A stretch of DNA of 64,000 bases from a virus. A program made the position numbers and the translations under genes. Within the stretch, counting starts at the first letter, position 1; each line of letters begins with the position of its first letter. This document shows positions 1-64,000 of the stretch, piece after piece. Under the pieces are notes generated by a model. That model saw nothing but the letters and a program-made list of their open reading frames with translations. It did no database searches and was not told where the DNA came from. Location: IMG/VR virus record IMGVR_UViG_3300048592_000967, positions 1 to 64,000 of that record. The stretch is one strand, 5' to 3'.

Positions 1-1177
<1,177 letters not shown>

Positions 1178-1189
1178 GGAGACGCGCTA

Positions 1190-1645
1190 ATGGATTACAC
1201 TGCTGAGGTATTTCGCGACGGCCAACTCGTGGCAACACTGTCCCGCGCCGACCGCCCGTATGGCGCAGCAGACGCGGGTGATTGGCCGGGCTGTGTGCTG
1301 GTCGCCGATGGGGTGGAGTATCCGGCTCCCGAGCCACCGACCCCCGACCCAGTGCAGCAATTGCAGGAGCAACTCGACCAGCTCGAGCTGCTCCGCGCGG
1401 CATCCATTCGGCAACTGCGGGCCCACGTAGCGGCGGCGCTGCTGGCCAACGGCTGGAGCCAGCCCGACACGATGGCGGCGGGCCGCGACTTTTTCGCATC
1501 TCACGCCGCCGACATCTACGGCTACGTGAGCGGCGCGGCCCCTGCGTTTGCGGCGGCTGTGAGCGTGGATGGCCGCGAGTGGCTCGACTTGCCAGCGGGT
1601 GGCGGGCTCACGATTCGCGAGCTGTTCGCGGGGGCCCTGGGCTGA
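1190..1645 (+). CDS. Putative tail-fibre-associated protein
   Basis: A 151-residue protein starting 12 bases after the fibre gene, with a GAGGAG-type ribosome site overlapping the fibre stop. The N-terminal 45 residues look beta-rich and are followed by a Pro-rich linker (PEPPTPDP) and a predicted coiled coil (QQLQEQLDQLELL). The C-terminal half is Ala-rich. I do not recognise a family. Position suggests a fibre chaperone or fibre-tip accessory protein, which is inference only. Confidence 0.5.
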   Translation: MDYTAEVFRDGQLVATLSRADRPYGAADAGDWPGCVLVADGVEYPAPEPPTPDPVQQLQEQLDQLELLRAASIRQLRAHVAAALLANGWSQPDTMAAGRDFFASHAADIYGYVSGAAPAFAAAVSVDGREWLDLPAGGGLTIRELFAGALG

Positions 1646-1743
1646 TGGGTCACCGGCCCTGGTGGCGCGAGCTGCCGTGTCTGCTGGCCGCCCTCCTCTG
1701 GGAGCCGGTATATCTCTGGCGTAAGTGGAGGCTGCGACTATGA
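1645..1743 (+). CDS. Small membrane-type protein, 32 aa
   Basis: A tiny ORF whose ATG overlaps the previous stop (TGATG) and whose stop overlaps the holin start (ATGA). This coupling on both sides is the main support. The sequence has a short hydrophobic core (LPCLLAALLW) flanked by basic residues (RKWRLRL at the end). It could be a small membrane helper of the lysis module, but no family is recognised. Confidence 0.4.
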   Translation: MGHRPWWRELPCLLAALLWEPVYLWRKWRLRL

Positions 1744-2237
1744 GCCGAGTGCAATACCTGAGAGGGCTGGCGAGCGATGCCTGGCACTGGCTAGCCGGCC
1801 ACCTCCACAGCGCATCGAGCTGGATGGCCAGCGCCCTCTGGGCTTACCTGCCGAGTCCTGTCACCGCGACCGCCCTCCTCGTGCTGTGGGTGCTAGATAT
1901 GTTTTCCGGCTCGGCCCTGGCCATCAAAGAGCGAAAATTCACGCTTCGGCGCTGGCCGTTGTCATTGGTGAAGCTCTTCCTGTGGCTGGGGCTGGCCATC
2001 ATGTGTAGCACCGTCCGGGCCCAGGCGCACACCCTGGGCTGGGTGGCTGGCAGCACCGTGGCCCTGTGTTGCGGGGTGCTGGAGTTCGCCCTGGTGAGCT
2101 TCGAGGGCGCGTCTGTGCTTCGCAACGTGGCGCAGTTCAGCAACATCCGCTGGATGATGCAGATCAGCCGCTTCTGGGATCGCTCGCTGCAGCGGGCTCT
2201 GGACCGGCTGGCGCCCGAGGAGGATGCCAAATCGTGA
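1740..2237 (+). CDS. Phage holin (holin_4-like)
   Basis: A 165-residue membrane protein. Three hydrophobic segments are visible at about residues 43-60, 80-95 and 105-122. The first carries the pattern D-x-x-x-G/S followed by a charged loop (DMFSGSALAIKERKF), as in the holin_4 / toxin-secretion holin family. Holins form inner-membrane lesions that release or activate the endolysin. The ATG overlaps the upstream small ORF, and the gene is followed within 1.1 kb by the endolysin. The basic, helical C-terminus is longer than in minimal holins. Confidence 0.75.
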   Translation: MSRVQYLRGLASDAWHWLAGHLHSASSWMASALWAYLPSPVTATALLVLWVLDMFSGSALAIKERKFTLRRWPLSLVKLFLWLGLAIMCSTVRAQAHTLGWVAGSTVALCCGVLEFALVSFEGASVLRNVAQFSNIRWMMQISRFWDRSLQRALDRLAPEEDAKS

Positions 2238-2362
2238 CACAGGCCAGCGTCCACTTCGCCTGCTCCTGCGTGGTGTGCGGTGAGGCGGCCAGCGTGTCGC
2301 TGCCGACGATGGCCCCGGAGGGGCTGGCTCGGGTTGGCTGGGCGCCGTTGCCCTTGCAGTGA
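2234..2362 (+). CDS. Small Cys-containing protein, 42 aa
   Basis: GTG start overlapping the holin stop, and a stop overlapping the next GTG start. Three cysteines (ACSCVVCGEA) could form part of a metal site, but only one CxxC-like cluster is present. Its place in a tightly overlapping lysis cassette is the support. Function unknown. Confidence 0.35.
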   Translation: MTQASVHFACSCVVCGEAASVSLPTMAPEGLARVGWAPLPLQ

Positions 2363-2769
2363 GTGGCGTGGGCACAGCGGCGTTTGGCTGGCTGGGCGCA
2401 CGGATTGGCGAGCGACGCGACCTGCTCCAAAAAAGCATCGACCGCATCACCGCGCTCGAAGCCAAGCTCGAGGCTCAGGAGGCCGAGGTCAGAGACCTCG
2501 ATCGAAAACTGACCGAGTCCGAGGCGACCCGCAAGGTCCTACAGGAAAACCTCGAGGACCTCACCGCGCAGTTGGCTGAGCTACAGGAAAGCAACGCCGA
2601 ACTGCTGGCCGGCCGTGACGAGCTGCAGTCCGAGGTGGCCACCGCGCTCGAGCACGTCGCAGCGCTCAGCCAGCAGGTGACAGCACTCGGGGCACAACCA
2701 GCCCCGCGACCGGAGCGGCCCCGTGACAGCGGGGGTCGATTCGCAAAAACGAAAGGACGGCGAAAATGA
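2359..2769 (+). CDS. Coiled-coil protein of the lysis cassette
   Basis: A 136-residue protein with a GTG start. A short hydrophobic N-terminus (TAAFGWLGARIG) is followed by about 90 residues of continuous heptad pattern rich in Leu, Glu and Gln, then a basic Pro/Arg/Lys tail. The layout (weak membrane anchor plus long coiled coil) would be compatible with a spanin-like or membrane-associated lysis accessory. No lipobox or outer-membrane partner is evident, so this is only a suggestion. Confidence 0.55.
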   Translation: MSGVGTAAFGWLGARIGERRDLLQKSIDRITALEAKLEAQEAEVRDLDRKLTESEATRKVLQENLEDLTAQLAELQESNAELLAGRDELQSEVATALEHVAALSQQVTALGAQPAPRPERPRDSGGRFAKTKGRRK

Positions 2770-3131
2770 GAGCGATCCAACTATTAGGGACGGTGGCCGG
2801 CGCCGCCAACAACGTGCTGCAGGTGGTGGGCAATCGGGGCCTGCCGGCGGAGGTCGAGCTGGCAGCTGATGCGGCCCAGACCGTGCTGGCAGTTGCGGCT
2901 GCCGACCAACCCGCAGCCGACCGAGTGGCCGCCGTGGTGCGCCACCTCGAGGGGCGGGGCTCACTGCGGGAGGCCCTGGCGGCGCACTGCCCACACCTGC
3001 CGAGCCAGGGCCTCGCGCTCGCCCTGGCTGTGGCCGATTGGGCAACCGAGGCGGTGGGCAAGGATGGCCGGATTGATGCGGCCGACCTTCCCGGGCTCCT
3101 CCCGCGGCTGATGAGCGAGATGCAAGCGTGA
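2766..3131 (+). CDS. Hypothetical helical protein
   Basis: A 121-residue, Ala/Leu-rich, probably all-helical protein whose ATG overlaps the upstream stop (ATGA). No transmembrane segment is strong enough to call and no motif is recognised. Its place between the holin and the endolysin makes a virion or lysis accessory role possible. Confidence 0.5.
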   Translation: MRAIQLLGTVAGAANNVLQVVGNRGLPAEVELAADAAQTVLAVAAADQPAADRVAAVVRHLEGRGSLREALAAHCPHLPSQGLALALAVADWATEAVGKDGRIDAADLPGLLPRLMSEMQA

Positions 3132-3162
3132 GCGACGTCTCGCTAGCGCTGGCGGAGCTGCG

Positions 3163-3366
3163 GTGGCGACCGTGAGCGACTGGATCGCCTACCGCGCCAG
3201 CTGTCTCAATTGCGGCGCCGAGCCCACCGCTATGATTGGCCAGGGTCCTGGCCACCTGGCCGCCCGCATCGGCCTGCCGTGCACCCAGTGCGAGGCCCGC
3301 CTGGTCATCGCCTGGGAACAGAGACTCGAGTCGGAGGTGCCAAGTGCCCAAGTTCCCCCCCGGTAA
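3163..3366 (+). CDS. Small zinc-ribbon-like protein
   Basis: A 67-residue protein with two Cys pairs spaced as in zinc ribbons (CLNC ... CTQC). The GTG at 3163 is chosen because GGAG lies 6 bases upstream; a second GTG at 3172 is possible. It overlaps the endolysin start. Function unknown; small zinc ribbons are common in this phage. Confidence 0.5.
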   Translation: MATVSDWIAYRASCLNCGAEPTAMIGQGPGHLAARIGLPCTQCEARLVIAWEQRLESEVPSAQVPPR

Positions 3367-4069
3367 GCTGCCGGACTTTTTCGCCCACTTTGATCGGGCG
3401 AACCCACACCATCGGAAAGCGGTGGCTATGCTGGAGCAGCAGCTGCCTGCCGCTCTGCTGCAGGATGAGGCGCCGTGGGTGGTCGAGTATCGTCTGGGGC
3501 GGCCTCAACCGCAACCGCGCGAGATCCGCCTGCCCGTGCCCTACTACCGCCAAGGCGACTCGGCGGTCCCTGGCCAGGGTCCCAGGATGTGCCAATCCTC
3601 AACCCTGGCCATGGTGGTGAGCTATCTCCGGCCCAACGCTCTCGCCGGTGCTGGCCAGCCCGACGACCAGTATTTGCGACGGGTGCAGCAGTACGGCGAC
3701 ACGACCGACGCCCAGGCCCAGCTTCGGGCCCTGAAAGCCTTGGGAGTCGACGCGCGCTTTCGCAGCGACTTGGACTGGGACGACGTGGACGCCCAGCTCG
3801 AGCAGCAACTGCCCGTGCCGGTCGGCATCCTGCATCACGGTCCCGTCTCGGCTCTATCCGGCGGCGGCCATTGGGTTCTGATTATCGGGCGGTCAGCCGA
3901 CGGTCAGCGCTACCTCGTGCACGACCCAGCTGGAGAGCTCGACCTGGTCAACGGTAACTACGGCCTCGGCCGTCCGGGCCAGGCCGTCTGGTATTCAAAA
4001 CTCAACCTCGGCCGGCGCTGGCTCATCGAGGGCCCGAACTCGGGCTGGGGCTATCTGGTGAGGCGATAA
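3344..4069 (+). CDS. C39-like cysteine peptidase, candidate endolysin
   Basis: A 241-residue protein. The GTG at 3344 is chosen because GGAGG sits 6 bases upstream; longer in-frame starts lie inside the previous gene. A papain-like C39_2 arrangement is visible: the Cys in GPRMCQSSTLAMV, the His in GGGHWVLIIG and the Asp in VHDPAG, in the correct order for a Cys-His-Asp triad. C39-like domains cleave peptide bonds and are used by some phages as peptidoglycan endopeptidases. Its place after the holin, as last gene of the late region, supports lysis. No cell-wall-binding domain is seen. A peptidase acting in virion maturation is the alternative. Confidence 0.65.
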   Translation: MPKFPPGKLPDFFAHFDRANPHHRKAVAMLEQQLPAALLQDEAPWVVEYRLGRPQPQPREIRLPVPYYRQGDSAVPGQGPRMCQSSTLAMVVSYLRPNALAGAGQPDDQYLRRVQQYGDTTDAQAQLRALKALGVDARFRSDLDWDDVDAQLEQQLPVPVGILHHGPVSALSGGGHWVLIIGRSADGQRYLVHDPAGELDLVNGNYGLGRPGQAVWYSKLNLGRRWLIEGPNSGWGYLVRR

Positions 4070-4135
4070 TCGGCTGGCCCGAGCAAGATAGTTGACTTGG
4101 CCAGAAGGTGAACGGCAACTCGGCAGAAACCTGGG

Positions 4136-5716
4136 TTAGGCTGCTGAAAAGGGTATCCAAAGCCGGGCTGACGGGCGGGTTGACGGGCGAGCTATTGTCC
4201 GTGCACTCCGACCATATCTTAGAACGTCCTCCCCCTCCAGTCGGAAGGAGAGAGGCGGCGCCTGAAGGGGCAGCTGGATAGCCAGTTGCCCCTTCTTCGT
4301 TTTCAGATCAATCTCAACTTCGACCACATGGGCGAGAAGTTGCTGGATGTCCTCGGGCTCCGAAGAATCGATGGTGGCCAGAACCTTGGACAGCCACTCT
4401 TCCACCACGCCGACGTTGCTGGCCAGCATCTGCTCGACTTCAATCTGGCAGGTGGCCACTTCACCAACCAGCTCGGCCTCCAGGGCCTTCAGCTCGGTCA
4501 GGCGCCGCTGGATGTCCGGGAAGATAATCCCCTGCTCGATCGCACCAATGAGGTTGGAAACCTTCTGGCGGGTTTCCGCAATTTGGCGCCACAGGGCCTT
4601 CTCCCGCTGAGCCGCCTGGGCCCGCATCGGCTCCAGGGTCTCACTGTAGGCTTCCAGGAGGCGGCGGGCGTCGATTCGCTTCAAGTAGTGCCGCAAGTGG
4701 TTGAGCACGACCTCTTCGAGCAGTGGGGCTGAAACGGCCGAATGGGAACAGCCGCCGCCCCGCCGGTTGCTGCAGGAATACTTCGGCCGCCCGCCCCCCT
4801 GGCGATTGCCCACCACGGGCCCGCCGCACAGAGCACACCGGCACAGACCGCTGAAGGCATACGTCTCAATCCGGCTCGCCCCAGGCCGGCGCCGCCCCCG
4901 CTCCGCCAGCCGGGCGTTCGCCCTGCGCCAGAGCTCCTCGTCGACCAGGCCGGGAATGGTCCCTTCGGTCACCTCGTCCCCAGCTCGCCGCGGGCGCCCC
5001 TGGGGCAGGCTGGTGACCCCATAGCGCAGCTGGCCATAGTAGAGGGGGTTCCGGATTCGGGTGTAGAGGGTCGCCATGGTCCAGGGCGCCCCGGTAAGTT
5101 TCTCAATCCGGGCGATGATCCGGGTTGTCGCCTCACCCTCGGCATACCACTGGAAGACCTGGCTCATCACCGGGCCCGTAGTCGGACACGGAATCAGCCG
5201 GGTGCGCTGCTGGGAGCCCTCCCACGTAGACTCGGCCCTATACCCGAAGGGCACCTTGCCCCCGGTCCAATACCCCTTGCGTGTAAGGGCCCGGTGGCCT
5301 TTGCGCGTCTCCTGGCCGAGGTTGCCCCCATACCACTCGGCCATGACCTCGAGCATACCCTCCATGGCCCGGTCCATGATGGAGTCGCCCAAGTTTTCAC
5401 AGACCGAGCGCACCTGCACGCCCAACCGGCGCAACATGGCCTTGTGGATGACGCTGGTGTCTCGGTTGCGGCCGAATCGGTCCAACTTGTGGACCAGCAA
5501 CACCTGGAAACGCCGCGCTCGAGCGTCGGCCATCATGGCCTGGAACTCGGGCGACTTCTCAATCTCGCAGCTCCTGGTCTCCGGTAGGGCGTAGCGGTGG
5601 GTTATCTCCCACCCCTTCTGCCTGGCCACAAATGCTTCCATCTCCTGGATCTGGGCCTCGAGGCTCAGCTCATCCTGGAGCTTGGAGCTGTATCGGGCGA
5701 ACAGGGCTACTCGCAT
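4136..5716 (-). CDS. Large serine recombinase (phage integrase)
   Basis: A 526-residue protein. The ATG at 5716 has GGAGG 6-7 bases upstream. The N-terminal resolvase domain contains the nucleophile region ARYSSKLQ, followed by LVHKLDRFGRN typical of serine recombinases. A recombinase domain follows (RKGYWTGGKVPFGYRAE), then a zinc ribbon (CRCALCGGPV ... CSN ... C) and a C-terminal coiled coil. Large serine integrases catalyse attP x attB recombination and need a separate directionality factor to reverse it. The gene stands 66 bases from the endolysin, with no host DNA between, so an unrearranged attP may lie in 4070-4135 or upstream of the start in 5717-6036. Confidence 0.92.
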   Translation of the reverse strand: MRVALFARYSSKLQDELSLEAQIQEMEAFVARQKGWEITHRYALPETRSCEIEKSPEFQAMMADARARRFQVLLVHKLDRFGRNRDTSVIHKAMLRRLGVQVRSVCENLGDSIMDRAMEGMLEVMAEWYGGNLGQETRKGHRALTRKGYWTGGKVPFGYRAESTWEGSQQRTRLIPCPTTGPVMSQVFQWYAEGEATTRIIARIEKLTGAPWTMATLYTRIRNPLYYGQLRYGVTSLPQGRPRRAGDEVTEGTIPGLVDEELWRRANARLAERGRRRPGASRIETYAFSGLCRCALCGGPVVGNRQGGGRPKYSCSNRRGGGCSHSAVSAPLLEEVVLNHLRHYLKRIDARRLLEAYSETLEPMRAQAAQREKALWRQIAETRQKVSNLIGAIEQGIIFPDIQRRLTELKALEAELVGEVATCQIEVEQMLASNVGVVEEWLSKVLATIDSSEPEDIQQLLAHVVEVEIDLKTKKGQLAIQLPLQAPPLSFRLEGEDVLRYGRSARTIARPSTRPSARLWIPFSAA

Positions 5717-6036
5717 GGGGCCTCCAAGGTTTTGGCTGGCCGAAGCGGAAGACACTGCTACCAGGAGGGTCTGGGCTTCGGCTCGGGCCTTTTTCGTTTC
5801 AACCGGCTCGACCCCTCGGCCGAGCCGGTCCTCAGTTCAGGTGGATGACGACGACGTGGGGCTCGGGCCTTTCGGGCTCGAGACTCCAAAGGGTGACTTC
5901 GCAGATCAGCAGCACAGGCGCCTCCTCGGTTTTGGTGCTCCGACGTTACCGCCTGGCGTACTGCCAGATGACTGCGAACCGCCCGGGAAGTTGCCAAAGC
6001 ATGGCCACTTCCTGTTTTTGCGGAAGAAATGAGGGG
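5717..6036. other. Intergenic stretch between integrase and ImmA-like gene
   Basis: About 320 bases without a convincing gene. It holds an 8-bp perfect hairpin (CCGGCTCG/CGAGCCGG, about 5801-5826) and repeated CTCGGGCCTTT-type segments. It could contain the integrase promoter and part of the serine-integrase att site, but no att core can be identified without the partner site. Confidence 0.3.
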
Positions 6037-6627
6037 CTACGCCACCACTTTGAGTTCGCCGGTCGCTGGGTCTTGCCAGACAACGCCCAGCGCCGACAAC
6101 TGGCAAAGCATGGCCGTGCGGCTTACCCCGAAGTGCAGGGCCAAGCGGGTGATCTGCTCGCTGCGGCCTCCCTGGGTTGGACTGGACAGAAGCCGGGTGA
6201 ACGCCGGCAGCTGGACCAACTGCTCCTGGGGCACGAGGAAGACGCCGGCGTATTCATCCGCCTCCTGCTCCTCCTGCTCGCCGAACTGGGTGCGGCCCGT
6301 GTGAAGGCGGAGGTGGCCCAGTTCGTGGGCCAGCGTGAAGGCCTCGACCGCTGGCGCCGCAGCCCGGTAGTGGAGTTTCGTGGGCAAGTGCTTACAGAGC
6401 CAGATGGTTCTCGCCTGGAAGTCGGTGAGCGCCCACTGGCAATCGGGCAAGACCTTGCGCTCGAGCCGGAAGCCCAGCATGTGAATCAGGTCTGGGATAG
6501 CCTCCAGGGGCCGTGAGTAGCGTTTTCGGGTGATCTCGCTGGCCGCGGCCAGGAGACGTTTGCGGTCGTTTGCATAGTCGGCCCGTTTTCGGGCTCGGTC
6601 TGCGAGCCGCGCTGCGTGTTTCTGCAT
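6037..6627 (-). CDS. ImmA/IrrE-family metallopeptidase
   Basis: A 196-residue protein with the zinc-protease motif HELGHLRLH at about residue 110 and a downstream acidic ligand region (EQEADEYAGVFLVP), the hallmark pair of the ImmA/IrrE (DUF955) family. A helix-turn-helix-like C-terminus follows (ALHFGVSRTAMLCQLSALG). ImmA-type proteins cleave phage or ICE repressors on DNA damage and so trigger induction. It is clearly homologous to the satellite gene at 45139-45771: both share PLEAIPDLI, the HEL-H region and the HTH end. Its likely target is the repressor at 9409-10053, which is inferred from proximity. Confidence 0.85.
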   Translation of the reverse strand: MQKHAARLADRARKRADYANDRKRLLAAASEITRKRYSRPLEAIPDLIHMLGFRLERKVLPDCQWALTDFQARTIWLCKHLPTKLHYRAAAPAVEAFTLAHELGHLRLHTGRTQFGEQEEQEADEYAGVFLVPQEQLVQLPAFTRLLSSPTQGGRSEQITRLALHFGVSRTAMLCQLSALGVVWQDPATGELKVVA

Positions 6628-6915
6628 CGTCTTGCTCCTCAGGTGGGATTTGGTTCCTGAGGCCCATTCTAGTGAACAAGAGACAACTTGTCAGCCACGA
6701 CATCTTGTGGTGTGAATCGGGCTCAACACAAGAGTGTTCGACGGACCGAAAGATAAGCCAGTCTCAACCTGATTCATCTGTTCGCTTCCAACTGGTTCGG
6801 ATTGTTCAAAGAATTCAGCGAAGGAGAAAAACTCTGCGCAGCCAGTCTTTATCTGTCGCACAAGCTTGGTTAGTATTAACCAAGGAAAACCTTAGGCTGC
6901 ATCAAACCGCCCTGG
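6628..6915. other. Intergenic region, AT-richer than surroundings
   Basis: About 290 bases of lower GC between divergent genes. It should hold the promoters of the ImmA-like gene (leftward) and the lipoprotein (rightward). I see no perfect sigma-70 pair and no convincing ORF. Confidence 0.3.
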
Positions 6916-7515
6916 GTGTTTTCCGTGAATCTCAAATCAGCAGCTCTCATAGTCACTTTATTCTTCAGTCTCGCCGGTTGCTCGGGGGGATTGAAAAAGC
7001 AGCTCGATGAGGCCCAATCAAAACTGGGCGAGACAGAGTCACGACTTACTCAGCAAAAGATTGAACTGGAAAAAGCCAAGACAGATCTTGCCTCACTCGC
7101 CGCCGAACTGGAATCGCAGAAGAAAAGCGTATCCGAGAAGAGCAAGTTGCTAGAAGCAAAAACCAAAGAACTGGAAAGACTCAAGAAGCAGCTAATCGAT
7201 GCTCAGAAGTTGCTGGGAGCCGTAAAGAAGGAAAACCAGCGGCTTTTGAGCCAGAGGGCGGTCAAGCCGCGCTCAAAACCAAAACCGCCCCCGATTGACC
7301 AGGGCCCAGATCCTACTCTTGGAGAAGCCGACGCGCCTGGCCAGAAGAAGGCAAGCGACAGCCTCTACATGCAAGGATGGCGGGCTGGATGGGACGATGG
7401 CATGGAACACGACCTTGTTCCTCCAAGCATGTATTCAGACTACGCCGATGGCGATGAATATGCTAGGGGCTATCTGGACGGCCACAAGGACGGACTGAAA
7501 GCGTCGCTGGAGTAA
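6916..7515 (+). CDS. Coiled-coil lipoprotein, lysogenic cargo
   Basis: A 199-residue protein with a signal peptide and lipobox (LFFSLAGC, lipidated Cys at about residue 22). About 100 residues of Lys/Glu-rich coiled coil follow, then a Pro linker and a C-terminal domain with repeated G-W/Y-x-x-G-x-x-D-G elements (YMQGWRAGWDDGME, YARGYLDGHKDG). GTG 6916 or 6925 could be the start. Base composition is AT-richer than the phage core genes, as expected for a moron. A surface lipoprotein of a lysogen could act in superinfection exclusion or host fitness. Function unproven. Confidence 0.6.
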   Translation: MFSVNLKSAALIVTLFFSLAGCSGGLKKQLDEAQSKLGETESRLTQQKIELEKAKTDLASLAAELESQKKSVSEKSKLLEAKTKELERLKKQLIDAQKLLGAVKKENQRLLSQRAVKPRSKPKPPPIDQGPDPTLGEADAPGQKKASDSLYMQGWRAGWDDGMEHDLVPPSMYSDYADGDEYARGYLDGHKDGLKASLE

Positions 7516-7587
7516 ATCACACGTTGACGACGTCGCAGTAGCCTGGCTCCCCTCATAGCTTCACCTTACTGCCGAGTTCTCTCCCAT

Positions 7588-7881
7588 CTAGTCTCCTGGC
7601 AGTTGTGGCTTACGTTTTCTTCCAGACTGGGTTGCCCCAGTGCCAGGAGCGGCACTCTGGCGAGAAAAGAGTTCGGCTAAACGCCGGTCAACCGCTTGCT
7701 CGGCAATACCTCTAGCCACATCCAGATTACCCTCTAGGCGACCGGTCACTGCCGCGACCGACTCGCCCTGACGCTTCATCTCAGCCTTCAGTTCGCGGAT
7801 GTCAGTTTTCACGTCTTCCAAGGTTCGATTGATGGCAGCCAGGTTGCCGATTACGTCTATCAGACCCTTGATCTGTGTCAA
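7588..7881 (-). CDS. Small coiled-coil protein of the lysogenic operon
   Basis: A 97-residue protein, last gene of the leftward repressor operon, with its ATG overlapping the upstream stop (ATGA). The middle (RTLEDVKTDIRELKAEMKRQ) is a strong coiled coil and the C-terminus is basic. No family recognised. It may form a complex with its two coupled neighbours. Confidence 0.5.
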   Translation of the reverse strand: MTQIKGLIDVIGNLAAINRTLEDVKTDIRELKAEMKRQGESVAAVTGRLEGNLDVARGIAEQAVDRRLAELFSRQSAAPGTGATQSGRKRKPQLPGD

Positions 7882-8222
7882 CTGCGTAGCTCCCTGGCGA
7901 TGTCTTCAACATGCCCCTTCATCTCGTCGGTGAGTCGCTTGACCTCCGCAGCGAAGAACTCGAGTTCTGCCCTATTCTGATCCTCGGAATCCTTTTTCTC
8001 GGTACTGACTGGGTAGCCTACACCCTGGTGTAAGTTCTCAACTCTTTGGATATAGTTGTTTACAATCACTGAATTATCCCCAGTTCTGCCTTGTCTAAGG
8101 AAGAATTCGCCCACGTGCCCTTGGTCCTTGCTTTCAGGGTCATTGAAGGCAAACGCCACACCCATACGAGAAACGGTGATGTCTTCAGGTATCCTGATCG
8201 GGAGATTGCTTTCCATCGTCAT
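7878..8222 (-). CDS. Hypothetical protein of the lysogenic operon
   Basis: A 114-residue acidic protein overlapping its upstream neighbour by 38 bases and its downstream one by 4. The C-terminus is helical (FFAAEVKRLTDEMKGHVEDIA). A start at 8216 is also possible. No family recognised. Co-translation with 7588-7881 and 8185-8712 suggests one functional module. Confidence 0.5.
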   Translation of the reverse strand: MTMESNLPIRIPEDITVSRMGVAFAFNDPESKDQGHVGEFFLRQGRTGDNSVIVNNYIQRVENLHQGVGYPVSTEKKDSEDQNRAELEFFAAEVKRLTDEMKGHVEDIARELRS

Positions 8223-8712
8223 CCTCCTCTGAAATCGGCTTCAGGTAGACTTGAATGCTTGCAACAATGCTGTCGTTACCCATCGCATGAAAGATGCCAG
8301 TGGCCGTTACCTGGACAACGTCGCAGTTGAAGATTCCAGATTTATCCACGCGATGATTGTAGGACCAACTTTGAAAGCGGTACCCCCCAAGGTTGGGAAC
8401 AGCGTCCAAGAGCCAGTCAGCTCCTCCTCTTTCAAGGTTGGACTGTATAGTCGGCGTGGCTCGACTACCTTCCCATGGATTCTCAATTTTGATTGTCTCC
8501 GGAATGATGAGCCTCAAGAACGGGCACCCCCCTTCAGCGAAGGTCAGCACATCCGGAATTTGCAACAAGAACTCACCACCCATGAACCGTAATCCGTATT
8601 CTTGACTTACGATCCAGTCTCCGATCGAGTTTTTCAAAAGAACATCCGCAAGTTTTCTTGCGGGGTCGCTTTCAGGCAAGATACTGCCCGGCTTTGCGTC
8701 ATTGGTTGACAA
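8185..8712 (-). CDS. Hypothetical protein of the lysogenic operon
   Basis: A 175-residue mixed alpha/beta protein with no signal peptide or TM segment. It overlaps the lipoprotein gene upstream and the small gene downstream. No motif recognised. Being expressed with the repressor, it is a candidate immunity or superinfection-exclusion gene; that is positional inference only. Confidence 0.5.
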   Translation of the reverse strand: MSTNDAKPGSILPESDPARKLADVLLKNSIGDWIVSQEYGLRFMGGEFLLQIPDVLTFAEGGCPFLRLIIPETIKIENPWEGSRATPTIQSNLERGGADWLLDAVPNLGGYRFQSWSYNHRVDKSGIFNCDVVQVTATGIFHAMGNDSIVASIQVYLKPISEEDDDGKQSPDQDT

Positions 8713-9412
8713 CGAAGACTCCCTGACTCTGCCACTGGCTGAACGGTTTGGACGACTCGGTATCGTCTGGCACGCTTACCACCCAGTGCATCTCGCCCTT
8801 CTCGACCCGGGACTCTTTGACCATCCCGACGTAGCCACCGTCCGCCTGGTAAATCTTCTGCCCCACCTTGAGTTCGGTAAGTTCGGAAGCGGGGATGAGC
8901 TGACCAGCCTCGAGCTGCTTCCAACGCTCCTCGCCTTTCGTCACGAACTCGAGCGCGCGGCTCTTGTTGAAAGCATCATCCCGTTGGGCTTTGCTGGAAT
9001 CACCCGTCGTAAATTCCGTGACGTAGAGGACCCTCTCCGCCTTCGAGGTCAAACAACGAGTGCCACAGTCCTTGACGAACTCCTTCGCGGCGGCATTCTT
9101 GACCGGGTCCTTGAGGTTTACTTGCAACGCATCGAACTGACGCTGCAGTTCCTCGAACTCCGTGATGCCTGCACCCTCTTCAACCGCTTTCTTGAATCGC
9201 ACCCAAACCGGATAAAAGCTTTTTCGAAACTGCGAGAACTCTGCACTCGCGGCTATCAGGTTCGGGTCGGGCTTCGGGGTGTAGGCAACCTTTGGTGTAG
9301 AAGACGGTGTGGTTGGGGGCGCCGGGTTGCTCGGCTTTGAGCATCCCCAGAGCGTGAGCGCTGCGGCCAGGCTCAAACCAACAGCCCCTACTCCTACTCG
9401 CCTCTGCCTCAT
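8699..9412 (-). CDS. Lipoprotein of the lysogenic operon
   Basis: A 237-residue protein with a basic N-terminus, hydrophobic segment and lipobox (AALTLWGC, Cys at about residue 24), then a Pro/Thr-rich linker and a folded domain. The start overlaps the repressor stop (ATGA), so it is expressed from the lysogen together with the repressor. Prophage lipoproteins of this kind can block superinfecting phage entry. No specific family recognised. Confidence 0.6.
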   Translation of the reverse strand: MRQRRVGVGAVGLSLAAALTLWGCSKPSNPAPPTTPSSTPKVAYTPKPDPNLIAASAEFSQFRKSFYPVWVRFKKAVEEGAGITEFEELQRQFDALQVNLKDPVKNAAAKEFVKDCGTRCLTSKAERVLYVTEFTTGDSSKAQRDDAFNKSRALEFVTKGEERWKQLEAGQLIPASELTELKVGQKIYQADGGYVGMVKESRVEKGEMHWVVSVPDDTESSKPFSQWQSQGVFVVNQ

Positions 9413-10053
9413 TGTTTCTGACCCCTCTTTCGCAATGGCTTTGCAGACCGAGCTGCCAGTGGCCCTGGTCCCGCCTGAACCTGTTCCAGAGCCTGAGCTG
9501 GGAACTCGACGACCTTGTTCTGTTCGACAAGGCGGGCAATGGCGGCCAGAAGTTCGCGGTGGCGCTCCTCGGCGCGCGCTTCCGCGGCCTGCAAGAAAGC
9601 AAGAGTTGGGCTTACCTCTGGTGATGTAACGTGTTCCAGCGAATCCTTCTCTGGGGGCACTTCAAGATTCGTTTCGCCGGGCTCACCGATACTCGCACCT
9701 GTTGCTGCTTCCCAAGCGTGAATTTCGTCCGCTGAGGGAGTTAGCTTTCCAGTCTCCCAACCTTCAATAGTCCCGAGATCAACGCCGCAGTAATCTGCCA
9801 TATCTTGGGTGCTGACTCGACTTTGCTTCCTTACCGTAGCCAAACGCTCTGCAACAACGTTGTCGTCCACAAACCAACTGACTGGTTTCTCCAGAATTTG
9901 CGCCACCTCTACCACCCGATCAAGCGGCGGGGTGCGCCTTCCTGCTTCCCAATCCTTCACCGTCTGGGTAGAGCCATCAAGGAATGAAGCCAGTTGCGAT
10001 TGAGTCAAACCAGCCATTTTCCTGGCTATTTTCAACTTTTCACCAAAGGTCAT
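9409..10053 (-). CDS. Helper-phage repressor with two XRE helix-turn-helix domains
   Basis: A 214-residue protein. The ATG at 10053 is preceded by GGAGG at good spacing. Two XRE-type HTH units are visible: residues about 5-55 (LTQSQLASFLDGSTQTVKDW) and 60-115 (VSTQDMADYCGVDLGTIEGW). A helical, Ala-rich segment and basic tail follow. It is divergent from a cro-like gene, and the space between holds repeated TTTGCAA motifs, so it is the likely lysogeny repressor. There is no LexA-type self-cleavage domain, which fits control by the ImmA-like peptidase at 6037-6627. Confidence 0.75.
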   Translation of the reverse strand: MTFGEKLKIARKMAGLTQSQLASFLDGSTQTVKDWEAGRRTPPLDRVVEVAQILEKPVSWFVDDNVVAERLATVRKQSRVSTQDMADYCGVDLGTIEGWETGKLTPSADEIHAWEAATGASIGEPGETNLEVPPEKDSLEHVTSPEVSPTLAFLQAAEARAEERHRELLAAIARLVEQNKVVEFPAQALEQVQAGPGPLAARSAKPLRKRGQKQ

Positions 10054-10073
10054 GACGCCTCCGAGGATATCAA

Positions 10074-10124
10074 ACTGCAAACCCTCTTGACAGGGTAGAG
10101 ATTTGCAACCTAATATGGGTTTGC
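10074..10124 (+). promoter_or_regulatory. Rightward early promoter and operators, leaderless cro transcript
   Basis: TTGACA (10087-10092), 18-base spacer and TAATAT (10111-10116) form a good sigma-70 promoter. The predicted transcription start falls about 2-4 bases before the ATG at 10126, so the cro-like mRNA would be essentially leaderless. Three TGCAA-type repeats (about 10075, 10102 and 10119; ACTGCAAACC, ATTTGCAACC, GTTTGCAATG) surround the promoter and are candidate repressor/Cro operators. Confidence 0.6.
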
Positions 10125-10125
10125 A

Positions 10126-10377
10126 ATGAGCAACCCAAGATTATGGTTAAAGTCGGCTCGTGAAGCCGCAGGATTCAAGACTCAACGCGAGTTCGCCGAG
10201 CGAATAGGCGCATCGGAACCCGTTGTCTCCCAATGGGAAAACGGTCACCGTACGCCAAGCTATGTGAAGATCCTTGCGATCGTCGAATTGCTTGGCCCCG
10301 AGATTCATCAGCAATTCGCCGCAGAAGTTAGGCACACGCGATCACTGGCCACAGACCTTCCGGAAGAGGTGGCGTGA
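10126..10377 (+). CDS. Cro-like XRE regulator
   Basis: An 83-residue protein that is nearly all helix-turn-helix (KTQREFAERIGASEPVVSQW at about residues 18-37). It is divergent from the repressor and first gene of the rightward early operon. By analogy with lambdoid switches it would shut off the repressor and set lytic commitment. There is no SD sequence before the ATG, consistent with leaderless translation. The stop overlaps the next gene (GTGATG). Confidence 0.75.
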   Translation: MSNPRLWLKSAREAAGFKTQREFAERIGASEPVVSQWENGHRTPSYVKILAIVELLGPEIHQQFAAEVRHTRSLATDLPEEVA

Positions 10378-10952
10378 TGCTGATTTGCACTTCCTTGTAT
10401 GACTTGAGCCAAGTAGTCCCAGTCACCCAAGAGTTCGACAACACTGGCAGCCTCTCAGTTGCCGACGCAGTCGAATCACTTGGCAGTCCTAAACCTAGGA
10501 CTTGGCTCAAAGAGCTTCGTGTCAACCGTGGCCTGAGCCAAAAGCAACTGAGCCAGATGGTCGGACTCTCGAGCGATGTAGCTGTGCTGTATTGGGAGTC
10601 TGGGCAAAGCCGGCCACCCTACGACAAGATGCTCAAACTCTCGGACATTTTTGGCTCTGAGGTCCTAGAACATTTTGCCAATGAGGTTCGCGCCAAAAAT
10701 TCGCGGGCCACAGACTTGAGCCAAGTCCCAGTTGAGACTCGCTCCGTGATGGAATTTGTCGGAGCCAGGATTCGTCAGGCCCGACGGGAGAGCCATTGGA
10801 CTTTGGAGACCCTATCCAACCATCTGGGGGTCACAAAGTCATCCATCGCACTGTGGGAGACCGGCAAGAATCGGATAGAGATTGACAGGCTCCCCAAGTT
10901 GGCCTCTGCACTCAATAAGCCCCTTGGTTGGTTCTTCCAGGAGGGCGCATGA
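10377..10952 (+). CDS. Double-HTH XRE regulator
   Basis: A 191-residue protein with two XRE domains: LSQKQLSQMVGLSSDVAVLY near residue 55 and LETLSNHLGVTKSSIALW near residue 140. ATG 10377 overlaps the cro-like stop; GTG 10374 is an alternative. The two-domain layout mirrors the repressor at 9409-10053, so the two may be paralogues. Probably a second early transcription regulator. Confidence 0.7.
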   Translation: MLICTSLYDLSQVVPVTQEFDNTGSLSVADAVESLGSPKPRTWLKELRVNRGLSQKQLSQMVGLSSDVAVLYWESGQSRPPYDKMLKLSDIFGSEVLEHFANEVRAKNSRATDLSQVPVETRSVMEFVGARIRQARRESHWTLETLSNHLGVTKSSIALWETGKNRIEIDRLPKLASALNKPLGWFFQEGA

Positions 10953-11308
10953 GGCTCACCGGCGGTCAAGCCCGGCGAGCGATGGCAGCGGAAGAGTGGC
11001 AGTTTGAGGTCAAGCTCATCACGCCCACGCCCGAGAAGGAAAGACATATCATTCAGGCCCTGGTCAAGTTCATGGCCCCCGGCATCGCTGCCATCGCCAG
11101 AGAGCGGGGCCTGACCAATGCCCTTCCCCCCGAGGAGTTCGCTCGACGTCACAAGCTGATGGTCGACTACTACATGGCCAACCCACAGGCCACCTCCGTT
11201 CCTCCAGAGTTGCTGGCTGCACAAGCCCAACCGGACACCACTGACGCTAACACGACGCTGGTGACCGCAGATCAACCCAAAACAGAAAGTCGAGGAAATG
11301 CCGGATGA
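10949..11308 (+). CDS. Conserved small protein shared with the satellite
   Basis: A 119-residue protein whose ATG overlaps the previous stop. Residues about 13-90 are almost identical to the products of 45768-46061 and 62690-62983, and about 230 bases match at high identity. The core contains EFARRHKLMVDYYMANP. No family recognised. Presence in the same relative position (after regulatory genes) in both helper and satellite suggests a shared regulatory or antitermination role, or recent exchange. Confidence 0.6.
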   Translation: MRLTGGQARRAMAAEEWQFEVKLITPTPEKERHIIQALVKFMAPGIAAIARERGLTNALPPEEFARRHKLMVDYYMANPQATSVPPELLAAQAQPDTTDANTTLVTADQPKTESRGNAG

Positions 11309-11538
11309 AAATCAAGAAACTCCCCCAACTGCAGAGCCACGGAGGCGGTCGACCCCACGCTGCCGCGCCCGTGTTCGAGGTCAGTGAAACCGTCATGGAC
11401 GCCCAGAGCTGCCTGATGGATTTGCGGGCCGCCTTCAACTCCCTGATGGACCAGGCGCAACAAAAATTGCGTGAGGCGCAACAGGCGATGATGGAAATCT
11501 CACGCGTGGCCAACGGCCCGAAGGTGCGGGTGGCGTGA
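11305..11538 (+). CDS. Small helical protein
   Basis: A 77-residue protein coupled by ATGA to the previous gene. The N-terminus is basic and the second half helical (AFNSLMDQAQQKLREAQQAM). No family recognised. Confidence 0.45.
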   Translation: MKIKKLPQLQSHGGGRPHAAAPVFEVSETVMDAQSCLMDLRAAFNSLMDQAQQKLREAQQAMMEISRVANGPKVRVA

Positions 11539-11726
11539 TGTCGGCACTCGTTGTTTGCGAGCTGAGCCCCGGTGGGCGGCGGGCTATCCCCCCGCACCGG
11601 GTTCAACTCCCGGAAAGCTCATTTATTCGCGACTTCATCGCCGGCTGGATTGCGGGCTCGCTTTGCTGGGGCCCTGTGGTTCTGGTGGAGCTGGCCCGCG
11701 CCTGGTGGCCGGGAGGTGGACTGTGA
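11538..11726 (+). CDS. Small protein with one membrane segment
   Basis: A 62-residue protein (ATG 11538, overlapping TGATG). It has one hydrophobic segment in the C-terminal half (FIAGWIAGSLCWGPVVLVEL). Overlaps the next GTG start. Function unknown. Confidence 0.4.
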   Translation: MSALVVCELSPGGRRAIPPHRVQLPESSFIRDFIAGWIAGSLCWGPVVLVELARAWWPGGGL

Positions 11727-11920
11727 ACGCCTACTACGACTGCGCTTCGGTCGGCCCGGTTGCTTACGAACTGTCCAGAGTCGACGACAAGATCAAGGTC
11801 ATCTTCCAGCAGAAGGATGGCCCCATGGGCTTCCGCTTGTTGCTCACCGAACAGGAAGCGGTACACCTCGGACGTCACCTGCTCTTGTTGTCCACCTTGC
11901 TCCCCGGGGACATTGAGTAA
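11723..11920 (+). CDS. Small hypothetical protein
   Basis: A 65-residue protein with GTG start and GGGAGGTGG as ribosome site 6-8 bases upstream. Beta-rich N-terminus and Leu-rich end. It ends in a TAATG overlap with the next gene. No family recognised. Confidence 0.45.
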   Translation: MNAYYDCASVGPVAYELSRVDDKIKVIFQQKDGPMGFRLLLTEQEAVHLGRHLLLLSTLLPGDIE

Positions 11921-12282
11921 TGGGCCGGCCACGCGACCCCATGTATCCCGTGATGATGGACAACCTGGAGCGACTGGTGCGCTCCTGGGAAAGTCGCTAC
12001 AACCTGATCCCACGGCCTCGCGACGTCCTCAAGGAGTGGCGGGCCCAGGGGAAAGACCACACCAAAATGCAGGCCCACTACTGGCTGCGTCAACTGCACG
12101 AGAGCGGCCGCATCGATGACGTGCTGGCCCGCTGCCCGATGGCTCCCAGGAGCCGGCGCAAGCTCGAAAGCGTGACCAACCCCCAACCAGTCGCCAAGCG
12201 GGTGCGAGACAACAGCCACACCGGCCGGTGCACCCCGGAGATGGCGCGCAAGATTATGGACCTGTTGCTGGAGATCGCATGA
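11920..12282 (+). CDS. Small DNA-binding-like protein
   Basis: A 120-residue basic protein. The segment RPRDVLKEWRAQGKDHTKMQ and the Arg/Lys-rich middle resemble a winged or simple HTH, but I cannot assign a family. Overlapping neighbours on both sides place it in the early operon. Confidence 0.45.
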   Translation: MGRPRDPMYPVMMDNLERLVRSWESRYNLIPRPRDVLKEWRAQGKDHTKMQAHYWLRQLHESGRIDDVLARCPMAPRSRRKLESVTNPQPVAKRVRDNSHTGRCTPEMARKIMDLLLEIA

Positions 12283-12467
12283 GCGACGTGCTGGCAACCT
12301 ACCGCGGACAACTGAAAGCTCTGGCTGAAGAGGCCTTCGCCAGGTGCAACGGCATCGATCCTGAGCTGGGACCCTCGACCGGTCCCGAGATTATGCGCAC
12401 CGCCAGGGCCCACGCTCTCTATGAGGCGTTGGCTCTGCTCGACGAAGTTCGCGTCAAAGCCCACTGA
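12279..12467 (+). CDS. Small hypothetical protein
   Basis: A 62-residue, mainly helical acidic protein, ATGA-coupled to its neighbour. It resembles the small early proteins of many siphophages that act on host targets, but nothing specific can be said. Confidence 0.45.
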   Translation: MSDVLATYRGQLKALAEEAFARCNGIDPELGPSTGPEIMRTARAHALYEALALLDEVRVKAH

Positions 12468-12784
12468 TGCACTGGGAAGCGCTCATAGAGACCCTCTGTG
12501 CGACCATCATTCGGCTCGACCAGATGGTGAAGCAGGTCCAGCAACTGCGCAGCGACGAGGGCCAGACCGTGCTGGTATCGCTTCGAGTGGTCGCCTACCT
12601 CAACGACCAGGATTGCTATCCGACCGCCATGGTCGACCACTGCCCTCCCGATGTGGCCGCTCAGGTTCAGGCCCTGGCTGCCAAGTGTCCTTGCCTGATC
12701 GAGTGCTGGCCCCGCTACCGTATCACCCAGCTGGGCCGGCAGATGCTACGAGACAGGAGCGCTATCCACCATGAATTGGATTGA
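12467..12784 (+). CDS. Hypothetical early protein
   Basis: A 105-residue protein with three Cys (DHCPPD, KCPCLIEC). The C-terminus (YRITQLGRQMLRDRS) reads like the end of a winged-helix domain, so a DNA-binding role is possible. No family recognised. Confidence 0.45.
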   Translation: MHWEALIETLCATIIRLDQMVKQVQQLRSDEGQTVLVSLRVVAYLNDQDCYPTAMVDHCPPDVAAQVQALAAKCPCLIECWPRYRITQLGRQMLRDRSAIHHELD

Positions 12785-13067
12785 CCCTATCGAGGAAGCC
12801 AATGGCGTCCTCCGAGACATGGCCGTGCGAGAGTTGGAGTTCATCAACTTCTTGCTGTCCAAGCAGATGGTCAGCGGCCCCTGGTCGGCCGGGACTCTGG
12901 CGCTGATGAACCTCATCCGCGCCTGCATTCACTTCGCGCCCGTCGACCTGATGCTCGAGGCTCTCCTGGAGGCCCGTGAGTGCTACAAGCTGGCCTCGTC
13001 GGGCCAGCAGTTCGAACTGGACGTATTGGCGGACATCGCTCGCACCGCTCTGGAGGTGCGCAAGTGA
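12771..13067 (+). CDS. Hypothetical helical early protein
   Basis: A 98-residue acidic, helical protein. The start overlaps its upstream neighbour by 14 bases and it is followed by a GTG-coupled gene. No family recognised. Confidence 0.45.
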   Translation: MNWIDPIEEANGVLRDMAVRELEFINFLLSKQMVSGPWSAGTLALMNLIRACIHFAPVDLMLEALLEARECYKLASSGQQFELDVLADIARTALEVRK

Positions 13068-13219
13068 GCAACGAGCTGCGCCAAACGCTACTCCGCCAGA
13101 TTGAGCAACTGCGCACCGACCTCCGCTACTACGAAGGCGCTGTCACGCGCACCCAGGCCCGCATTCGTGCACTGGAGGCCGAGCTCGAGCAGCAAGCCCC
13201 GGAGGTCGCTGCTCCGTGA
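13064..13219 (+). CDS. Small coiled-coil protein
   Basis: A 51-residue protein with GTG start overlapping the previous stop. Almost the whole sequence is a coiled coil (LLRQIEQLRTDLRYYEGAV). Function unknown. Confidence 0.45.
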   Translation: MSNELRQTLLRQIEQLRTDLRYYEGAVTRTQARIRALEAELEQQAPEVAAP

Positions 13220-13389
13220 AGCGCTACGTGATCGACATACCAGCCACGCCAAAGCAACTCGAGCAGCTTCGCGCCCGCAAACGCTACTGCCAGGCTTTCC
13301 GGCTACGCCGGCGCGACCGCATTCGTGAGGCTATGGCGGCAATGATGCAACCCCCTGAAAACGGTTCAGACCCGGGCAGTGGCCTCTAG
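13216..13389 (+). CDS. Small basic protein, 57 aa
   Basis: GTG start overlapping the previous stop. A highly Arg-rich middle (ARKRYCQAF, RLRRRDRIREA) suggests nucleic-acid binding. Last gene before a 94-base gap. Confidence 0.4.
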   Translation: MKRYVIDIPATPKQLEQLRARKRYCQAFRLRRRDRIREAMAAMMQPPENGSDPGSGL

Positions 13390-13483
13390 CGGGGATCGCC
13401 CCCAATCACCAGCCTGCACGCCTGATCGGGCCCGATCTCCGCTTGAGGCCACACCCACCACCCCACCATACCACGGAGCAAAC

Positions 13484-14284
13484 ATGAAGAAGCCCAGCAA
13501 CCAAGAGACACCTGAAGTCAAGCCGATCCCAGAGACTGCTACCCCTGACGTTCGCACTATCGGCGAGCGCTTCAATGCCATCAAGGGGCGGTTGCAAACC
13601 GGGTGCATCACGAAGAACGGCTCAAAAATCATCTTCGGCAACAAGATTGACTTCGTGATGTCAGACGACCTGATGGAGTTGGTGCGCGGGTTGCTGGCCG
13701 ACGAGGGCCTGGACGTCGACTGCTCCATGCATCCTCGCTTTCCACCCAAAGAGATCCAGGTCAAAACGGCCAAAGGCATGCGGCTAGAGTGGCAATGTTG
13801 GTTCGTCATCACGACCACCTGCCCGGGCCCCGGTGGCCAGGAGTATCGCCAGCGCCGCTGGTGGTGCGCCCAGGACGCGGATACAACCATTGCCGGCACA
13901 CTGGCTTTCAAGGCATACCTTTTGAAGAGGCTGCAGCTTTCCGGCGGCAATGGCGACGGAATCGACCTTGGGGCAGTCGAGGCGCTGCCTCAAGCCGAAA
14001 AGCCCTGGAACAAGAACCTCAGCGTCACCCCTGAAAACGGCGCCAAGCAACCCAAGGCGACCGGAGCTAAGGGGCCAAGCAAGCCCGATGAAAAAGAGCC
14101 CAAGCCTAACGACCCGGCACCGGAAGACGAGGTAAAAGCGCTCTGGAAGATTTGGTGCGAGACCTTTGGCAACGAGGCGAAGGTAGCCTGGCAAAAGGCC
14201 TTCCCGAAAATCACCACCCTGAACGGCATGAGTAACGCTGCCGTGCAAGCGGTCTGGACCCACCTGGCGGAACGCGACAAATGA
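13484..14284 (+). CDS. ERF-family single-strand annealing protein
   Basis: A 266-residue protein, ATG at 13484. The N-terminal about 150 residues have the ERF layout: a helical start, a beta core (MRLEWQCWFVITTTCPG) and the signature near residue 130 (DADTTIAGTLAFKAYLLKRL). A Lys/Pro-rich linker and a small C-terminal helical domain follow. ERF proteins anneal complementary ssDNA in phage recombination. The coupled exonuclease downstream and the SSB complete a typical recombination set. Confidence 0.75.
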   Translation: MKKPSNQETPEVKPIPETATPDVRTIGERFNAIKGRLQTGCITKNGSKIIFGNKIDFVMSDDLMELVRGLLADEGLDVDCSMHPRFPPKEIQVKTAKGMRLEWQCWFVITTTCPGPGGQEYRQRRWWCAQDADTTIAGTLAFKAYLLKRLQLSGGNGDGIDLGAVEALPQAEKPWNKNLSVTPENGAKQPKATGAKGPSKPDEKEPKPNDPAPEDEVKALWKIWCETFGNEAKVAWQKAFPKITTLNGMSNAAVQAVWTHLAERDK

Positions 14285-15759
14285 CCGCCGAGCCTTATGA
14301 CCCTCTGAACATCGCCGCCGAACTGGATGCCCTCGAACTCGAGGCCAGGACCAACTTTGCAGCCCCCAGCGTGCTCGACAAACCCGAGCTGAGGATCCTC
14401 TCAAACTACAAGCGCTGGGCGCCTGAGATTACACCCCAACCCGAGTTCGGCGCTGACCTGCAGAAGTGGATCGACGAGCACTTCGCCGGCGACGTTAGGG
14501 CCCTGGCCGCTGAGATTGAGACTTCGGTCGACACCGTCCGGAAGTGGATTGCCGGCCAGGTGCCCAACCGACCGAAGCAAGAGGCGCTGCGCCGTGCAGG
14601 CTATCGCGGAGACTTTTGGCCGCGCAAGTGGTCCCAGAGCCAGTTCGTTCGGTCTGAGCTGGTAAAGGTCCGCAACAAGAACTGGAAGCCTGGCGATTGG
14701 GAAGGCCGAGAATACAAGGAGAAGTATTGCGTCGTTGCGCGCATCGAGCGCAACGAGTTCACCGGCCGCGGTAAAAGCCGGGTCAGTCGGCGGGTGGTCG
14801 AAGAGGTGGAGCTGCTCTTCCCGACCCGGGTCAGCGACGTGGCCAAAGTCATCTCCAATGATGAGGCCCTATGCGACTGGACCGGGGGCCAGACCCTTAC
14901 CCACGCCCTGGGCGAGCCCGTCCTCCGAGGTAAAGCCTACTCCAAGGAGGGCGTCCTCGAGCCGGTCGAAATCCGGGGGACCTGGCGCAAGATCGAGGCC
15001 TGGACGCGCAAATGCCTGACGCACGAAATCACCATCGACCACGAGAAGTCGATCCTCAAGCCAATGGAGCCCTACTCGAGCCGAGAACTGCTCGATGCCC
15101 ACAAGCAAGCTTACCTGGACCGCTACAAGACGCGGGACCGCGCAGGTGAGCTGGGCACCCGGGCTCACAAGCTGGGACACGCATGGCTGAAGTTTCACGA
15201 GTATCAGCATAGGGACGAGTCTGGCCGTGTGCTCGTAGAGCGCATCCTCGCGCCTCACTGGTTCTGGTATCCCGAGAGCGACTCATCGGAGCTCTATGAA
15301 TGGGAACTGGAATGGGAGCCCCCCGAGGTAATTCAGGCACTGCTGAACCTCGAGGAGTTCATCGCGCAGAACGAGCTCGAGATCGTGGCCACCGAGTTGC
15401 TGCTGGCCGACATGGTCCACGGAGTCGCCGGAGCCTGTGACTGCATCGCCCGGGACAAGTTTGGCAACCTTGTCTTCCTGGACTGGAAGACCTCGGGGGG
15501 TGTCTACCCCACGATGTTCCTGCAAATCACCTGGTATGCCCGACTCTACTGGCTTTGCTACCGAGTGATGCCCGCACGCGCCTACATCATTCGACTGGAC
15601 AAGCTCACTGCGCGAGTCGACCGCATTCCGGTCTTTGAGGACGGGCTTGAACGCCAGGAGCATCTCGAGGCGGCAATCCACGCCGTGCACCTATATCGCT
15701 GGAACAAGGGCGTCGAGGCCAAACTCGATGCCATCAGGTTGGAGGTTGAAAATGGCTGA
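14281..15759 (+). CDS. PD-(D/E)XK exonuclease with N-terminal HTH
   Basis: A 492-residue protein, ATGA-coupled to the ERF gene. Residues about 60-110 hold a possible HTH (DVRALAAEIETSVDTVRKWI). The C-terminal half has the RecB/Cas4-like nuclease core: GTRAHKLGHAW, a Glu in ATE, then D of GACDCI and DWKTS, and the downstream Q-x-x-x-Y (LQITWYARLY). It would resect double-strand ends and hand ssDNA to ERF. The added HTH is less common for phage exonucleases. Confidence 0.75.
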   Translation: MTAEPYDPLNIAAELDALELEARTNFAAPSVLDKPELRILSNYKRWAPEITPQPEFGADLQKWIDEHFAGDVRALAAEIETSVDTVRKWIAGQVPNRPKQEALRRAGYRGDFWPRKWSQSQFVRSELVKVRNKNWKPGDWEGREYKEKYCVVARIERNEFTGRGKSRVSRRVVEEVELLFPTRVSDVAKVISNDEALCDWTGGQTLTHALGEPVLRGKAYSKEGVLEPVEIRGTWRKIEAWTRKCLTHEITIDHEKSILKPMEPYSSRELLDAHKQAYLDRYKTRDRAGELGTRAHKLGHAWLKFHEYQHRDESGRVLVERILAPHWFWYPESDSSELYEWELEWEPPEVIQALLNLEEFIAQNELEIVATELLLADMVHGVAGACDCIARDKFGNLVFLDWKTSGGVYPTMFLQITWYARLYWLCYRVMPARAYIIRLDKLTARVDRIPVFEDGLERQEHLEAAIHAVHLYRWNKGVEAKLDAIRLEVENG

Positions 15760-16192
15760 TCAGAACAACTTCGTTTGCACCGGGCGCCTCGGCAACGACC
15801 CCGAGCTGAAATACACCCAGGCCGGAAAGGCAATGTGCACACTCTCCGTTGCCATTGGGGGCTACAACAACGACACGCTGTGGATGCGTGCCAAGTGCTG
15901 GGAAAAGACGGCAGAAATCGCCAACCAGTATCTTAAGAAGGGCTCCCGAGTCGCACTGTCTGGCCGACTGTCCGAAAACGAATGGCAAGGTCAGGACGGC
16001 ACCACACACCGCCGTACAGAGCTGAACGTGCGCGATCTCACGCTGCTCGACCCCAAAGCTGAGGGCCAGGGCCAGAACAACCAGCCGCGGCGAGCCAGCC
16101 AACAACCGCAGAAGAACCGTAGTCAGCAAAACTTGGGCTGGGGCTCAGCCGACAACTTGGATGACGTGGACGTCGATGAAATCCCGTTCTGA
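15752..16192 (+). CDS. ssb: Single-stranded DNA-binding protein
   Basis: A 146-residue protein with an OB-fold signature at the N-terminus (NFVCTGRLGNDPELKYT), a Gln/Asn-rich linker and the acidic tip DVDEIPF, which recruits partner proteins in bacterial SSBs. The start overlaps the exonuclease stop. Role: protection of ssDNA in phage replication and recombination. Confidence 0.9.
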   Translation: MADQNNFVCTGRLGNDPELKYTQAGKAMCTLSVAIGGYNNDTLWMRAKCWEKTAEIANQYLKKGSRVALSGRLSENEWQGQDGTTHRRTELNVRDLTLLDPKAEGQGQNNQPRRASQQPQKNRSQQNLGWGSADNLDDVDVDEIPF

Positions 16193-16343
16193 GCGCAGCT
16201 TGAACTGCTCGATTTGCGGCGCCGCCTTCCTGCTGCGTGCCCAGGCTTTCCTGTGTCCTGACTGCGCAGCTCGGGAGTGGCCAGCAGTGCCTCGGGCAGC
16301 AGCCAGTGAGCCGAGGCCCGGCGCATACGGTGCAAAGCGATGA
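16176..16343 (+). CDS. Small zinc-ribbon protein
   Basis: A 55-residue protein with two Cys pairs (CSICGA ... CPDCA), overlapping the SSB tail and the methyltransferase start. ATG 16176 is preferred; 16161 is possible. Function unknown. Confidence 0.5.
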   Translation: MKSRSERSLNCSICGAAFLLRAQAFLCPDCAAREWPAVPRAAASEPRPGAYGAKR

Positions 16344-17929
16344 ACCTGGTGCTGCGAGAAGACGAGCTGATCGTCGATAACTTCGCTGGTGGCGGGGGAG
16401 CGTCGCTCGGTATCGAGTGGGCCCTGGGCCGGTCGCCGGACGTCGCGATCAACCACGACCCGATAGCGATCGCCATGCATCGAGCTAACCACCCGAGGAC
16501 CCGGCATTTCGTCCAGAACATCTGTGCCGTAGACCCCGTGGAGGTTGTCCAGGGCCGGCCCGTCGGTGTGGCCTGGTTTTCCCCGGACTGCACCCATCAC
16601 TCGAAAGCCTCGGGAGGTCGGCCGCGTAGCAAAAGAGTGCGAGACCTGGCATGGGTTGTTGCTCATTGGGCCTACAGGGTCAGGCCGCGGCTCATCTTCT
16701 TCGAGAACGTGGAAGAGATCCAGAGCTGGGGACCGCTATGCTCGCTGGTGCGCGACCACGCGCGGTGCCCCGAGTGTAGTGGTGAACACGCACCGGCCCT
16801 GGTTGACCGTCCGTGCCCTACGTGCAGAGGCATCTACTGGGCGCAGTTGTTGCGTCGACTGAGGTCGTTGGGCTACCGACTGGAATGCCGTGAGCTGCGG
16901 GCCTGCGACTTCGGCGCCCCGACGATTCGCAAGCGGCTCTACATGATCGCCCGCTGCGACGGGGCGCCTATCGTGTGGCCAGAGCCGACCCACGGGCCCG
17001 GGCGGCTGCCATACCGGACAGCTGCCGAGTGTATCGACTGGAGCCTGCCCTGCCCTTCGATTTTCGGGCGCAAGCGGCCCCTGGCGCCCGCCACTATGCG
17101 CCGGATTGCCCGGGGGTTGCGCAAATACGTCCTGGAGTCTGCGAGTCCGTTCCTGGTGCCATTGACGCACCAGGGAGGAGACAGGACCTACCCGCTGAGC
17201 GAGCCATTCCGAACGGTAACCTGTGCCAATCGCGGCGAGACGGCCCTGGTAGCGCCCTATCTGACGAAATTCAACCAGAACAGCCTTGGCCAGGAACTGC
17301 AGAGCCCGTTGGACACCGTGATGGCGGGCGCCCCACGGTTCGCCATGGTGGCCCCCTACCTGGTGCCTCGGCATGGAGAAAGGCCCGGACAAGAGCCGCG
17401 TTGCTCATCCGCCGAGGCTCCAATGCCAGTGATTACCCCAGGCAACGAACAGGGCTCACTGGTGGCCGCCTGGATGGCTCAGCACAACACGGGCTCGATC
17501 GGGCGCAGCGTTGAAGAGCCGGTGCCCACCCTGACGGCCAGCGGGACGCACGTCGCCGAGGTCCGGGCATTCCTGCAGGCGTACTACGGCACCGATCAGG
17601 ACGCCCGTCTGGATGCTCCACTGCCGACAATCACCACCCGCGACCGTTTCGGAATCGTGGTCTGCTACCAACTGGTGGACATCGGGATGCGTATGTTGAG
17701 CCCGCGCGAGCTGTTCCGGGCCCAGGGCTTCCCCGCTGGCTACATCATAGACCCGATTTACGAGGGCGCGCCGCTAATAAAGACGGCGCAAATCCGCTGC
17801 TGCGGCAACTCCGTTTGCCCGGATGTGGCAAGGGCCCTGGTGGCCGCCAACTACACCGATCACTCTGTCACACCGAGGCCCCTCCGCCGGCGGATTCGGG
17901 AGCCGCGCGGCCAGGGTGCACTTCTATGA
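16340..17929 (+). CDS. C5-cytosine DNA methyltransferase with zinc-finger insert
   Basis: A 529-residue protein. Motif I FAGGGGASLG, motif IV region FSPDCTHHSKA, motif VI ENVEE, motif VIII (ACDFGAPTIRKRLYMIA) and motif X (GNSVCPDVARAL) are in the usual order. The motif IV pocket reads SPDC rather than the classical PPC, with the catalytic Cys retained. Between motifs VI and VIII is an inserted CxxC...CxxC element (CPECSGEHA, CPTCRG). It probably protects phage DNA against host restriction. No cognate endonuclease is visible, so it is an orphan. Confidence 0.85.
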   Translation: MNLVLREDELIVDNFAGGGGASLGIEWALGRSPDVAINHDPIAIAMHRANHPRTRHFVQNICAVDPVEVVQGRPVGVAWFSPDCTHHSKASGGRPRSKRVRDLAWVVAHWAYRVRPRLIFFENVEEIQSWGPLCSLVRDHARCPECSGEHAPALVDRPCPTCRGIYWAQLLRRLRSLGYRLECRELRACDFGAPTIRKRLYMIARCDGAPIVWPEPTHGPGRLPYRTAAECIDWSLPCPSIFGRKRPLAPATMRRIARGLRKYVLESASPFLVPLTHQGGDRTYPLSEPFRTVTCANRGETALVAPYLTKFNQNSLGQELQSPLDTVMAGAPRFAMVAPYLVPRHGERPGQEPRCSSAEAPMPVITPGNEQGSLVAAWMAQHNTGSIGRSVEEPVPTLTASGTHVAEVRAFLQAYYGTDQDARLDAPLPTITTRDRFGIVVCYQLVDIGMRMLSPRELFRAQGFPAGYIIDPIYEGAPLIKTAQIRCCGNSVCPDVARALVAANYTDHSVTPRPLRRRIREPRGQGALL

Positions 17930-17945
17930 AAGACGAGGCTTGAGA

Positions 17946-18449
17946 ATGACCATTAAGCAGTTGCAAATTAAGCTGAACAAGGAAAGTTCAAATTTCGGCG
18001 AGGAAATGGTCGTCATCCATCAGGACCTCGTCAAGCTCAGGACGGGTGACGACACCGGGCCGGCCATCGCTTGGCGCAACAGACACTTCCTTGCCCAGAT
18101 TTACTCGGACGGAACCCATTTGAGACTGAGCATCAACCGCACTGTCCTGAATGACGAGGGCCACTGGGTCGACGGAATTACCTGGGACGAACTGCAATGG
18201 GTAAAGGCCCAGTGCGGGTTCTCCCATTATTGGGCGGTCGAAATCTATCCGGCAGACGAGCACGTCATCTGCGACGCCAACATCCGGCACCTGTTGCTGC
18301 TCGGAGAGCAGCAACCATCATTCGCCTGGACCTCAGAGACGAGGGCCGGGCGAAGTCCTCTCAATGAAATACTCGCCAACCAACCGGTGAGTCGCGCGGT
18401 CCGACGTCGGCTAAAGAATTCAATCATGGAGGTGGCCAGTGGGCGATAA
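17946..18449 (+). CDS. Conserved phage protein (DUF7694-like)
   Basis: A 167-residue protein. The central part (NRHFLAQIY, RLSINRTVL, DGITWDELQWVKAQCGF, AVEIYPADEHV, NIRHLLLL) matches the pattern I know from the phage family labelled DUF7694. Function unknown. Family assignment is from memory and moderately sure. Confidence 0.55.
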   Translation: MTIKQLQIKLNKESSNFGEEMVVIHQDLVKLRTGDDTGPAIAWRNRHFLAQIYSDGTHLRLSINRTVLNDEGHWVDGITWDELQWVKAQCGFSHYWAVEIYPADEHVICDANIRHLLLLGEQQPSFAWTSETRAGRSPLNEILANQPVSRAVRRRLKNSIMEVASGR

Positions 18450-18738
18450 AACCGGCTTGGAATATAGGACCGTCGAGACATGGCAGGCCATCGAGGCAGG
18501 CGAACCGTTCCATCACCACTCCGAGGTAACAGGCGTAACAGCGGCGGAAGCCGCCCAGGTCTTTGCCGATCTGCTGCTGAGCCAGCGACTTGGGAACCGA
18601 AGTATCATCGAGAAGGAAATCCGCGTCCGTGCCCTAGGGGAAAGAAAGTGGCAGAAGTTCACGGTGCGCCTGGTGGCCCTCGTCGAGCCAAAACGTAACC
18701 CGGGGTGCTGTCACCCGGAGGTGTCCGATGGGCGATAA
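18439..18738 (+). CDS. Small protein sharing its start with the next gene
   Basis: A 99-residue protein, GTG start, overlapping both neighbours. Its first residues (MGDKTGLEY) and its upstream ribosome-site region closely resemble those of the next gene (MGDKTGIEW). About 27 bases around the start therefore look duplicated. No family recognised for the rest. Confidence 0.5.
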
Positions 18739-19444
18739 AACGGGCATCGAATGGACCGACGCCACCTGGAACCCAGTCACCGGCTGCAACAAGATTTCGC
18801 CGGGGTGCAAACACTGCTACGCCGAGACAATGGCGGACAGACTGCAGGCGATGGGCCAGCGCAACTACGCCAACGGTTTCGTGCTCACGCTCCAGCCCCA
18901 CATGCTGGATCGGCCGCTGCTATGGAAGCGACCGAGGACCATCTTCGTCAACTCGATGAGCGACCTTTTCCACGCGGACGTTCCCTGCGATTACATCCAG
19001 CGCGTTTTTGAGGTGATGCGGCAGGCCTATTGGCATCGCTTTCAGGTGCTCACCAAGCGCGCCAACCGCCTGGCCAAGATGGCTCCCGATTTGCTCTTTC
19101 CGTCAAACGTATGGGTCGGGGTGAGCGTTGAAACGCAAAAATACGCCTTCCGTATCGACTGCCTGCGCCAAGTTCCGGCCGCAGTTCGTTTCCTATCCCT
19201 CGAGCCACTGCTTGGACCGCTGCCAGAGCTGGACCTGCGGGGCATTCACTGGGTGATTGTCGGAGGTGAATCAGGACCAGGAGCTCGCCCGATGTCCAAA
19301 GAGTGGGTCACGGACCTTCGCGACCAGTGCCTACGAGCGCAGGTCCCCTTCTTCTTCAAGCAGTGGGGTGGCGTCAACAAAAAGGCCGCCGGCCGCGAGC
19401 TCGACGGCCGCACCTGGGATGAGTTCCCGAAGGTGGCACAGTGA
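18728..19444 (+). CDS. DUF5131 / phage Gp37-Gp68 family protein
   Basis: A 238-residue protein with the family's opening ([20 protein letters not shown]) and the Cys cluster [15 protein letters not shown], which resembles a radical-SAM iron-sulfur site. Further family motifs are [11 protein letters not shown]-like ([11 protein letters not shown]), [16 protein letters not shown] and [13 protein letters not shown]. Common in phages and mobile elements; the reaction is not established. Length is normal. Confidence 0.85.
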
Positions 19445-19644
19445 ACGTCTACTCCATTGAAGTCCCGCTGCTAAAGCTGACCGTCATGGCGGCCAGCAAG
19501 GAAATCGCCTCCGAGGCCGCTTATTCGGTTCTTGGCGCAATGATTCGGCAATGCGGCGCCGAGGGCATCGAGGTCGACTGGGACGATATAGTTATCGACC
19601 AGGCCGAACCGCCTGAGGCTCTTGACCTGGAGCCGCAGCCGTGA
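19441..19644 (+). CDS. Small hypothetical protein
   Basis: A 67-residue acidic protein, GTG start overlapping the previous stop. The first half is beta-like and the second acidic. No family recognised. Confidence 0.4.
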
Positions 19645-19820
19645 AGCCTTGTCCGTTCTGCGGCAAGTCTGACCGCGTTGCTACCTGTGGAACACAAACG
19701 GAATGCTGCCGATGCGAGGTAATCGTCTCGAGCGAAGTCTGGCAGCGGCGACCTATCGAGGACCAACTGGCCAAAACTCTGAACGAAGCTGCTGAGCACG
19801 GCGGAGTGTGGCCCGTATGA
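19641..19820 (+). CDS. Lar-like zinc-ribbon protein, 59 aa
   Basis: Starts [12 protein letters not shown] and has a second Cys pair (CCRCEV), the pattern of the Lar / restriction-alleviation-like small zinc ribbons found in many phages. Coupled at both ends by 4-base overlaps. Anti-restriction function is a family-level guess. Confidence 0.5.
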   Translation: MKPCPFCGKSDRVATCGTQTECCRCEVIVSSEVWQRRPIEDQLAKTLNEAAEHGGVWPV

Positions 19821-20122
19821 GCTACATCGAGACATGCTGGCAAGAAATTGAGCCAGACCGAATTCGATTTGGTCCGCTGGGACGAATGCCGATCTGGAGA
19901 CTACACCACGAAGTGACCGGACAGCAGCGCCTTTACTCTGACCCCATCCGGAGCGTTGCCGTTCGGCACGAGGCCTGGCGTGGATTCAGACTGGCGATGC
20001 TTTTGCAACCGTGGAGCTATCCTTGCCGGTGCGTGACAGTTGGCCAGGGACCAGCGTGGCCCGGGATCCTGCGTACTCGAGTAGAGCTTGAGCGCCTACT
20101 CCACGGATGGAGGCACCTGTGA
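19817..20122 (+). CDS. Hypothetical early protein
   Basis: A 101-residue protein rich in Arg and Trp, ATGA-coupled. No motif recognised. Confidence 0.4.
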   Translation: MSYIETCWQEIEPDRIRFGPLGRMPIWRLHHEVTGQQRLYSDPIRSVAVRHEAWRGFRLAMLLQPWSYPCRCVTVGQGPAWPGILRTRVELERLLHGWRHL

Positions 20123-20436
20123 GCAAGGGCTACCTCGCTTTCCAACAGGTCCTCCGCCCGCTGGGCTGGGACGATGCCGGCAGAGGATGTTGGGGTCGCA
20201 AATACCTCGTGGCCCCCGGGCCCGATCAGGAGTACTCTCGCAGGGCCGACGCCTCTGCCGCGACCGTAGTGGCCCGATGGGTCGACACCGACACCACCCG
20301 GGCCCAGTTCCGCCAGCTCCTCGACGAGACAGAGCAGCTGGCCAGAGCCTGCCGCGCCGCCCTTCAGGCCCTCGAGGCCACCCCCAAGCAAACCGAGCTT
20401 TTCCAACCAACCCTGACCTTGGAAGGTAAACGATGA
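20119..20436 (+). CDS. Hypothetical early protein
   Basis: A 105-residue protein. GTG 20119 overlaps the previous stop and is preferred over ATG 20107. The C-terminal half is helical (FRQLLDETEQLARACRAAL). No family recognised. Confidence 0.45.
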   Translation: MSKGYLAFQQVLRPLGWDDAGRGCWGRKYLVAPGPDQEYSRRADASAATVVARWVDTDTTRAQFRQLLDETEQLARACRAALQALEATPKQTELFQPTLTLEGKR

Positions 20437-20777
20437 AAAACGTCCTGCTCAATATCGAGCTGATCAACAGTGCTGCTTTTCGATTCTTGCAAGACAGCCA
20501 CCAGGGCAATGCCTGGCGATATATCCGAATGGTTACCATCGCCGCCAAGGCCAACCGCCGGGGGGGCCGTGGGCGGGTCCAAAAATACGACAAGACGCCC
20601 TATGGCGCCACGGAACTGGCTCGCACGCACGAGCGCTCGAGCGGATACTATTACGTCGAAATCTGGGAAGCCTTTCTCGCCGAATGCCTGGAACACGGCC
20701 TGCTTGTCGTCGACCCGGCCGACGGTTGCTACGTCATCAACAACTGGCACTTATGGGTGCCTGGAGGTGGGCGATGA
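20433..20777 (+). CDS. Replication-region protein with winged-helix appearance
   Basis: A 114-residue protein. The layout FRFLQDSHQGNAWRYIRMV ... YGATELARTHERSSGYYYVE ... CLEHGLLVVD resembles the N-terminal domain of phage replisome organisers, and the next gene starts with a similar block. It may be a partner or split form of the initiator. Not assigned to a family with certainty. Confidence 0.45.
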   Translation: MKNVLLNIELINSAAFRFLQDSHQGNAWRYIRMVTIAAKANRRGGRGRVQKYDKTPYGATELARTHERSSGYYYVEIWEAFLAECLEHGLLVVDPADGCYVINNWHLWVPGGGR

Positions 20778-21838
20778 CCGAAGCCGCCTGCGCACCTCGC
20801 GAGATGTATGTGATGTTCCGCCCGACGCTCTTCCGAGACGGGCTCTTCGTGCGCGCCATGATTCGCTGGGAAAGAACGGTCGAGTGGTGGTTCGCGATGG
20901 TCTGCATGGCCCGCGAAATCAACCGGAAGGGCACCATTGGGAAGCGCGACGACGTTTCGCTCCTGCATCGCCACGAGATGCCCAGCGAGTTCTTCGACTA
21001 CTTCCTGTCGGCAGGATGGCTGGTGGAAGAGGATGGCATGCTCCGGCTTTCGGACCCCGATCAGTGGTACCGATCGCGCAGTCGTGATCCACTTGTGCAG
21101 AACGAGCAAAAACAGAAGTCGCGCACGCGTGCAAAAACGCAGTCGCAAGGCGCAAAAAAGACTACCCAAAACCGCACCGAGCGACAGCCGGAAAACGGCG
21201 CAGAATCTCGGAAAGCCGAGACACTGCAGACAGGTGAAACATGTCCGCAAGATGTCCGCAACGTGTCCGCAGTCGGTCTGCAAAAAAAGTACCATAATCT
21301 AAGTCAATCTAATCTAAGTCAATCTAATCCAAGTCAAGAGAATCTAAGACAAGATAATCCATCGATCCCCCCCTACCCCCCCGAGGGGGTTTCCGACGGA
21401 CGGACGGATTCTGTTCGCTATCGCTCTCAGGGGGGAGACGATGCGGGGGGTGCACCCCCCGCGCCCCCGCTACGGGCTTCGCCCACCGACTTCGGCTCTG
21501 TTGACGAGGCCTTCTCGGCTTACTGCCGGGAGGTTGCGGCAAAACCGCTCCAGGGCCCTGACGTGCAAAGGCTCGAGGAGCTCAAGGCCGCAGCCCGGAC
21601 TCGTGACGCCACAGACGCCGAAATGCTCGTAGCCCTCCGCTACGGCGCCGAGGCGACGAAGTGGGCGCTACGCTCGAGCCCGAAGCCGGTGAAGCAGCCC
21701 AGGGCTTACCTCCTGGCCTGCACCCTCGAGATCCTCCCCCGAGTGCTTGAGCGCAGCCAGGACCAGCGCATCGCCCGAGAGCAAGGCTGGACGGAGCCTG
21801 GGCAAATCGTCTGGCGAGACCCGGACGGTAGCCCGTGA
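20774..21838 (+). CDS. Replisome-organiser-like initiator with internal iterons
   Basis: A 354-residue protein. The N-terminal 110 residues look like a winged-helix DNA-binding domain (TVEWWFAMVCMAREINRKG ... FFDYFLSAGWLVEEDG). A Lys/Gln/Thr-rich spacer follows, then a run encoded by repeats (NLSQSNLSQSNPSQENLRQ), a Pro-rich stretch and a helical C-terminal domain (about 260-354) of helicase-loader appearance. Location of the origin repeats inside the initiator gene is as in lambda O. Function inferred from architecture. Confidence 0.55.
   Translation: MTEAACAPREMYVMFRPTLFRDGLFVRAMIRWERTVEWWFAMVCMAREINRKGTIGKRDDVSLLHRHEMPSEFFDYFLSAGWLVEEDGMLRLSDPDQWYRSRSRDPLVQNEQKQKSRTRAKTQSQGAKKTTQNRTERQPENGAESRKAETLQTGETCPQDVRNVSAVGLQKKYHNLSQSNLSQSNPSQENLRQDNPSIPPYPPEGVSDGRTDSVRYRSQGGDDAGGAPPAPPLRASPTDFGSVDEAFSAYCREVAAKPLQGPDVQRLEELKAAARTRDATDAEMLVALRYGAEATKWALRSSPKPVKQPRAYLLACTLEILPRVLERSQDQRIAREQGWTEPGQIVWRDPDGSP
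21294..21362 (+). repeat. Iterons within the initiator gene: candidate helper origin
   Basis: About five imperfect 10-15 base direct repeats of the type AATCTAAGTC (variants AATCCAAGTC, AATCTAAGAC) in a clearly AT-richer patch. They are followed within 120 bases by GC-rich inverted repeats (CCCCC-CGA-GGGGG near 21380, and GGGGGGTGCACCCCCC at about 21446). Iterons inside an initiator gene plus low melting point are characteristic of phage origins. Confidence 0.5.
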
Positions 21839-22338
21839 GCCGCGTCACGCTGGCCGACCTTCTCGAAGCCGAGGCGGCCGGCGCACCTGGTGGCACAGCG
21901 CACCTGTGCAACGCGGTGGGATGCTACGAAACCGTGATTCCCACCGCCGACTGGAAATGCCCGGCCTGCCGCCGCTCGATGCGCTACGGTCACAAGTACG
22001 ATTCCTGCCCCAAGTGCGGCGAACACGCTTTTTTTGTCCGCATCGGGGACGAATACCGGTGCCAGTGCCGGTGCACCTGGACCGAGGAGGATCGCAAATC
22101 CTGGGATCGGACCGAGCAGGAGCGAGCCCGGCGCGAGAGGCGGGACTTCGAGGAGCGCAAGCGACAGTCGGAGCGCTCGCGCCAGCAAAGCAACGAACGA
22201 GACAGCAAGTCGCAGGCCCGCAACTGCTGGCAAAACCTCAAAAAGAAGGTCTGTTCCGTTAACCGCAGCGAGATCGGCACCACCGCCCCTTACGATTTCT
22301 GCAAACACTGCCCCAAATTCAAGGAGAACAATGGCTGA
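21835..22338 (+). CDS. Multi-zinc-ribbon protein
   Basis: A 167-residue protein with several Cys pairs (CPACRRS, CPKCGEH, CQCRC, C-terminal CKHCPKF) and a very basic, Glu/Arg-rich middle (RARRERRDFEERKRQSERS). Zinc-binding and nucleic-acid contact are likely; no specific family recognised. Confidence 0.5.
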   Translation: MSRVTLADLLEAEAAGAPGGTAHLCNAVGCYETVIPTADWKCPACRRSMRYGHKYDSCPKCGEHAFFVRIGDEYRCQCRCTWTEEDRKSWDRTEQERARRERRDFEERKRQSERSRQQSNERDSKSQARNCWQNLKKKVCSVNRSEIGTTAPYDFCKHCPKFKENNG

Positions 22339-22873
22339 AAAAGACTTCCAGTCCGGCCTGGCGGCCGGTATCCACCGGGTCCCAGGGGCCCACTACTACA
22401 AAATTCCAGACATGCCGGTGCACGCCATCCGGCAAGCCGGCCTGAAAATCGGCACAGGAACAAAGCCTTACGACTGCTTCATCTTGCATCAGGCGATCTA
22501 CTTCGCTTGTGAGCTCAAGCAAAGCAGGGGAATGAGCCTGGGTAAAGACGAGATTCGCGACCACCAGGAAGCCGCGCTGATCGAGGTGACGGCCGCCGGC
22601 GGTGTCGGACTGGTGCTGGTTAACTTCCAGGTCCGACTGAGCGCCAAGGCCGCTCGAGAGAGGGGAGTCGAAACTCTCGACGTGGCCTACGGCGCCCCCA
22701 TGGTCGACCTGGTGGCCGCCAGAGCCGCCCTTTGCCGAGACAGCATTCCCCTGGAGTGGTGGGAGGCCAACGCCTGGCCGCTCGAGCGCTTCACTTCAGG
22801 AAAACAGATCAAATGGGACCCGACCCCACTGCTAGCTGGGGCCAGAGCTTGGAGGATGAGAACGCCGCTATGA
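22331..22873 (+). CDS. RecU-like PD-(D/E)XK nuclease (Holliday-junction resolvase-like)
   Basis: A 180-residue protein. Catalytic pattern: KPYDCFI (Asp), ACELKQSRG (E-x-K) and KDEIRDHQEAAL (Gln), followed by GGVGLVLVNF, which matches the RecU / penicillin-binding-related factor A fold. It would resolve branched DNA before packaging. The N-terminal acidic residue of the family is less clear, so assignment is probable rather than certain. Confidence 0.65.
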   Translation: MAEKDFQSGLAAGIHRVPGAHYYKIPDMPVHAIRQAGLKIGTGTKPYDCFILHQAIYFACELKQSRGMSLGKDEIRDHQEAALIEVTAAGGVGLVLVNFQVRLSAKAARERGVETLDVAYGAPMVDLVAARAALCRDSIPLEWWEANAWPLERFTSGKQIKWDPTPLLAGARAWRMRTPL

Positions 22874-23262
22874 CATCGCTCAGAGAATGGCTGACCATTC
22901 GGAAACCTAAACGCCAGTGCAGCAATCTCGCACTGCTCGACCGAGGCACCCGCCGGCGCGCGGCGATACTCGAGTTCGTGCTCGAATACCAGGAGCAGCA
23001 CGGTTACGGGCCCTGCATCCGCGAGATCGGGGAGGCCGTTGGACTGAAATCGTCATCCTCGGTATGGTTCCATCTCCTCAAACTGCAACAGGAGGGCCGC
23101 GTTTCCCGGGAGGCTCATAAGCCCAGATGCGTGGCGTCGACCCTGGCGCCGGCAAGCCGCGACTTCGCTTCGACGATAAACGCGATCCTGGAACTGCTGG
23201 CGGCCAGGGCGCCGCACGAGCAGATCGAGCATTTTATCCGTGAGGCGGTGGGATCCCGATGA
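22870..23262 (+). CDS. LexA-type winged-helix DNA-binding protein
   Basis: A 130-residue protein. Residues about 28-75 read as a LexA N-terminal winged helix (ILEFVLEYQEQHGYGPCIRE, then IGEAVGLKSSSSVWFHLLKL). There is no peptidase domain. Probably a transcription regulator of middle or late genes. Confidence 0.6.
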   Translation: MTSLREWLTIRKPKRQCSNLALLDRGTRRRAAILEFVLEYQEQHGYGPCIREIGEAVGLKSSSSVWFHLLKLQQEGRVSREAHKPRCVASTLAPASRDFASTINAILELLAARAPHEQIEHFIREAVGSR

Positions 23263-23702
23263 GAAGCTGCGCAAACCGACCCCCGACACCCAAGCAACTG
23301 AAGTTGCTCCTATGGCTCAGGCAGTGGTGGGCAGACTACGACTCGAGCCCGACCCTGCGCGAGGCCAGCAGCGCCAACGGCATCAGCATGAGCGCCATAG
23401 ATGGACAGTTCAGGAGAATGCAACTGCGAGGCCTGATGATCCCGGTGCTCAATCCCACCACGGGCCGGTGTCGCGGGTGGCGCCTGAGCATGGCCGGCGA
23501 AATCCTGTGCCGCCAGCATTCCGGCGACGTGCAACCTGTGCGACCCCAACCGATCGCCGACAAAAAAACGCTGATCAACCGACTGCTTTTCGAGCGCGAG
23601 CGCGCCCTGCGCCGGCGGTATCATCAACTAAAAACGGATCGAGATGCTCGAGCCTTCCTTGCCTGGCTGGAAGAGCATGTCAACCGGGAACTGCCGAAAT
23701 GA
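23259..23702 (+). CDS. LexA-type winged-helix protein, second copy
   Basis: A 147-residue protein, ATGA-coupled. The segment WWADYDSSPTLREASSANGI followed by SAIDGQFRRMQLRGL has the same winged-helix layout as the previous gene, so the two may be paralogues or heterodimer partners. Helical C-terminus. Confidence 0.5.
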   Translation: MRSCANRPPTPKQLKLLLWLRQWWADYDSSPTLREASSANGISMSAIDGQFRRMQLRGLMIPVLNPTTGRCRGWRLSMAGEILCRQHSGDVQPVRPQPIADKKTLINRLLFERERALRRRYHQLKTDRDARAFLAWLEEHVNRELPK

Positions 23703-24928
23703 GCTCGGTCATCGACCCCGTTTCCGGGTGGCCGTTGTTCGAGCTCCAGCTCGGGGATGTGCTCGAGCGCCTGCAGCAGTTGCCGCCCAACTGCGTCCAC
23801 ACCATCGTTTGCTCGCCACCCTACTGGCGAGCCAGAGACTACGGGGTCGAGGGCCAGTTTGGCAGCGAGCCCACCCTGGCCGAACACCTCGACAACATGC
23901 GCAAGGTGTTTTCCGAGTGCCGGAGAGCTTTGCACCCTTCGGGAACCCTCTGGACGAACTATGGGGACTTGCTGGCTCAGAACGGGCGCCACCTGACCGA
24001 CGAGGAGCAGGAGCAAAACCACCGCAGGGCCCAGGAAAGGGCCTACCCGACTACGGTCTTTGAACGCAAGTGGCAACGGTCAGCGGGCACCGCCAAGGGG
24101 AGCGGCCTGGCCGAAAAGCAGCTGATGCTACTCCCGGAGCGGCTGGCCATGACCCTCCAGAGCGACGGCTGGGAGGGCCGGCAAACCGGATGGTGGCTCA
24201 GGAGCCAGATCATCTGGCACAAGCCAAACGCGAACTCCGAATCGGTCCGGGACCGGCCCACGCGAGATCACGAGATGATCTACCTCTTCAGCAAGCGGGC
24301 GCAATACTTCTACGACGAATGGGCCGTACGGCGCAACCAGAGGGTCGACCCCGACGGCTGGATTTACGGCAGCAAACTCAGGACGGTCTGGAGCATCGCC
24401 ACCAAGTCTTCGCGCTCTGGACACCCCGCCGTGTTCCCGCCTGAGCTGCCCCGCAGATGCATCCTCCTGGGCACTTCGCGTCTGGGCTGCTGCCCTGAGT
24501 GTCTGGCACCTGTGCAATCGCTCTACGAAATCGGAGAGCCCGACCTGGAGGCCCAGCGACGATGTGGCGGAGACCGCAACGGGCAGTATCACGGCAAGGC
24601 CAGGCGCGACTACGCCCAGACCCGCTCACAAGACCCCAGCGCCACGAAGGCCCGCATCCTGGCCGGCATGCGACCCCGCAGACTCGCCGGGGGACGTCCG
24701 ACCTGCAGCTGCCTGGCCCGGCTCGAAGATGCCATCCCGTGCACGGTCCTGGACCCATTCGCCGGCGAAGGCACAACGCTCAGGGCTGCGCTCGAGCTTG
24801 GACGTTTCGCTGTCGGAATCGAACTCAACCCGAAAGACGTCGCCTGGCAATGCCAGGACGTGCTGCCGGTGGCCCGGGCCCTGGCCAGGGCCCGGATGCG
24901 CTTTACAGGGGCCCAAGCCCTGAGGTAA
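23699..24928 (+). CDS. N4/N6 DNA methyltransferase (beta-class order)
   Basis: A 409-residue protein. Motif IV (SPPYWRARDYG) lies near residue 40 and motif I (DPFAGEGTTLRAAL) near residue 345, the order of beta-class amino-methyltransferases. A motif X-like end (GIELNPKDV) follows. A CxxC pair region (CCPECLAPV ... CSCLARL) is inserted before motif I. Methylates adenine N6 or cytosine N4; SPPY is found in both. No partner endonuclease, so probably anti-restriction or regulatory. Confidence 0.85.
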   Translation: MSSVIDPVSGWPLFELQLGDVLERLQQLPPNCVHTIVCSPPYWRARDYGVEGQFGSEPTLAEHLDNMRKVFSECRRALHPSGTLWTNYGDLLAQNGRHLTDEEQEQNHRRAQERAYPTTVFERKWQRSAGTAKGSGLAEKQLMLLPERLAMTLQSDGWEGRQTGWWLRSQIIWHKPNANSESVRDRPTRDHEMIYLFSKRAQYFYDEWAVRRNQRVDPDGWIYGSKLRTVWSIATKSSRSGHPAVFPPELPRRCILLGTSRLGCCPECLAPVQSLYEIGEPDLEAQRRCGGDRNGQYHGKARRDYAQTRSQDPSATKARILAGMRPRRLAGGRPTCSCLARLEDAIPCTVLDPFAGEGTTLRAALELGRFAVGIELNPKDVAWQCQDVLPVARALARARMRFTGAQALR

Positions 24929-24971
24929 CATCGAGGGGCTCGATCAGGCGTGCAGGCGGAAAGAGCAACAA

Positions 24972-25841
24972 GTGACAGAACCCGACATGGTGAAAATCCG
25001 GAATGGAGCCCGGGCCCTGGGATTGATCCTGGCCAAAGACTCCAGCGCCACCGATGGAACCGTTAACCTCGAGCCCACCGATCGCAATTACCTCGACAGA
25101 TGCCGCAACGGCCTGATCGAATTGTTGGCGACCGGCAAAGAGAAGGCCGAAAAGAAACTTAACCTCTCAAAGAGCGAGTACGACCGGGCCCTCGAAACGT
25201 CGTTTGACGTGCAGCTCGAGATGTTCGGCGAGGACGGCAAGCCGACGACGGCCGTCGATGCGAACGGCAAAGCGATCACTCGGCAGAAGGACTGGCGAAA
25301 CGACGAGGCCCCCGAGGGCATCGACCCGGAGGACGGTGAGCAGTTGCCCCTCGAGGAAACCAGCGAGGTGGTCGCCAGCGAGCCCACGCCTGAGCCCAAC
25401 CCAAGCCTGTGGACCGTCGCTCCTGGTGTCCCCCAACAGGTGGAAAGCGGGCTGATACTGGCCGTCGAAAAAGGCTTGACCTACGCCAAAGCAGTTTCTG
25501 GGGTGTCCAAGGCTACTACTCTCGCAAAGTTCGAGGTTGAAGGTCACCTGGACACCCTGATCAAGCAGGGCAAAATCCTGCGCGATGGACAGAAGCTCTC
25601 TTTACCCCCTGAGCCGGTGGAGACCGTGCCGCCCGACTCCCGCATCGCTGAGGTCCTCCTGAGCAAAATGCACCTGGCCGACAAATCGGCCATCATCGAG
25701 GCCACCGCAATGGAGCTGCTGCTGTCTGCGGACGAGGTCCAGCGGGACTGGGAACAGTTGCTCTTCGCTGGCCGCATCCGACGGACGCCCAACGGATGGC
25801 AAGCCGTGACCGAGGAGCCCGAGCAGGCCGAGTCTGCCTGA
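24972..25841 (+). CDS. Hypothetical protein with two wHTH-like halves
   Basis: A 289-residue acidic protein with GTG start. N-terminal helical region (RNYLDRCRNGLIELLATGKE), acidic Pro-rich linker (about 110-150), then two similar C-terminal helical blocks: SKATTLAKFEVEGHLDTLIK with GKILRDGQKL, and SADEVQRDWEQLLFAGRIRR. These look like tandem winged helices. Function unknown. Confidence 0.5.
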   Translation: MTEPDMVKIRNGARALGLILAKDSSATDGTVNLEPTDRNYLDRCRNGLIELLATGKEKAEKKLNLSKSEYDRALETSFDVQLEMFGEDGKPTTAVDANGKAITRQKDWRNDEAPEGIDPEDGEQLPLEETSEVVASEPTPEPNPSLWTVAPGVPQQVESGLILAVEKGLTYAKAVSGVSKATTLAKFEVEGHLDTLIKQGKILRDGQKLSLPPEPVETVPPDSRIAEVLLSKMHLADKSAIIEATAMELLLSADEVQRDWEQLLFAGRIRRTPNGWQAVTEEPEQAESA

Positions 25842-25892
25842 CTCAGGACGCCACCGAAGAGGTGGCGTCCCTCCTGGTCGGCACTGACCGAA

Positions 25893-26087
25893 GTGCCCCT
25901 GATGGTGCCAGTGCCCCTGATGCTCCTCCACCACCTCGGCCTACACGGCCGACAACTGGAGAGCACAGTGGGCCTGGCCCACGCGGCACCGACCAGCGAG
26001 GGCAGGATACGCTACTGCCGGCACTGCACGCTGTGCACCCCGACCAATGCCATCGGCATACCAAGACGAGCGAGGACGAAATCTTGA
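25893..26087 (+). CDS. Possible small Cys-containing protein
   Basis: A 64-codon frame that would end in a 3-base overlap with the DHH gene start. Contains CRHCTLCTP. The start is uncertain and the sequence is repetitive (P/L/M-rich), so it may be a chance frame in a 240-base gap. Confidence 0.25.
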   Translation: MPLMVPVPLMLLHHLGLHGRQLESTVGLAHAAPTSEGRIRYCRHCTLCTPTNAIGIPRRARTKS

Positions 26088-26962
26088 GACACTTCACACC
26101 AATCGATTTAGACAGATGGCAGGCGGGGTGGGACGTGGTGGCCTACCACGCCCATTGCTCGGACGGTCTGGCCGCAGCAGCTGCCGTGAGTCACTACCTG
26201 GGGCCCCGGGCCTCTACAGTCTTCGTGCCGGTAAGCTACGGCAAGGAACTTCCGCCGGAGCTGCTCTCCGGCGGACAGAGCTGCTTGTTCGTCGACTTCT
26301 GCCCCGAGCTGGCTCAGCTCGAGCAGCTGCAGACCCTCTGGAGGGACTGGTTCGTCATAGACCACCACGTAAGTCGGGACTGGATTGTGCGCCAATTTCC
26401 CCGGCACTGTGCCTTCGACCTCGAGCGCTCTGGGGCCGCGTTGGTGCACGAGTGGCTTTGGCCCATGAGCCAGTTACCCATCCTCCTCTGCTACGTCCAA
26501 GACCGCGACCTTTGGCGCTGGAAGTTGCCGAACAGTCGAGAGGTATCCGCTGCCCTTCGGGACTTGGAGCCGGACGTGGACACGTGGCGCCGCACGCTGT
26601 TCGACCATCCGGTGCCTCCGGCCGACCTCGTTGCCGTGGGCAAGGTGATCCTTCGCCAGGTCGAGCGGTATGCTCGAGCAAGGGCGAAAAAGGCCTGGCA
26701 GACTTCGCAGCCCGGCGAGCCCGTGATGCGGGTAGTCAACGCCACCCAGCACATGTCTGAAGTGGCAGAGACAATCCTCGAACTTTGGCCAGACACAGCG
26801 GTTGCCGCCATCTTCTGGTGTGAAGGGCCAGAAGAAATAAGTTGGTCTTTCCGTTCAAGGCCTGGTGCTGGCCTCAGCGCGCTTTCAGTAGCCCAGAGGT
26901 TGGGGGGCGGCGGCCATGAGCACGCCGCAGGTGCGAAAGTCAGAGGAGGGCTTGTGCTGTGA
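26084..26962 (+). CDS. DHH/DHHA1 phosphoesterase
   Basis: A 292-residue protein; TTG start chosen because GAGGA lies 7-8 bases upstream and the first in-frame ATG is far inside. Motifs: AHCSDGLAAAAAV (metal-binding Asp), FVDFCP (Asp), VIDHHVSRDW (the DHH motif) and the C-terminal DHHA1 signature GGGGHEHAAGA. This is the RecJ/NrnA superfamily, which hydrolyses ssDNA, short RNAs or cyclic dinucleotides. In a phage it could scavenge nanoRNA or remove a signalling nucleotide used in defence. Substrate not deducible from sequence. Confidence 0.8.
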   Translation: MRHFTPIDLDRWQAGWDVVAYHAHCSDGLAAAAAVSHYLGPRASTVFVPVSYGKELPPELLSGGQSCLFVDFCPELAQLEQLQTLWRDWFVIDHHVSRDWIVRQFPRHCAFDLERSGAALVHEWLWPMSQLPILLCYVQDRDLWRWKLPNSREVSAALRDLEPDVDTWRRTLFDHPVPPADLVAVGKVILRQVERYARARAKKAWQTSQPGEPVMRVVNATQHMSEVAETILELWPDTAVAAIFWCEGPEEISWSFRSRPGAGLSALSVAQRLGGGGHEHAAGAKVRGGLVL

Positions 26963-27930
26963 TCTGCGCCACCATGATTGCCCGCAACGAAGCCCACGTC
27001 ATCCAGCGGTGTTTCGAGTCCCTGGCCGGGGTTGTCGATTGCATCTACCTTGCCGACACTGGCAGCGAAGATGAAACGATTCGAGTCGCCCTGCAAGTCG
27101 CGGACCAACTGGGAATCCTGATCATTTTTGAACGCCACGAGTGGGTCAACTTTGGACACAACCGCACCCAGGCAATGCGGTGGGCCGAGGAAACCTTCCT
27201 TAAACTCGAGTGGCACCTTATCGTCGATGCCGACGACGTGGTGGCCGGGTCATTGCCGCCGCGGGAGGCCCTGATCGGATGTGACGGGTGGAGATTGAGG
27301 GTCAACCATGCCGGATACAGCTACGAGCGCCCTCACCTGCTACGAGCTGATGGCAAGTGGCGCTACCGGGGACCCATTCACGAGTTTGCCGAGCGTGCTG
27401 GGGCATGCAAGATGGGCTCACTCGACTCTTTGACCTACGAAGTGGTGGGTGGTGGCGCCCGATCCCGGGACCACGACAAGTTCAAGCGAGACGCCGAGGA
27501 CATCCTTCGTTTCCTTGTGAGCCTACGGCCAGAGGATGAGGACTTGCGGCCGAGGTTGCAATACTACCTGGGGCAAAGTTACAAGGACGCCGGCATGAAG
27601 ACTGAGGCCATCGAAGCGTTTCGGCAAAGAATGATACTCGAAGGCTACGCCCAAGAGCGCTACATGGCCGCGGTTCATTGCGCCTGGATGACGCATCGTT
27701 ACCAGAGGGCTGCCTGGGCACAGTACGCATTCGAAGAGGATCAAGACCGCCCAGAGGCTCCTTACCTGATAGCCTCGGGCTTTGCAGAGGCTGAACAATA
27801 TCTCAACGCTTTCCCGTGGGCCCACTATGCCGCCACGAGGTCGGAAACGATGCCCCACGCGCTGTTTTACGACCCACGCACCATCGAATGGGCGCGGAAT
27901 CTGGAAATCGAAATAAGGGGGAAGCTATGA
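26959..27930 (+). CDS. Family-2 glycosyltransferase with TPR-like C-terminus
   Basis: A 323-residue protein. N-terminal GT-A signature: MIARNEAHVIQRCF, YLADTGSEDET and the metal-binding DADD. Followed by W-rich acceptor-side elements (GKWRYRGPIHEFAE). The last about 120 residues read as TPR-like helical repeats (LQYYLGQSYKDAGMKTEAIE). It would transfer a sugar to protein, lipid or glycan. In phages such enzymes alter the host receptor or modify virion or DNA. Position just before the terminase genes is unusual for a moron. Confidence 0.8.
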   Translation: MICATMIARNEAHVIQRCFESLAGVVDCIYLADTGSEDETIRVALQVADQLGILIIFERHEWVNFGHNRTQAMRWAEETFLKLEWHLIVDADDVVAGSLPPREALIGCDGWRLRVNHAGYSYERPHLLRADGKWRYRGPIHEFAERAGACKMGSLDSLTYEVVGGGARSRDHDKFKRDAEDILRFLVSLRPEDEDLRPRLQYYLGQSYKDAGMKTEAIEAFRQRMILEGYAQERYMAAVHCAWMTHRYQRAAWAQYAFEEDQDRPEAPYLIASGFAEAEQYLNAFPWAHYAATRSETMPHALFYDPRTIEWARNLEIEIRGKL

Positions 27931-28466
27931 CCGTTGGAAGCCATTACCGCCAGGGTGTCACGAGGTGGGCCCATTTTGTCGAATACCTGTTCACCGACCA
28001 GGGCCATGAATTGCGGATGTTTCTGCCCCAGCCTACTCAGGCCATGATCAGTGCAGTCAACGATGGTGACTGGATGTTCAGTTTCTACCAGCAGGGCCCG
28101 GCGCTGTTCTTCCTCTACATGTCGGCGTTCATGGACTGGTCTGATGCGCCATTCTCCGTCCACCTCGTGCCTGAGAGGCACAGGGTTCTGCCCTCTTTGC
28201 TGGCTATCGGAGCGATCATTGACCTGCACCTGGTGGACGCCGAGACCGGCATCCTGGTGGCGGCCAGCCGCCGGACCCTGAACAGTCACTTTGTCCGCCT
28301 CTGGCATGGCGCGATCAATAGGCAGGCAGAGTTGGCTTTCGACCGCCGACTCTACGACCTGGAGATCGTGAAGGCGCATTCAAAACTGTCACCCCGGCAA
28401 ATGCAACGCGCCGCTATGGCCACCACGCGGGGGCAACGTCTGATACTTCCGGCAACGGCTCTCTAG
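27927..28466 (+). CDS. Hypothetical protein at the end of the early operon
   Basis: A 179-residue protein, ATGA-coupled to the glycosyltransferase and convergent with terminase (4-base overlap of the ends). Mixed alpha/beta with aromatic residues in the N-terminal third. No family recognised. Confidence 0.5.
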   Translation: MTVGSHYRQGVTRWAHFVEYLFTDQGHELRMFLPQPTQAMISAVNDGDWMFSFYQQGPALFFLYMSAFMDWSDAPFSVHLVPERHRVLPSLLAIGAIIDLHLVDAETGILVAASRRTLNSHFVRLWHGAINRQAELAFDRRLYDLEIVKAHSKLSPRQMQRAAMATTRGQRLILPATAL

Positions 28467-29992
28467 CGAAGCAACTGGGAGATTGAGTTCTTGCGAGCGC
28501 GGAGCTTAGAGCCCTTGACGCTGCCAGCGAGGCGCTCCTCAAAGTGGAAAAATGCCTGGGTGGTCATGTCGACCTGGTCATCCTCGGATCCCAGCGGGAA
28601 GCCCTGCAACTCAGTCTTGAAGAGCGGTACCCAACTCGTGGGCAACTGCGGGACCGAATAGTGCCGGCCTACCGGAGGGAGTAGGAAATCGCCGGCTCGC
28701 ACGATGTAGCGGGTCGCCTCGGCTCGCTCGACTTTCGTCGACCCCTGAGGATCAAACCCGAGCAGGCCCGGCACGACGCCCTTCAGGCGATTGATGACCC
28801 GGGGGCCATTGGCCTTCAGTTCAACCCTCGTTGGTCCGATCATCGGGTAGCGCGCCCGGAACGCCAAGATGGCGTCGCATGTGTCCTCCAGGCCCAGGCG
28901 TTTGTGCAGCACCTCGAAAAGTAGAATCTGGGCGCCACGTATTGCAAAAACCCCGATGGCTACCTTGTCGGAGCGGTCAGTGTCCTTGTAGGAGCAGTCG
29001 ACCGACAGGAATACCTCGTCGTAACGAAGCTGCTTCGAGAAGTAGTAAAACGCCTCGCGTTGGGGGTCCCAGCGCAAAAAGAACTCTCCAGGCCCAAAGT
29101 GCCGCCAATACTTCGGATCATAGATTCCGCCCTTTCCAGGCCTGGGAATGCCCTGGTAAAGGCTCCAAAAGTTCGGGCCGTTGTTGTCGAGGGTGCGCTG
29201 TTCCTCGAGTTGCTCAATCGGGTGTAACTCAGGGCACAACGGCTCTCCTGGTTGGCGCCCGAGCGGGTCTGGCAAGTAGCGCTCTCGCTCCTCCTCTGGG
29301 AGGTCCTCGGGGGCCAGCGCAATCGCCGGCAAGTGCACCACCGCAATCTTGTCTTCAAACGATGTCTCTACCCAGCCCGCCAGGTCGTCCTCGTGCCATC
29401 GGGTCTGGACCACGATCCAGCGGGCCTTCTTGCTAAGTCGACTCAGGAACTCATCTCGAAACCAGACCTTCTGGGCCTCCCGGTGGTCCGCTCGGTTCGC
29501 TTGTTTGCGACCTTTGATCGGGTCGTCAACAATGCCAAGATCGACCCGGTGACTGGTGAGCTGGCCCCCAACGCCCACGGCCCTGACGACCCCGCGCCGT
29601 CCCCGGACGTGCCATTCCTTTTTTGACCGGGCCTTAGGGTCAACGGATAGACCAAAGAGCCTGGGCCCCCACTTGGCGAAATGGTCACGGCACCACGCGC
29701 CAAATTTTTCGGCGACTGCCGCCGCGTAGCAGACGATGGCGATCTGGTCATCCGGACGCCAGCCCAGCCACCAGCAAAGGAAATACTGGGCCACCAACTG
29801 GCTCTTCCCGTGCTGGGGCGGCATGGTCACGACCAGGCGGGTGATCTTTCCGGTGTAGAGCAAAAGCAGGTAGTAGTTGAGCAGCAGCAGGTGTCTGTAG
29901 GGGACCCACTGGCCCTCTGAACTGGAGATCGCGAAATCTGCCGGGGTGCGGATTTGCTGGCGCGTGGCCGGGGATGGCGCTTTAGTCGCCAC
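28463..29992 (-). CDS. terL: Terminase large subunit
   Basis: A 509-residue protein. ATPase: Walker A variant MPPQHGKSQL near residue 58, Walker B LGIVDDP near 155, motif III QTRWHEDD near 200. RNase-H-type nuclease: SVDCSYKD near 335, and DDQVDMTTQ near 475 as the last acidic residue. It pumps DNA into the prohead and cuts concatemers. The GTG start overlaps the small-subunit stop by one base. It is encoded opposite to all head genes, so packaging genes have their own promoter. Confidence 0.93.
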   Translation of the reverse strand: MATKAPSPATRQQIRTPADFAISSSEGQWVPYRHLLLLNYYLLLLYTGKITRLVVTMPPQHGKSQLVAQYFLCWWLGWRPDDQIAIVCYAAAVAEKFGAWCRDHFAKWGPRLFGLSVDPKARSKKEWHVRGRRGVVRAVGVGGQLTSHRVDLGIVDDPIKGRKQANRADHREAQKVWFRDEFLSRLSKKARWIVVQTRWHEDDLAGWVETSFEDKIAVVHLPAIALAPEDLPEEERERYLPDPLGRQPGEPLCPELHPIEQLEEQRTLDNNGPNFWSLYQGIPRPGKGGIYDPKYWRHFGPGEFFLRWDPQREAFYYFSKQLRYDEVFLSVDCSYKDTDRSDKVAIGVFAIRGAQILLFEVLHKRLGLEDTCDAILAFRARYPMIGPTRVELKANGPRVINRLKGVVPGLLGFDPQGSTKVERAEATRYIVRAGDFLLPPVGRHYSVPQLPTSWVPLFKTELQGFPLGSEDDQVDMTTQAFFHFEERLAGSVKGSKLRARKNSISQLLR

Positions 29993-30477
29993 TATTCGTC
30001 GATCTGGCGGACGAGTCGGCTGTGATACTCCACCAGCAACTGCGAGGCCTCAAGGGCGACGGGGTCAGCCAGCAGGGCCTCATGGAGGTGTTGTTCATCA
30101 GCCGGTATCGGTTCCGTGTCTCCGATGCTGCCGGTGGCTGCTATCACGTCGCTGAGGGTATCGCTACCGAATTTGAGCAAGGCGATAATCTCGCGGACGT
30201 TGGTGATCCGCACCGCGCGGAGAGCTTCACGGGCCAGAGCAATAATCTCGAGACTGATGGAACCCCTTAGCTTTAGCCAGCCCATCACGCTCAGATTGTC
30301 CGTGTCGATCTTGATGCGCTCAGCGAGCTGGGCGAGGTCAACTTTGGTGGCCGAAAGGCCTGGACGAGTGACTTCTTCCGACTGTCCAGCCGCTCTCGCG
30401 ACCCGCTCTCGCGCTCGCTTCTCACGTTTCTGTTCGCGCTGCTTGCGCCGGCGCTCTTCTGGGTCCTTTATGGGCAC
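29992..30477 (-). CDS. terS: Terminase small subunit (putative)
   Basis: A 161-residue protein. The GTG at 30477 is chosen because GGGAGGG lies 5 bases upstream; longer frames run into the upstream non-coding repeat. Very basic N-terminus (ERRRKQREQKREKRARERV), then helical segments ending in an acidic helix (HEALLADPVALEASQLLVEY). Small size, coupling to terL and DNA-binding character indicate the subunit that recognises the packaging site. That site may be the 69-bp element directly upstream. Confidence 0.65.
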   Translation of the reverse strand: MPIKDPEERRRKQREQKREKRARERVARAAGQSEEVTRPGLSATKVDLAQLAERIKIDTDNLSVMGWLKLRGSISLEIIALAREALRAVRITNVREIIALLKFGSDTLSDVIAATGSIGDTEPIPADEQHLHEALLADPVALEASQLLVEYHSRLVRQIDE

Positions 30478-30544
30478 GGTGCCCTCCCGTTCGCGTCTGG
30501 GCGAATTGTAGCAGAGCCTGACCGTTTTTGACACCGTAGCGACT

Positions 30545-30628
30545 GTCTCCCCGCGCCAAGTCTCCCCCGGCAAAATAAAACGAGGGTGCATCCTCGCACG
30601 AAAACGCCCCGTCAGGATTTCCTAAGTT
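30545..30628 (-). repeat. Candidate packaging site, helper copy (69 bp shared with satellite)
   Basis: Bases 30560-30628 read on the minus strand are identical to 55458-55526 on the plus strand (69 of 69 by eye). The adjoining 30545-30559 is partly alike, and the octamer GGGGAGAC occurs twice (minus strand, 30567-30560 and 30552-30545). It lies directly upstream of terS, where cos or pac sites often lie. Inside is a short hairpin (CGAGG/CCTCG) followed on the minus strand by a T-rich run, so a terminator-like leader is the alternative reading. Confidence 0.6.
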
Positions 30629-30636
30629 GACAAAAA

Positions 30637-30666
30637 TTGACTGCCAGGCCCCCGGTGACCTACACT
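30637..30666 (+). promoter_or_regulatory. Candidate promoter of the head-tail operon
   Basis: TTGACT, 18-base spacer and TACACT. It lies just to the right of the shared 69-bp element and directs transcription to the structural genes. A strong hairpin terminator lies about 20 bases after the predicted start, before the first gene. Confidence 0.45.
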
Positions 30667-30689
30667 GTTCCCGGTCAATCCCGATCAGA

Positions 30690-30735
30690 GGGTCGCCGAA
30701 GCGCTCAAGGTAGCGTCGGCGACCCCTTTTCTTTT
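30690..30735 (+). terminator. Intrinsic terminator in the late-operon leader
   Basis: A perfect 10-bp stem (GGGTCGCCGA at 30690-30699 and TCGGCGACCC at 30716-30725), 16-base loop, then CTTTTCTTTT. It lies between the candidate promoter and the first late gene at 30752, so expression of the head-tail operon probably depends on read-through or antitermination. Confidence 0.7.
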
Positions 30736-30751
30736 GAGAGGCGGAACACGG

Positions 30752-31102
30752 ATGGCACGGAACGGGGAAGCAGTCCTGGCCAGGAAGGCCACGAGCAAGG
30801 AAGCAGACGCAGACAATCCACTCGACTTCACGGACAGCCCACCATCCGATAGCCGAACGATTCCCACCGTCGAGGCTGCTGCTGCAGTGCACTGGCTCGA
30901 ATGGTGCACTCACCGCAATGCTCAGGTGCGCTGGTTCACTCGCCAGCGCAATGGCGAGCGCCGTGTGCGAGTAACACTGGCCAATGGTGTCACCTACGAG
31001 GGGGCCACCCTGGCCGAAGCTGCCGGGGCGTGTGAGGAGCGCCTCAACCGCATGGTGCGCCAGACTGGTGAGCGGGTGCTTCGCAGGGTCGGCGGCCTGT
31101 GA
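30752..31102 (+). CDS. Hypothetical protein, first gene of the structural operon
   Basis: A 116-residue protein; ATG 30752 with GAGAGG upstream. Acidic N-terminus, basic C-terminal half (RWFTRQRNGERRVRV) and a pattern NGVTYEGATLAEAAGACEER. The stop overlaps the portal GTG. Could be a head-joining or DNA-binding late protein; no family recognised. Confidence 0.55.
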   Translation: MARNGEAVLARKATSKEADADNPLDFTDSPPSDSRTIPTVEAAAAVHWLEWCTHRNAQVRWFTRQRNGERRVRVTLANGVTYEGATLAEAAGACEERLNRMVRQTGERVLRRVGGL

Positions 31103-32625
31103 ATCTGATCGAACTCGGCCGTGGCTTTGTGCGCTCGATGCTCCCGCGCTTCTCGCGTGATGAGCGTCGCGTTGTGCAGGGCACTCTGGTCGGTGCTACA
31201 GAGCTGAAGGCCCCGCCAGGGTCGAGCCTGGAGGTTGAGGACATCCCGGACAGGCCCCGGCCGGGTCGTAGGTCCCGGCCCTTCGGCAACTATTGGGACC
31301 ATCTCGGCTACACACTGGGGTCCCGACTTATCAACCCAGACAACCTCTCCGTGGAAAACTACCGGATGATGGTCGATGAGGATGAGACGGTGTCCTCGGC
31401 TATCGAGTTTACCACCCTGAATGTGGTGGAAGCCTTCGGCGTCTATCACAACACCAACCGCCGCGCGCGCAACTACGAGGAGCAGCTCTGGGCTCAGTGC
31501 CAGGACAGTCTGGCCGGCTACCTGCGGGAGGCTCTGACCGCACTCTGGGCGGGATACAGCGTTGCCGAGCGAGTCTATCACTACGACGGCTCGAAGCTCT
31601 GGCTCGATCAGCTCCCGGTGATTGACCCGGCGGGGGTCGACTTCGTAATGGAGACAGACAGGACCAGTCGTCGCTATGGCCGGGTAGCTGGGGTAGCCCA
31701 TCGACTGATGGCGCTCGATGAGCCAATTGGGATTGAGTCACTGGCCATCTACTCGCACAATAGCCTGTTCGGCAACCCCTGGGGTCGCAGTCGCTGCAAA
31801 TCGATGTTCCCGAACTGGGTCAGCAAGAAAGCGCTTTTCTTGCAGTGGGGGCGGACGCTGGAGCGCTACGGGACGCCGACCAGTATCGGGAAAAGCCAAA
31901 ACCTCCAGCAGCTGGAGGAGCATTGGGAGAAACCGGACCAGCAGGCGACCCGTGGCGAGAATCTGCTGGACATGCTCGAGCGGCTACACGAGACCGGCCA
32001 GGCTGCGCTGCCGACCGACATCGAGCTTGTCCTGATCGAGGCTAAGGCGGCCCTGGGCGAGGACTTTGAGCGGGCCCAGAACCATTTCAATAAGTGCATC
32101 CTGAGGGGCCTGTTGATCCCCGCTCTGCTGTTCGAACCGACGGACATCGGGAGTTTTGCCTTGGGCCAGAAGCACTTTGAGATTTTCATGAGCTCGGTGC
32201 ACATGATCGCAGACGAACTGCGCCGGATTGTGCTCCGCTACATCATAGGGCCCTTGTTGCGCTGGAACTTCGGAACGCGAATCCCGATCGGTGAATACCG
32301 GGCCCCGAAGCTGCTGGTGGCAGACCAAAAGCTATGGGCCGAAATCTTCTTCTCGATGGCCAACGCCGGCTTCATCCGTAAAGACTTACAGGAGGATGCG
32401 AACGTCGTGCGCGATCGCCTGGGCTTCCCGCTCTGGGAGGAGATGCCAGCGCCGGCGCCCGTGGAGCCCGTTCCGAGTGGTGCGCCCGGAGAGGGCCTTC
32501 CGGGTGACAAGGCCCCCGATGGCCGTGGCGGCCTCGACCCAGGTTTCCCCAGCCCGACGCCCCAGGCTCCGAGCAAGCCTCAAGGTCGACGTGGCGCCAA
32601 AGCCAAGCGGAGGAATGGACGATGA
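31099..32625 (+). CDS. Portal protein (DUF935 / Mu gp29-like)
   Basis: A 508-residue protein of the expected length. The pattern MMVDEDETVSSAIEF near residue 95, a central region with GNPWGRSRCKSMFPNW and KALFLQWGRTLERYG, then FNKCILRGLLIPALLF and the C-terminal Pro-rich tail fit the DUF935-type portal family. Twelve copies form the packaging vertex and head-tail joint. Followed by the protease/scaffold gene, the normal head-module order. Confidence 0.85.
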   Translation: MNLIELGRGFVRSMLPRFSRDERRVVQGTLVGATELKAPPGSSLEVEDIPDRPRPGRRSRPFGNYWDHLGYTLGSRLINPDNLSVENYRMMVDEDETVSSAIEFTTLNVVEAFGVYHNTNRRARNYEEQLWAQCQDSLAGYLREALTALWAGYSVAERVYHYDGSKLWLDQLPVIDPAGVDFVMETDRTSRRYGRVAGVAHRLMALDEPIGIESLAIYSHNSLFGNPWGRSRCKSMFPNWVSKKALFLQWGRTLERYGTPTSIGKSQNLQQLEEHWEKPDQQATRGENLLDMLERLHETGQAALPTDIELVLIEAKAALGEDFERAQNHFNKCILRGLLIPALLFEPTDIGSFALGQKHFEIFMSSVHMIADELRRIVLRYIIGPLLRWNFGTRIPIGEYRAPKLLVADQKLWAEIFFSMANAGFIRKDLQEDANVVRDRLGFPLWEEMPAPAPVEPVPSGAPGEGLPGDKAPDGRGGLDPGFPSPTPQAPSKPQGRRGAKAKRRNGR

Positions 32626-33914
32626 AGAAGCCAGCTGCTTATGTGGAGTGTTGCCAGGAGCTTGAGTCTGCCGGGATGGACTCAGACAAGGCCTGCCGGG
32701 CATGCGAGATCGCCTTCTGGCAGGCGCACGGGATGACCGTTGAGGCCGCTGAGCGATACGGCTTGGACCCGGGTGGGAGCCTGGTTGACGCGGCGTGGAT
32801 GTCGACCGTGGAACTGTCCAGCAAGGCGCTGGCGCAGCCCGATCGGCACGTTGGCCTGACGTGGGAGCTGACCGCGCAGGGCCCGGACAAGGTCGACCTC
32901 TCGGCCTTCGGGTTTGAGCCTGAACCGACCAAACGCCGGCGGCTGTTTCGGGAAGTGTTGATGCTTGCCCCCGGCCGGTTCAACAGCTTCGATTTCACCG
33001 ACGCACACCTGCGCAACTGCGCCAACAACTTTTCCAAAATGGACAATCCGCCGATTCTGATCGACCACGAGGTGAGCGCCAAAAACCTCCTCGGATGGAT
33101 CCGAGGCCTGCGCTATGAGCCTGGCTGGGACGAGGATTCCAGTCGCCTCTTGGGGCTCTGGGAGTTCCTCGGCGAGGAGGCCTGCAGCAAGGTCGAGGAC
33201 GGCGTTTATAAGCGAATTTCAGGCAGCTTCCTTCTTCCGAAGGAGCCGTCTGAGCAACGGGTGCTCGAGGGGTCCATAGTGGTGCGCGGCGCGTACGACC
33301 GGGGGCCGTTCGACAGAGCTCAAATCCTAGGAGGAGAAACGACGATGTCTGTTCCCAAAGCCGCTGCGGCGGCACAGTCGGTTTCGCTGTCGACCGCGGC
33401 GCCCGCCACCAAAGACGGCAACAATCCAAACCCGGCGCCTGAGGCTCAGCCTGAGCCCGCACCGGCCGCTCCGGCGGCTTCGCCGGAGCCTGCACCGGTG
33501 GCGCTGAGTGCCGACTCCGCTCAGGTCCTGCAACTGCTCCAGCAAGTGGTCAGCAACCAGCAGGCTCTGAGCCAGGAGGTGAAGGACCTGAAGGAAGAGC
33601 GCTCCCAGCGGGTGGCGCTCGAGCGAAAGGCCCTCGACGACCAGGCCTACCAGGACCTGGTTCGGCTCGGCAAGAGCGCCCCGGCCCTAAAGGACAAGGA
33701 ACTCAAAATCCTGTCCGAGCTCCCCCCGGGTGCCCGCGAGAGCTACCTGGAGTTGCGTCGCGAGCTGCCCAACGTCTGGCCGGCGCAGCCTCGCCAATCA
33801 GGAGTGGTCAATCTGACGGCGCCGGGACAAGAACCGGACGAGAGTCAGGAAATGCTGAAGCTGGCTAAAAAAATGGGCCTGCCCGTGCAAACCGCTGAAG
33901 GAGGTGGCCAGTAA
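32622..33914 (+). CDS. Capsid maturation protease / scaffold fusion
   Basis: A 430-residue protein. Residues 1-60 form a Cys-containing domain (YVECCQELESAGMDSDKACR). Residues about 105-235 look like a Mu gpI-type protease (FTDAHLRNCANNFSK, PPILIDHEVSAKNLLGWIRG). After a Pro/Ala linker the C-terminal part is helical and acidic, as in scaffolds, ending with DESQEMLKLAKKMGLPV. The first 60 residues and the terminal motif both recur in the satellite protein at 54272-54781. The exact protease class is inferred from position and resemblance. Confidence 0.75.
   Translation: MKKPAAYVECCQELESAGMDSDKACRACEIAFWQAHGMTVEAAERYGLDPGGSLVDAAWMSTVELSSKALAQPDRHVGLTWELTAQGPDKVDLSAFGFEPEPTKRRRLFREVLMLAPGRFNSFDFTDAHLRNCANNFSKMDNPPILIDHEVSAKNLLGWIRGLRYEPGWDEDSSRLLGLWEFLGEEACSKVEDGVYKRISGSFLLPKEPSEQRVLEGSIVVRGAYDRGPFDRAQILGGETTMSVPKAAAAAQSVSLSTAAPATKDGNNPNPAPEAQPEPAPAAPAASPEPAPVALSADSAQVLQLLQQVVSNQQALSQEVKDLKEERSQRVALERKALDDQAYQDLVRLGKSAPALKDKELKILSELPPGARESYLELRRELPNVWPAQPRQSGVVNLTAPGQEPDESQEMLKLAKKMGLPVQTAEGGGQ
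33345..33914 (+). CDS. Internal in-frame scaffold protein
   Basis: An in-frame ATG at 33345 inside the protease gene is preceded by AGGAGGAGAAACGACG, one of the strongest SD sequences in the window. Translation from it would give a 189-residue Pro/Ala-rich, coiled-coil protein (VLQLLQQVVSNQQALSQEVK) lacking the protease domain. Many phages (lambda Nu3, Mu gpZ) make scaffold in excess this way. The C-terminal motif MLKLAKKMGLPV would be its capsid-contact end by analogy. Confidence 0.7.
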   Translation: MSVPKAAAAAQSVSLSTAAPATKDGNNPNPAPEAQPEPAPAAPAASPEPAPVALSADSAQVLQLLQQVVSNQQALSQEVKDLKEERSQRVALERKALDDQAYQDLVRLGKSAPALKDKELKILSELPPGARESYLELRRELPNVWPAQPRQSGVVNLTAPGQEPDESQEMLKLAKKMGLPVQTAEGGGQ

Positions 33915-34363
33915 TGCAGCCTGTCTACAAAAGCGAAGGCAGTTATGCCGATGTCCATATCCGCGCCTACGCGGACCCGAGCCTCTACGACGGCTATCCC
34001 ATCCCGCTGAAAGCGGGCCAGGGAGTCATCGCCGGCGGCACAGTGATGGCCAAGCAAACCTCATCCAGCGAGTATGTGCCTTACGACGATGACGGCACCG
34101 ACGATGGCCGGCGCACCGCCACCTGCATCCTGGAGTCTACCGTAGACACCAACAACGGCGCAGACCCGGTGATGGGCTACGGCTACGACAAAGGTCCCTT
34201 TATCGAGGCCAACCTGATTGGATTGGACGCCGCGGCAAAAACCGACCTGCGGGCTGTGTCTCGGCCGGGCGGCATCCTGTCCGTTGGATTGGGCGCCGTA
34301 GGCCCTACTGGCCCCACGGGTCCTACCGGCCCGACTGGCCCCACCGGCCCCACCGGAGCGTAA
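33914..34363 (+). CDS. Head decoration protein with collagen-like tail
   Basis: A 149-residue protein. The first about 125 residues match lambda gpD-like decoration proteins in style (AGQGVIAGGTVMAKQ, TCILESTVDTNNGADPVMGY, LIGLDAAAKTDL). The C-terminus then changes to six Gly-Pro/Ala-Thr triplets (GPTGPTG type). Collagen-like decoration occurs in other phages (SPP1 gp12). The same triplets appear in the tail fibre at the left edge. It would coat the capsid with short projecting triple helices. Confidence 0.75.
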   Translation: MQPVYKSEGSYADVHIRAYADPSLYDGYPIPLKAGQGVIAGGTVMAKQTSSSEYVPYDDDGTDDGRRTATCILESTVDTNNGADPVMGYGYDKGPFIEANLIGLDAAAKTDLRAVSRPGGILSVGLGAVGPTGPTGPTGPTGPTGPTGA

Positions 34364-34375
34364 CTTTCGACCAAC

Positions 34376-34426
34376 GCAGGCCAGCCTGCTCTGTGAACGG
34401 GGAATTTGCAGAGGAGTTTACCCAAA
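34376..34426 (+). promoter_or_regulatory. Structured leader of the major capsid gene
   Basis: A 6-bp GC hairpin (GCAGG-cca-GCCTGC type, about 34376-34388) is followed by CTCTGT (34389-34394), a loop containing ACGGGGAA, and CAGAGGAGT (34409-34417). CTCTG pairs with CAGAG, so the SD GAGGAG is partly in the stem. Almost the same leader precedes the tail-tube gene at 37056; the one A-to-G change beside the stem keeps U-A/U-G pairing. Confidence 0.55.
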
Positions 34427-35539
34427 ATGCTTATGTGGCCCACTACTCGCGCGGCAATCACGCTGCTGCAATCGTTTGTGCCCGACCCTACCAAATTCCG
34501 CGGCATCACGCAGTATCTGCCCCTGGACGTCGTTACCCAGACGGACAGCGAGGCAGCTCACTGGGAGGTGCTGGGGCCGATGCTCGGACTGCTGCCGGCC
34601 TACGGTGGCGGACGTTCTCGGCTCATCCGTTCCCAGGTTCTGGAGCGAAAATCCATCTCTACCGCCTACTGGCGAGGTAACGCTGTCGTCGAGGAGCGCG
34701 AGATCAATCGCATCGCCTCGATCTCGGACCCCTCCCGTCAGCGCTTGGCAGCTAAAGAGCTGATCGCTCGCAAACTGCTAAACCTGAGCATCGCCACGGA
34801 CCGGCGGCTTGAGTGGCTGGTCTGGAAGGCCCTGGACAACATGCTGAACACCTTCGACGACAACGGAGTGAAGTTCAGCCTCGACTACGACCTGCCGGAA
34901 GCGAAAGAGCCCGACAACTACTGGGACGACTTTGCAGCCGCGACCCCGATCGCGGACTTTCAGAACGAAATCCGGGAGTTTCTCGGCACCGGCGTTTCCA
35001 GCGTCGACGTCGTTTACAACGGGAACGTTGAACTGCTGATCAGCCAGAACGAGAGCATCGCCGACAAGGTTGGCGGCACCAACTGGGTCGGAAACACGGG
35101 CACCGCCGACGTGATGCAACTGCTCAAGCGCCTCATTCAGGGCGAGGGAGAGAGTGGCAGCACCGGACCGCGTATTCGCGAGATGGTCTGCTACGACGAG
35201 GGCTATCACGACGAGAGCGGCACGTTCCAGCTCTTCCTGCCGGATGACACCGTGTTCCTGATCGGCCAGGCTGGTCCGGAATATGCGGAGGAAGGCGGAC
35301 CCTCTGACCGAGGCACTGTTGGAGCCACCTTGTCCACCCCAGTGATGCATCAGGACTTCGACTCGATGGCCCTGGCCGGTGACCCGCGCGCAGGTCTGCG
35401 ACCGGGCAAGTTCGTGACCATCGACGACCAGACGAAAGTTTCGCCCAAGCAGGTTGTCTGCGAGGGCGGGATCAACGCCGTTCCGGCAATCAAGCGCCCC
35501 ACCTGGATTCGGCGAATTCGGGTCAAGGAACGCGCTTAA
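34427..35539 (+). CDS. Major capsid protein (gpE-like)
   Basis: A 370-residue protein; ATG 34427 stands 10 bases after GAGGAG. Size, position after decoration protein and the layout of segments (FRGITQYLPLDVVTQTDSEA, WRGNAVVEEREINRI, LLISQNESIADKV, FLPDDTVFLIGQAGPEYAE, TWIRRIRVKERA) fit the lambda gpE / phage_cap_E family of HK97-fold capsids. Hundreds of copies per virion; strong leader as expected. Confidence 0.8.
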   Translation: MLMWPTTRAAITLLQSFVPDPTKFRGITQYLPLDVVTQTDSEAAHWEVLGPMLGLLPAYGGGRSRLIRSQVLERKSISTAYWRGNAVVEEREINRIASISDPSRQRLAAKELIARKLLNLSIATDRRLEWLVWKALDNMLNTFDDNGVKFSLDYDLPEAKEPDNYWDDFAAATPIADFQNEIREFLGTGVSSVDVVYNGNVELLISQNESIADKVGGTNWVGNTGTADVMQLLKRLIQGEGESGSTGPRIREMVCYDEGYHDESGTFQLFLPDDTVFLIGQAGPEYAEEGGPSDRGTVGATLSTPVMHQDFDSMALAGDPRAGLRPGKFVTIDDQTKVSPKQVVCEGGINAVPAIKRPTWIRRIRVKERA

Positions 35540-35554
35540 CAAGTTTGGCAGCTC

Positions 35555-35588
35555 GGGCGGGCGGGTGTTCCCCCGTGCCCGTCCGCCC
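35555..35588 (+). terminator. GC hairpin after the capsid gene
   Basis: An 11-bp stem (GGGCGGGCGGG / CCCGTCCGCCC, one G-T pair) 15 bases after the capsid stop. There is no T-run, so it is more likely an mRNA-stabilising or attenuating hairpin than a full terminator. Confidence 0.5.
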
Positions 35589-35629
35589 GGTGCGGCCATT
35601 TACCACACTACCCCAGGAAGGAGCCCCGC

Positions 35630-36094
35630 ATGCCCTACGCAACCGAAGAGCAAATCAGAGCCCGCGCCACGCGCTACCTCGACCGAGCCACCTCTGAGCA
35701 GCTGGCAGCGGGACTCGAGTTCGGGGCAAGCAAGGTTAACTCTCGGCTCTCTACCTCTCGCTATGCGTCACTCATTCCGTTTGCCGCGCCGGTACCCGGC
35801 ATTGTCACGTCGATCGCCGCGGACCTGGCCGCCTATTTCGTGCTCGACGACCTCTTCCAGCAGGGCGAGTCTACGGCCCCCATCGAGTACGCCCGCGAAC
35901 TCTACCAGCGAGCGATGGAAGAACTACAGGCCATTGTTGACGGTAATGCCGACATTCCCGAGTCAGAGATTTCATCCGAAACCCTCCCAAAGCCGTCCGT
36001 TGCCTTCCGGCGTGGGTCCTGTCCCACACCCCTGGCCAACTTCGACGGCCGCAACATGCCCAAGCATCCTCTTTACCGCAGGGGGTTGCTATGA
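35630..36094 (+). CDS. Head-tail connector (DUF1320 / Mu gp36-like)
   Basis: A 154-residue protein opening YATEEQIRARATRYLDRAT, with the helical DLAAYFVLDDLFQ near residue 65, as in the DUF1320 connector family. It follows the capsid gene with an AGGAAGGAG ribosome site, in normal order. Role: adaptor ring under the portal. Confidence 0.7.
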   Translation: MPYATEEQIRARATRYLDRATSEQLAAGLEFGASKVNSRLSTSRYASLIPFAAPVPGIVTSIAADLAAYFVLDDLFQQGESTAPIEYARELYQRAMEELQAIVDGNADIPESEISSETLPKPSVAFRRGSCPTPLANFDGRNMPKHPLYRRGLL

Positions 36095-36573
36095 TCGACG
36101 CCAGCCTGGACCTCAGGGAGATGGAGGCGGCGCTGCGCCAGCTCGAGCAGCGGACCAAGAACCTCCGTGCACCAGTGGAGAAAATCGGCGAACTGGCCCG
36201 CCGAGAGGCAGACAAGACTTTCTCGGCCCAGGGCCCCAACTGGCCCAAGTCGACCTACAGGGGCAAGCCTAAAGGCACTCCGACCGGTGTCAAAAGCGGC
36301 CGCCTGAAGGCCGACTTTACCCGCGAGGGTGCACCCGGCAACATTTCCAAGGTCACGGCCCAGGGGGGCGAGTTCGGGGCCCGTACGCCCTACGCAGACA
36401 AGTTTCAGCGCGGCGGCAACACCCGTTTCCCGAAGGGCCGCCAGGTCCCTGGCAAGCGGCGACGCTGGCGCACCGTCTACATGCCACCCCGGCCCGTCGT
36501 TACCGACCCCGTGGGCGCTTACCTCGCCCAAATCAATCAGATCCTTGCCGATCATTTCGAGGTGAAAAATTGA
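36091..36573 (+). CDS. Virion morphogenesis protein (Mu gpG / P2 gpS-like)
   Basis: A 160-residue basic protein, ATGA-coupled. LREMEAALRQLEQRTKNL at the start, basic middle, then GARTPYADKFQRGG, which matches the G-T-x-x-x-YA-x-x-x-Q-x-G signature of tail-completion proteins. Acts at the head-tail joint or tail terminator. Confidence 0.7.
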   Translation: MIDASLDLREMEAALRQLEQRTKNLRAPVEKIGELARREADKTFSAQGPNWPKSTYRGKPKGTPTGVKSGRLKADFTREGAPGNISKVTAQGGEFGARTPYADKFQRGGNTRFPKGRQVPGKRRRWRTVYMPPRPVVTDPVGAYLAQINQILADHFEVKN

Positions 36574-37040
36574 GCCAGCTCGCCGTCCGCAACGCAATCG
36601 CCGATCACCTGGAGAGCCTGCTGCCTACGCTCCTGGAAGGCTGGCAAACGGTCGTCTCCGGCAAAGGCCAGCCCATCCTGGACGCTGACTACCCGCTGAT
36701 CCGGGTCGCCTCCCTGGGTATCGGTGCGCCCGAACTGGACTTCGGTCTCGGGCAGGGCCTGCGTGGCGCCCAGCCGACGCTGCGCTTTGAGATCCAGGGT
36801 TACGTCTCAGCGCCGACCGTCGACGACGAGGCCGAGGAGCTGCTCGGTAATCTCGTCTGGTCAGAAAGTTCCGATCAGGGCCTGTATCCCGCCCTACTCC
36901 TGATGGCCCTGCTGGGCATCGAAGCAGGCGGGAGAACCTGGCTCTGGGAGGTTGGCGAGGCGGTCTACTTTGACCCATCCGATGGGGACCGGTGGACCCG
37001 AGGGGTGACCATTCCAATCAGCGCCTCAACCACGCTGTAA
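36570..37040 (+). CDS. Tail terminator-like protein (Mu gp37-like)
   Basis: A 156-residue protein, ATGA-coupled. N-terminal helix (VRNAIADHLESLLPTLLEGW), beta-rich middle and an end (GVTIPISAST) like the DUF1834 / tail-terminator proteins. Position before the tube gene supports it. Confidence 0.6.
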   Translation: MSQLAVRNAIADHLESLLPTLLEGWQTVVSGKGQPILDADYPLIRVASLGIGAPELDFGLGQGLRGAQPTLRFEIQGYVSAPTVDDEAEELLGNLVWSESSDQGLYPALLLMALLGIEAGGRTWLWEVGEAVYFDPSDGDRWTRGVTIPISASTTL

Positions 37041-37093
37041 CCGGCCCTCGGGCCGCTCTGTGAACGGGGAATTTACAGAGGAGTCAACTGAAT
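37041..37093 (+). promoter_or_regulatory. Structured leader of the tail-tube gene
   Basis: GGCCCTCGGGCC hairpin (37043-37054), then CTCTGT (37056-37061), ACGGGGAATTT loop and ACAGAGGAGT (37075-37084). Nearly identical to the capsid-gene leader at 34389-34417; spacing from SD to ATG is the same (10 bases). Confidence 0.55.
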
Positions 37094-37876
37094 ATGGGAA
37101 CGTTCCGTAACCAGAAGGTCGGCGGCGGAGTGGTGGAAGTCGACGACGTCGACATCGGTCACACCCAGAACGACATCGCATTCGCACGAACCACGGAGAC
37201 TCTGGATGGCGAGGACTATATCCCGCTCCAGACGACTGGACGTGTCATCATCAAGGAGAGCGTCTCGATCAAAATTGAGGCACTCGAAATCACGGCAGAG
37301 AACGTCAGCCGGGCGTCTCTGAACATCCCCGTGACCAACTACGCCGGCACTCCCGTCACCGTGGCCTTCTTCGTGTCCGGCGACGACCCCCCGAGCCAGG
37401 CCCGCACGTTCAAGACCTATCAGAACGGCAGCCTGAAGTACATCCAGCTCGACGGGCCAAACGTCGCCAGTCTCGTGATCAAAAGCGAGGACGAGGAAGA
37501 TACCATCGCCTCTACCGAGTACTACGTGGACGCTATCAACGGCCGGGTGTTCGCGGTTCCTGGTGGCGACCTGGACGAAGAAGATCTCGTCGTGCACGTG
37601 GCCTACCAGTACACGCCGCCGGCAAAGAAGCGTTTGCGCCTCGGTGCAAACCTGCCCATCATCGACCGGTCCATCAAGGTTACCCACGTCAGCACCCTGG
37701 ACCGTATGACCATCGTCTACCACCTCTGGAAGTGCAACGGGCAGGGCACTCTGGAGATGGCGCTCAAAAAGAAAGAGTGGTGGAGCGTCGCTCTCGACAT
37801 GGTGGCCACGCCCGACTACGACAACCACCCCGACGAGCCGTTCGGCTATATCGACTTCATCCCGTTCGCGGCATAA
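37094..37876 (+). CDS. Major tail (tube) protein
   Basis: A 260-residue, beta-rich acidic protein (GHTQNDIAFARTTETLDGED, DRMTIVYHLWKCNGQGTLEM, DEPFGYIDFIPFAA). Position between terminator and chaperone, size and the strong structured leader indicate the tube protein that polymerises around the tape measure. Confidence 0.7.
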   Translation: MGTFRNQKVGGGVVEVDDVDIGHTQNDIAFARTTETLDGEDYIPLQTTGRVIIKESVSIKIEALEITAENVSRASLNIPVTNYAGTPVTVAFFVSGDDPPSQARTFKTYQNGSLKYIQLDGPNVASLVIKSEDEEDTIASTEYYVDAINGRVFAVPGGDLDEEDLVVHVAYQYTPPAKKRLRLGANLPIIDRSIKVTHVSTLDRMTIVYHLWKCNGQGTLEMALKKKEWWSVALDMVATPDYDNHPDEPFGYIDFIPFAA

Positions 37877-37938
37877 CCGCGAGTTGAGCTTCGCGCCCTC
37901 TGATCGGATTGACCACCATCACGAGAACGGGGCTCTCC

Positions 37939-38526
37939 ATGAAAACCGAAGAAAAAGTAGACCACAGAGGACTGATGCAGCGCCTTCACCTGATTGGTGG
38001 GCGCAAGTTCTGGATCACGGAGTTGACCGCCGACGAGGCGGACGAGTTTATGCGCGTAACGCTGGCCACCCAAATGGCCACCGTGGACGACGCTCAAAAC
38101 TTCCTCGACCAGGTCCAGAACAACCCCGAGGGGCGCCCGCGCAACCTCGGGTTCCTCCAGCAGCAGTTGGCCATCCTGCTCCGGTGCCCGGACGACGGCG
38201 GGGCAATCCCAACCGTCGAATGGATCCGGGCCAACGCATCCAACCGCCAAATCTCCGAAGCCGTCAGGATCCAGGAAGAGCTGAACGACCTTCCGGGCTG
38301 GTGCTCAAATTTTACGAAGAGCCTCGAGCTGCTCACCCAGTGGCTCAAAATGCTCGAGGCCGAACTGGTCCAGACGCGTGGCTCCAATTTTGCCGACCCG
38401 TTGGGCGAGTCTATGGAAAGCTCCCGGGCGAAATTTATCGCAGCCTCAGTCGGCGCCAAATCCTCGAAGAGTGGCGGCTCGCCGTTGAAGTCGAGTGGCT
38501 CCCGAAAGCAGCCTGGGCCAAAATGA
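37939..38526 (+). CDS. Tail assembly chaperone (G-like)
   Basis: A 195-residue protein, ATG 37939. Helical N-terminal region (LMQRLHLIGGRKFWITELTA, ADEADEFMRVTLATQ), then an Lys/Ser/Gly-rich end. It sits between tube and tape-measure genes and overlaps a protein-like minus-1 frame. AAATTTT at 38307-38313 is in the correct phase (A-AAT-TTT) for a minus-1 slip. The longer product would end at 38726. Confidence 0.65.
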   Translation: MKTEEKVDHRGLMQRLHLIGGRKFWITELTADEADEFMRVTLATQMATVDDAQNFLDQVQNNPEGRPRNLGFLQQQLAILLRCPDDGGAIPTVEWIRANASNRQISEAVRIQEELNDLPGWCSNFTKSLELLTQWLKMLEAELVQTRGSNFADPLGESMESSRAKFIAASVGAKSSKSGGSPLKSSGSRKQPGPK

Positions 38527-38726
38527 TCGGCAAAACCCTTGAGGAGCCGAACTGGAATCGACTCTTCCCGGACCGACGCACGGCCGACTACCAGCCCAGC
38601 GTCGACGAGAAGGGTCGACCTGTTTCCCAGCGCGAGCTTTATGACCAACTGAAGGCTGGCGGTCAACTGAAGAACACCTATAAGGACCACCTCGAGCGCT
38701 TGCGCGCCCAAGAGGAGGCCGACTAA
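38523..38726 (+). CDS. Tail chaperone distal frame (T-like), by frameshift or ATGA restart
   Basis: The frame is open far upstream of its ATG at 38523 and reads as protein from about 38420 (KLPGEIYRSLSRRQILEEWR), as expected for the T part of a G-T frameshift fusion. Alternatively it is a separate 67-residue gene whose ATG overlaps the chaperone stop (ATGA). It contains RLFPDRRTADYQPSVDEKGR and a C-terminal helix. Confidence 0.5.
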   Translation: MIGKTLEEPNWNRLFPDRRTADYQPSVDEKGRPVSQRELYDQLKAGGQLKNTYKDHLERLRAQEEAD

Positions 38727-41700
38727 ATGGCAGTCGTTCCCGTAATCCTGAAACTGCTCGCCCAGAAGGCGCCGGGACTCACCTCGGCGCTCTCTGAGGT
38801 GCGCAAGGATTTCGGAGACCTCGCCTCCCTGGTCGACACCGTCAAACTCAAGGCCGCGGGATTCACCCTGGCCACCACGGTGGGCATCGCCTCACTGGGT
38901 GGCCAGGTCGTGAAGCAGGCCGGCGAATTCGAGCAACTTCAGGCCCGAATGCTCTCGGTGGCCAAAACCGCCGAGGGCGCTTCAGCAGCTTTCCAGAACG
39001 CGATAGAACTGGCATCAAACAGCCCATTCGACGTAAAGGGCGTGGTTGCAGCTACCGTCCAACTCGAGGCCTTCGGCCAGCGCTCCAAAGAGCTGCTGCC
39101 TTTGGTGGGGAACCTGGCCGCTGCGTTCGGAAAGCCGATCGAGGAGGGCGCGCAGGTCCTCGGCAAGGCCTTCAGCGGCAGCCTCGAGGGCTTCGAGTCC
39201 CTGCGGAACACCTACGGCATCTCTACGGCCCTGCTGGTGCGCTACGGTGCCACGATGGCCAAGACCGGCGGAATTGCCGTCTCGACTGCGTCTGACCTCC
39301 AGAAGGCCCGACAAGCGCTTACTCAGATCATCCAGACCCGCTACGGCGACGCCATGGAGCGACAGAGCCGGACCCTATTCGGGGCGTTCAGCAACTTGGA
39401 GGACGCCGTCTCGCGTTTCGCAGCAGCGTTCGGGACCGCGCTGATCCCGCTCGCGACGACCATCACCAGGGCTCTGACCGCGGTCGTCGAGAGTTTCGAG
39501 CAAATCCCGGCACCGTTCCGAACGCTGATTGCACTCGGTGGAGTCGCCACGGTGACGATCGGTGCTCTGGCTACAGCCGTGCTAGGTGTCGTCGGCCTGG
39601 TCGGAAATGCAATTCCCCCGCTCGTGTCCATGGGCAGGGCGATGGGCAGCCTGGGGGGCACCTCCGCGGCTACAGCTGGAGAGGTCACGGTGACAGTCCT
39701 TGCAACCGAGCGCATGGGCGTGGCTAACGCGGCGGCCTCCGAGACGGTGGTGAACTTGGCTCGAGTCGTCACCGGGGCCGGGATTGTCCAGCAGGCTTTC
39801 AATGCCGAGCTAACCTACACGTCGCGCGCCCTGACCGGCCTTACCGGACAACTGCCGGCTCTGACCGCCGAGGTCGCACTCTACCGGCAGGTGACCTCCG
39901 GGGCCTCCATCGGCACGGCTCAACTGGCCCTGGGGGCGGGCAAGGCCGGCCCTCAGTTGGCACTGGCTACGGCCGGCGTCCAAAACCTGGCGGTGGCCAC
40001 CCCGCAGGCCTCGACCGGCCTGGCCAACCTGGCCGCGAGAACCGATGCTGCTACACGAGCGGGCGGCGTGTTTGCTGGCCTGGGTCTGGGCCCAGTCTTG
40101 CTGGGGATCGGCGCCGTCGCCGGCGGAGCCACGTTGGCGCTGGCCAACATGCACAACCAGAACGAGCGACTTAACCAGTCCGTGGAGCAGTCAGCACGAA
40201 TCTTCCAGGATGCGGTTCGGGGTTTGCGACAGATGCAGAGTTTCATCGAACAGCTCACCGGTAAGCAGGCCGGTTACGTTCGAGGCAATACGACTGCTGC
40301 AGAGGCCGTGGCGGCGTTTAAGGAGCAACTCAACGAGATCAGTCCAGCTGAGCTGCTGGATAGGCTCGAGAAGGCCGGGAAGTCAATCCAAGACTTGCGG
40401 GACGAACTCAAGCTTGGAACTGAGGTGGCCAATAAGCAGGCCGCTGAGATTGCGAGAATCGAAGAGGAACAATCGCGACTCAACAAGACGATTGAGCTTT
40501 ACAAGGCGCTGATGAAGTCGGGATTCAGCGACCAGGTCAACACTCAGGAACTGGATGAAGCGGGCTCGCAGCTCGAGATAAACCAGGAGCGGCTTGATAC
40601 CCTCAGGAGCAGCTTTCAAAGAACCAGCAAGGAGAACTCCTTGAAGGAAGAGCTGATCCCTCGTCTTGAGGCGACCTCGAAGGCCTTTGAAGCGGCAAGC
40701 GAGCATACCCAGCAGTTCAGCGCATACCTCAGTAGTGTCGGACGGACCGACTCAATCCCCCAGGTGAACCGAGCAATCGAGCTGACGAACCAAAGGCTGC
40801 AGCAAGTCCGAAAGGACCTCGAGGGCCAGGGCTTACCCTTGAACAACTTGGTGGCCCTCAGGGAACGTCTGCTCAACGCAAACCCGAAGGAGCAGCAGGC
40901 GATCAACGACCTACTGAAACTCGAAGATGCCCGGGTTGACTTGGTCAAAAAGCGGGAAGACCTGGAGCAGGCCGGCGTTCGTGAGAAAATCCGACAGGCC
41001 GACCTGGCCATCGAGCGCGAGAACGTCCGCCTGGGCGAGAGCCTGACGCGCGAGCGGGAGCGAGTCGCAGCCCAACTGAACCTCGTCCGGAGCGGCAGCG
41101 AGGAAGAGCTCAGCATTCGCAAACGTCTGGCCAGCCTCGATGATCGCATTCGCACTGACAAAGTCACGAAAGCTCGAGACGCCTTTGAGACCGAGCAGGG
41201 CGCCTTGCGCGATGGGCTCGACGCTTTGCGGGGCTCGGGTGAGGCCAGCGCTGAGGAGATTGCCGGGGCCATCGAGCAGATCATCCTCAAAACGGAGGCT
41301 TGGCAGGCGGCTAACAAGGGCATCCTTGCTCAGTCGCCAGACCTGACCCAAAGCGTCTCAGGGGCCCTGCGAGGGCTGCGCAGGGACCTGGATTCAGCTA
41401 CCCGGGCCATTCCGAAGGAAAGAGTCGATGAAGCGCTGGCGGCGGCCAAAGAACTCGGAACCGAGGCCATCAACGCCGAGCAGAAGCTGGCGGCGGCCAC
41501 GAAGGGTATCGAGCAACTACGGGCCCTCCAGGCATCGGGAGAGATTACCACTACCCGAGAGCGAGCAAGGCTGCAGTCTGAAATCAACAAGCTGACCAAC
41601 GAGGAGCTCAAGTTGCGGACCGAAGTCGCTAAAGAGGAGCGGGCTCAGGCGAGGGAAACGGACGCGCTTCGCCGCGGTGGGCTCGAGACCGAGCTGGAGC

Positions 41701-42407
41701 TGCTCAAGGTCCGCCAGGAGCAATCAGGGCAGGACCTGAGTTCCCAGATCCGCGACAAAGAGCAGCAGATCCTGGCTGAGAAGCTGCAGGCCATCCGGGA
41801 GCAAGAGCAAGCCGAGATCGACTCCGGCGTGAACGCTACTCGGGCCCGAGAACGGGCGGAGATCCGCATCACCCAACTGAAAAACGAAGAGACTCTGAAG
41901 CGCATGCAGGCAGAGTCCGACCTCACCGGCGCCGTCGAATCCGAAGCCAAAAAGCAAGAGGACATCCGTAAGCGCTATCAAGACCAGCGCCTGGGTGGGC
42001 CGAACTCTCCTCTCAAGTCCCTCGCCGAGGTGAGCGAGGAGCTTCAGATGCTGGGGGCTTTCGATCTGGGCTCCGGCTTTGGGCGCTCTCGCAGCAACGC
42101 GAGGCAGTCTCCACCCTCAGGACTGTTCGAAGTCCAGAGGCAGATCGAGTCTGACATCACCTCCGGGGACCGAGTGGCTGGCCGTGGCCAGCGCGGTCGG
42201 TATACCGATGCGATCAACGCAGCCGAAAGGACCCCCACTTTCGTGGCCCCGGACGGCCCGGGAACGCCGGCCGCCGGCACAGTGAACAACTACTACGTGA
42301 GCTTGCAAAACCGAGCCCTTGACGTCAACGACCCCGCCAGCCAGCAAGCGGTTAAGCAACTGGTTGGGCAGTTCATCACCGAAGCTCAGCATCGGGGTGT
42401 GGCATGA
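38727..42407 (+). CDS. Tape measure protein, copy A (helper 5' end, satellite 3' end)
   Basis: A 1226-residue protein. N-terminal TP901-type core (GEFEQLQARMLSVAKTAEGA, LGKAFSGSLEGFESLRNTYG), two hydrophobic segments (about residues 270-295 and 450-470), then about 600 residues of coiled coil. It fixes tail length and enters the cell with DNA. The first 923 bases differ from copy B (55649) at roughly 45 positions with only three amino-acid changes. From 39650 on I see no difference, so this gene is a mosaic with a breakpoint near 39649. Its upstream neighbours are helper tail genes, its downstream ones belong to the satellite unit. Confidence 0.88.
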   Translation: MAVVPVILKLLAQKAPGLTSALSEVRKDFGDLASLVDTVKLKAAGFTLATTVGIASLGGQVVKQAGEFEQLQARMLSVAKTAEGASAAFQNAIELASNSPFDVKGVVAATVQLEAFGQRSKELLPLVGNLAAAFGKPIEEGAQVLGKAFSGSLEGFESLRNTYGISTALLVRYGATMAKTGGIAVSTASDLQKARQALTQIIQTRYGDAMERQSRTLFGAFSNLEDAVSRFAAAFGTALIPLATTITRALTAVVESFEQIPAPFRTLIALGGVATVTIGALATAVLGVVGLVGNAIPPLVSMGRAMGSLGGTSAATAGEVTVTVLATERMGVANAAASETVVNLARVVTGAGIVQQAFNAELTYTSRALTGLTGQLPALTAEVALYRQVTSGASIGTAQLALGAGKAGPQLALATAGVQNLAVATPQASTGLANLAARTDAATRAGGVFAGLGLGPVLLGIGAVAGGATLALANMHNQNERLNQSVEQSARIFQDAVRGLRQMQSFIEQLTGKQAGYVRGNTTAAEAVAAFKEQLNEISPAELLDRLEKAGKSIQDLRDELKLGTEVANKQAAEIARIEEEQSRLNKTIELYKALMKSGFSDQVNTQELDEAGSQLEINQERLDTLRSSFQRTSKENSLKEELIPRLEATSKAFEAASEHTQQFSAYLSSVGRTDSIPQVNRAIELTNQRLQQVRKDLEGQGLPLNNLVALRERLLNANPKEQQAINDLLKLEDARVDLVKKREDLEQAGVREKIRQADLAIERENVRLGESLTRERERVAAQLNLVRSGSEEELSIRKRLASLDDRIRTDKVTKARDAFETEQGALRDGLDALRGSGEASAEEIAGAIEQIILKTEAWQAANKGILAQSPDLTQSVSGALRGLRRDLDSATRAIPKERVDEALAAAKELGTEAINAEQKLAAATKGIEQLRALQASGEITTTRERARLQSEINKLTNEELKLRTEVAKEERAQARETDALRRGGLETELELLKVRQEQSGQDLSSQIRDKEQQILAEKLQAIREQEQAEIDSGVNATRARERAEIRITQLKNEETLKRMQAESDLTGAVESEAKKQEDIRKRYQDQRLGGPNSPLKSLAEVSEELQMLGAFDLGSGFGRSRSNARQSPPSGLFEVQRQIESDITSGDRVAGRGQRGRYTDAINAAERTPTFVAPDGPGTPAAGTVNNYYVSLQNRALDVNDPASQQAVKQLVGQFITEAQHRGVA

Positions 42408-42433
42408 ACAACAGCAACAGCAAAGGAGCAACC

Positions 42434-42832
42434 ATGAACTCTGATGACCCATCGCGGATTCTGGACGAATACTACCGGGGCGGCCTGCTGGCATCGCCAC
42501 CTTCAGAGCGACTCCGTGAAGCCTGTCGACGCTACGTCAGCCGATATGAGCTTCACGAGGAACTTGCTGCTTCCACGGAGGCCTGCAAGGGCGAGGCATT
42601 GATAGAGATGAGGATGGAAGGCGTACTGGCGCTTTGCGCCGACACACCGCGGCTGCTGGGGGCTCATTCGACCTACATGGCTCTCCTGTGTCAGGCGTTT
42701 GCCGAAGGCGCCGTGGTCAATACGCTCCGGCGACTTGGGATGGAGGTCCCCCCGCTTGGCCCCTCTGACTTTCATACTTTTCAGGACTTTCTAGACGGTG
42801 TACAGGGGTCGCCGCCGCCAGGTCAGGACTGA
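42434..42832 (+). CDS. Hypothetical protein after the tape measure
   Basis: A 132-residue acidic, helical protein. ATG 42434 with AAAGGAG 7 bases upstream is preferred over 42404, which overlaps the tape-measure stop. Co-transcribed with the tape measure and convergent with the SLATT operon. No family recognised; possibly tail-related. Confidence 0.55.
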   Translation: MNSDDPSRILDEYYRGGLLASPPSERLREACRRYVSRYELHEELAASTEACKGEALIEMRMEGVLALCADTPRLLGAHSTYMALLCQAFAEGAVVNTLRRLGMEVPPLGPSDFHTFQDFLDGVQGSPPPGQD

Positions 42833-42842
42833 AAGGCTGTGC

Positions 42843-43070
42843 TCAGAATGGTCGCCCGCATTTTTCGCAAACACTTGAAGCACTGATAGGCGCAGGGCCA
42901 GTGAACAGGCCTTTCTTGATCAGTCGGGGATGCGGGCCGCAGTAGAAACCCTCCTGAAGGAGAATGTTGTGGCCTGAATGGCCTTCGTAGAGGAAGTTAA
43001 GCACTTCTCGTTTCTCTTGGGACGAGAGGGTCTCGAACCAAACTGTGAGGTTCTTTACGGCAGTTGACAT
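42843..43070 (-). CDS. Small protein of the satellite lysogenic operon
   Basis: A 75-residue protein; ATG 43070 with GGAG 9 bases upstream. Helical N-terminus (VWFETLSSQEKREVLNFLYE) and a C-terminal CEKCGRPF metal-type pair. Last gene after the repressor and SLATT gene. Could regulate or modify the effector next to it; unproven. Confidence 0.5.
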   Translation of the reverse strand: MSTAVKNLTVWFETLSSQEKREVLNFLYEGHSGHNILLQEGFYCGPHPRLIKKGLFTGPAPISASSVCEKCGRPF

Positions 43071-43083
43071 TCGGATTAGCTCC

Positions 43084-43683
43084 TTACTGGTCTGGGTCTT
43101 TTGGTGCGATAACTGCGGGACTACCACCGCAGAGTTGACAAGGTCCGGGTGTGAAACTCCAAGGGCTAGCGTTACATTTTGGGCAGACGGCTTCTTCGCC
43201 GGTCGGGGATTCTTTAGTAGCCTGTCTGTAGGCCTCTTGTCTAAGAGTTTCTTTGACTACCGACAGCGCCGCGCGGTCGGCTTCTTGAAGGTCGGCAGCC
43301 CTGCGCATGAAAGCGTCAAACTCAGGGTCACTTATGTCGGAACGCCTCAACAAAGCCTGGATTTCTGTTGCCAACTGGACATTCTTGCCCATTCCCAGGC
43401 GGTGGGCTTCAGCTGACTCTTGCCATTTAGTGTAAAACTTGACGACGGTTAGGACCAATACAAGCGCTGCTATAACCTCCCAGATCTTGTCTGCTACTGG
43501 TCTCCAAGATTCCGGGAACAGCTCCCGCACGGGCAAGGATAAAACAGCCAGGAGAAGCGCCAGGAAATCGAAGATCGCCAACCATCTGCGACATTTTGCA
43601 CCCAGCTTTTCGTGCAAATGGCGAGCGCTTATGGCGTTGGTATGCTCTTGTAGAAGCAGACTCTGTTGAGTTTCTGAAGGCAC
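43084..43683 (-). CDS. SLATT-like two-TM protein, mobilome CxxCx(11)CxxC type
   Basis: A 199-residue protein; GTG 43683 follows GGATGGAG. Two hydrophobic segments (FDFLALLLAVLSLPV and WEVIAALVLVLTVVKFY, about residues 38-80) precede a helical region (EIQALLRRSDISDPEFDAFM) and a C-terminal Cys array with exact spacing CPKC-(11)-CQLC. This is the layout of the SLATT-like mobilome CxxCx(11)CxxC proteins, regarded as pore-forming effectors in phage-defence systems. It is co-transcribed with the repressor, so it is made in the lysogen. No nucleotide-cyclase partner is nearby. Confidence 0.7.
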   Translation of the reverse strand: MPSETQQSLLLQEHTNAISARHLHEKLGAKCRRWLAIFDFLALLLAVLSLPVRELFPESWRPVADKIWEVIAALVLVLTVVKFYTKWQESAEAHRLGMGKNVQLATEIQALLRRSDISDPEFDAFMRRAADLQEADRAALSVVKETLRQEAYRQATKESPTGEEAVCPKCNASPWSFTPGPCQLCGGSPAVIAPKDPDQ

Positions 43684-43691
43684 GAGTTGAA

Positions 43692-44042
43692 CTACTCCAT
43701 CCTGTCCGCAAGGGAAGCTTCTAGCAGCGCTGCAGCTTCTCGCAGTCTTTTGGCTACGTCCGCCGCCCGAGCCTCTGCCTCCGAATTGGGCCCCTGGCCT
43801 TTGCGCCAATCGGGCGCCGGGCGGGGGTCGTCAGTTTCGCCCATCAGGTAGGAAACCGAGGTCCTCAGCACGCGACAGACCAGGAGCAGTGTCTCATCCT
43901 CGGGCTTGTTCCGCCCACTCTCCCAGTTGTATACCGTCGTTCGAGCTTGCCCCAGTTGCCTTGCGAATTCGGCCTGGCTGAGACCTCTGAGCGTTCTGAG
44001 TTCGACCATCCGGCGGGCTATCGTTTCTCTGACGGGTGTCAC
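43692..44042 (-). CDS. Satellite XRE repressor
   Basis: A 116-residue protein; GTG 44042. One XRE domain (LSQAEFARQLGQARTTVYNW, residues about 20-39), then an acidic linker and a helical tail (AADVAKRLREAAALLEASLA). TATGAT lies 6 bases before the GTG, so the mRNA is predicted to be leaderless. Divergent from a cro-like gene. A 176-bp copy of its 5' part (from the second base of the start codon) lies inverted at 48008-48183, inside the regulator-integrase operon. Confidence 0.8.
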   Translation of the reverse strand: MTPVRETIARRMVELRTLRGLSQAEFARQLGQARTTVYNWESGRNKPEDETLLLVCRVLRTSVSYLMGETDDPRPAPDWRKGQGPNSEAEARAADVAKRLREAAALLEASLADRME

Positions 44043-44048
44043 CCGGCC

Positions 44049-44097
44049 ATCATACTTGTTCCCAATCTGTTGACAACTGCCCCATAATGAGTAGAAT
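44049..44097. promoter_or_regulatory. Overlapping divergent promoters of the satellite switch
   Basis: Rightward: TTGACA (44070-44075), 16 bases, TAGAAT (44092-44097), ATG at 44107. Leftward: TTGTCA (complement of 44071-44076), 16 bases, TATGAT (complement of 44049-44054), GTG at 44042. The two -35 boxes share the palindrome GTTGACAAC, so only one polymerase can bind at a time. Both starts fall within a few bases of the initiation codons, predicting two leaderless mRNAs. Confidence 0.65.
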
Positions 44098-44106
44098 GTC
44101 CACAGA

Positions 44107-44319
44107 ATGAGAACACTCGCCAAGCAACTATCAGACATCCGCACCGCCAAGGGCCTGTCCCAGGCCGCCCTGGCTCGCTTGCTCGGGGTAAGCCGTTCGG
44201 CCGTCCATAACTGGGAAGCTGGCCACCGGACACCAACGCTCGAGCAGACTTGCGCCCTGGCCACGGCCTTGGAATGCACCGTCGACCAGCTGGTTCGACC
44301 GATCGGGGCCGTGTCTTGA
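44107..44319 (+). CDS. Satellite Cro-like regulator
   Basis: A 70-residue single-domain XRE protein (LSQAALARLLGVSRSAVHNW at about residues 18-37). Divergent from the repressor and predicted leaderless. Its HTH resembles that of the repressor, so both probably bind the shared promoter region. Confidence 0.75.
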   Translation: MRTLAKQLSDIRTAKGLSQAALARLLGVSRSAVHNWEAGHRTPTLEQTCALATALECTVDQLVRPIGAVS

Positions 44320-44735
44320 GCCCGCTACCAAGCGCCGATGAGCTGCTGACCCGGGCCTTCCCACCAGGTCGACCGCCCGCCTCAGAGCCCTACCGGCTTG
44401 GAATGCTGGCGGAGTTCCGGGTTCAGACCGGTGAGGCCGTCGGGGTTCTCTGTCCCTACGACAAGGGCACCGCGGAGGCTGAGGCTTTCGCTGCCGGGGC
44501 CCTGGAAGCCGCAGGACTGCGCGAGGGGCCAGGGCCCGACCGTGGCCCGACTGTCCGCCGGCTGCGCCAGGACCCGGCCGAGTGGGCCCGAGGCTACCGC
44601 GACGGATTCGAGGACCGACGAGCCCCCGAGGGCTTTGCATACGCCTCGGGCTGGATCGAAGGCGAGGCCGACCGCCTGGCCGGGGCCGCCAACCGATTCA
44701 CCCCCGACCCATCCAGGCGCCACCCGGCCGAGTAG
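44316..44735 (+). CDS. Hypothetical protein after cro
   Basis: A 139-residue protein with TTG start overlapping the cro-like stop. Contains EAEAFAAGALEAAGLREG and DPAEWARGYRDGFED, a pattern of G-x-x-D-G-type repeats. High GC and few alternatives in frame. No family recognised. Confidence 0.5.
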   Translation: MSPLPSADELLTRAFPPGRPPASEPYRLGMLAEFRVQTGEAVGVLCPYDKGTAEAEAFAAGALEAAGLREGPGPDRGPTVRRLRQDPAEWARGYRDGFEDRRAPEGFAYASGWIEGEADRLAGAANRFTPDPSRRHPAE

Positions 44736-45091
44736 AACCACCAAACCCCTTCCCCACTGCTGGCCCTCGCTAGGGCTGGCTTTGCCATTCCCAAAACAAA
44801 GGAGGAAACGACGATGACTCCCGTTCCACAAACCCCGCTGGGGACGACAAGCGAACGCTGCATCCAGTTCGCTTGAGCAAGGGATGACTCGAACCGAGAC
44901 CGTCGCCAAAGTGTCCCCCACGTCCAGACCGTGACTTACAGCCAGGTGGGCATGGAGCTGCGCTCGAGCGCTTCTTCTGGAGTGACCTGCTAGAACCCAA
45001 GATCCTGGAAACACCGCCAACGACCTGGCTTTGCCCATGCCTTTTGGAAGCTCAGGCTTCCTGTGAAACCAGCGAAAGTAGAGGAAACCGG
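44736..45091 (+). other. 356-base stretch with degraded or tiny ORFs
   Basis: Only very short frames are seen here, the best at 44814-44876. Continuing its frame past the TGA gives another 38 readable codons, so it may be remnants of a gene broken by stop codons. No structured RNA or repeat was recognised. Confidence 0.3.
44814..44876 (+). CDS. 20-codon ORF with near-perfect SD
   Basis: ATG 44814 is preceded by AAAGGAGGAAACGACG, one of the best ribosome sites in the window, yet the frame ends after 20 codons. Leader peptide or remnant of a broken gene. Confidence 0.3.
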   Translation: MTPVPQTPLGTTSERCIQFA

Positions 45092-45142
45092 ATGAAGAAC
45101 CAGCTACGTAAATACCTGAGCCCAGCGGAGGGCCGAGAATGA
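45092..45142 (+). CDS. 16-codon leader-type ORF coupled to the ImmA-like gene
   Basis: ATG 45092 with GAGGA upstream; its stop overlaps the ATG of the peptidase gene. Sequence MKNQLRKYLSPAEGRE. Its main role may be translational coupling. Confidence 0.35.
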   Translation: MKNQLRKYLSPAEGRE

Positions 45143-45771
45143 TGAACGCACAGCCGAGGGTTTCGAGACAGCGGCCAAAGAACTCGATGGAACCTCGAGT
45201 GTCCATCACTACGCAGGACTATCCGGAAGACTGCAGCCGTCTGCTCACCGCAATGCAGAGGCTCCACCGGAGAGAGTATCGCTCGCCTCTCGAGGCCATC
45301 CCAGACTTGATCAGCTTCTTTGGGTTCCGCCTCGGGCGTCGTATGTTGCCGCCGCACCAGTGGGCACTGACGGACTTCGGGAAGAAGGAAGTGTGGCTCT
45401 GTAGCGAGCTGGCTGCAAAGCTTGAGATCCCGTCAGTAGCCAGAGAGGTTGAGGCGTTCTCGTTGGCTCACGAGCTGGCTCACGTGCGCCTTCACCAACA
45501 CCTCGACGAATTCAACGACCTGCATGAGAAGGAGGCCGACGCTTATGCAGCTTGCTTTCTGATGCCTATCCGCCTTCTGCGCTTGGCGCCGGCGTTCAGC
45601 CGATTTCTGAGGGCTGAGACCCAAGGAGCAATGAGTCAGGAGGTCTCGGCGTTGGCTCAGCGGTTCGGGGTCAGCCGCTCCGCCATGACCTACCGTCTGT
45701 GTTCGCTCGGGGTGCTCCGCGTTGTTTCCGGTAGATGGGTGAAGGTGAGTTCCAAGGAGGTTATGCAATGA
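45139..45771 (+). CDS. ImmA/IrrE-family metallopeptidase of the satellite
   Basis: A 210-residue protein with zinc motif HELAHVRLH near residue 115, EKEADAYAACFLMP downstream and a C-terminal HTH-like end (AQRFGVSRSAMTYRLCSLGV). It is homologous over its whole length to the helper gene at 6037-6627. It probably cleaves the satellite repressor, but the presence of similar peptidases in both elements makes cross-induction possible: helper induction could inactivate the satellite repressor. Confidence 0.85.
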   Translation: MMNAQPRVSRQRPKNSMEPRVSITTQDYPEDCSRLLTAMQRLHRREYRSPLEAIPDLISFFGFRLGRRMLPPHQWALTDFGKKEVWLCSELAAKLEIPSVAREVEAFSLAHELAHVRLHQHLDEFNDLHEKEADAYAACFLMPIRLLRLAPAFSRFLRAETQGAMSQEVSALAQRFGVSRSAMTYRLCSLGVLRVVSGRWVKVSSKEVMQ

Positions 45772-46061
45772 AGAAGATTACAAAACCGAACGCACGGCGC
45801 GCAAAGGCCGCGGAAGAGTGGCAGTTTGAGGTCAAGCTCATTACCCCCACGCCCGAGAAGGAAAAGCAAATCATTCAGGCCCTGGTCAAGTTCATGGCCC
45901 CCGGCATCGCTGCCATCGCCAGAGAGCGGGGCCTGACCAATGCCCTTCCCCCCGAGGAGTTCGCTCGACGTCACAAGCTGATGGTCGACTACTACATGGC
46001 CAACCCACAGGCCACCTCCGTTCCTCCAGAGTTGCTGGCTGTTCCAGTCCAACCGGACTGA
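45768..46061 (+). CDS. Conserved small protein shared with the helper
   Basis: A 97-residue protein, ATGA-coupled to the peptidase. Residues 14-91 are nearly identical to the helper protein at 10949-11308; about 230 bases are almost unchanged. Function unknown. The high nucleotide identity points to recent exchange between helper and satellite. Confidence 0.6.
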   Translation: MKKITKPNARRAKAAEEWQFEVKLITPTPEKEKQIIQALVKFMAPGIAAIARERGLTNALPPEEFARRHKLMVDYYMANPQATSVPPELLAVPVQPD

Positions 46062-46092
46062 GTGTTCGCTCAGCCTCGACACTCCGTGAAGC

Positions 46093-46190
46093 GTGACAAC
46101 CCTGTGACAGCCGTGACAGGTTGCCCCCTCGGGCTGTCACTCTGAAAACGGCTTAAAATCGGGGTTTGTGACAGCGTGACAGCTGTGACA
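46093..46190 (+). repeat. Iteron cluster 1 (GTGACA)
   Basis: Seven copies of the hexamer GTGACA/TGTCAC within 98 bases (46093, 46104, 46113, 46135 inverted, 46168, 46176, 46185), mostly in the context TGTGACAG. The same hexamer is repeated seven times inside the primase gene (51455-51622). Candidate binding sites of the satellite primase-helicase. Confidence 0.55.
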
Positions 46191-46465
46191 AGTTTTTGAC
46201 CCCATCTTCTGGGTGTCGCGTTTCTCGTTTTTTCACCGGCTGGGTCACCGAGAGGGGCTCAAGCGAGAAAGCTGGAAACCGGGCTCACTCGGAAAAGAAA
46301 ACAGCCCCCGCTGATGTTTGGCCACACACGGGAGCTGCCTATCGTTCCAGTCTTTGACAACTGAATGCCCTGGGCCGGCTTTGGGAACCGTGCCCTGGGA
46401 CCAGACTTCCCCGGCTTGGAGTTCTGACCTCCTGGCCGGGGTTGTCTGTTGTGTTTGGTTCTGTC

Positions 46466-46484
46466 GGTGATCACCAGGTGATCA
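46466..46484 (+). repeat. Integrase arm-type sites, left arm
   Basis: Two GGTGATCA octamers exactly 11 bases apart (46466 and 46477), 72 bases from the att core. The same pair with the same spacing lies on the other side of the core (46720-46738), as expected for arm sites of a tyrosine integrase. Confidence 0.55.
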
Positions 46485-46555
46485 GAGTCGATTTCTCGAG
46501 CCGTGCCTTAGAACCGTCGGTCACCTTCAAACGGCTTGAAACCGTCGATTGTGAC

Positions 46556-46601
46556 TGGCAGGAGTGACAGGATTCGAACCCGCGACCTACGGTTTTGGAG
46601 A
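46556..46601 (-). other. attP core: 3' half of tRNA-Trp (CCA anticodon)
   Basis: Read on the minus strand this is the tRNA 3' half: TCTCCAAAACC (anticodon CCA), variable region, T-arm with GGTTCGAATCC, acceptor strand and encoded CCA end. The 5' half (D-arm) is absent on either side, so it is not a functional tRNA gene but an attachment core that would restore the 3' half of a host tRNA-Trp on integration. The same core recurs at 63478-63523. Confidence 0.8.
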
Positions 46602-46719
46602 GTTACTTCCCCCCGTTTGGGTCTGTTCCGATGGGTCGGATTGGGTCGGAGAAATGGCTTCAAATCGGGGTTCTGAGAAGGCTCGAGTCAGACCGTGTTC
46701 CGGGCAGTTTGGAACTGTC

Positions 46720-46738
46720 GGTGATCAGGAGGTGATCA
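46720..46738 (+). repeat. Integrase arm-type sites, right arm
   Basis: GGTGATCA at 46720 and 46731, again 11 bases apart, between the att core and the integrase stop. Only the three spacer bases differ from the left arm pair (ccA versus ggA type). Confidence 0.55.
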
Positions 46739-46758
46739 AGCCCTGGCAGAACCGTAGG

Positions 46759-47973
46759 TCACAGACCCGGGCTCTCTGCTCTCCGGCGGAGGGGAACCAC
46801 CGTGCCCCGTTCGGCCGGCTCTGCACCCAGCGCAGGGGCCGCCTCGAGCATGTCCGCCAACTTGGCTGCAGCGCCGGCCTGCATGGTGGGCAGGACGTGG
46901 GAATAGGTGTCGAGGGTGATGCTGATGCTCGAATGACCGAGTCGCTCACTGACCACCTTGGGATGTTCGCCCGCCAGGAGCAGCAGCGTTGCGCAGGTAT
47001 GGCGCAGGTCATAAAGCCGGAAGCTGCTGGACAGGCCGGCTCGCTCAAGGGCAGGCTTGAAGGCCCTCTTGGTTAGATTGCCTTCAAACACGGGCCCGCC
47101 GCTCTCGTTCGCAAAAACGAAATCCCACTGGCTCTGCCACTTGTCGCCGGCAAAGAGCCGCTCCGGGACCTGCTGGACCCGGTGGGCCCTGAGTTCCTCC
47201 ACGTCTCGAGCGTGGAGAGCCACGGTTCGCCTCGAGCCAGACGTCTTTGGTTCCTCAAACTTCCACCCGCCGCCCTTCGGTCGAACCAGGACCTGAGTTA
47301 CCCGGACGAGTCCGCGCTCAAGGTCCACTTCAGGCCACTGCAGCCCGAGGTATTCCTCGGGCCGCATACCGGTTCTCAGAGCAAAGCTGAGCAATGGACC
47401 CCAGCGCTGGCCCTCGACAGCCTTCAGAAACGCCTTGGCCTGCTCCAGGGTCATCGCCCGAAGGACCTTCTTCCCTCGGTTGGCGGGCAGATTCACGTCG
47501 GCCGCGGGGTTGTGTCCCAGCATCCGCCACTTTACGCCCTGCTTCAGGGCCTGGTTCAGCACAGTGTGAAGCCGGCGGATAGTGAGCGGGGAGAGCCCCC
47601 GGTCGAGCATCCTGGAATAGAGGCCTTGGATGTGGATCACGTTCAACTTGTCGAGGGGGAGCCGCCCGATCTTGTCCTCCTTCACATAGCGTTCCCAGAC
47701 CCCGGTATAGTCCTCGTGGGTCCGCCCCCGAATGCTACCCCTGGCCGAAGCCAGCCACTGTTCGAGCAGCTGGTTGACGGAGCCCGAGGAGCGAGCAACC
47801 AGCTGGCCGCGTTCGTAGGTGCCGACCAGGGCCCGGAGCCGCACTTCCGCCTCCTTCTTGGTGCCATGGACGGTCTCGGTATGGTAGAGGCGCTTCCCGG
47901 TCACCGCGTCCTTACCCAGGGATAAGCGGAGAAGGTAGGTCTTGTCGCCGCGCTTGATGATGGAGCCGGTCAT
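46759..47973 (-). CDS. int: Tyrosine integrase of the satellite
   Basis: A 404-residue protein; ATG 47973 overlaps the upstream regulator stop (ATGA). N-terminal AP2-like arm-binding region (SIIKRGDKTYLLRL), SAM-like core-binding domain (NQLLEQWLASARGSIRGRTH), catalytic domain with the first Arg in LRTGMRPEEYLGLQW, LYDLRHTCAT (box II with Tyr replacing the first His), LGHSSISIT and nucleophile Tyr in DTYSHVLP. The gene ends 157 bases from the att core and points to it, a typical integrase-att layout. Confidence 0.95.
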   Translation of the reverse strand: MTGSIIKRGDKTYLLRLSLGKDAVTGKRLYHTETVHGTKKEAEVRLRALVGTYERGQLVARSSGSVNQLLEQWLASARGSIRGRTHEDYTGVWERYVKEDKIGRLPLDKLNVIHIQGLYSRMLDRGLSPLTIRRLHTVLNQALKQGVKWRMLGHNPAADVNLPANRGKKVLRAMTLEQAKAFLKAVEGQRWGPLLSFALRTGMRPEEYLGLQWPEVDLERGLVRVTQVLVRPKGGGWKFEEPKTSGSRRTVALHARDVEELRAHRVQQVPERLFAGDKWQSQWDFVFANESGGPVFEGNLTKRAFKPALERAGLSSSFRLYDLRHTCATLLLLAGEHPKVVSERLGHSSISITLDTYSHVLPTMQAGAAAKLADMLEAAPALGAEPAERGTVVPLRRRAESPGL

Positions 47974-49202
47974 TCTTGCGCCGCTTTGCGAGCTGGTTGC
48001 TGCTGTCTGACACCAGTCAGAGAAACGATAGCCCGCCGGATGGTCGAACTCAGAACGCTCAGAGGTCTCAGCCAGGCCGAATTCGCAAGGCAACTGGGGC
48101 AAGCTCGAACGACGGTATACAACTGGGAGAGTGGGCGGAACAAGCCCGAGGATGAGACACTGCTCCTGGTCTGTCGCGTGCTGGGAACCAGGGCCAGGCC
48201 GCCATCAATAAAGTCCATGAGCACCTCGGAAGATTGCTCAGGTGTCGATGCTGGGGGGATCAGGAATTGCTCCGGAGAGAGTCGTTCGTACGGAGGGAAG
48301 TTCTCAGGATGAAGCTTTCGATCGAGTCTGAATTCCGCAAACTCTGCCTTGCCCATCAAAACGAACCGGCCTGACCCTCCGATACGAAGCAAGTGGAGTT
48401 CTCCCGATTTGAGCGCCGCCTGTTCTTCTGGCGACAAACCTGCGAAGTAGGTGCGCCAATCCTTGCGCTGTTCCCAGAGCAAAGTGAAGATGTCCTTCCG
48501 CCTCAGTTCCCTGACCATTTGCGCGCGCCGGTCTCGCTCTTGCTCGTCTGGTTTCATTCGGGTGCGCCGAGCCATCCGCATCAGCGGTGAACTTTCATTG
48601 CACCCGCGTGTCCTGAGTAGGTCCACAGGATCTAGAGCGGGCAATTGGGATTCCCAGTCCTCCTCCCAGTCGTCGAGTTCGTCCTCATGGTCTCCAGGAA
48701 CGTCCTTGGCGTCGTTCTCGCGGGCAATGGGCGGTTCCGACTCTCCGGGCGGATTGTCCGACTGCAGGCTCTCGGTTGCTACTATGGAAACTTTGCTTGC
48801 TACGGCTTCGACGTTTTCCTGGATGTGACCAGGGGCGGCTGGGGCTTTTTTCTTGGCCTCCGCCCCACTCGTCTTCCCATCGGGTGGTAAGCCCCGAGCA
48901 AGCCAGGTCCCAACGCTCATTGCGAGATTTTCCGGGCACCCGTGCGCTATAAGCACCTTCTTGGCCGCCCTGAATAGGTTGTCGAGCTTGGTAGGCTTAA
49001 CTGCCCCCTTTTCCCAGTTCAGCAAAGTGTCTCGAGACGGTCCGCCGTTGGACTCTATGGCTGACTTTGATGCCGAAAAAGTTTCGTAGAAAATCGGCAG
49101 TCTTTTGCCCAGAAGTGGTTCATCAGGAAGCCCGTCACATAGGGCTTTCCAGTCTTTTCGTTCGGCAGTGAATTCGGCATTTTCTGGGGTGCCGATCGGC
49201 AT
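47970..49202 (-). CDS. Regulator coupled to integrase, with antisense-repressor C-terminus
   Basis: A 410-residue protein. Residues about 50-90 contain a possible HTH (SRDTLLNWEKGAVKPTKLDN). An acidic middle (about 160-190) and a helical segment (RDRRAQMVRELRRKDIFTLL) follow. The last about 65 residues are encoded by the complement of a 176-bp copy of the satellite repressor gene, an acquired end that leads by ATGA overlap into int. No family recognised. Probably a regulator of integration or replication genes. Confidence 0.6.
   Translation of the reverse strand: MPIGTPENAEFTAERKDWKALCDGLPDEPLLGKRLPIFYETFSASKSAIESNGGPSRDTLLNWEKGAVKPTKLDNLFRAAKKVLIAHGCPENLAMSVGTWLARGLPPDGKTSGAEAKKKAPAAPGHIQENVEAVASKVSIVATESLQSDNPPGESEPPIARENDAKDVPGDHEDELDDWEEDWESQLPALDPVDLLRTRGCNESSPLMRMARRTRMKPDEQERDRRAQMVRELRRKDIFTLLWEQRKDWRTYFAGLSPEEQAALKSGELHLLRIGGSGRFVLMGKAEFAEFRLDRKLHPENFPPYERLSPEQFLIPPASTPEQSSEVLMDFIDGGLALVPSTRQTRSSVSSSGLFRPLSQLYTVVRACPSCLANSAWLRPLSVLSSTIRRAIVSLTGVRQQQPARKAAQE
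48008..48183 (+). repeat. Inverted copy of the repressor 5' region
   Basis: Matches the complement of 43866-44041 at 175 of 176 bases (mismatch at 48015). On this strand it encodes the HTH part of the repressor, but the start codon is CTG instead of GTG and the frame diverges after CRVLG. The mRNA of the opposite strand (regulator-int) therefore carries 176 bases complementary to the repressor mRNA. Confidence 0.85.
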
Positions 49203-49277
49203 ACGCAGTCCTCCAACACTCGTTACAGTCTAGACAGGTCGGATTTCCGACACTTCGGACGACAGGAGTTCACTTCC

Positions 49278-49517
49278 TTGAACAACTCAGGACTGCTCAA
49301 TGGCCTACCTCGCCTGATCAAGCCTTGGCCCGACTGGGGGCAAGCGAATGGTCTATCTCGTGGCGCAACCTACGCGGCAGTCGATCGGATGCCGCCCGGC
49401 GTCCGGATCAAGATCGGCGGTCGCCTCCGCCTGAACGCAGACAAGCTACGAGAGTATCTTGAAGCGGGCGGAGACCTGGCCCGTCAATGTTCGGACGGAC
49501 CCGGTGACTCCCGCTGA
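49278..49517 (+). CDS. Excisionase / AlpA-like DNA-binding protein
   Basis: A 79-residue protein with TTG start and AGGAG 9-10 bases upstream. GLSRGATYAAVDRMPPGVRI, then IGGRLRLNADKLREYLEAGG reads as a MerR/Xis-type winged helix ending in a recognition helix. Divergent from the regulator-int operon. Likely directionality factor or activator of the replication genes. Confidence 0.65.
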   Translation: MNNSGLLNGLPRLIKPWPDWGQANGLSRGATYAAVDRMPPGVRIKIGGRLRLNADKLREYLEAGGDLARQCSDGPGDSR

Positions 49518-50031
49518 GAGCGCCCGCAAGGCTCGAGCCCAGTATTGCCTGGAGACTCTCGGCGCCTGCGTCTGCAAGAACGCGTCAAGAGCGAGCGAGT
49601 TGCGGTGCCTGGGGTGCCGTGGACGAGCTCTGCTTTACCTACAGGATGCCGTTGGTCTGATTCACTGTGCGGCCTGCGGCCGGCGTTGGACCCTGGCCGG
49701 GTTCGCGCGCGAATTCGGCTTACCGCCACCGCCAACTTTTGAGCCTGCGCCGGGCCTAAATGGCGACCCACTAACGAAAGGACACAACGCGATGCTCCCC
49801 CAAAAAACAACCCTTCCCGCGGGCCAGCGAGAAGGGCTCAACTCTAGCTCAAAAACGAACTCTGTTCCGAAACCCATTTTCCACCCGCAGGGCCAAAGCC
49901 CCTCCGAGCTGACCTTTGAGGAGGCCGTCATGCGGGCTTCTCGTCGACCGCATGTCCCTGCGCCGCTGTTCGTGCCTGAACTGAGTCAAGCGGTCCCGGA
50001 CTGGCGCTTACCTGGCAGGAGGCTGGGCTGA
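49504..50031 (+). CDS. Zinc-finger protein upstream of primase
   Basis: A 175-residue protein; GTG 49504 overlaps the previous stop. Cys pairs CVC, CLGC and CAAC-G fit a zinc-ribbon module (residues about 18-60) like those at the start of primases. An internal ATG at 49792 with AAAGGA could give a short C-terminal protein. Perhaps a primase accessory. Confidence 0.5.
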   Translation: MTPAESARKARAQYCLETLGACVCKNASRASELRCLGCRGRALLYLQDAVGLIHCAACGRRWTLAGFAREFGLPPPPTFEPAPGLNGDPLTKGHNAMLPQKTTLPAGQREGLNSSSKTNSVPKPIFHPQGQSPSELTFEEAVMRASRRPHVPAPLFVPELSQAVPDWRLPGRRLG

Positions 50032-50399
50032 TGCAGCGCCCCGCCTCCGAACCAGGTGGCGGGGCCGGTCGGGCCCCCAAGCCCCCGGCACCGCCCTTTG
50101 AACTGCTCGAACTGAATCCCATCGGCAAGGGGAGTCTTCTCGGCCGGGTGCGGCTCAAGATGCCCTCGGGACTCATCATCGCCTGCAACGTGCTGCGTTC
50201 CAAACAAGACGGCCAGGCCGTATTCGTTTTGCCAGTCGGGGAGCGCCGGCACGACGGTGGATTCGCTCCTATCGTCGACTTTGCGACTCCAGAACTCCGG
50301 GAAGCCTGGCAAGACTCGGCACTGGCGGCCGTTCGCCCGAGGCTCCATGAACTTCTCGACCCCACCCCCAAGGAGCGTTCCCAATATGCAGACTTCTAG
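50031..50399 (+). CDS. SpoVG-like small protein
   Basis: A 122-residue protein, TGATG-coupled. The core (LLGRVRLKMPSGLIIACNVL, GQAVFVLPVGERRHDG) follows the strand order of SpoVG-fold DNA-binding proteins. Often found beside mobile-element primases. Assignment by resemblance only. Confidence 0.5.
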   Translation: MQRPASEPGGGAGRAPKPPAPPFELLELNPIGKGSLLGRVRLKMPSGLIIACNVLRSKQDGQAVFVLPVGERRHDGGFAPIVDFATPELREAWQDSALAAVRPRLHELLDPTPKERSQYADF

Positions 50400-53300
50400 C
50401 CGCCGAGGGTCGACAGTAACCCAAAAGAACCCCTGTCCGATTTGTGGCAAACCGGACTGGTGCCTCCGTTTTCAGGACGGCGGCGTGAATTGCTATCGGG
50501 TGCCTTCGCTGCGGGAGAAGACCGACCATGAAGGCACCCTGTACTGGGTTCATCAGACGGAAGCCGGTGAGCAGGGCCCGGCCCTGGAACCGCTCCCTAC
50601 GCAACAGCACAGCAGGGCCTCGGCCGACAAGGTGGACCGAGTCTACCGGGAGTTGCAGCAGCAACTGACTCTGAACCAGGAGCACCAGGCCCAGCTGGTC
50701 GACCGGGGTCTGCCCGAGGTGGCCATCCGAGAGCACGGCTTCAGGTCGATGCACAGCCCGGCAGTTCGGGCGACCATCGCCAGGAGCATCGCTGACCGCT
50801 TCTCCGACTGGCAAGGTGTCCCGGGCTTCTACTGCGACCCCAAAACAGGGAAGGCCCGGCTGGCTGGTTCCGAGGGTCTGCTCATCTTCGGTAAGGACTT
50901 GGCCGGTAACGTGGCCTCGGTAAAGATTCGTCGAGATACGATAAAGGCAGGACAGGACCGGTACTATTGGCTGAGCAGCACCAAGCACGGCGGCCCGTCT
51001 TCGGGTTCCTCGCCCACCTGGTGGGAACCGGTATCCAGGTCCCGGCTTAATGGGGTGGTTCGCATCACTGAAGGCGCGTTCAAGTCCGTGGTCAGCGCTG
51101 AGTTGACCGGGGTTCCTGGTATCGCCGCAGGGTCCGGGGTGGGCTCCATGGCCAGCCCCCAGGTGCTCGACTTCCTGGCCGAACTGAATCCAGAGAAGGT
51201 TCTCGTCTCCAGCGACGCTGACTGGTTCTACAAAGCTGAGGTAGTTGTGAAGGCGAGAGCCTGCCTGGCTCGTCTGGCTGATGTTGCCGAGCGCTCCGGT
51301 CTTGAAGTCCTGGTGGAAGTCTGGCAGAGGGACCTCCCCGCCAAGGAGCGCTTCAAAGGCATCGATGACGCCTTAACCGGTGGCCAGTCTATCGAAACCC
51401 TGGATCTTGATCGCTTTTTGAAATTGCTGCCCCCAGAAGATAGGGGTAAAAAAGTGTCACAGCTGTCACACGGTCAAGGAATGGCTTCAAATAAGGTTTC
51501 AGAGGGTGACGGCCTTTTGTCACAGGCTGTCACGGGGGGCCATGGCTCTTTGTGCGAAAGCCTGATTTTAAGCCATTCTGAGGGTGACAACCCTGTGACA
51601 ACCCAGGCGGCCGAGCTGTCACCGGCTGCCTCCTCACACCTTCCGCAGACCCTCGAAGGGGCTCTTCTGGCCGCCGACCGGTTTAGAGAGCAGATGAAGC
51701 CCAAGGACCTCCAAGGCCTGGCTTCTTCGATTTCGGCTGCTACTCGAGGGGTGGCCGTTGCGCCGAAGTTCCGCCGGCGGGTCCTGAACGTGCTCCAGCG
51801 ATACGAGGCGCTACTGGGTGGCCATGGTGTGAACATTCACGATGTGACGGCGAGTGAACAGGCGCTTCGCGATTCCGAGGAGAGCGACACCGACAAGAAG
51901 GACCCGAACCACCAGGCAGACGTTCTCTTGGAAATGGCGTCCGCCGCCCAACTCATCAAGCACGGGAACCACCACTACATGAGCATGCTTCGCACCAACC
52001 CGGACGGGAGTTTCGGCCGCGAGACGGTTCGCTTTGGCGATCGGGGCAACGGCGCCGCCGCCTGGCTGAACTATGGCTACTACAAGGCCAAGGGTCGCGC
52101 CCCCAGTTCGGAAGCCATCAAGGCCGCCATGGCGACCCTGGAAGCCCGGTGTGAGTTCGAGGGCCTACAAGAGCGAGTCTGGCTTCGTGTGGCAGAGTCG
52201 GCCGATGGTGGAGACGGCAGCGATCGACGCCTCTACCACGACCTGGGGGACGAGCACCGGCGAATCGTCGTCATCAGTCCCCAGGGTTGGCAGGTGGCTC
52301 AGGATGTCCCGGTCTACTTCTGGCGACCCAAGAGCCTCCAGGCCCTACCCGAACCGGTAAGGGGTGGTTCGCTGCTGGAACTGCGGGAGTTCCTGAACCT
52401 CCCCGACGAGAGCAGCTGGATTCTGGCAATTGCCTTCCTGATTTACAGCTTCGTGCCGACCTGCCCCCATCCGCTGCTCATCCTTGAGGGCGAGGAAGGA
52501 TCCTGCAAGACTTGGGCCAGCCGCATTCTCCGTTCCCTGGTCGACCCAAACGGCGCCCTGACCCGGCGCCCACCGCGCAACGAGGAAGACCTCAGCCTCT
52601 ATGCCCTGAACTCTCATCTGCCTTGCATCGACAATGTTGGCCAGATCGAGGACTGGCTGTCTGACGGCCTGTGCGCTATCACCACCGGCAACGGGTGGGG
52701 CCGGCGGGCCAAGTTCACCGATGAGGCCGAATCGGTCGTGAACGTGGTGAGGCCCGTCATGATGACCGGGCTGAGTGGTCTGAACGGCAAGTCCGATCTG
52801 ATGGACCGAACGATCAAGCTGGTTCTGCAGCGCGTCCCTCCCAGCAAGCGACAGGCAGAGTCCGACCTTCAGAAGGCCTTCGAAGAGGCCCGCCCCCGTA
52901 TTCTCGGGGCCATTTACGATGTTCTCGCCAAGGGCCTGGCCAACCGCGGACAGGTCCCCCTACCAGCGCTCCCCCGCATGGCCGACTTCGCGCGGTTCAT
53001 TGTCGAGGCTGAGGAGGCGCTACCTTGGAAGCCCGGTCAGTTCATGGAGGCCTTCCGCGAACATCGAATAGACCAGGTCCTGGGGGTGCTCGAGTCAGAC
53101 GGCCTGGCATCCGCCGTGCGGGAGCTCATGCGCCAGACCACCCGCTGGGAAGGCTCGGTCAGTCAACTCCACGTTCGCCTCTCAGAGTTCCGGGAGTTCA
53201 AGAGCAAGTTGCCAGGGCCCATGAGCCTGAAGGCCGCGATCCTAAAACTCAGGCCCAGTCTGCGGCATCTTGGAGTCGAAGTTTCTGACCTGCGCACCCG

Positions 53301-53424
53301 CAACGCCCGCTTGATCGTCTTGGAGAAAATGAGCGAGCGGCCCTCTGGGCTGCCTCAGAGCGAAGCGAAGCCGAGCCAAGAAACTCTCGCTGCCGAAGTT
53401 GCGGCCGTCGGAGAGCTGTTTTGA
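50386..53424 (+). CDS. Primase-helicase (replication protein of the satellite)
   Basis: A 1012-residue protein; ATG 50386 with AAGGAG 10 bases upstream. N-terminal zinc motif (CPICGKPDWCLRF), Toprim-like DUF3854 region (RITEGAFKSVVSAEL, VLVSSDADWFYKAE), repeat-rich linker (about 360-410), and a C-terminal ATPase with Walker A LEGEEGSCKTW and CIDNVGQIEDW/RPVMMTGL motifs. It is the P4-alpha type of layout: priming and unwinding by one protein. Its gene includes the second iteron cluster, so the origin may lie within it. Confidence 0.8.
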   Translation: MQTSSRRGSTVTQKNPCPICGKPDWCLRFQDGGVNCYRVPSLREKTDHEGTLYWVHQTEAGEQGPALEPLPTQQHSRASADKVDRVYRELQQQLTLNQEHQAQLVDRGLPEVAIREHGFRSMHSPAVRATIARSIADRFSDWQGVPGFYCDPKTGKARLAGSEGLLIFGKDLAGNVASVKIRRDTIKAGQDRYYWLSSTKHGGPSSGSSPTWWEPVSRSRLNGVVRITEGAFKSVVSAELTGVPGIAAGSGVGSMASPQVLDFLAELNPEKVLVSSDADWFYKAEVVVKARACLARLADVAERSGLEVLVEVWQRDLPAKERFKGIDDALTGGQSIETLDLDRFLKLLPPEDRGKKVSQLSHGQGMASNKVSEGDGLLSQAVTGGHGSLCESLILSHSEGDNPVTTQAAELSPAASSHLPQTLEGALLAADRFREQMKPKDLQGLASSISAATRGVAVAPKFRRRVLNVLQRYEALLGGHGVNIHDVTASEQALRDSEESDTDKKDPNHQADVLLEMASAAQLIKHGNHHYMSMLRTNPDGSFGRETVRFGDRGNGAAAWLNYGYYKAKGRAPSSEAIKAAMATLEARCEFEGLQERVWLRVAESADGGDGSDRRLYHDLGDEHRRIVVISPQGWQVAQDVPVYFWRPKSLQALPEPVRGGSLLELREFLNLPDESSWILAIAFLIYSFVPTCPHPLLILEGEEGSCKTWASRILRSLVDPNGALTRRPPRNEEDLSLYALNSHLPCIDNVGQIEDWLSDGLCAITTGNGWGRRAKFTDEAESVVNVVRPVMMTGLSGLNGKSDLMDRTIKLVLQRVPPSKRQAESDLQKAFEEARPRILGAIYDVLAKGLANRGQVPLPALPRMADFARFIVEAEEALPWKPGQFMEAFREHRIDQVLGVLESDGLASAVRELMRQTTRWEGSVSQLHVRLSEFREFKSKLPGPMSLKAAILKLRPSLRHLGVEVSDLRTRNARLIVLEKMSERPSGLPQSEAKPSQETLAAEVAAVGELF
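51455..51622 (+). repeat. Iteron cluster 2 inside the primase gene
   Basis: Seven GTGACA/TGTCAC hexamers in 168 bases (51455, 51464, 51519, 51528, 51584, 51595, 51617) plus ATGGCTTCAAAT and the inverse TTTTAAGCCATT. The same hexamers and CGGCTTAAAAT-type motifs are in cluster 1. This region encodes a low-complexity Ser/Gly linker, so the DNA sequence may be constrained instead of the protein. Confidence 0.55.
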
Positions 53425-53702
53425 CGCCCGCCGAACACGTCCGGCGTTGGTCAAGTCTGCTGTCCTGTGCTCACAGTCCGGGGGTCTGCGTGATTCTCAG
53501 CCGATACCCAGGGATTCTTCGGGTTTGCCTTAGACCGAAGGCCCCCGGGCGCCAGAGGGAGCACGAGTTGTTGTTCGACCCTGTAAACGACAAGCCCGAG
53601 CGGATAGGCCAGCAGATCGAGGCTATGCGAGGTGGCGGAAACTACCCGCGGCGCGTTTTCACCGAGGCCGCGATCAAGGTGCTGAAAGGATGTCTTCGAT
53701 GA
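53421..53702 (+). CDS. Hypothetical satellite protein
   Basis: A 93-residue protein with TTG start overlapping the primase stop. Basic, with LLFDPVNDKPERIGQQIEAM. No family recognised. Confidence 0.5.
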   Translation: MTPAEHVRRWSSLLSCAHSPGVCVILSRYPGILRVCLRPKAPGRQREHELLFDPVNDKPERIGQQIEAMRGGGNYPRRVFTEAAIKVLKGCLR

Positions 53703-53992
53703 CACAGACCAATCGCCGAGCCCTGATCGCCCTCAGGGCATTGCGGCAAGCTCAAGCCGACCTGGTGGCGTTCTCGGATCAGTTGCCTGCCGAGGGAGGC
53801 CCCCTGGCCGGGCCCGAGCGCGAGCTGGCTCTTCTGGCCACCGAGGCAAGGGAAGCCCTGCATCTCGCTGCTCAGAAGGTGGAGACTCTGGTAGATGCCC
53901 ACCGCATCTTCCAGAGCCTCAGGCTTGAGTTCAATGGTCGCAGAGACGGCCAGGAACAACCAATTCTTGGAAGGGAGAGCATCCAGCAATGA
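53690..53992 (+). CDS. Hypothetical helical satellite protein
   Basis: A 100-residue protein; ATG 53690 or 53699. Helical (LIALRALRQAQADLVAFSDQ; LALLATEAREALHLAAQKVE). Overlaps both neighbours. No family recognised. Confidence 0.5.
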   Translation: MSSMTQTNRRALIALRALRQAQADLVAFSDQLPAEGGPLAGPERELALLATEAREALHLAAQKVETLVDAHRIFQSLRLEFNGRRDGQEQPILGRESIQQ

Positions 53993-54207
53993 GAGCTCAG
54001 ACAACCTGCTCGAGCTGTGGCGGGACGCTGTTGGTCGAGGAGGTGAGTCTCACCCGAGACAACGGCAAGACGTGGATCCGGCAAAGGATTTATCGGTGCC
54101 TTTCCCAGCGACACAAGGGCGGCTGCCCGGCACAGACGGAGGATGTCGCGGAGATTCCGGCTCCCAGGACCGATTGGGCGCCAAAGGGGGAGGTTCACTA
54201 CGGCTGA
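53989..54207 (+). CDS. Small zinc-ribbon protein
   Basis: A 72-residue protein with CSSCGGTLLVEE and a second pair (CLSQRHKGGC), as in transcription-factor-type zinc ribbons such as Ogr/Delta regulators that activate helper late genes in P2/P4. The resemblance is weak but the location before the capsid-related gene makes that role worth testing. Confidence 0.5.
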   Translation: MRAQTTCSSCGGTLLVEEVSLTRDNGKTWIRQRIYRCLSQRHKGGCPAQTEDVAEIPAPRTDWAPKGEVHYG

Positions 54208-54271
54208 GGTTTCGGGGGAACGGGGGCAACGGGGGCAACGGGGCCATTCAAACGAAACGAGGTGTAGTCAA

Positions 54272-54781
54272 TTGAAAAAGCCAACTTCTTACGTCGAGTG
54301 CTGCCGAGAACTGGAGTCTTCGGGAGTAGACTCCGACACCGCCTGCCGTGCCTGCGAAATCGCTTTCTGGCAGACCCACGGCATGCTTATCGAGACCGCA
54401 GAGCGAAACGGTGCTGACCCCGCCGGCAGCCTTATCGACTCGGCCAGGGCGTCGACGATCGAACTCTCAAGGCAGGACGATGGGGGCAAGAACCGCCAAA
54501 TCGGTCAGGCAGGCTTGAGCAGGAACCTGACCAGAGGGGCCTCTCTGGCATCACCGCCGGATGAAGATCCTGACGACATGGTGAAACTGGCCCGAAGAAT
54601 GGGCCTGCCTGTCCGCCCAGAGTCGAAGGTCGACCCCAACGACCTGGTCAGCGTCGCCAGAAATCTGGGGCTTCCAGTTCGTCCCGAGCGCCCCGCCTGT
54701 GCCATCGAAGAAAGCGACCCCGATCACATGGTCAAGCTGGCCAAAGGGTTGGGGCTACCTGTCGGACCGGTAACCAGTTGA
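54272..54781 (+). CDS. Scaffold-mimic protein: candidate capsid-redirecting factor
   Basis: A 169-residue protein; TTG 54272 with GAGGTG upstream. Residues 1-60 match the N-terminus of the helper protease/scaffold (32622): YVECCRELESSGVDSDTACR against YVECCQELESAGMDSDKACR, including all four Cys. The protease and linker are missing. The C-terminal half then carries three tandem variants of the helper scaffold's last motif: DMVKLARRMGLPV, DLVSVARNLGLPV and DHMVKLAKGLGLPV (helper: MLKLAKKMGLPV). A small protein made of scaffold ends is what a capsid-size or capsid-choice factor of a satellite would look like. Confidence 0.75.
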   Translation: MKKPTSYVECCRELESSGVDSDTACRACEIAFWQTHGMLIETAERNGADPAGSLIDSARASTIELSRQDDGGKNRQIGQAGLSRNLTRGASLASPPDEDPDDMVKLARRMGLPVRPESKVDPNDLVSVARNLGLPVRPERPACAIEESDPDHMVKLAKGLGLPVGPVTS

Positions 54782-54842
54782 ACTCGACTTGAATTCATCG
54801 ACACGACAACGGGGAGTTTGTCATAGCGAAGGAGACATAACC

Positions 54843-55415
54843 ATGTTCGGATTCTTGAAACGAAACAGGAAACCGCTACCCGCCCGGCCGGTCGAGGAAA
54901 TCGACGCAGAGCTTGGCCCATTGGTCGAGGCGCAGCAAATTGAAGCGGCACGTCGACAGAAGATCGACCAGCTCCAGGAAGAACGCAGTCGGGCTGTACT
55001 GTTGGCAGAAGAGGAGCAGCGCGCGAAGCAGGCCGCTGACCTGCAGCCTGAATACGAGAGACACGCCTCCGCCTGGCGAGAGAAGGTCGCCGCTATTGAG
55101 GACGCGCTTCAGGGGCTGATGCACGATTTCAAAGAGGCCGCCGACCATGGGTGGAAAGCCAGCAGGGTGCAGCTTCGGATCGAGCGTCTTGGCCACCGGG
55201 TGAGCAACCCGCTTCGGGGCTATCAAGCCTCCTTTCTGGGCTACTTCACTTACGAGCGCTTTCTCAAGTTGTGGAAGGAGGCCGAGCGGCCCGGGGCGCT
55301 GGCGCCGCATCAGGCAGCAGCTGTCACCCGTGGTGAGCAACGCAGTCTGCCCGCTCAGCGAACTCTGCCACCTGTCCCCGTGAAGCCCTCCGCCAAGGGT
55401 AAGCTCAAGGGATAG
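54843..55415 (+). CDS. Coiled-coil protein before the packaging-like site
   Basis: A 190-residue protein; ATG 54843 with AAGGAG upstream. Basic N-terminus, Glu/Gln/Ala coiled coil (residues about 20-90), a helical centre and a basic Pro-rich tail (PVKPSAKGKLKG). The leader contains AACGGGGAGTTTG, like the structural-gene leaders of the helper. Could act in packaging or assembly; no family recognised. Confidence 0.5.
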   Translation: MFGFLKRNRKPLPARPVEEIDAELGPLVEAQQIEAARRQKIDQLQEERSRAVLLAEEEQRAKQAADLQPEYERHASAWREKVAAIEDALQGLMHDFKEAADHGWKASRVQLRIERLGHRVSNPLRGYQASFLGYFTYERFLKLWKEAERPGALAPHQAAAVTRGEQRSLPAQRTLPPVPVKPSAKGKLKG

Positions 55416-55457
55416 CGACCTGGCCGGGGCCTGTCGAGGACGCGCCCCGGCCCTTGG

Positions 55458-55586
55458 AACTTAGGAAATCCTGACGGGGCGTTTTCGTGCGAGGATGCAC
55501 CCTCGTTTTATTTTGCCGGGGGAGACATCGCGAGGGGAGACATCCCAGGCAGTGTCACGAGTCGGCAGGTTCTCGTGGGGAGACAT
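55458..55586 (+). repeat. Candidate packaging site, satellite copy
   Basis: 55458-55526 equals the helper element 30560-30628 in reverse complement (69 of 69). It is followed by further copies of GGGGAGACAT (55519, 55534, 55577). Identity stops on both sides, so the short element was conserved or acquired separately from flanking DNA. It fits a cos/pac-type site through which helper terminase would package satellite DNA; a shared leader/terminator is the alternative. Confidence 0.6.
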
Positions 55587-55606
55587 ACCTGCCCGCTATG
55601 GTCCAG

Positions 55607-55648
55607 CTCTGTAACGGGGAGTTTGCGGAATTGGAACGGTAACAACCC
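55607..55648 (+). promoter_or_regulatory. Leader of the satellite tape-measure gene
   Basis: CTCTGTAACGGGGAGTTTGCGGAA resembles the leaders of the helper capsid and tube genes (CTCTGTgAACGGGGAATTT) but has lost the pairing arm and the strong SD. It suggests that the gene is expressed as a structural gene from its own leader. Confidence 0.4.
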
Positions 55649-58600
55649 ATGGCTGTTGTGCCAGTAATTTTGAAACTGCTCGCCCAGAAGGCGCCGGGAC
55701 TAACCTCGGCGCTCTCTGAGGTGCGCAAGGATTTCGGGGACCTCGCCTCCCTGGTCGACACCGTCAAACTCAAGGCCGCGGGATTCACCCTGGCCACCAC
55801 GGTGGGCATCGCCTCACTGGGTGGCCAGGTCGTGAAGCAGGCCGGCGAATTCGAGCAACTTCAGGCGCGAATGCTCTCGGTGGCCAAAACCGCCGAGGGC
55901 GCCTCAGCAGCTTTCCAAAACGCGCTGGAACTGGCATCAAACAGCCCGTTCGACGTAAAGGGCGTGGTTGCAGCTACCGTCCAACTCGAGGCATTCGGCC
56001 AGCGCTCCAAAGAGTTGCTGCCCTTGGTGGGCAACCTGGCCGCTGCGTTCGGAAAGCCGATCGAGGAGGGCGCTCAGGTCCTCGGCAAGGCATTCAGCGG
56101 CAGCCTCGAGGGCTTCGAGTCGCTACGGAACACCTACGGTATCTCTACGGCCCTGCTGGTGCGCTACGGTGCCACGATGGCCAAAACAGGGGGCATTGCC
56201 GTCTCGACGGCGACGGACCTCCAGAAGGCCCGACAAGCGCTTACCCAGATCATCCAGACCCGCTACGGCGACGCCATGGAGCGACAGAGCCGGACTCTAT
56301 TCGGGGCGTTTTCCAACTTGGAGGACGCCGTCTCGCGTTTCGCAGCAGCGTTCGGGACCGCGTTGATCCCGCTCGCGACGACCATCACCAGGGCTCTGAC
56401 CGCGGTCGTTGAGAGTTTCGAGCAAATCCCGGCACCGTTCCGAACGCTGATTGCACTCGGTGGAGTCGCCACGGTGACGATCGGCGCTCTGGCTACGGCA
56501 GTGCTCGGTGTCGTCGGCCTGGTCGGAAACGCAATTCCCCCGCTCGTGTCCATGGGCAGGGCGATGGGCATCCTGGGGGGCACCTCCGCGGCTACAGCTG
56601 GAGAGGTCACGGTGACAGTCCTTGCAACCGAGCGCATGGGCGTGGCTAACGCGGCGGCCTCCGAGACGGTGGTGAACTTGGCTCGAGTCGTCACCGGGGC
56701 CGGGATTGTCCAGCAGGCTTTCAATGCCGAGCTAACCTACACGTCGCGCGCCCTGACCGGCCTTACCGGACAACTGCCGGCTCTGACCGCCGAGGTCGCA
56801 CTCTACCGGCAGGTGACCTCCGGGGCCTCCATCGGCACGGCTCAACTGGCCCTGGGGGCGGGCAAGGCCGGCCCTCAGTTGGCACTGGCTACGGCCGGCG
56901 TCCAAAACCTGGCGGTGGCCACCCCGCAGGCCTCGACCGGCCTGGCCAACCTGGCCGCGAGAACCGATGCTGCTACACGAGCGGGCGGCGTGTTTGCTGG
57001 CCTGGGTCTGGGCCCAGTCTTGCTGGGGATCGGCGCCGTCGCCGGCGGAGCCACGTTGGCGCTGGCCAACATGCACAACCAGAACGAGCGACTTAACCAG
57101 TCCGTGGAGCAGTCAGCACGAATCTTCCAGGATGCGGTTCGGGGTTTGCGACAGATGCAGAGTTTCATCGAACAGCTCACCGGTAAGCAGGCCGGTTACG
57201 TTCGAGGCAATACGACTGCTGCAGAGGCCGTGGCGGCGTTTAAGGAGCAACTCAACGAGATCAGTCCAGCTGAGCTGCTGGATAGGCTCGAGAAGGCCGG
57301 GAAGTCAATCCAAGACTTGCGGGACGAACTCAAGCTTGGAACTGAGGTGGCCAATAAGCAGGCCGCTGAGATTGCGAGAATCGAAGAGGAACAATCGCGA
57401 CTCAACAAGACGATTGAGCTTTACAAGGCGCTGATGAAGTCGGGATTCAGCGACCAGGTCAACACTCAGGAACTGGATGAAGCGGGCTCGCAGCTCGAGA
57501 TAAACCAGGAGCGGCTTGATACCCTCAGGAGCAGCTTTCAAAGAACCAGCAAGGAGAACTCCTTGAAGGAAGAGCTGATCCCTCGTCTTGAGGCGACCTC
57601 GAAGGCCTTTGAAGCGGCAAGCGAGCATACCCAGCAGTTCAGCGCATACCTCAGTAGTGTCGGACGGACCGACTCAATCCCCCAGGTGAACCGAGCAATC
57701 GAGCTGACGAACCAAAGGCTGCAGCAAGTCCGAAAGGACCTCGAGGGCCAGGGCTTACCCTTGAACAACTTGGTGGCCCTCAGGGAACGTCTGCTCAACG
57801 CAAACCCGAAGGAGCAGCAGGCGATCAACGACCTACTGAAACTCGAAGATGCCCGGGTTGACTTGGTCAAAAAGCGGGAAGACCTGGAGCAGGCCGGCGT
57901 TCGTGAGAAAATCCGACAGGCCGACCTGGCCATCGAGCGCGAGAACGTCCGCCTGGGCGAGAGCCTGACGCGCGAGCGGGAGCGAGTCGCAGCCCAACTG
58001 AACCTCGTCCGGAGCGGCAGCGAGGAAGAGCTCAGCATTCGCAAACGTCTGGCCAGCCTCGATGATCGCATTCGCACTGACAAAGTCACGAAAGCTCGAG
58101 ACGCCTTTGAGACCGAGCAGGGCGCCTTGCGCGATGGGCTCGACGCTTTGCGGGGCTCGGGTGAGGCCAGCGCTGAGGAGATTGCCGGGGCCATCGAGCA
58201 GATCATCCTCAAAACGGAGGCTTGGCAGGCGGCTAACAAGGGCATCCTTGCTCAGTCGCCAGACCTGACCCAAAGCGTCTCAGGGGCCCTGCGAGGGCTG
58301 CGCAGGGACCTGGATTCAGCTACCCGGGCCATTCCGAAGGAAAGAGTCGATGAAGCGCTGGCGGCGGCCAAAGAACTCGGAACCGAGGCCATCAACGCCG
58401 AGCAGAAGCTGGCGGCGGCCACGAAGGGTATCGAGCAACTACGGGCCCTCCAGGCATCGGGAGAGATTACCACTACCCGAGAGCGAGCAAGGCTGCAGTC
58501 TGAAATCAACAAGCTGACCAACGAGGAGCTCAAGTTGCGGACCGAAGTCGCTAAAGAGGAGCGGGCTCAGGCGAGGGAAACGGACGCGCTTCGCCGCGGT

Positions 58601-59329
58601 GGGCTCGAGACCGAGCTGGAGCTGCTCAAGGTCCGCCAGGAGCAATCAGGGCAGGACCTGAGTTCCCAGATCCGCGACAAAGAGCAGCAGATCCTGGCTG
58701 AGAAGCTGCAGGCCATCCGGGAGCAAGAGCAAGCCGAGATCGACTCCGGCGTGAACGCTACTCGGGCCCGAGAACGGGCGGAGATCCGCATCACCCAACT
58801 GAAAAACGAAGAGACTCTGAAGCGCATGCAGGCAGAGTCCGACCTCACCGGCGCCGTCGAATCCGAAGCCAAAAAGCAAGAGGACATCCGTAAGCGCTAT
58901 CAAGACCAGCGCCTGGGTGGGCCGAACTCTCCTCTCAAGTCCCTCGCCGAGGTGAGCGAGGAGCTTCAGATGCTGGGGGCTTTCGATCTGGGCTCCGGCT
59001 TTGGGCGCTCTCGCAGCAACGCGAGGCAGTCTCCACCCTCAGGACTGTTCGAAGTCCAGAGGCAGATCGAGTCTGACATCACCTCCGGGGACCGAGTGGC
59101 TGGCCGTGGCCAGCGCGGTCGGTATACCGATGCGATCAACGCAGCCGAAAGGACCCCCACTTTCGTGGCCCCGGACGGCCCGGGAACGCCGGCCGCCGGC
59201 ACAGTGAACAACTACTACGTGAGCTTGCAAAACCGAGCCCTTGACGTCAACGACCCCGCCAGCCAGCAAGCGGTTAAGCAACTGGTTGGGCAGTTCATCA
59301 CCGAAGCTCAGCATCGGGGTGTGGCATGA
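55649..59329 (+). CDS. Tape measure protein, copy B (satellite)
   Basis: Complete 1226-residue tape measure, same domains as at 38727. Its first 24 bases differ from copy A at six synonymous sites, and differences continue to 56571 with only three amino-acid changes (Ile/Leu, Ser/Thr, Ser/Ile). The gene has therefore been kept under protein-level selection in its own lineage, not just copied. No other tail gene precedes it; it follows the packaging-like site. Confidence 0.88.
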   Translation: MAVVPVILKLLAQKAPGLTSALSEVRKDFGDLASLVDTVKLKAAGFTLATTVGIASLGGQVVKQAGEFEQLQARMLSVAKTAEGASAAFQNALELASNSPFDVKGVVAATVQLEAFGQRSKELLPLVGNLAAAFGKPIEEGAQVLGKAFSGSLEGFESLRNTYGISTALLVRYGATMAKTGGIAVSTATDLQKARQALTQIIQTRYGDAMERQSRTLFGAFSNLEDAVSRFAAAFGTALIPLATTITRALTAVVESFEQIPAPFRTLIALGGVATVTIGALATAVLGVVGLVGNAIPPLVSMGRAMGILGGTSAATAGEVTVTVLATERMGVANAAASETVVNLARVVTGAGIVQQAFNAELTYTSRALTGLTGQLPALTAEVALYRQVTSGASIGTAQLALGAGKAGPQLALATAGVQNLAVATPQASTGLANLAARTDAATRAGGVFAGLGLGPVLLGIGAVAGGATLALANMHNQNERLNQSVEQSARIFQDAVRGLRQMQSFIEQLTGKQAGYVRGNTTAAEAVAAFKEQLNEISPAELLDRLEKAGKSIQDLRDELKLGTEVANKQAAEIARIEEEQSRLNKTIELYKALMKSGFSDQVNTQELDEAGSQLEINQERLDTLRSSFQRTSKENSLKEELIPRLEATSKAFEAASEHTQQFSAYLSSVGRTDSIPQVNRAIELTNQRLQQVRKDLEGQGLPLNNLVALRERLLNANPKEQQAINDLLKLEDARVDLVKKREDLEQAGVREKIRQADLAIERENVRLGESLTRERERVAAQLNLVRSGSEEELSIRKRLASLDDRIRTDKVTKARDAFETEQGALRDGLDALRGSGEASAEEIAGAIEQIILKTEAWQAANKGILAQSPDLTQSVSGALRGLRRDLDSATRAIPKERVDEALAAAKELGTEAINAEQKLAAATKGIEQLRALQASGEITTTRERARLQSEINKLTNEELKLRTEVAKEERAQARETDALRRGGLETELELLKVRQEQSGQDLSSQIRDKEQQILAEKLQAIREQEQAEIDSGVNATRARERAEIRITQLKNEETLKRMQAESDLTGAVESEAKKQEDIRKRYQDQRLGGPNSPLKSLAEVSEELQMLGAFDLGSGFGRSRSNARQSPPSGLFEVQRQIESDITSGDRVAGRGQRGRYTDAINAAERTPTFVAPDGPGTPAAGTVNNYYVSLQNRALDVNDPASQQAVKQLVGQFITEAQHRGVA

Positions 59330-59355
59330 ACAACAGCAACAGCAAAGGAGCAACC

Positions 59356-59754
59356 ATGAACTCTGATGACCCATCGCGGATTCTGGACGAATACTACCGG
59401 GGCGGCCTGCTGGCATCGCCACCTTCAGAGCGACTCCGTGAAGCCTGTCGACGCTACGTCAGCCGATATGAGCTTCACGAGGAACTTGCTGCTTCCACGG
59501 AGGCCTGCAAGGGCGAGGCATTGATAGAGATGAGGATGGAAGGCGTACTGGCGCTTTGCGCCGACACACCGCGGCTGCTGGGGGCTCATTCGACCTACAT
59601 GGCTCTCCTGTGTCAGGCGTTTGCCGAAGGCGCCGTGGTCAATACGCTCCGGCGACTTGGGATGGAGGTCCCCCCGCTTGGCCCCTCTGACTTTCATACT
59701 TTTCAGGACTTTCTAGACGGTGTACAGGGGTCGCCGCCGCCAGGTCAGGACTGA
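59356..59754 (+). CDS. Hypothetical protein after tape measure (second copy)
   Basis: Identical to 42434-42832 as far as I can read; see there. Confidence 0.55.
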   Translation: MNSDDPSRILDEYYRGGLLASPPSERLREACRRYVSRYELHEELAASTEACKGEALIEMRMEGVLALCADTPRLLGAHSTYMALLCQAFAEGAVVNTLRRLGMEVPPLGPSDFHTFQDFLDGVQGSPPPGQD

Positions 59755-59764
59755 AAGGCTGTGC

Positions 59765-59992
59765 TCAGAATGGTCGCCCGCATTTTTCGCAAACACTTGA
59801 AGCACTGATAGGCGCAGGGCCAGTGAACAGGCCTTTCTTGATCAGTCGGGGATGCGGGCCGCAGTAGAAACCCTCCTGAAGGAGAATGTTGTGGCCTGAA
59901 TGGCCTTCGTAGAGGAAGTTAAGCACTTCTCGTTTCTCTTGGGACGAGAGGGTCTCGAACCAAACTGTGAGGTTCTTTACGGCAGTTGACAT
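59765..59992 (-). CDS. Small CxxC protein of lysogenic operon (second copy)
   Basis: Same as 42843-43070. Confidence 0.5.
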   Translation of the reverse strand: MSTAVKNLTVWFETLSSQEKREVLNFLYEGHSGHNILLQEGFYCGPHPRLIKKGLFTGPAPISASSVCEKCGRPF

Positions 59993-60005
59993 TCGGATTA
60001 GCTCC

Positions 60006-60605
60006 TTACTGGTCTGGGTCTTTTGGTGCGATAACTGCGGGACTACCACCGCAGAGTTGACAAGGTCCGGGTGTGAAACTCCAAGGGCTAGCGTTACATT
60101 TTGGGCAGACGGCTTCTTCGCCGGTCGGGGATTCTTTAGTAGCCTGTCTGTAGGCCTCTTGTCTAAGAGTTTCTTTGACTACCGACAGCGCCGCGCGGTC
60201 GGCTTCTTGAAGGTCGGCAGCCCTGCGCATGAAAGCGTCAAACTCAGGGTCACTTATGTCGGAACGCCTCAACAAAGCCTGGATTTCTGTTGCCAACTGG
60301 ACATTCTTGCCCATTCCCAGGCGGTGGGCTTCAGCTGACTCTTGCCATTTAGTGTAAAACTTGACGACGGTTAGGACCAATACAAGCGCTGCTATAACCT
60401 CCCAGATCTTGTCTGCTACTGGTCTCCAAGATTCCGGGAACAGCTCCCGCACGGGCAAGGATAAAACAGCCAGGAGAAGCGCCAGGAAATCGAAGATCGC
60501 CAACCATCTGCGACATTTTGCACCCAGCTTTTCGTGCAAATGGCGAGCGCTTATGGCGTTGGTATGCTCTTGTAGAAGCAGACTCTGTTGAGTTTCTGAA
60601 GGCAC
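60006..60605 (-). CDS. SLATT-like two-TM protein (second copy)
   Basis: Same as 43084-43683, including both membrane segments and the CxxC-(11)-CxxC array. Confidence 0.7.
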   Translation of the reverse strand: MPSETQQSLLLQEHTNAISARHLHEKLGAKCRRWLAIFDFLALLLAVLSLPVRELFPESWRPVADKIWEVIAALVLVLTVVKFYTKWQESAEAHRLGMGKNVQLATEIQALLRRSDISDPEFDAFMRRAADLQEADRAALSVVKETLRQEAYRQATKESPTGEEAVCPKCNASPWSFTPGPCQLCGGSPAVIAPKDPDQ

Positions 60606-60613
60606 GAGTTGAA

Positions 60614-60964
60614 CTACTCCATCCTGTCCGCAAGGGAAGCTTCTAGCAGCGCTGCAGCTTCTCGCAGTCTTTTGGCTACGTCCGCCGCCCGAGCCTCTGC
60701 CTCCGAATTGGGCCCCTGGCCTTTGCGCCAATCGGGCGCCGGGCGGGGGTCGTCAGTTTCGCCCATCAGGTAGGAAACCGAGGTCCTCAGCACGCGACAG
60801 ACCAGGAGCAGTGTCTCATCCTCGGGCTTGTTCCGCCCACTCTCCCAGTTGTATACCGTCGTTCGAGCTTGCCCCAGTTGCCTTGCGAATTCGGCCTGGC
60901 TGAGACCTCTGAGCGTTCTGAGTTCGACCATCCGGCGGGCTATCGTTTCTCTGACGGGTGTCAC
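60614..60964 (-). CDS. Satellite XRE repressor (second copy)
   Basis: Same as 43692-44042. With two or more satellite units in the array, repressor dosage would rise accordingly. Confidence 0.8.
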   Translation of the reverse strand: MTPVRETIARRMVELRTLRGLSQAEFARQLGQARTTVYNWESGRNKPEDETLLLVCRVLRTSVSYLMGETDDPRPAPDWRKGQGPNSEAEARAADVAKRLREAAALLEASLADRME

Positions 60965-60970
60965 CCGGCC

Positions 60971-61019
60971 ATCATACTTGTTCCCAATCTGTTGACAACT
61001 GCCCCATAATGAGTAGAAT
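60971..61019. promoter_or_regulatory. Overlapping divergent promoters (second copy)
   Basis: Same as 44049-44097: shared -35 palindrome, two leaderless starts. Confidence 0.65.
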
Positions 61020-61028
61020 GTCCACAGA

Positions 61029-61241
61029 ATGAGAACACTCGCCAAGCAACTATCAGACATCCGCACCGCCAAGGGCCTGTCCCAGGCCGCCCTGGCTCGC
61101 TTGCTCGGGGTAAGCCGTTCGGCCGTCCATAACTGGGAAGCTGGCCACCGGACACCAACGCTCGAGCAGACTTGCGCCCTGGCCACGGCCTTGGAATGCA
61201 CCGTCGACCAGCTGGTTCGACCGATCGGGGCCGTGTCTTGA
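61029..61241 (+). CDS. Satellite Cro-like regulator (second copy)
   Basis: Same as 44107-44319. Confidence 0.75.
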   Translation: MRTLAKQLSDIRTAKGLSQAALARLLGVSRSAVHNWEAGHRTPTLEQTCALATALECTVDQLVRPIGAVS

Positions 61242-61657
61242 GCCCGCTACCAAGCGCCGATGAGCTGCTGACCCGGGCCTTCCCACCAGGTCGACCGCCC
61301 GCCTCAGAGCCCTACCGGCTTGGAATGCTGGCGGAGTTCCGGGTTCAGACCGGTGAGGCCGTCGGGGTTCTCTGTCCCTACGACAAGGGCACCGCGGAGG
61401 CTGAGGCTTTCGCTGCCGGGGCCCTGGAAGCCGCAGGACTGCGCGAGGGGCCAGGGCCCGACCGTGGCCCGACTGTCCGCCGGCTGCGCCAGGACCCGGC
61501 CGAGTGGGCCCGAGGCTACCGCGACGGATTCGAGGACCGACGAGCCCCCGAGGGCTTTGCATACGCCTCGGGCTGGATCGAAGGCGAGGCCGACCGCCTG
61601 GCCGGGGCCGCCAACCGATTCACCCCCGACCCATCCAGGCGCCACCCGGCCGAGTAG
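61238..61657 (+). CDS. Hypothetical protein after cro (second copy)
   Basis: Same as 44316-44735. The following 356 bases again hold only tiny frames (best at 61736-61798). Confidence 0.5.
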   Translation: MSPLPSADELLTRAFPPGRPPASEPYRLGMLAEFRVQTGEAVGVLCPYDKGTAEAEAFAAGALEAAGLREGPGPDRGPTVRRLRQDPAEWARGYRDGFEDRRAPEGFAYASGWIEGEADRLAGAANRFTPDPSRRHPAE

Positions 61658-61735
61658 AACCACCAAACCCCTTCCCCACTGCTGGCCCTCGCTAGGGCTG
61701 GCTTTGCCATTCCCAAAACAAAGGAGGAAACGACG

Positions 61736-61798
61736 ATGACTCCCGTTCCACAAACCCCGCTGGGGACGACAAGCGAACGCTGCATCCAGTTCGCTTGA
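61736..61798 (+). CDS. 20-codon ORF with near-perfect SD (second copy)
   Basis: Same as 44814-44876. Confidence 0.3.
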   Translation: MTPVPQTPLGTTSERCIQFA

Positions 61799-62013
61799 GC
61801 AAGGGATGACTCGAACCGAGACCGTCGCCAAAGTGTCCCCCACGTCCAGACCGTGACTTACAGCCAGGTGGGCATGGAGCTGCGCTCGAGCGCTTCTTCT
61901 GGAGTGACCTGCTAGAACCCAAGATCCTGGAAACACCGCCAACGACCTGGCTTTGCCCATGCCTTTTGGAAGCTCAGGCTTCCTGTGAAACCAGCGAAAG
62001 TAGAGGAAACCGG

Positions 62014-62064
62014 ATGAAGAACCAGCTACGTAAATACCTGAGCCCAGCGGAGGGCCGAGAATGA
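62014..62064 (+). CDS. 16-codon leader-type ORF (second copy)
   Basis: Same as 45092-45142, overlapping the peptidase start. Confidence 0.35.
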   Translation: MKNQLRKYLSPAEGRE

Positions 62065-62693
62065 TGAACGCACAGCCGAGGGTTTCGAGACAGCGGCCAA
62101 AGAACTCGATGGAACCTCGAGTGTCCATCACTACGCAGGACTATCCGGAAGACTGCAGCCGTCTGCTCACCGCAATGCAGAGGCTCCACCGGAGAGAGTA
62201 TCGCTCGCCTCTCGAGGCCATCCCAGACTTGATCAGCTTCTTTGGGTTCCGCCTCGGGCGTCGTATGTTGCCGCCGCACCAGTGGGCACTGACGGACTTC
62301 GGGAAGAAGGAAGTGTGGCTCTGTAGCGAGCTGGCTGCAAAGCTTGAGATCCCGTCAGTAGCCAGAGAGGTTGAGGCGTTCTCGTTGGCTCACGAGCTGG
62401 CTCACGTGCGCCTTCACCAACACCTCGACGAATTCAACGACCTGCATGAGAAGGAGGCCGACGCTTATGCAGCTTGCTTTCTGATGCCTATCCGCCTTCT
62501 GCGCTTGGCGCCGGCGTTCAGCCGATTTCTGAGGGCTGAGACCCAAGGAGCAATGAGTCAGGAGGTCTCGGCGTTGGCTCAGCGGTTCGGGGTCAGCCGC
62601 TCCGCCATGACCTACCGTCTGTGTTCGCTCGGGGTGCTCCGCGTTGTTTCCGGTAGATGGGTGAAGGTGAGTTCCAAGGAGGTTATGCAATGA
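62061..62693 (+). CDS. ImmA/IrrE-family metallopeptidase (second copy)
   Basis: Same as 45139-45771, motif HELAHVRLH intact. Confidence 0.85.
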   Translation: MMNAQPRVSRQRPKNSMEPRVSITTQDYPEDCSRLLTAMQRLHRREYRSPLEAIPDLISFFGFRLGRRMLPPHQWALTDFGKKEVWLCSELAAKLEIPSVAREVEAFSLAHELAHVRLHQHLDEFNDLHEKEADAYAACFLMPIRLLRLAPAFSRFLRAETQGAMSQEVSALAQRFGVSRSAMTYRLCSLGVLRVVSGRWVKVSSKEVMQ

Positions 62694-62983
62694 AGAAGAT
62701 TACAAAACCGAACGCACGGCGCGCAAAGGCCGCGGAAGAGTGGCAGTTTGAGGTCAAGCTCATTACCCCCACGCCCGAGAAGGAAAAGCAAATCATTCAG
62801 GCCCTGGTCAAGTTCATGGCCCCCGGCATCGCTGCCATCGCCAGAGAGCGGGGCCTGACCAATGCCCTTCCCCCCGAGGAGTTCGCTCGACGTCACAAGC
62901 TGATGGTCGACTACTACATGGCCAACCCACAGGCCACCTCCGTTCCTCCAGAGTTGCTGGCTGTTCCAGTCCAACCGGACTGA
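62690..62983 (+). CDS. Conserved small protein shared with helper (second copy)
   Basis: Same as 45768-46061; third member of the family in this window with 10949-11308. Confidence 0.6.
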   Translation: MKKITKPNARRAKAAEEWQFEVKLITPTPEKEKQIIQALVKFMAPGIAAIARERGLTNALPPEEFARRHKLMVDYYMANPQATSVPPELLAVPVQPD

Positions 62984-63680
62984 GTGTTCGCTCAGCCTCG
63001 ACACTCCGTGAAGCGTGACAACCCTGTGACAGCCGTGACAGGTTGCCCCCTCGGGCTGTCACTCTGAAAACGGCTTAAAATCGGGGTTTGTGACAGCGTG
63101 ACAGCTGTGACAAGTTTTTGACCCCATCTTCTGGGTGTCGCGTTTCTCGTTTTTTCACCGGCTGGGTCACCGAGAGGGGCTCAAGCGAGAAAGCTGGAAA
63201 CCGGGCTCACTCGGAAAAGAAAACAGCCCCCGCTGATGTTTGGCCACACACGGGAGCTGCCTATCGTTCCAGTCTTTGACAACTGAATGCCCTGGGCCGG
63301 CTTTGGGAACCGTGCCCTGGGACCAGACTTCCCCGGCTTGGAGTTCTGACCTCCTGGCCGGGGTTGTCTGTTGTGTTTGGTTCTGTCGGTGATCACCAGG
63401 TGATCAGAGTCGATTTCTCGAGCCGTGCCTTAGAACCGTCGGTCACCTTCAAACGGCTTGAAACCGTCGATTGTGACTGGCAGGAGTGACAGGATTCGAA
63501 CCCGCGACCTACGGTTTTGGAGAGTTACTTCCCCCCGTTTGGGTCTGTTCCGATGGGTCGGATTGGGTCGGAGAAATGGCTTCAAATCGGGGTTCTGAGA
63601 AGGCTCGAGTCAGACCGTGTTCCGGGCAGTTTGGAACTGTCGGTGATCAGGAGGTGATCAAGCCCTGGCAGAACCGTAGG
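62984..63680. other. Non-coding end region of the satellite (second copy)
   Basis: Same as 46062-46758: iterons at 63015-63112, arm sites at 63388-63406 and 63642-63660, att core between them. Confidence 0.6.
63478..63523 (-). other. attP-like core, tRNA-Trp 3' half (second copy)
   Basis: Same as 46556-46601. Again no tRNA 5' half follows, so this is a further element-element junction (or the same circular attP seen twice), not the boundary to host DNA. Confidence 0.8.
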
Positions 63681-64000
63681 TCACAGACCCGGGCTCTCTG
63701 CTCTCCGGCGGAGGGGAACCACCGTGCCCCGTTCGGCCGGCTCTGCACCCAGCGCAGGGGCCGCCTCGAGCATGTCCGCCAACTTGGCTGCAGCGCCGGC
63801 CTGCATGGTGGGCAGGACGTGGGAATAGGTGTCGAGGGTGATGCTGATGCTCGAATGACCGAGTCGCTCACTGACCACCTTGGGATGTTCGCCCGCCAGG
63901 AGCAGCAGCGTTGCGCAGGTATGGCGCAGGTCATAAAGCCGGAAGCTGCTGGACAGGCCGGCTCGCTCAAGGGCAGGCTTGAAGGCCCTCTTGGTTAGAT
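63681..64000 (-). CDS. int: Tyrosine integrase of next unit (5' part outside window)
   Basis: The C-terminal 106 codons (catalytic His/Arg region, LGHSSISIT and the nucleophile Tyr in DTYSHV) identical to 46759-47078. The gene runs off the right edge. Confidence 0.9.
   Translation of the reverse strand, partial: LTKRAFKPALERAGLSSSFRLYDLRHTCATLLLLAGEHPKVVSERLGHSSISITLDTYSHVLPTMQAGAAAKLADMLEAAPALGAEPAERGTVVPLRRRAESPGL

Follow-up and report, generated by a model that had tools for sequence, protein, structure and literature searches.

The window analysed here is a stretch of 64,000 nucleotides (positions 1 to 64,000 of the IMG/VR record IMGVR_UViG_3300048592_000967), and an open reading frame for 169 residues was found on its plus strand at 54272..54781. 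The start of the encoded protein, here called P0001, was placed at the TTG codon at 54272, where homology to a helper phage protein sets in (MKKP), and an upstream ATG at 54143 was not favoured. Residues 1-65 of P0001 are 72% identical over 66 aligned columns to the helper protein encoded at 32622-33914, and the preliminary description was right in regarding the N-terminus as a copy of that of the helper scaffold. This region corresponds to a Cys-rich four-helix domain common to both proteins (54272..54466, plus strand), annotated from the identity, the pLDDT values and the pN/pS comparison.

The C-terminal part of P0001 contains three copies of the motif that occurs once, at 33840-33893 (ESQEMLKLAKKMGLPV), in the helper scaffold. 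Copy 1 (DPDDMVKLARRMGLPV; DPDDMVKLARRMGLPVRP) lies at 54566..54619, copy 2 (DPNDLVSVARNLGLPV; DPNDLVSVARNLGLPVRP) at 54632..54685 and copy 3 (DPDHMVKLAKGLGLPV; DPDHMVKLAKGLGLPVGP) at 54716..54769, all on the plus strand and all annotated from motif scoring and selection. Against the helper motif their BLOSUM62 scores are 54, 33 and 43 respectively. Shuffling the P0001 tail 20,000 times never yielded a score as high as the corresponding best, second-best or third-best one, and a scan of the other open reading frames of the record gave a top score of no more than 32. The earlier claim that the last motif of the helper protein is tripled in P0001 is thus upheld by the shuffles and by the purifying selection on each copy, and it is strengthened by the second satellite described below, whose protease-scaffold ends in four copies. 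The protease and coiled-coil parts of the helper protein are missing from P0001, in agreement with the proposal that both ends of the scaffold were retained while the protease and linker were lost. A MAFFT alignment that placed the motif tail against the protease region was judged an artefact and set aside.

In the AlphaFold2 model, residues 1-60 form the four-helix N-terminal domain with a pLDDT of 84-92 and with helix boundaries as in the helper protein. A disordered stretch is predicted after this domain, followed by short helices at residues 100-109, 125-131 and 150-159. GLPV follows every one of the three helices, in a tail for which the pLDDT is low (about 40-58).

Purifying selection acts on the N-terminal domain and on each of the three motif copies. 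For the domain, comparison of helper with satellite gives a pS of 0.67 and a pN of 0.16, and the motif copies compared pairwise have a pS of 0.57-0.76 and a pN of 0.14-0.27. The motif duplications are old and all copies have been retained. P0001 could be seen as what remains, without function, of a scaffold gene that has recombined, since it is pieced together from parts of a larger helper gene and no close relative of it was found. We regard this as highly improbable because the domain and every motif copy are constrained, non-synonymous change being limited where synonymous change is saturated, and because an independent satellite, described below, shows the same kind of multiplication.

The helper protein itself (32622..33914, plus strand) matches phrog_976, the head maturation protease, and is annotated as a protease-scaffold with one C-terminal motif. 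Its AlphaFold2 model begins with the four-helix domain, which is followed by the protease strands and a disordered linker; beyond these lie a long helix (298-348) and a final helix (407-417) that precedes GLPV. The portal protein gene lies at 31099..32625 (plus strand; PF06074) and the gene for the major capsid protein of the lambda gpE family, the presumed target of P0001, at 34406..35539 (plus strand; PF03864, phrog_29). The helper combines this Mu-type portal with lambda-type D and E proteins and a tail tube, and its terL (28463-29992) adjoins a terS candidate. No multiplied tail was found in three further scaffolds of the helper type (L043, L044 and L063).

Sequence from more than one genome appears to be joined in the record. 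Positions 38727-47078 are found again at 55649-64000, shifted by exactly 16,922 bp. This repeat extends past the window as far as position 65064, where the record ends; its mismatches all fall before 39650, after which 8,493 bp are identical. A second IMG/VR record, IMGVR_UViG_3300048839_001463 (L005), equals window positions 30839-39826 with one mismatch and then diverges from the contig, and past the divergence it carries a tape measure gene whose protein is 58-76% identical to that of the window. The repeat and L005 together mark a block of 177 bp, identical in the helper and satellite tape measure protein (TMP) genes, as the chimeric junction (39650..39826, with a second copy at 56572-56748). 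Most simply, then, the window would not be a single genome, and the contig would fuse a helper and a satellite. In the simplest reading the assembler jumped from the helper to a circular satellite within the 177 identical bases and went round it for one lap plus part of a second, because L005 shows the helper continuing differently after 39826. A real helper-satellite recombinant would be a less simple explanation. A genuine tandem helper-satellite genome was also considered and is unlikely, since L005 supplies the other continuation of the helper and the repeat is free of mismatches over 8,493 bp. A public contig in which helper and satellite are joined as one record is a warning for virus catalogues.

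One complete lap of the inferred 16,922-bp circle is represented by 39650..56571, as delimited by the exact offset repeat and L005. The satellite encodes a tyrosine integrase (46759..47976, minus strand; phrog_1 with 1.3e-72, Pfam PF00589), and a 45-bp 3' half of tRNA-Trp(CCA) at 46556..46600 (minus strand) was annotated as attP. A primase-helicase gene is found at 50257..53424 (plus strand), with the Zn motif CPICGKPDWC in the product and DUF3854 in its relatives, one of which, in the satellite Sat3 described below, matches DNA helicase/primase. The regulators comprise an XRE protein and an M78-protease. P0001 is followed by the gene of a 208-residue coiled-coil-like protein (54789..55415, plus strand; ATG start probably near 54843) that lies between P0001 and a putative cos site (55458..55586, plus strand). 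The cos candidate consists of 85 bp common with the helper, including the near-palindrome CGAGGATGCACCCTCG, and three GGGGAGACAT iterons, with GGGGAGAC as the iterated unit. Its helper counterpart (30544..30628, minus strand) has 96% identity and overlaps the start of the terS candidate; the exact cos sequence was sought in IMG/VR and no match was found. The satellite TMP gene (55649..59329, plus strand) encodes 1226 residues, the first 500 of which are 98-100% identical to the helper TMP and the rest 58-76%. The copy of this gene at 38727-42407 is the contig's hybrid of the helper and satellite genes.

The integrase, the tRNA attachment site, the primase and the helper-like packaging site are traits of PICIs, and the integrase, attP, primase-helicase and helper-like cos confirm the satellite and helper reading given in the preliminary description. 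None of the satellite open reading frames tested matched head or packaging families (capsid, portal, terminase). With regard to the regulatory and interference genes typical of PICIs (stl/alpA, pti, terS), the XRE and M78-protease regulators were found, and terS gave no match in this satellite and one in Sat3. Assignment to the cf-PICIs was rejected, as a capsid protein, portal and terminase of its own were not found among the satellite open reading frames tested.

Two minor features of the satellite were also recorded. A 108-residue protein encoded at 45735-46061 is 88% identical to one encoded at 10919-11305 in the helper, and a likely relative occurs in Sat4 (see below); the pair is possibly a regulatory link between helper and satellite. 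In addition, an inverted duplication of 182 bp (98%) within the satellite (43860-44041 and 48008-48189) spans the N-terminal coding end of an XRE repressor and the region preceding the integrase, and is possibly a duplicated operator and promoter.

The C-terminal motif can be compared with a characterised element. In phage 80alpha the scaffold binds the capsid protein through its last 16 residues, an amphipathic helix of 11 residues and a hook of 5, and CpmB of SaPI1 displaces the 80alpha scaffold through nearly the same element and changes the capsid size (PMC5644958). The end of the helper protein (...SQEMLKLAKKMGLPV...) has the same helix-and-hook layout, and three such elements are present in P0001. 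P0001 is thus read as a multivalent scaffold mimic because the helper motif has the coat-binding layout of 80alpha and is present three times in P0001. By analogy with CpmB and Rcm, we think it probable that P0001 competes for the helper capsid protein and diverts the assembly of heads, probably towards small ones.

In the mechanism that we propose, P0001 would retain the N-terminal helical domain of the helper scaffold, while a flexible tail would replace the protease, linker and coiled coil. The tail would present three copies of an amphipathic helix with a GLPV hook, each a grip on the capsid protein by analogy with the 80alpha scaffold and CpmB. Several grips on one short chain could outcompete the helper scaffold, and by holding adjacent capsid subunits close together they may favour a smaller shell that would fit the 16.9-kb satellite and not the helper. 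The copies might bridge neighbouring subunits or merely raise the affinity. For its capsid protein, portal and protease, for a terminase acting at the cos site common to both, and for most of the tail, the satellite would rely on the helper. Capsid binding, competition and head size are what we infer from the characterised systems.

The satellite of 16.9 kb compares with a helper of at least about 41 kb (window positions 1-39826 together with L005), so that it has at most about 0.41 of the helper length. This ratio falls where T=7 helpers yield satellite heads of T=4; the T=7 phage P2 has 33 kb (PMC6893505), and a convergence on T=4 has been described among satellite heads (PMC10945586). Small heads are not required for a satellite of this kind, because SaPIs can be mobilized without size redirection (PMC6893505) and PICMIs package concatemers with no capsid remodelling (PMC10803314). 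The packaging of concatemers by PICMIs also bears on another explanation, in which the C-terminal motif binds the portal, the head protease or a decoration protein and P0001 aids normal-size satellite heads filled with a concatemer; three satellite lengths amount to about 51 kb, close to what a helper genome might plausibly measure. However, it is the coat that the conserved motif at the scaffold C-terminus binds in the 80alpha, SaPI1 and Rcm systems (PMC5644958, PMC12409344), and a multiplied motif suits the many-copy coat better than a 12-copy portal, so we hold this explanation to be quite unlikely.

The same motif evidence would also fit a protein that poisons assembly, its three grips occupying the capsid protein and blocking helper heads without making small ones, in the service of interference with the helper or of host protection. 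Multivalent decoys compete well, and CpmA by itself makes assembly aberrant (PMC6893505). With its helper-like cos and with no capsid, portal or terminase found among its open reading frames tested, though, the satellite appears to need the heads of the helper. The N-terminal domain is conserved as well, a feature with no obvious use in a pure poison, and the scaffold of the satellite Sat2 keeps the protease fused to its repeats. We therefore consider poisoning unlikely, and retain the redirection of head assembly by a multivalent mimic as the preferred reading.

Among the known capsid-size switchers, CpmB is similar to P0001: both are small proteins of satellites, alpha-helical in their N-terminal part and bearing the C-terminal motif of the helper scaffold (the helix-and-hook in CpmB), and CpmB competes for the capsid protein (PMC5644958). 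It differs in its length of 72 residues, its single coat-binding motif and its own dimer domain, and shares no detectable homology with P0001, in which the N-terminal domain of the helper is retained and three motifs occur. Rcm of SaPIpT1028, likewise a satellite switcher, resembles its helper scaffold at several motifs and has a coat-binding helix-and-hook by prediction (PMC12409344); its helper is unrelated and no multiplied C-terminal motif has been reported for it. P4 Sid and PLE TcaP are also satellite proteins that make small helper heads, but they are external scaffolds that grip the outside of the shell, do not mimic a scaffold and have no motif common with the helper scaffold. Of the analogues named in the preliminary description, CpmB fits the proposed mechanism through the helix-and-hook shared with its helper scaffold, as Rcm also does, while Sid and TcaP are poorer ones. 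No significant similarity of P0001 to CpmB, Sid or TcaP was found in Pfam, PDB-sequence or Foldseek-PDB searches, and fold searches with P0001 returned nothing. The preliminary description proposed a motif search for further members; searches of IMG/VR, GenBank phages and GTDB contigs with the motif, the protein and the N-terminal domain found only helper scaffolds. Mimicry of scaffolds by satellites is already known; a multiplied coat-binding end was not found in the literature searched. Few capsid-size switchers have been characterised, and a multiplied coat-binding segment would allow the control of curvature to be probed directly through the number of motifs.

The tRNA-Trp half of the attachment site occurs with one mismatch in several genomes of about 8 Mb (G145-G147) and in a smaller one (G157), all from the phylum of L044 (UBP9); the 149 genomes of the L045 phylum gave no such match. 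The host is thus likely to belong to UBP9, which we take to be Eremiobacterota in GTDB. Satellite genes were absent at the other tRNA-Trp copies checked in G145-G147, and two matches of the P0001 profile in this phylum (G067 and G006) proved spurious on inspection. A search of the phylum found four further satellites that have both primase and tape measure genes. Sat2 (G149:C10:22951-41221) is 18,216 bp long and is bounded at tRNA-Met by an exact repeat of 55 bp, and Sat3 (G147:C2; L100/L101, 178001-213000) measures 26,256 bp, with exact repeats of 52 bp at tRNA-Sec on either side. Compared with the satellite of the window, Sat3 scores 44% for the integrase and 50% for the primase over the N-terminal 357 residues, and its tape measure protein has 1500 residues. 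Sat4 lies on G146:C69 (L104), and Sat5, on a contig fragment (G149:C273; L102), is the second such element in the genome that carries Sat2. No scaffold mimic of the P0001 kind was recognised in Sat3, Sat4 or Sat5.

Sat2, integrated in a genome of about 8 Mb, encodes a protease-scaffold relative of 400 residues in addition to its tape measure gene. The protease region is retained, with 34-36% identity to relatives and with DH and RxSxG stretches visible. The C-terminus consists of four helix motifs as tandem units, MLRKAFGL, MLREAFGL, MLREAFGI and MLRRAAGI, with the consensus MLR(E/K/R)A(F/A)G(L/I). The match of the units to one another was reached in none of 5,000 shuffles, and they have a pS of 0.71-0.92 and a pN of 0.05-0.35. 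Their resemblance to the motif of the P0001 helper is weak, as is expected if every satellite matches its own helper. This second satellite with four copies suggests a repeated-grip takeover of viral head assembly.

More tentatively, and as a possibility that we would not yet call probable, phage satellites of this Eremiobacterota-like phylum may have evolved a multivalent scaffold at least twice, or inherited and diversified one, in which three to four capsid grips per chain pin the subunits at a tighter curvature and which acts alongside a TMP of their own, so that both head and tail are remodelled. If true, the multivalent scaffold would be a design for size redirection distinct from the single-grip CpmB dimers and the external cages of Sid and TcaP. 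Satellite tape measure genes are known from PLEs and have been noted in other satellites (PMC12987554). The PLEs resemble the satellite of P0001 in encoding their own TMP, although the identity between the TMPs of PLEs and that of ICP1 is about 20%, compared with 98-100% over the first 500 residues here. A satellite family with its own TMP genes in a poorly studied phylum extends tail piracy of the PLE type beyond Vibrio. Upstream of the TMP gene of Sat4, a protein of 117 residues (L104 9924-10277) was considered as a carrier of the GLPV motif and rejected, 3,122 of 20,000 shuffles reaching its motif score; the protein contains an internal duplication with a score of 80 against a shuffle maximum of 44.
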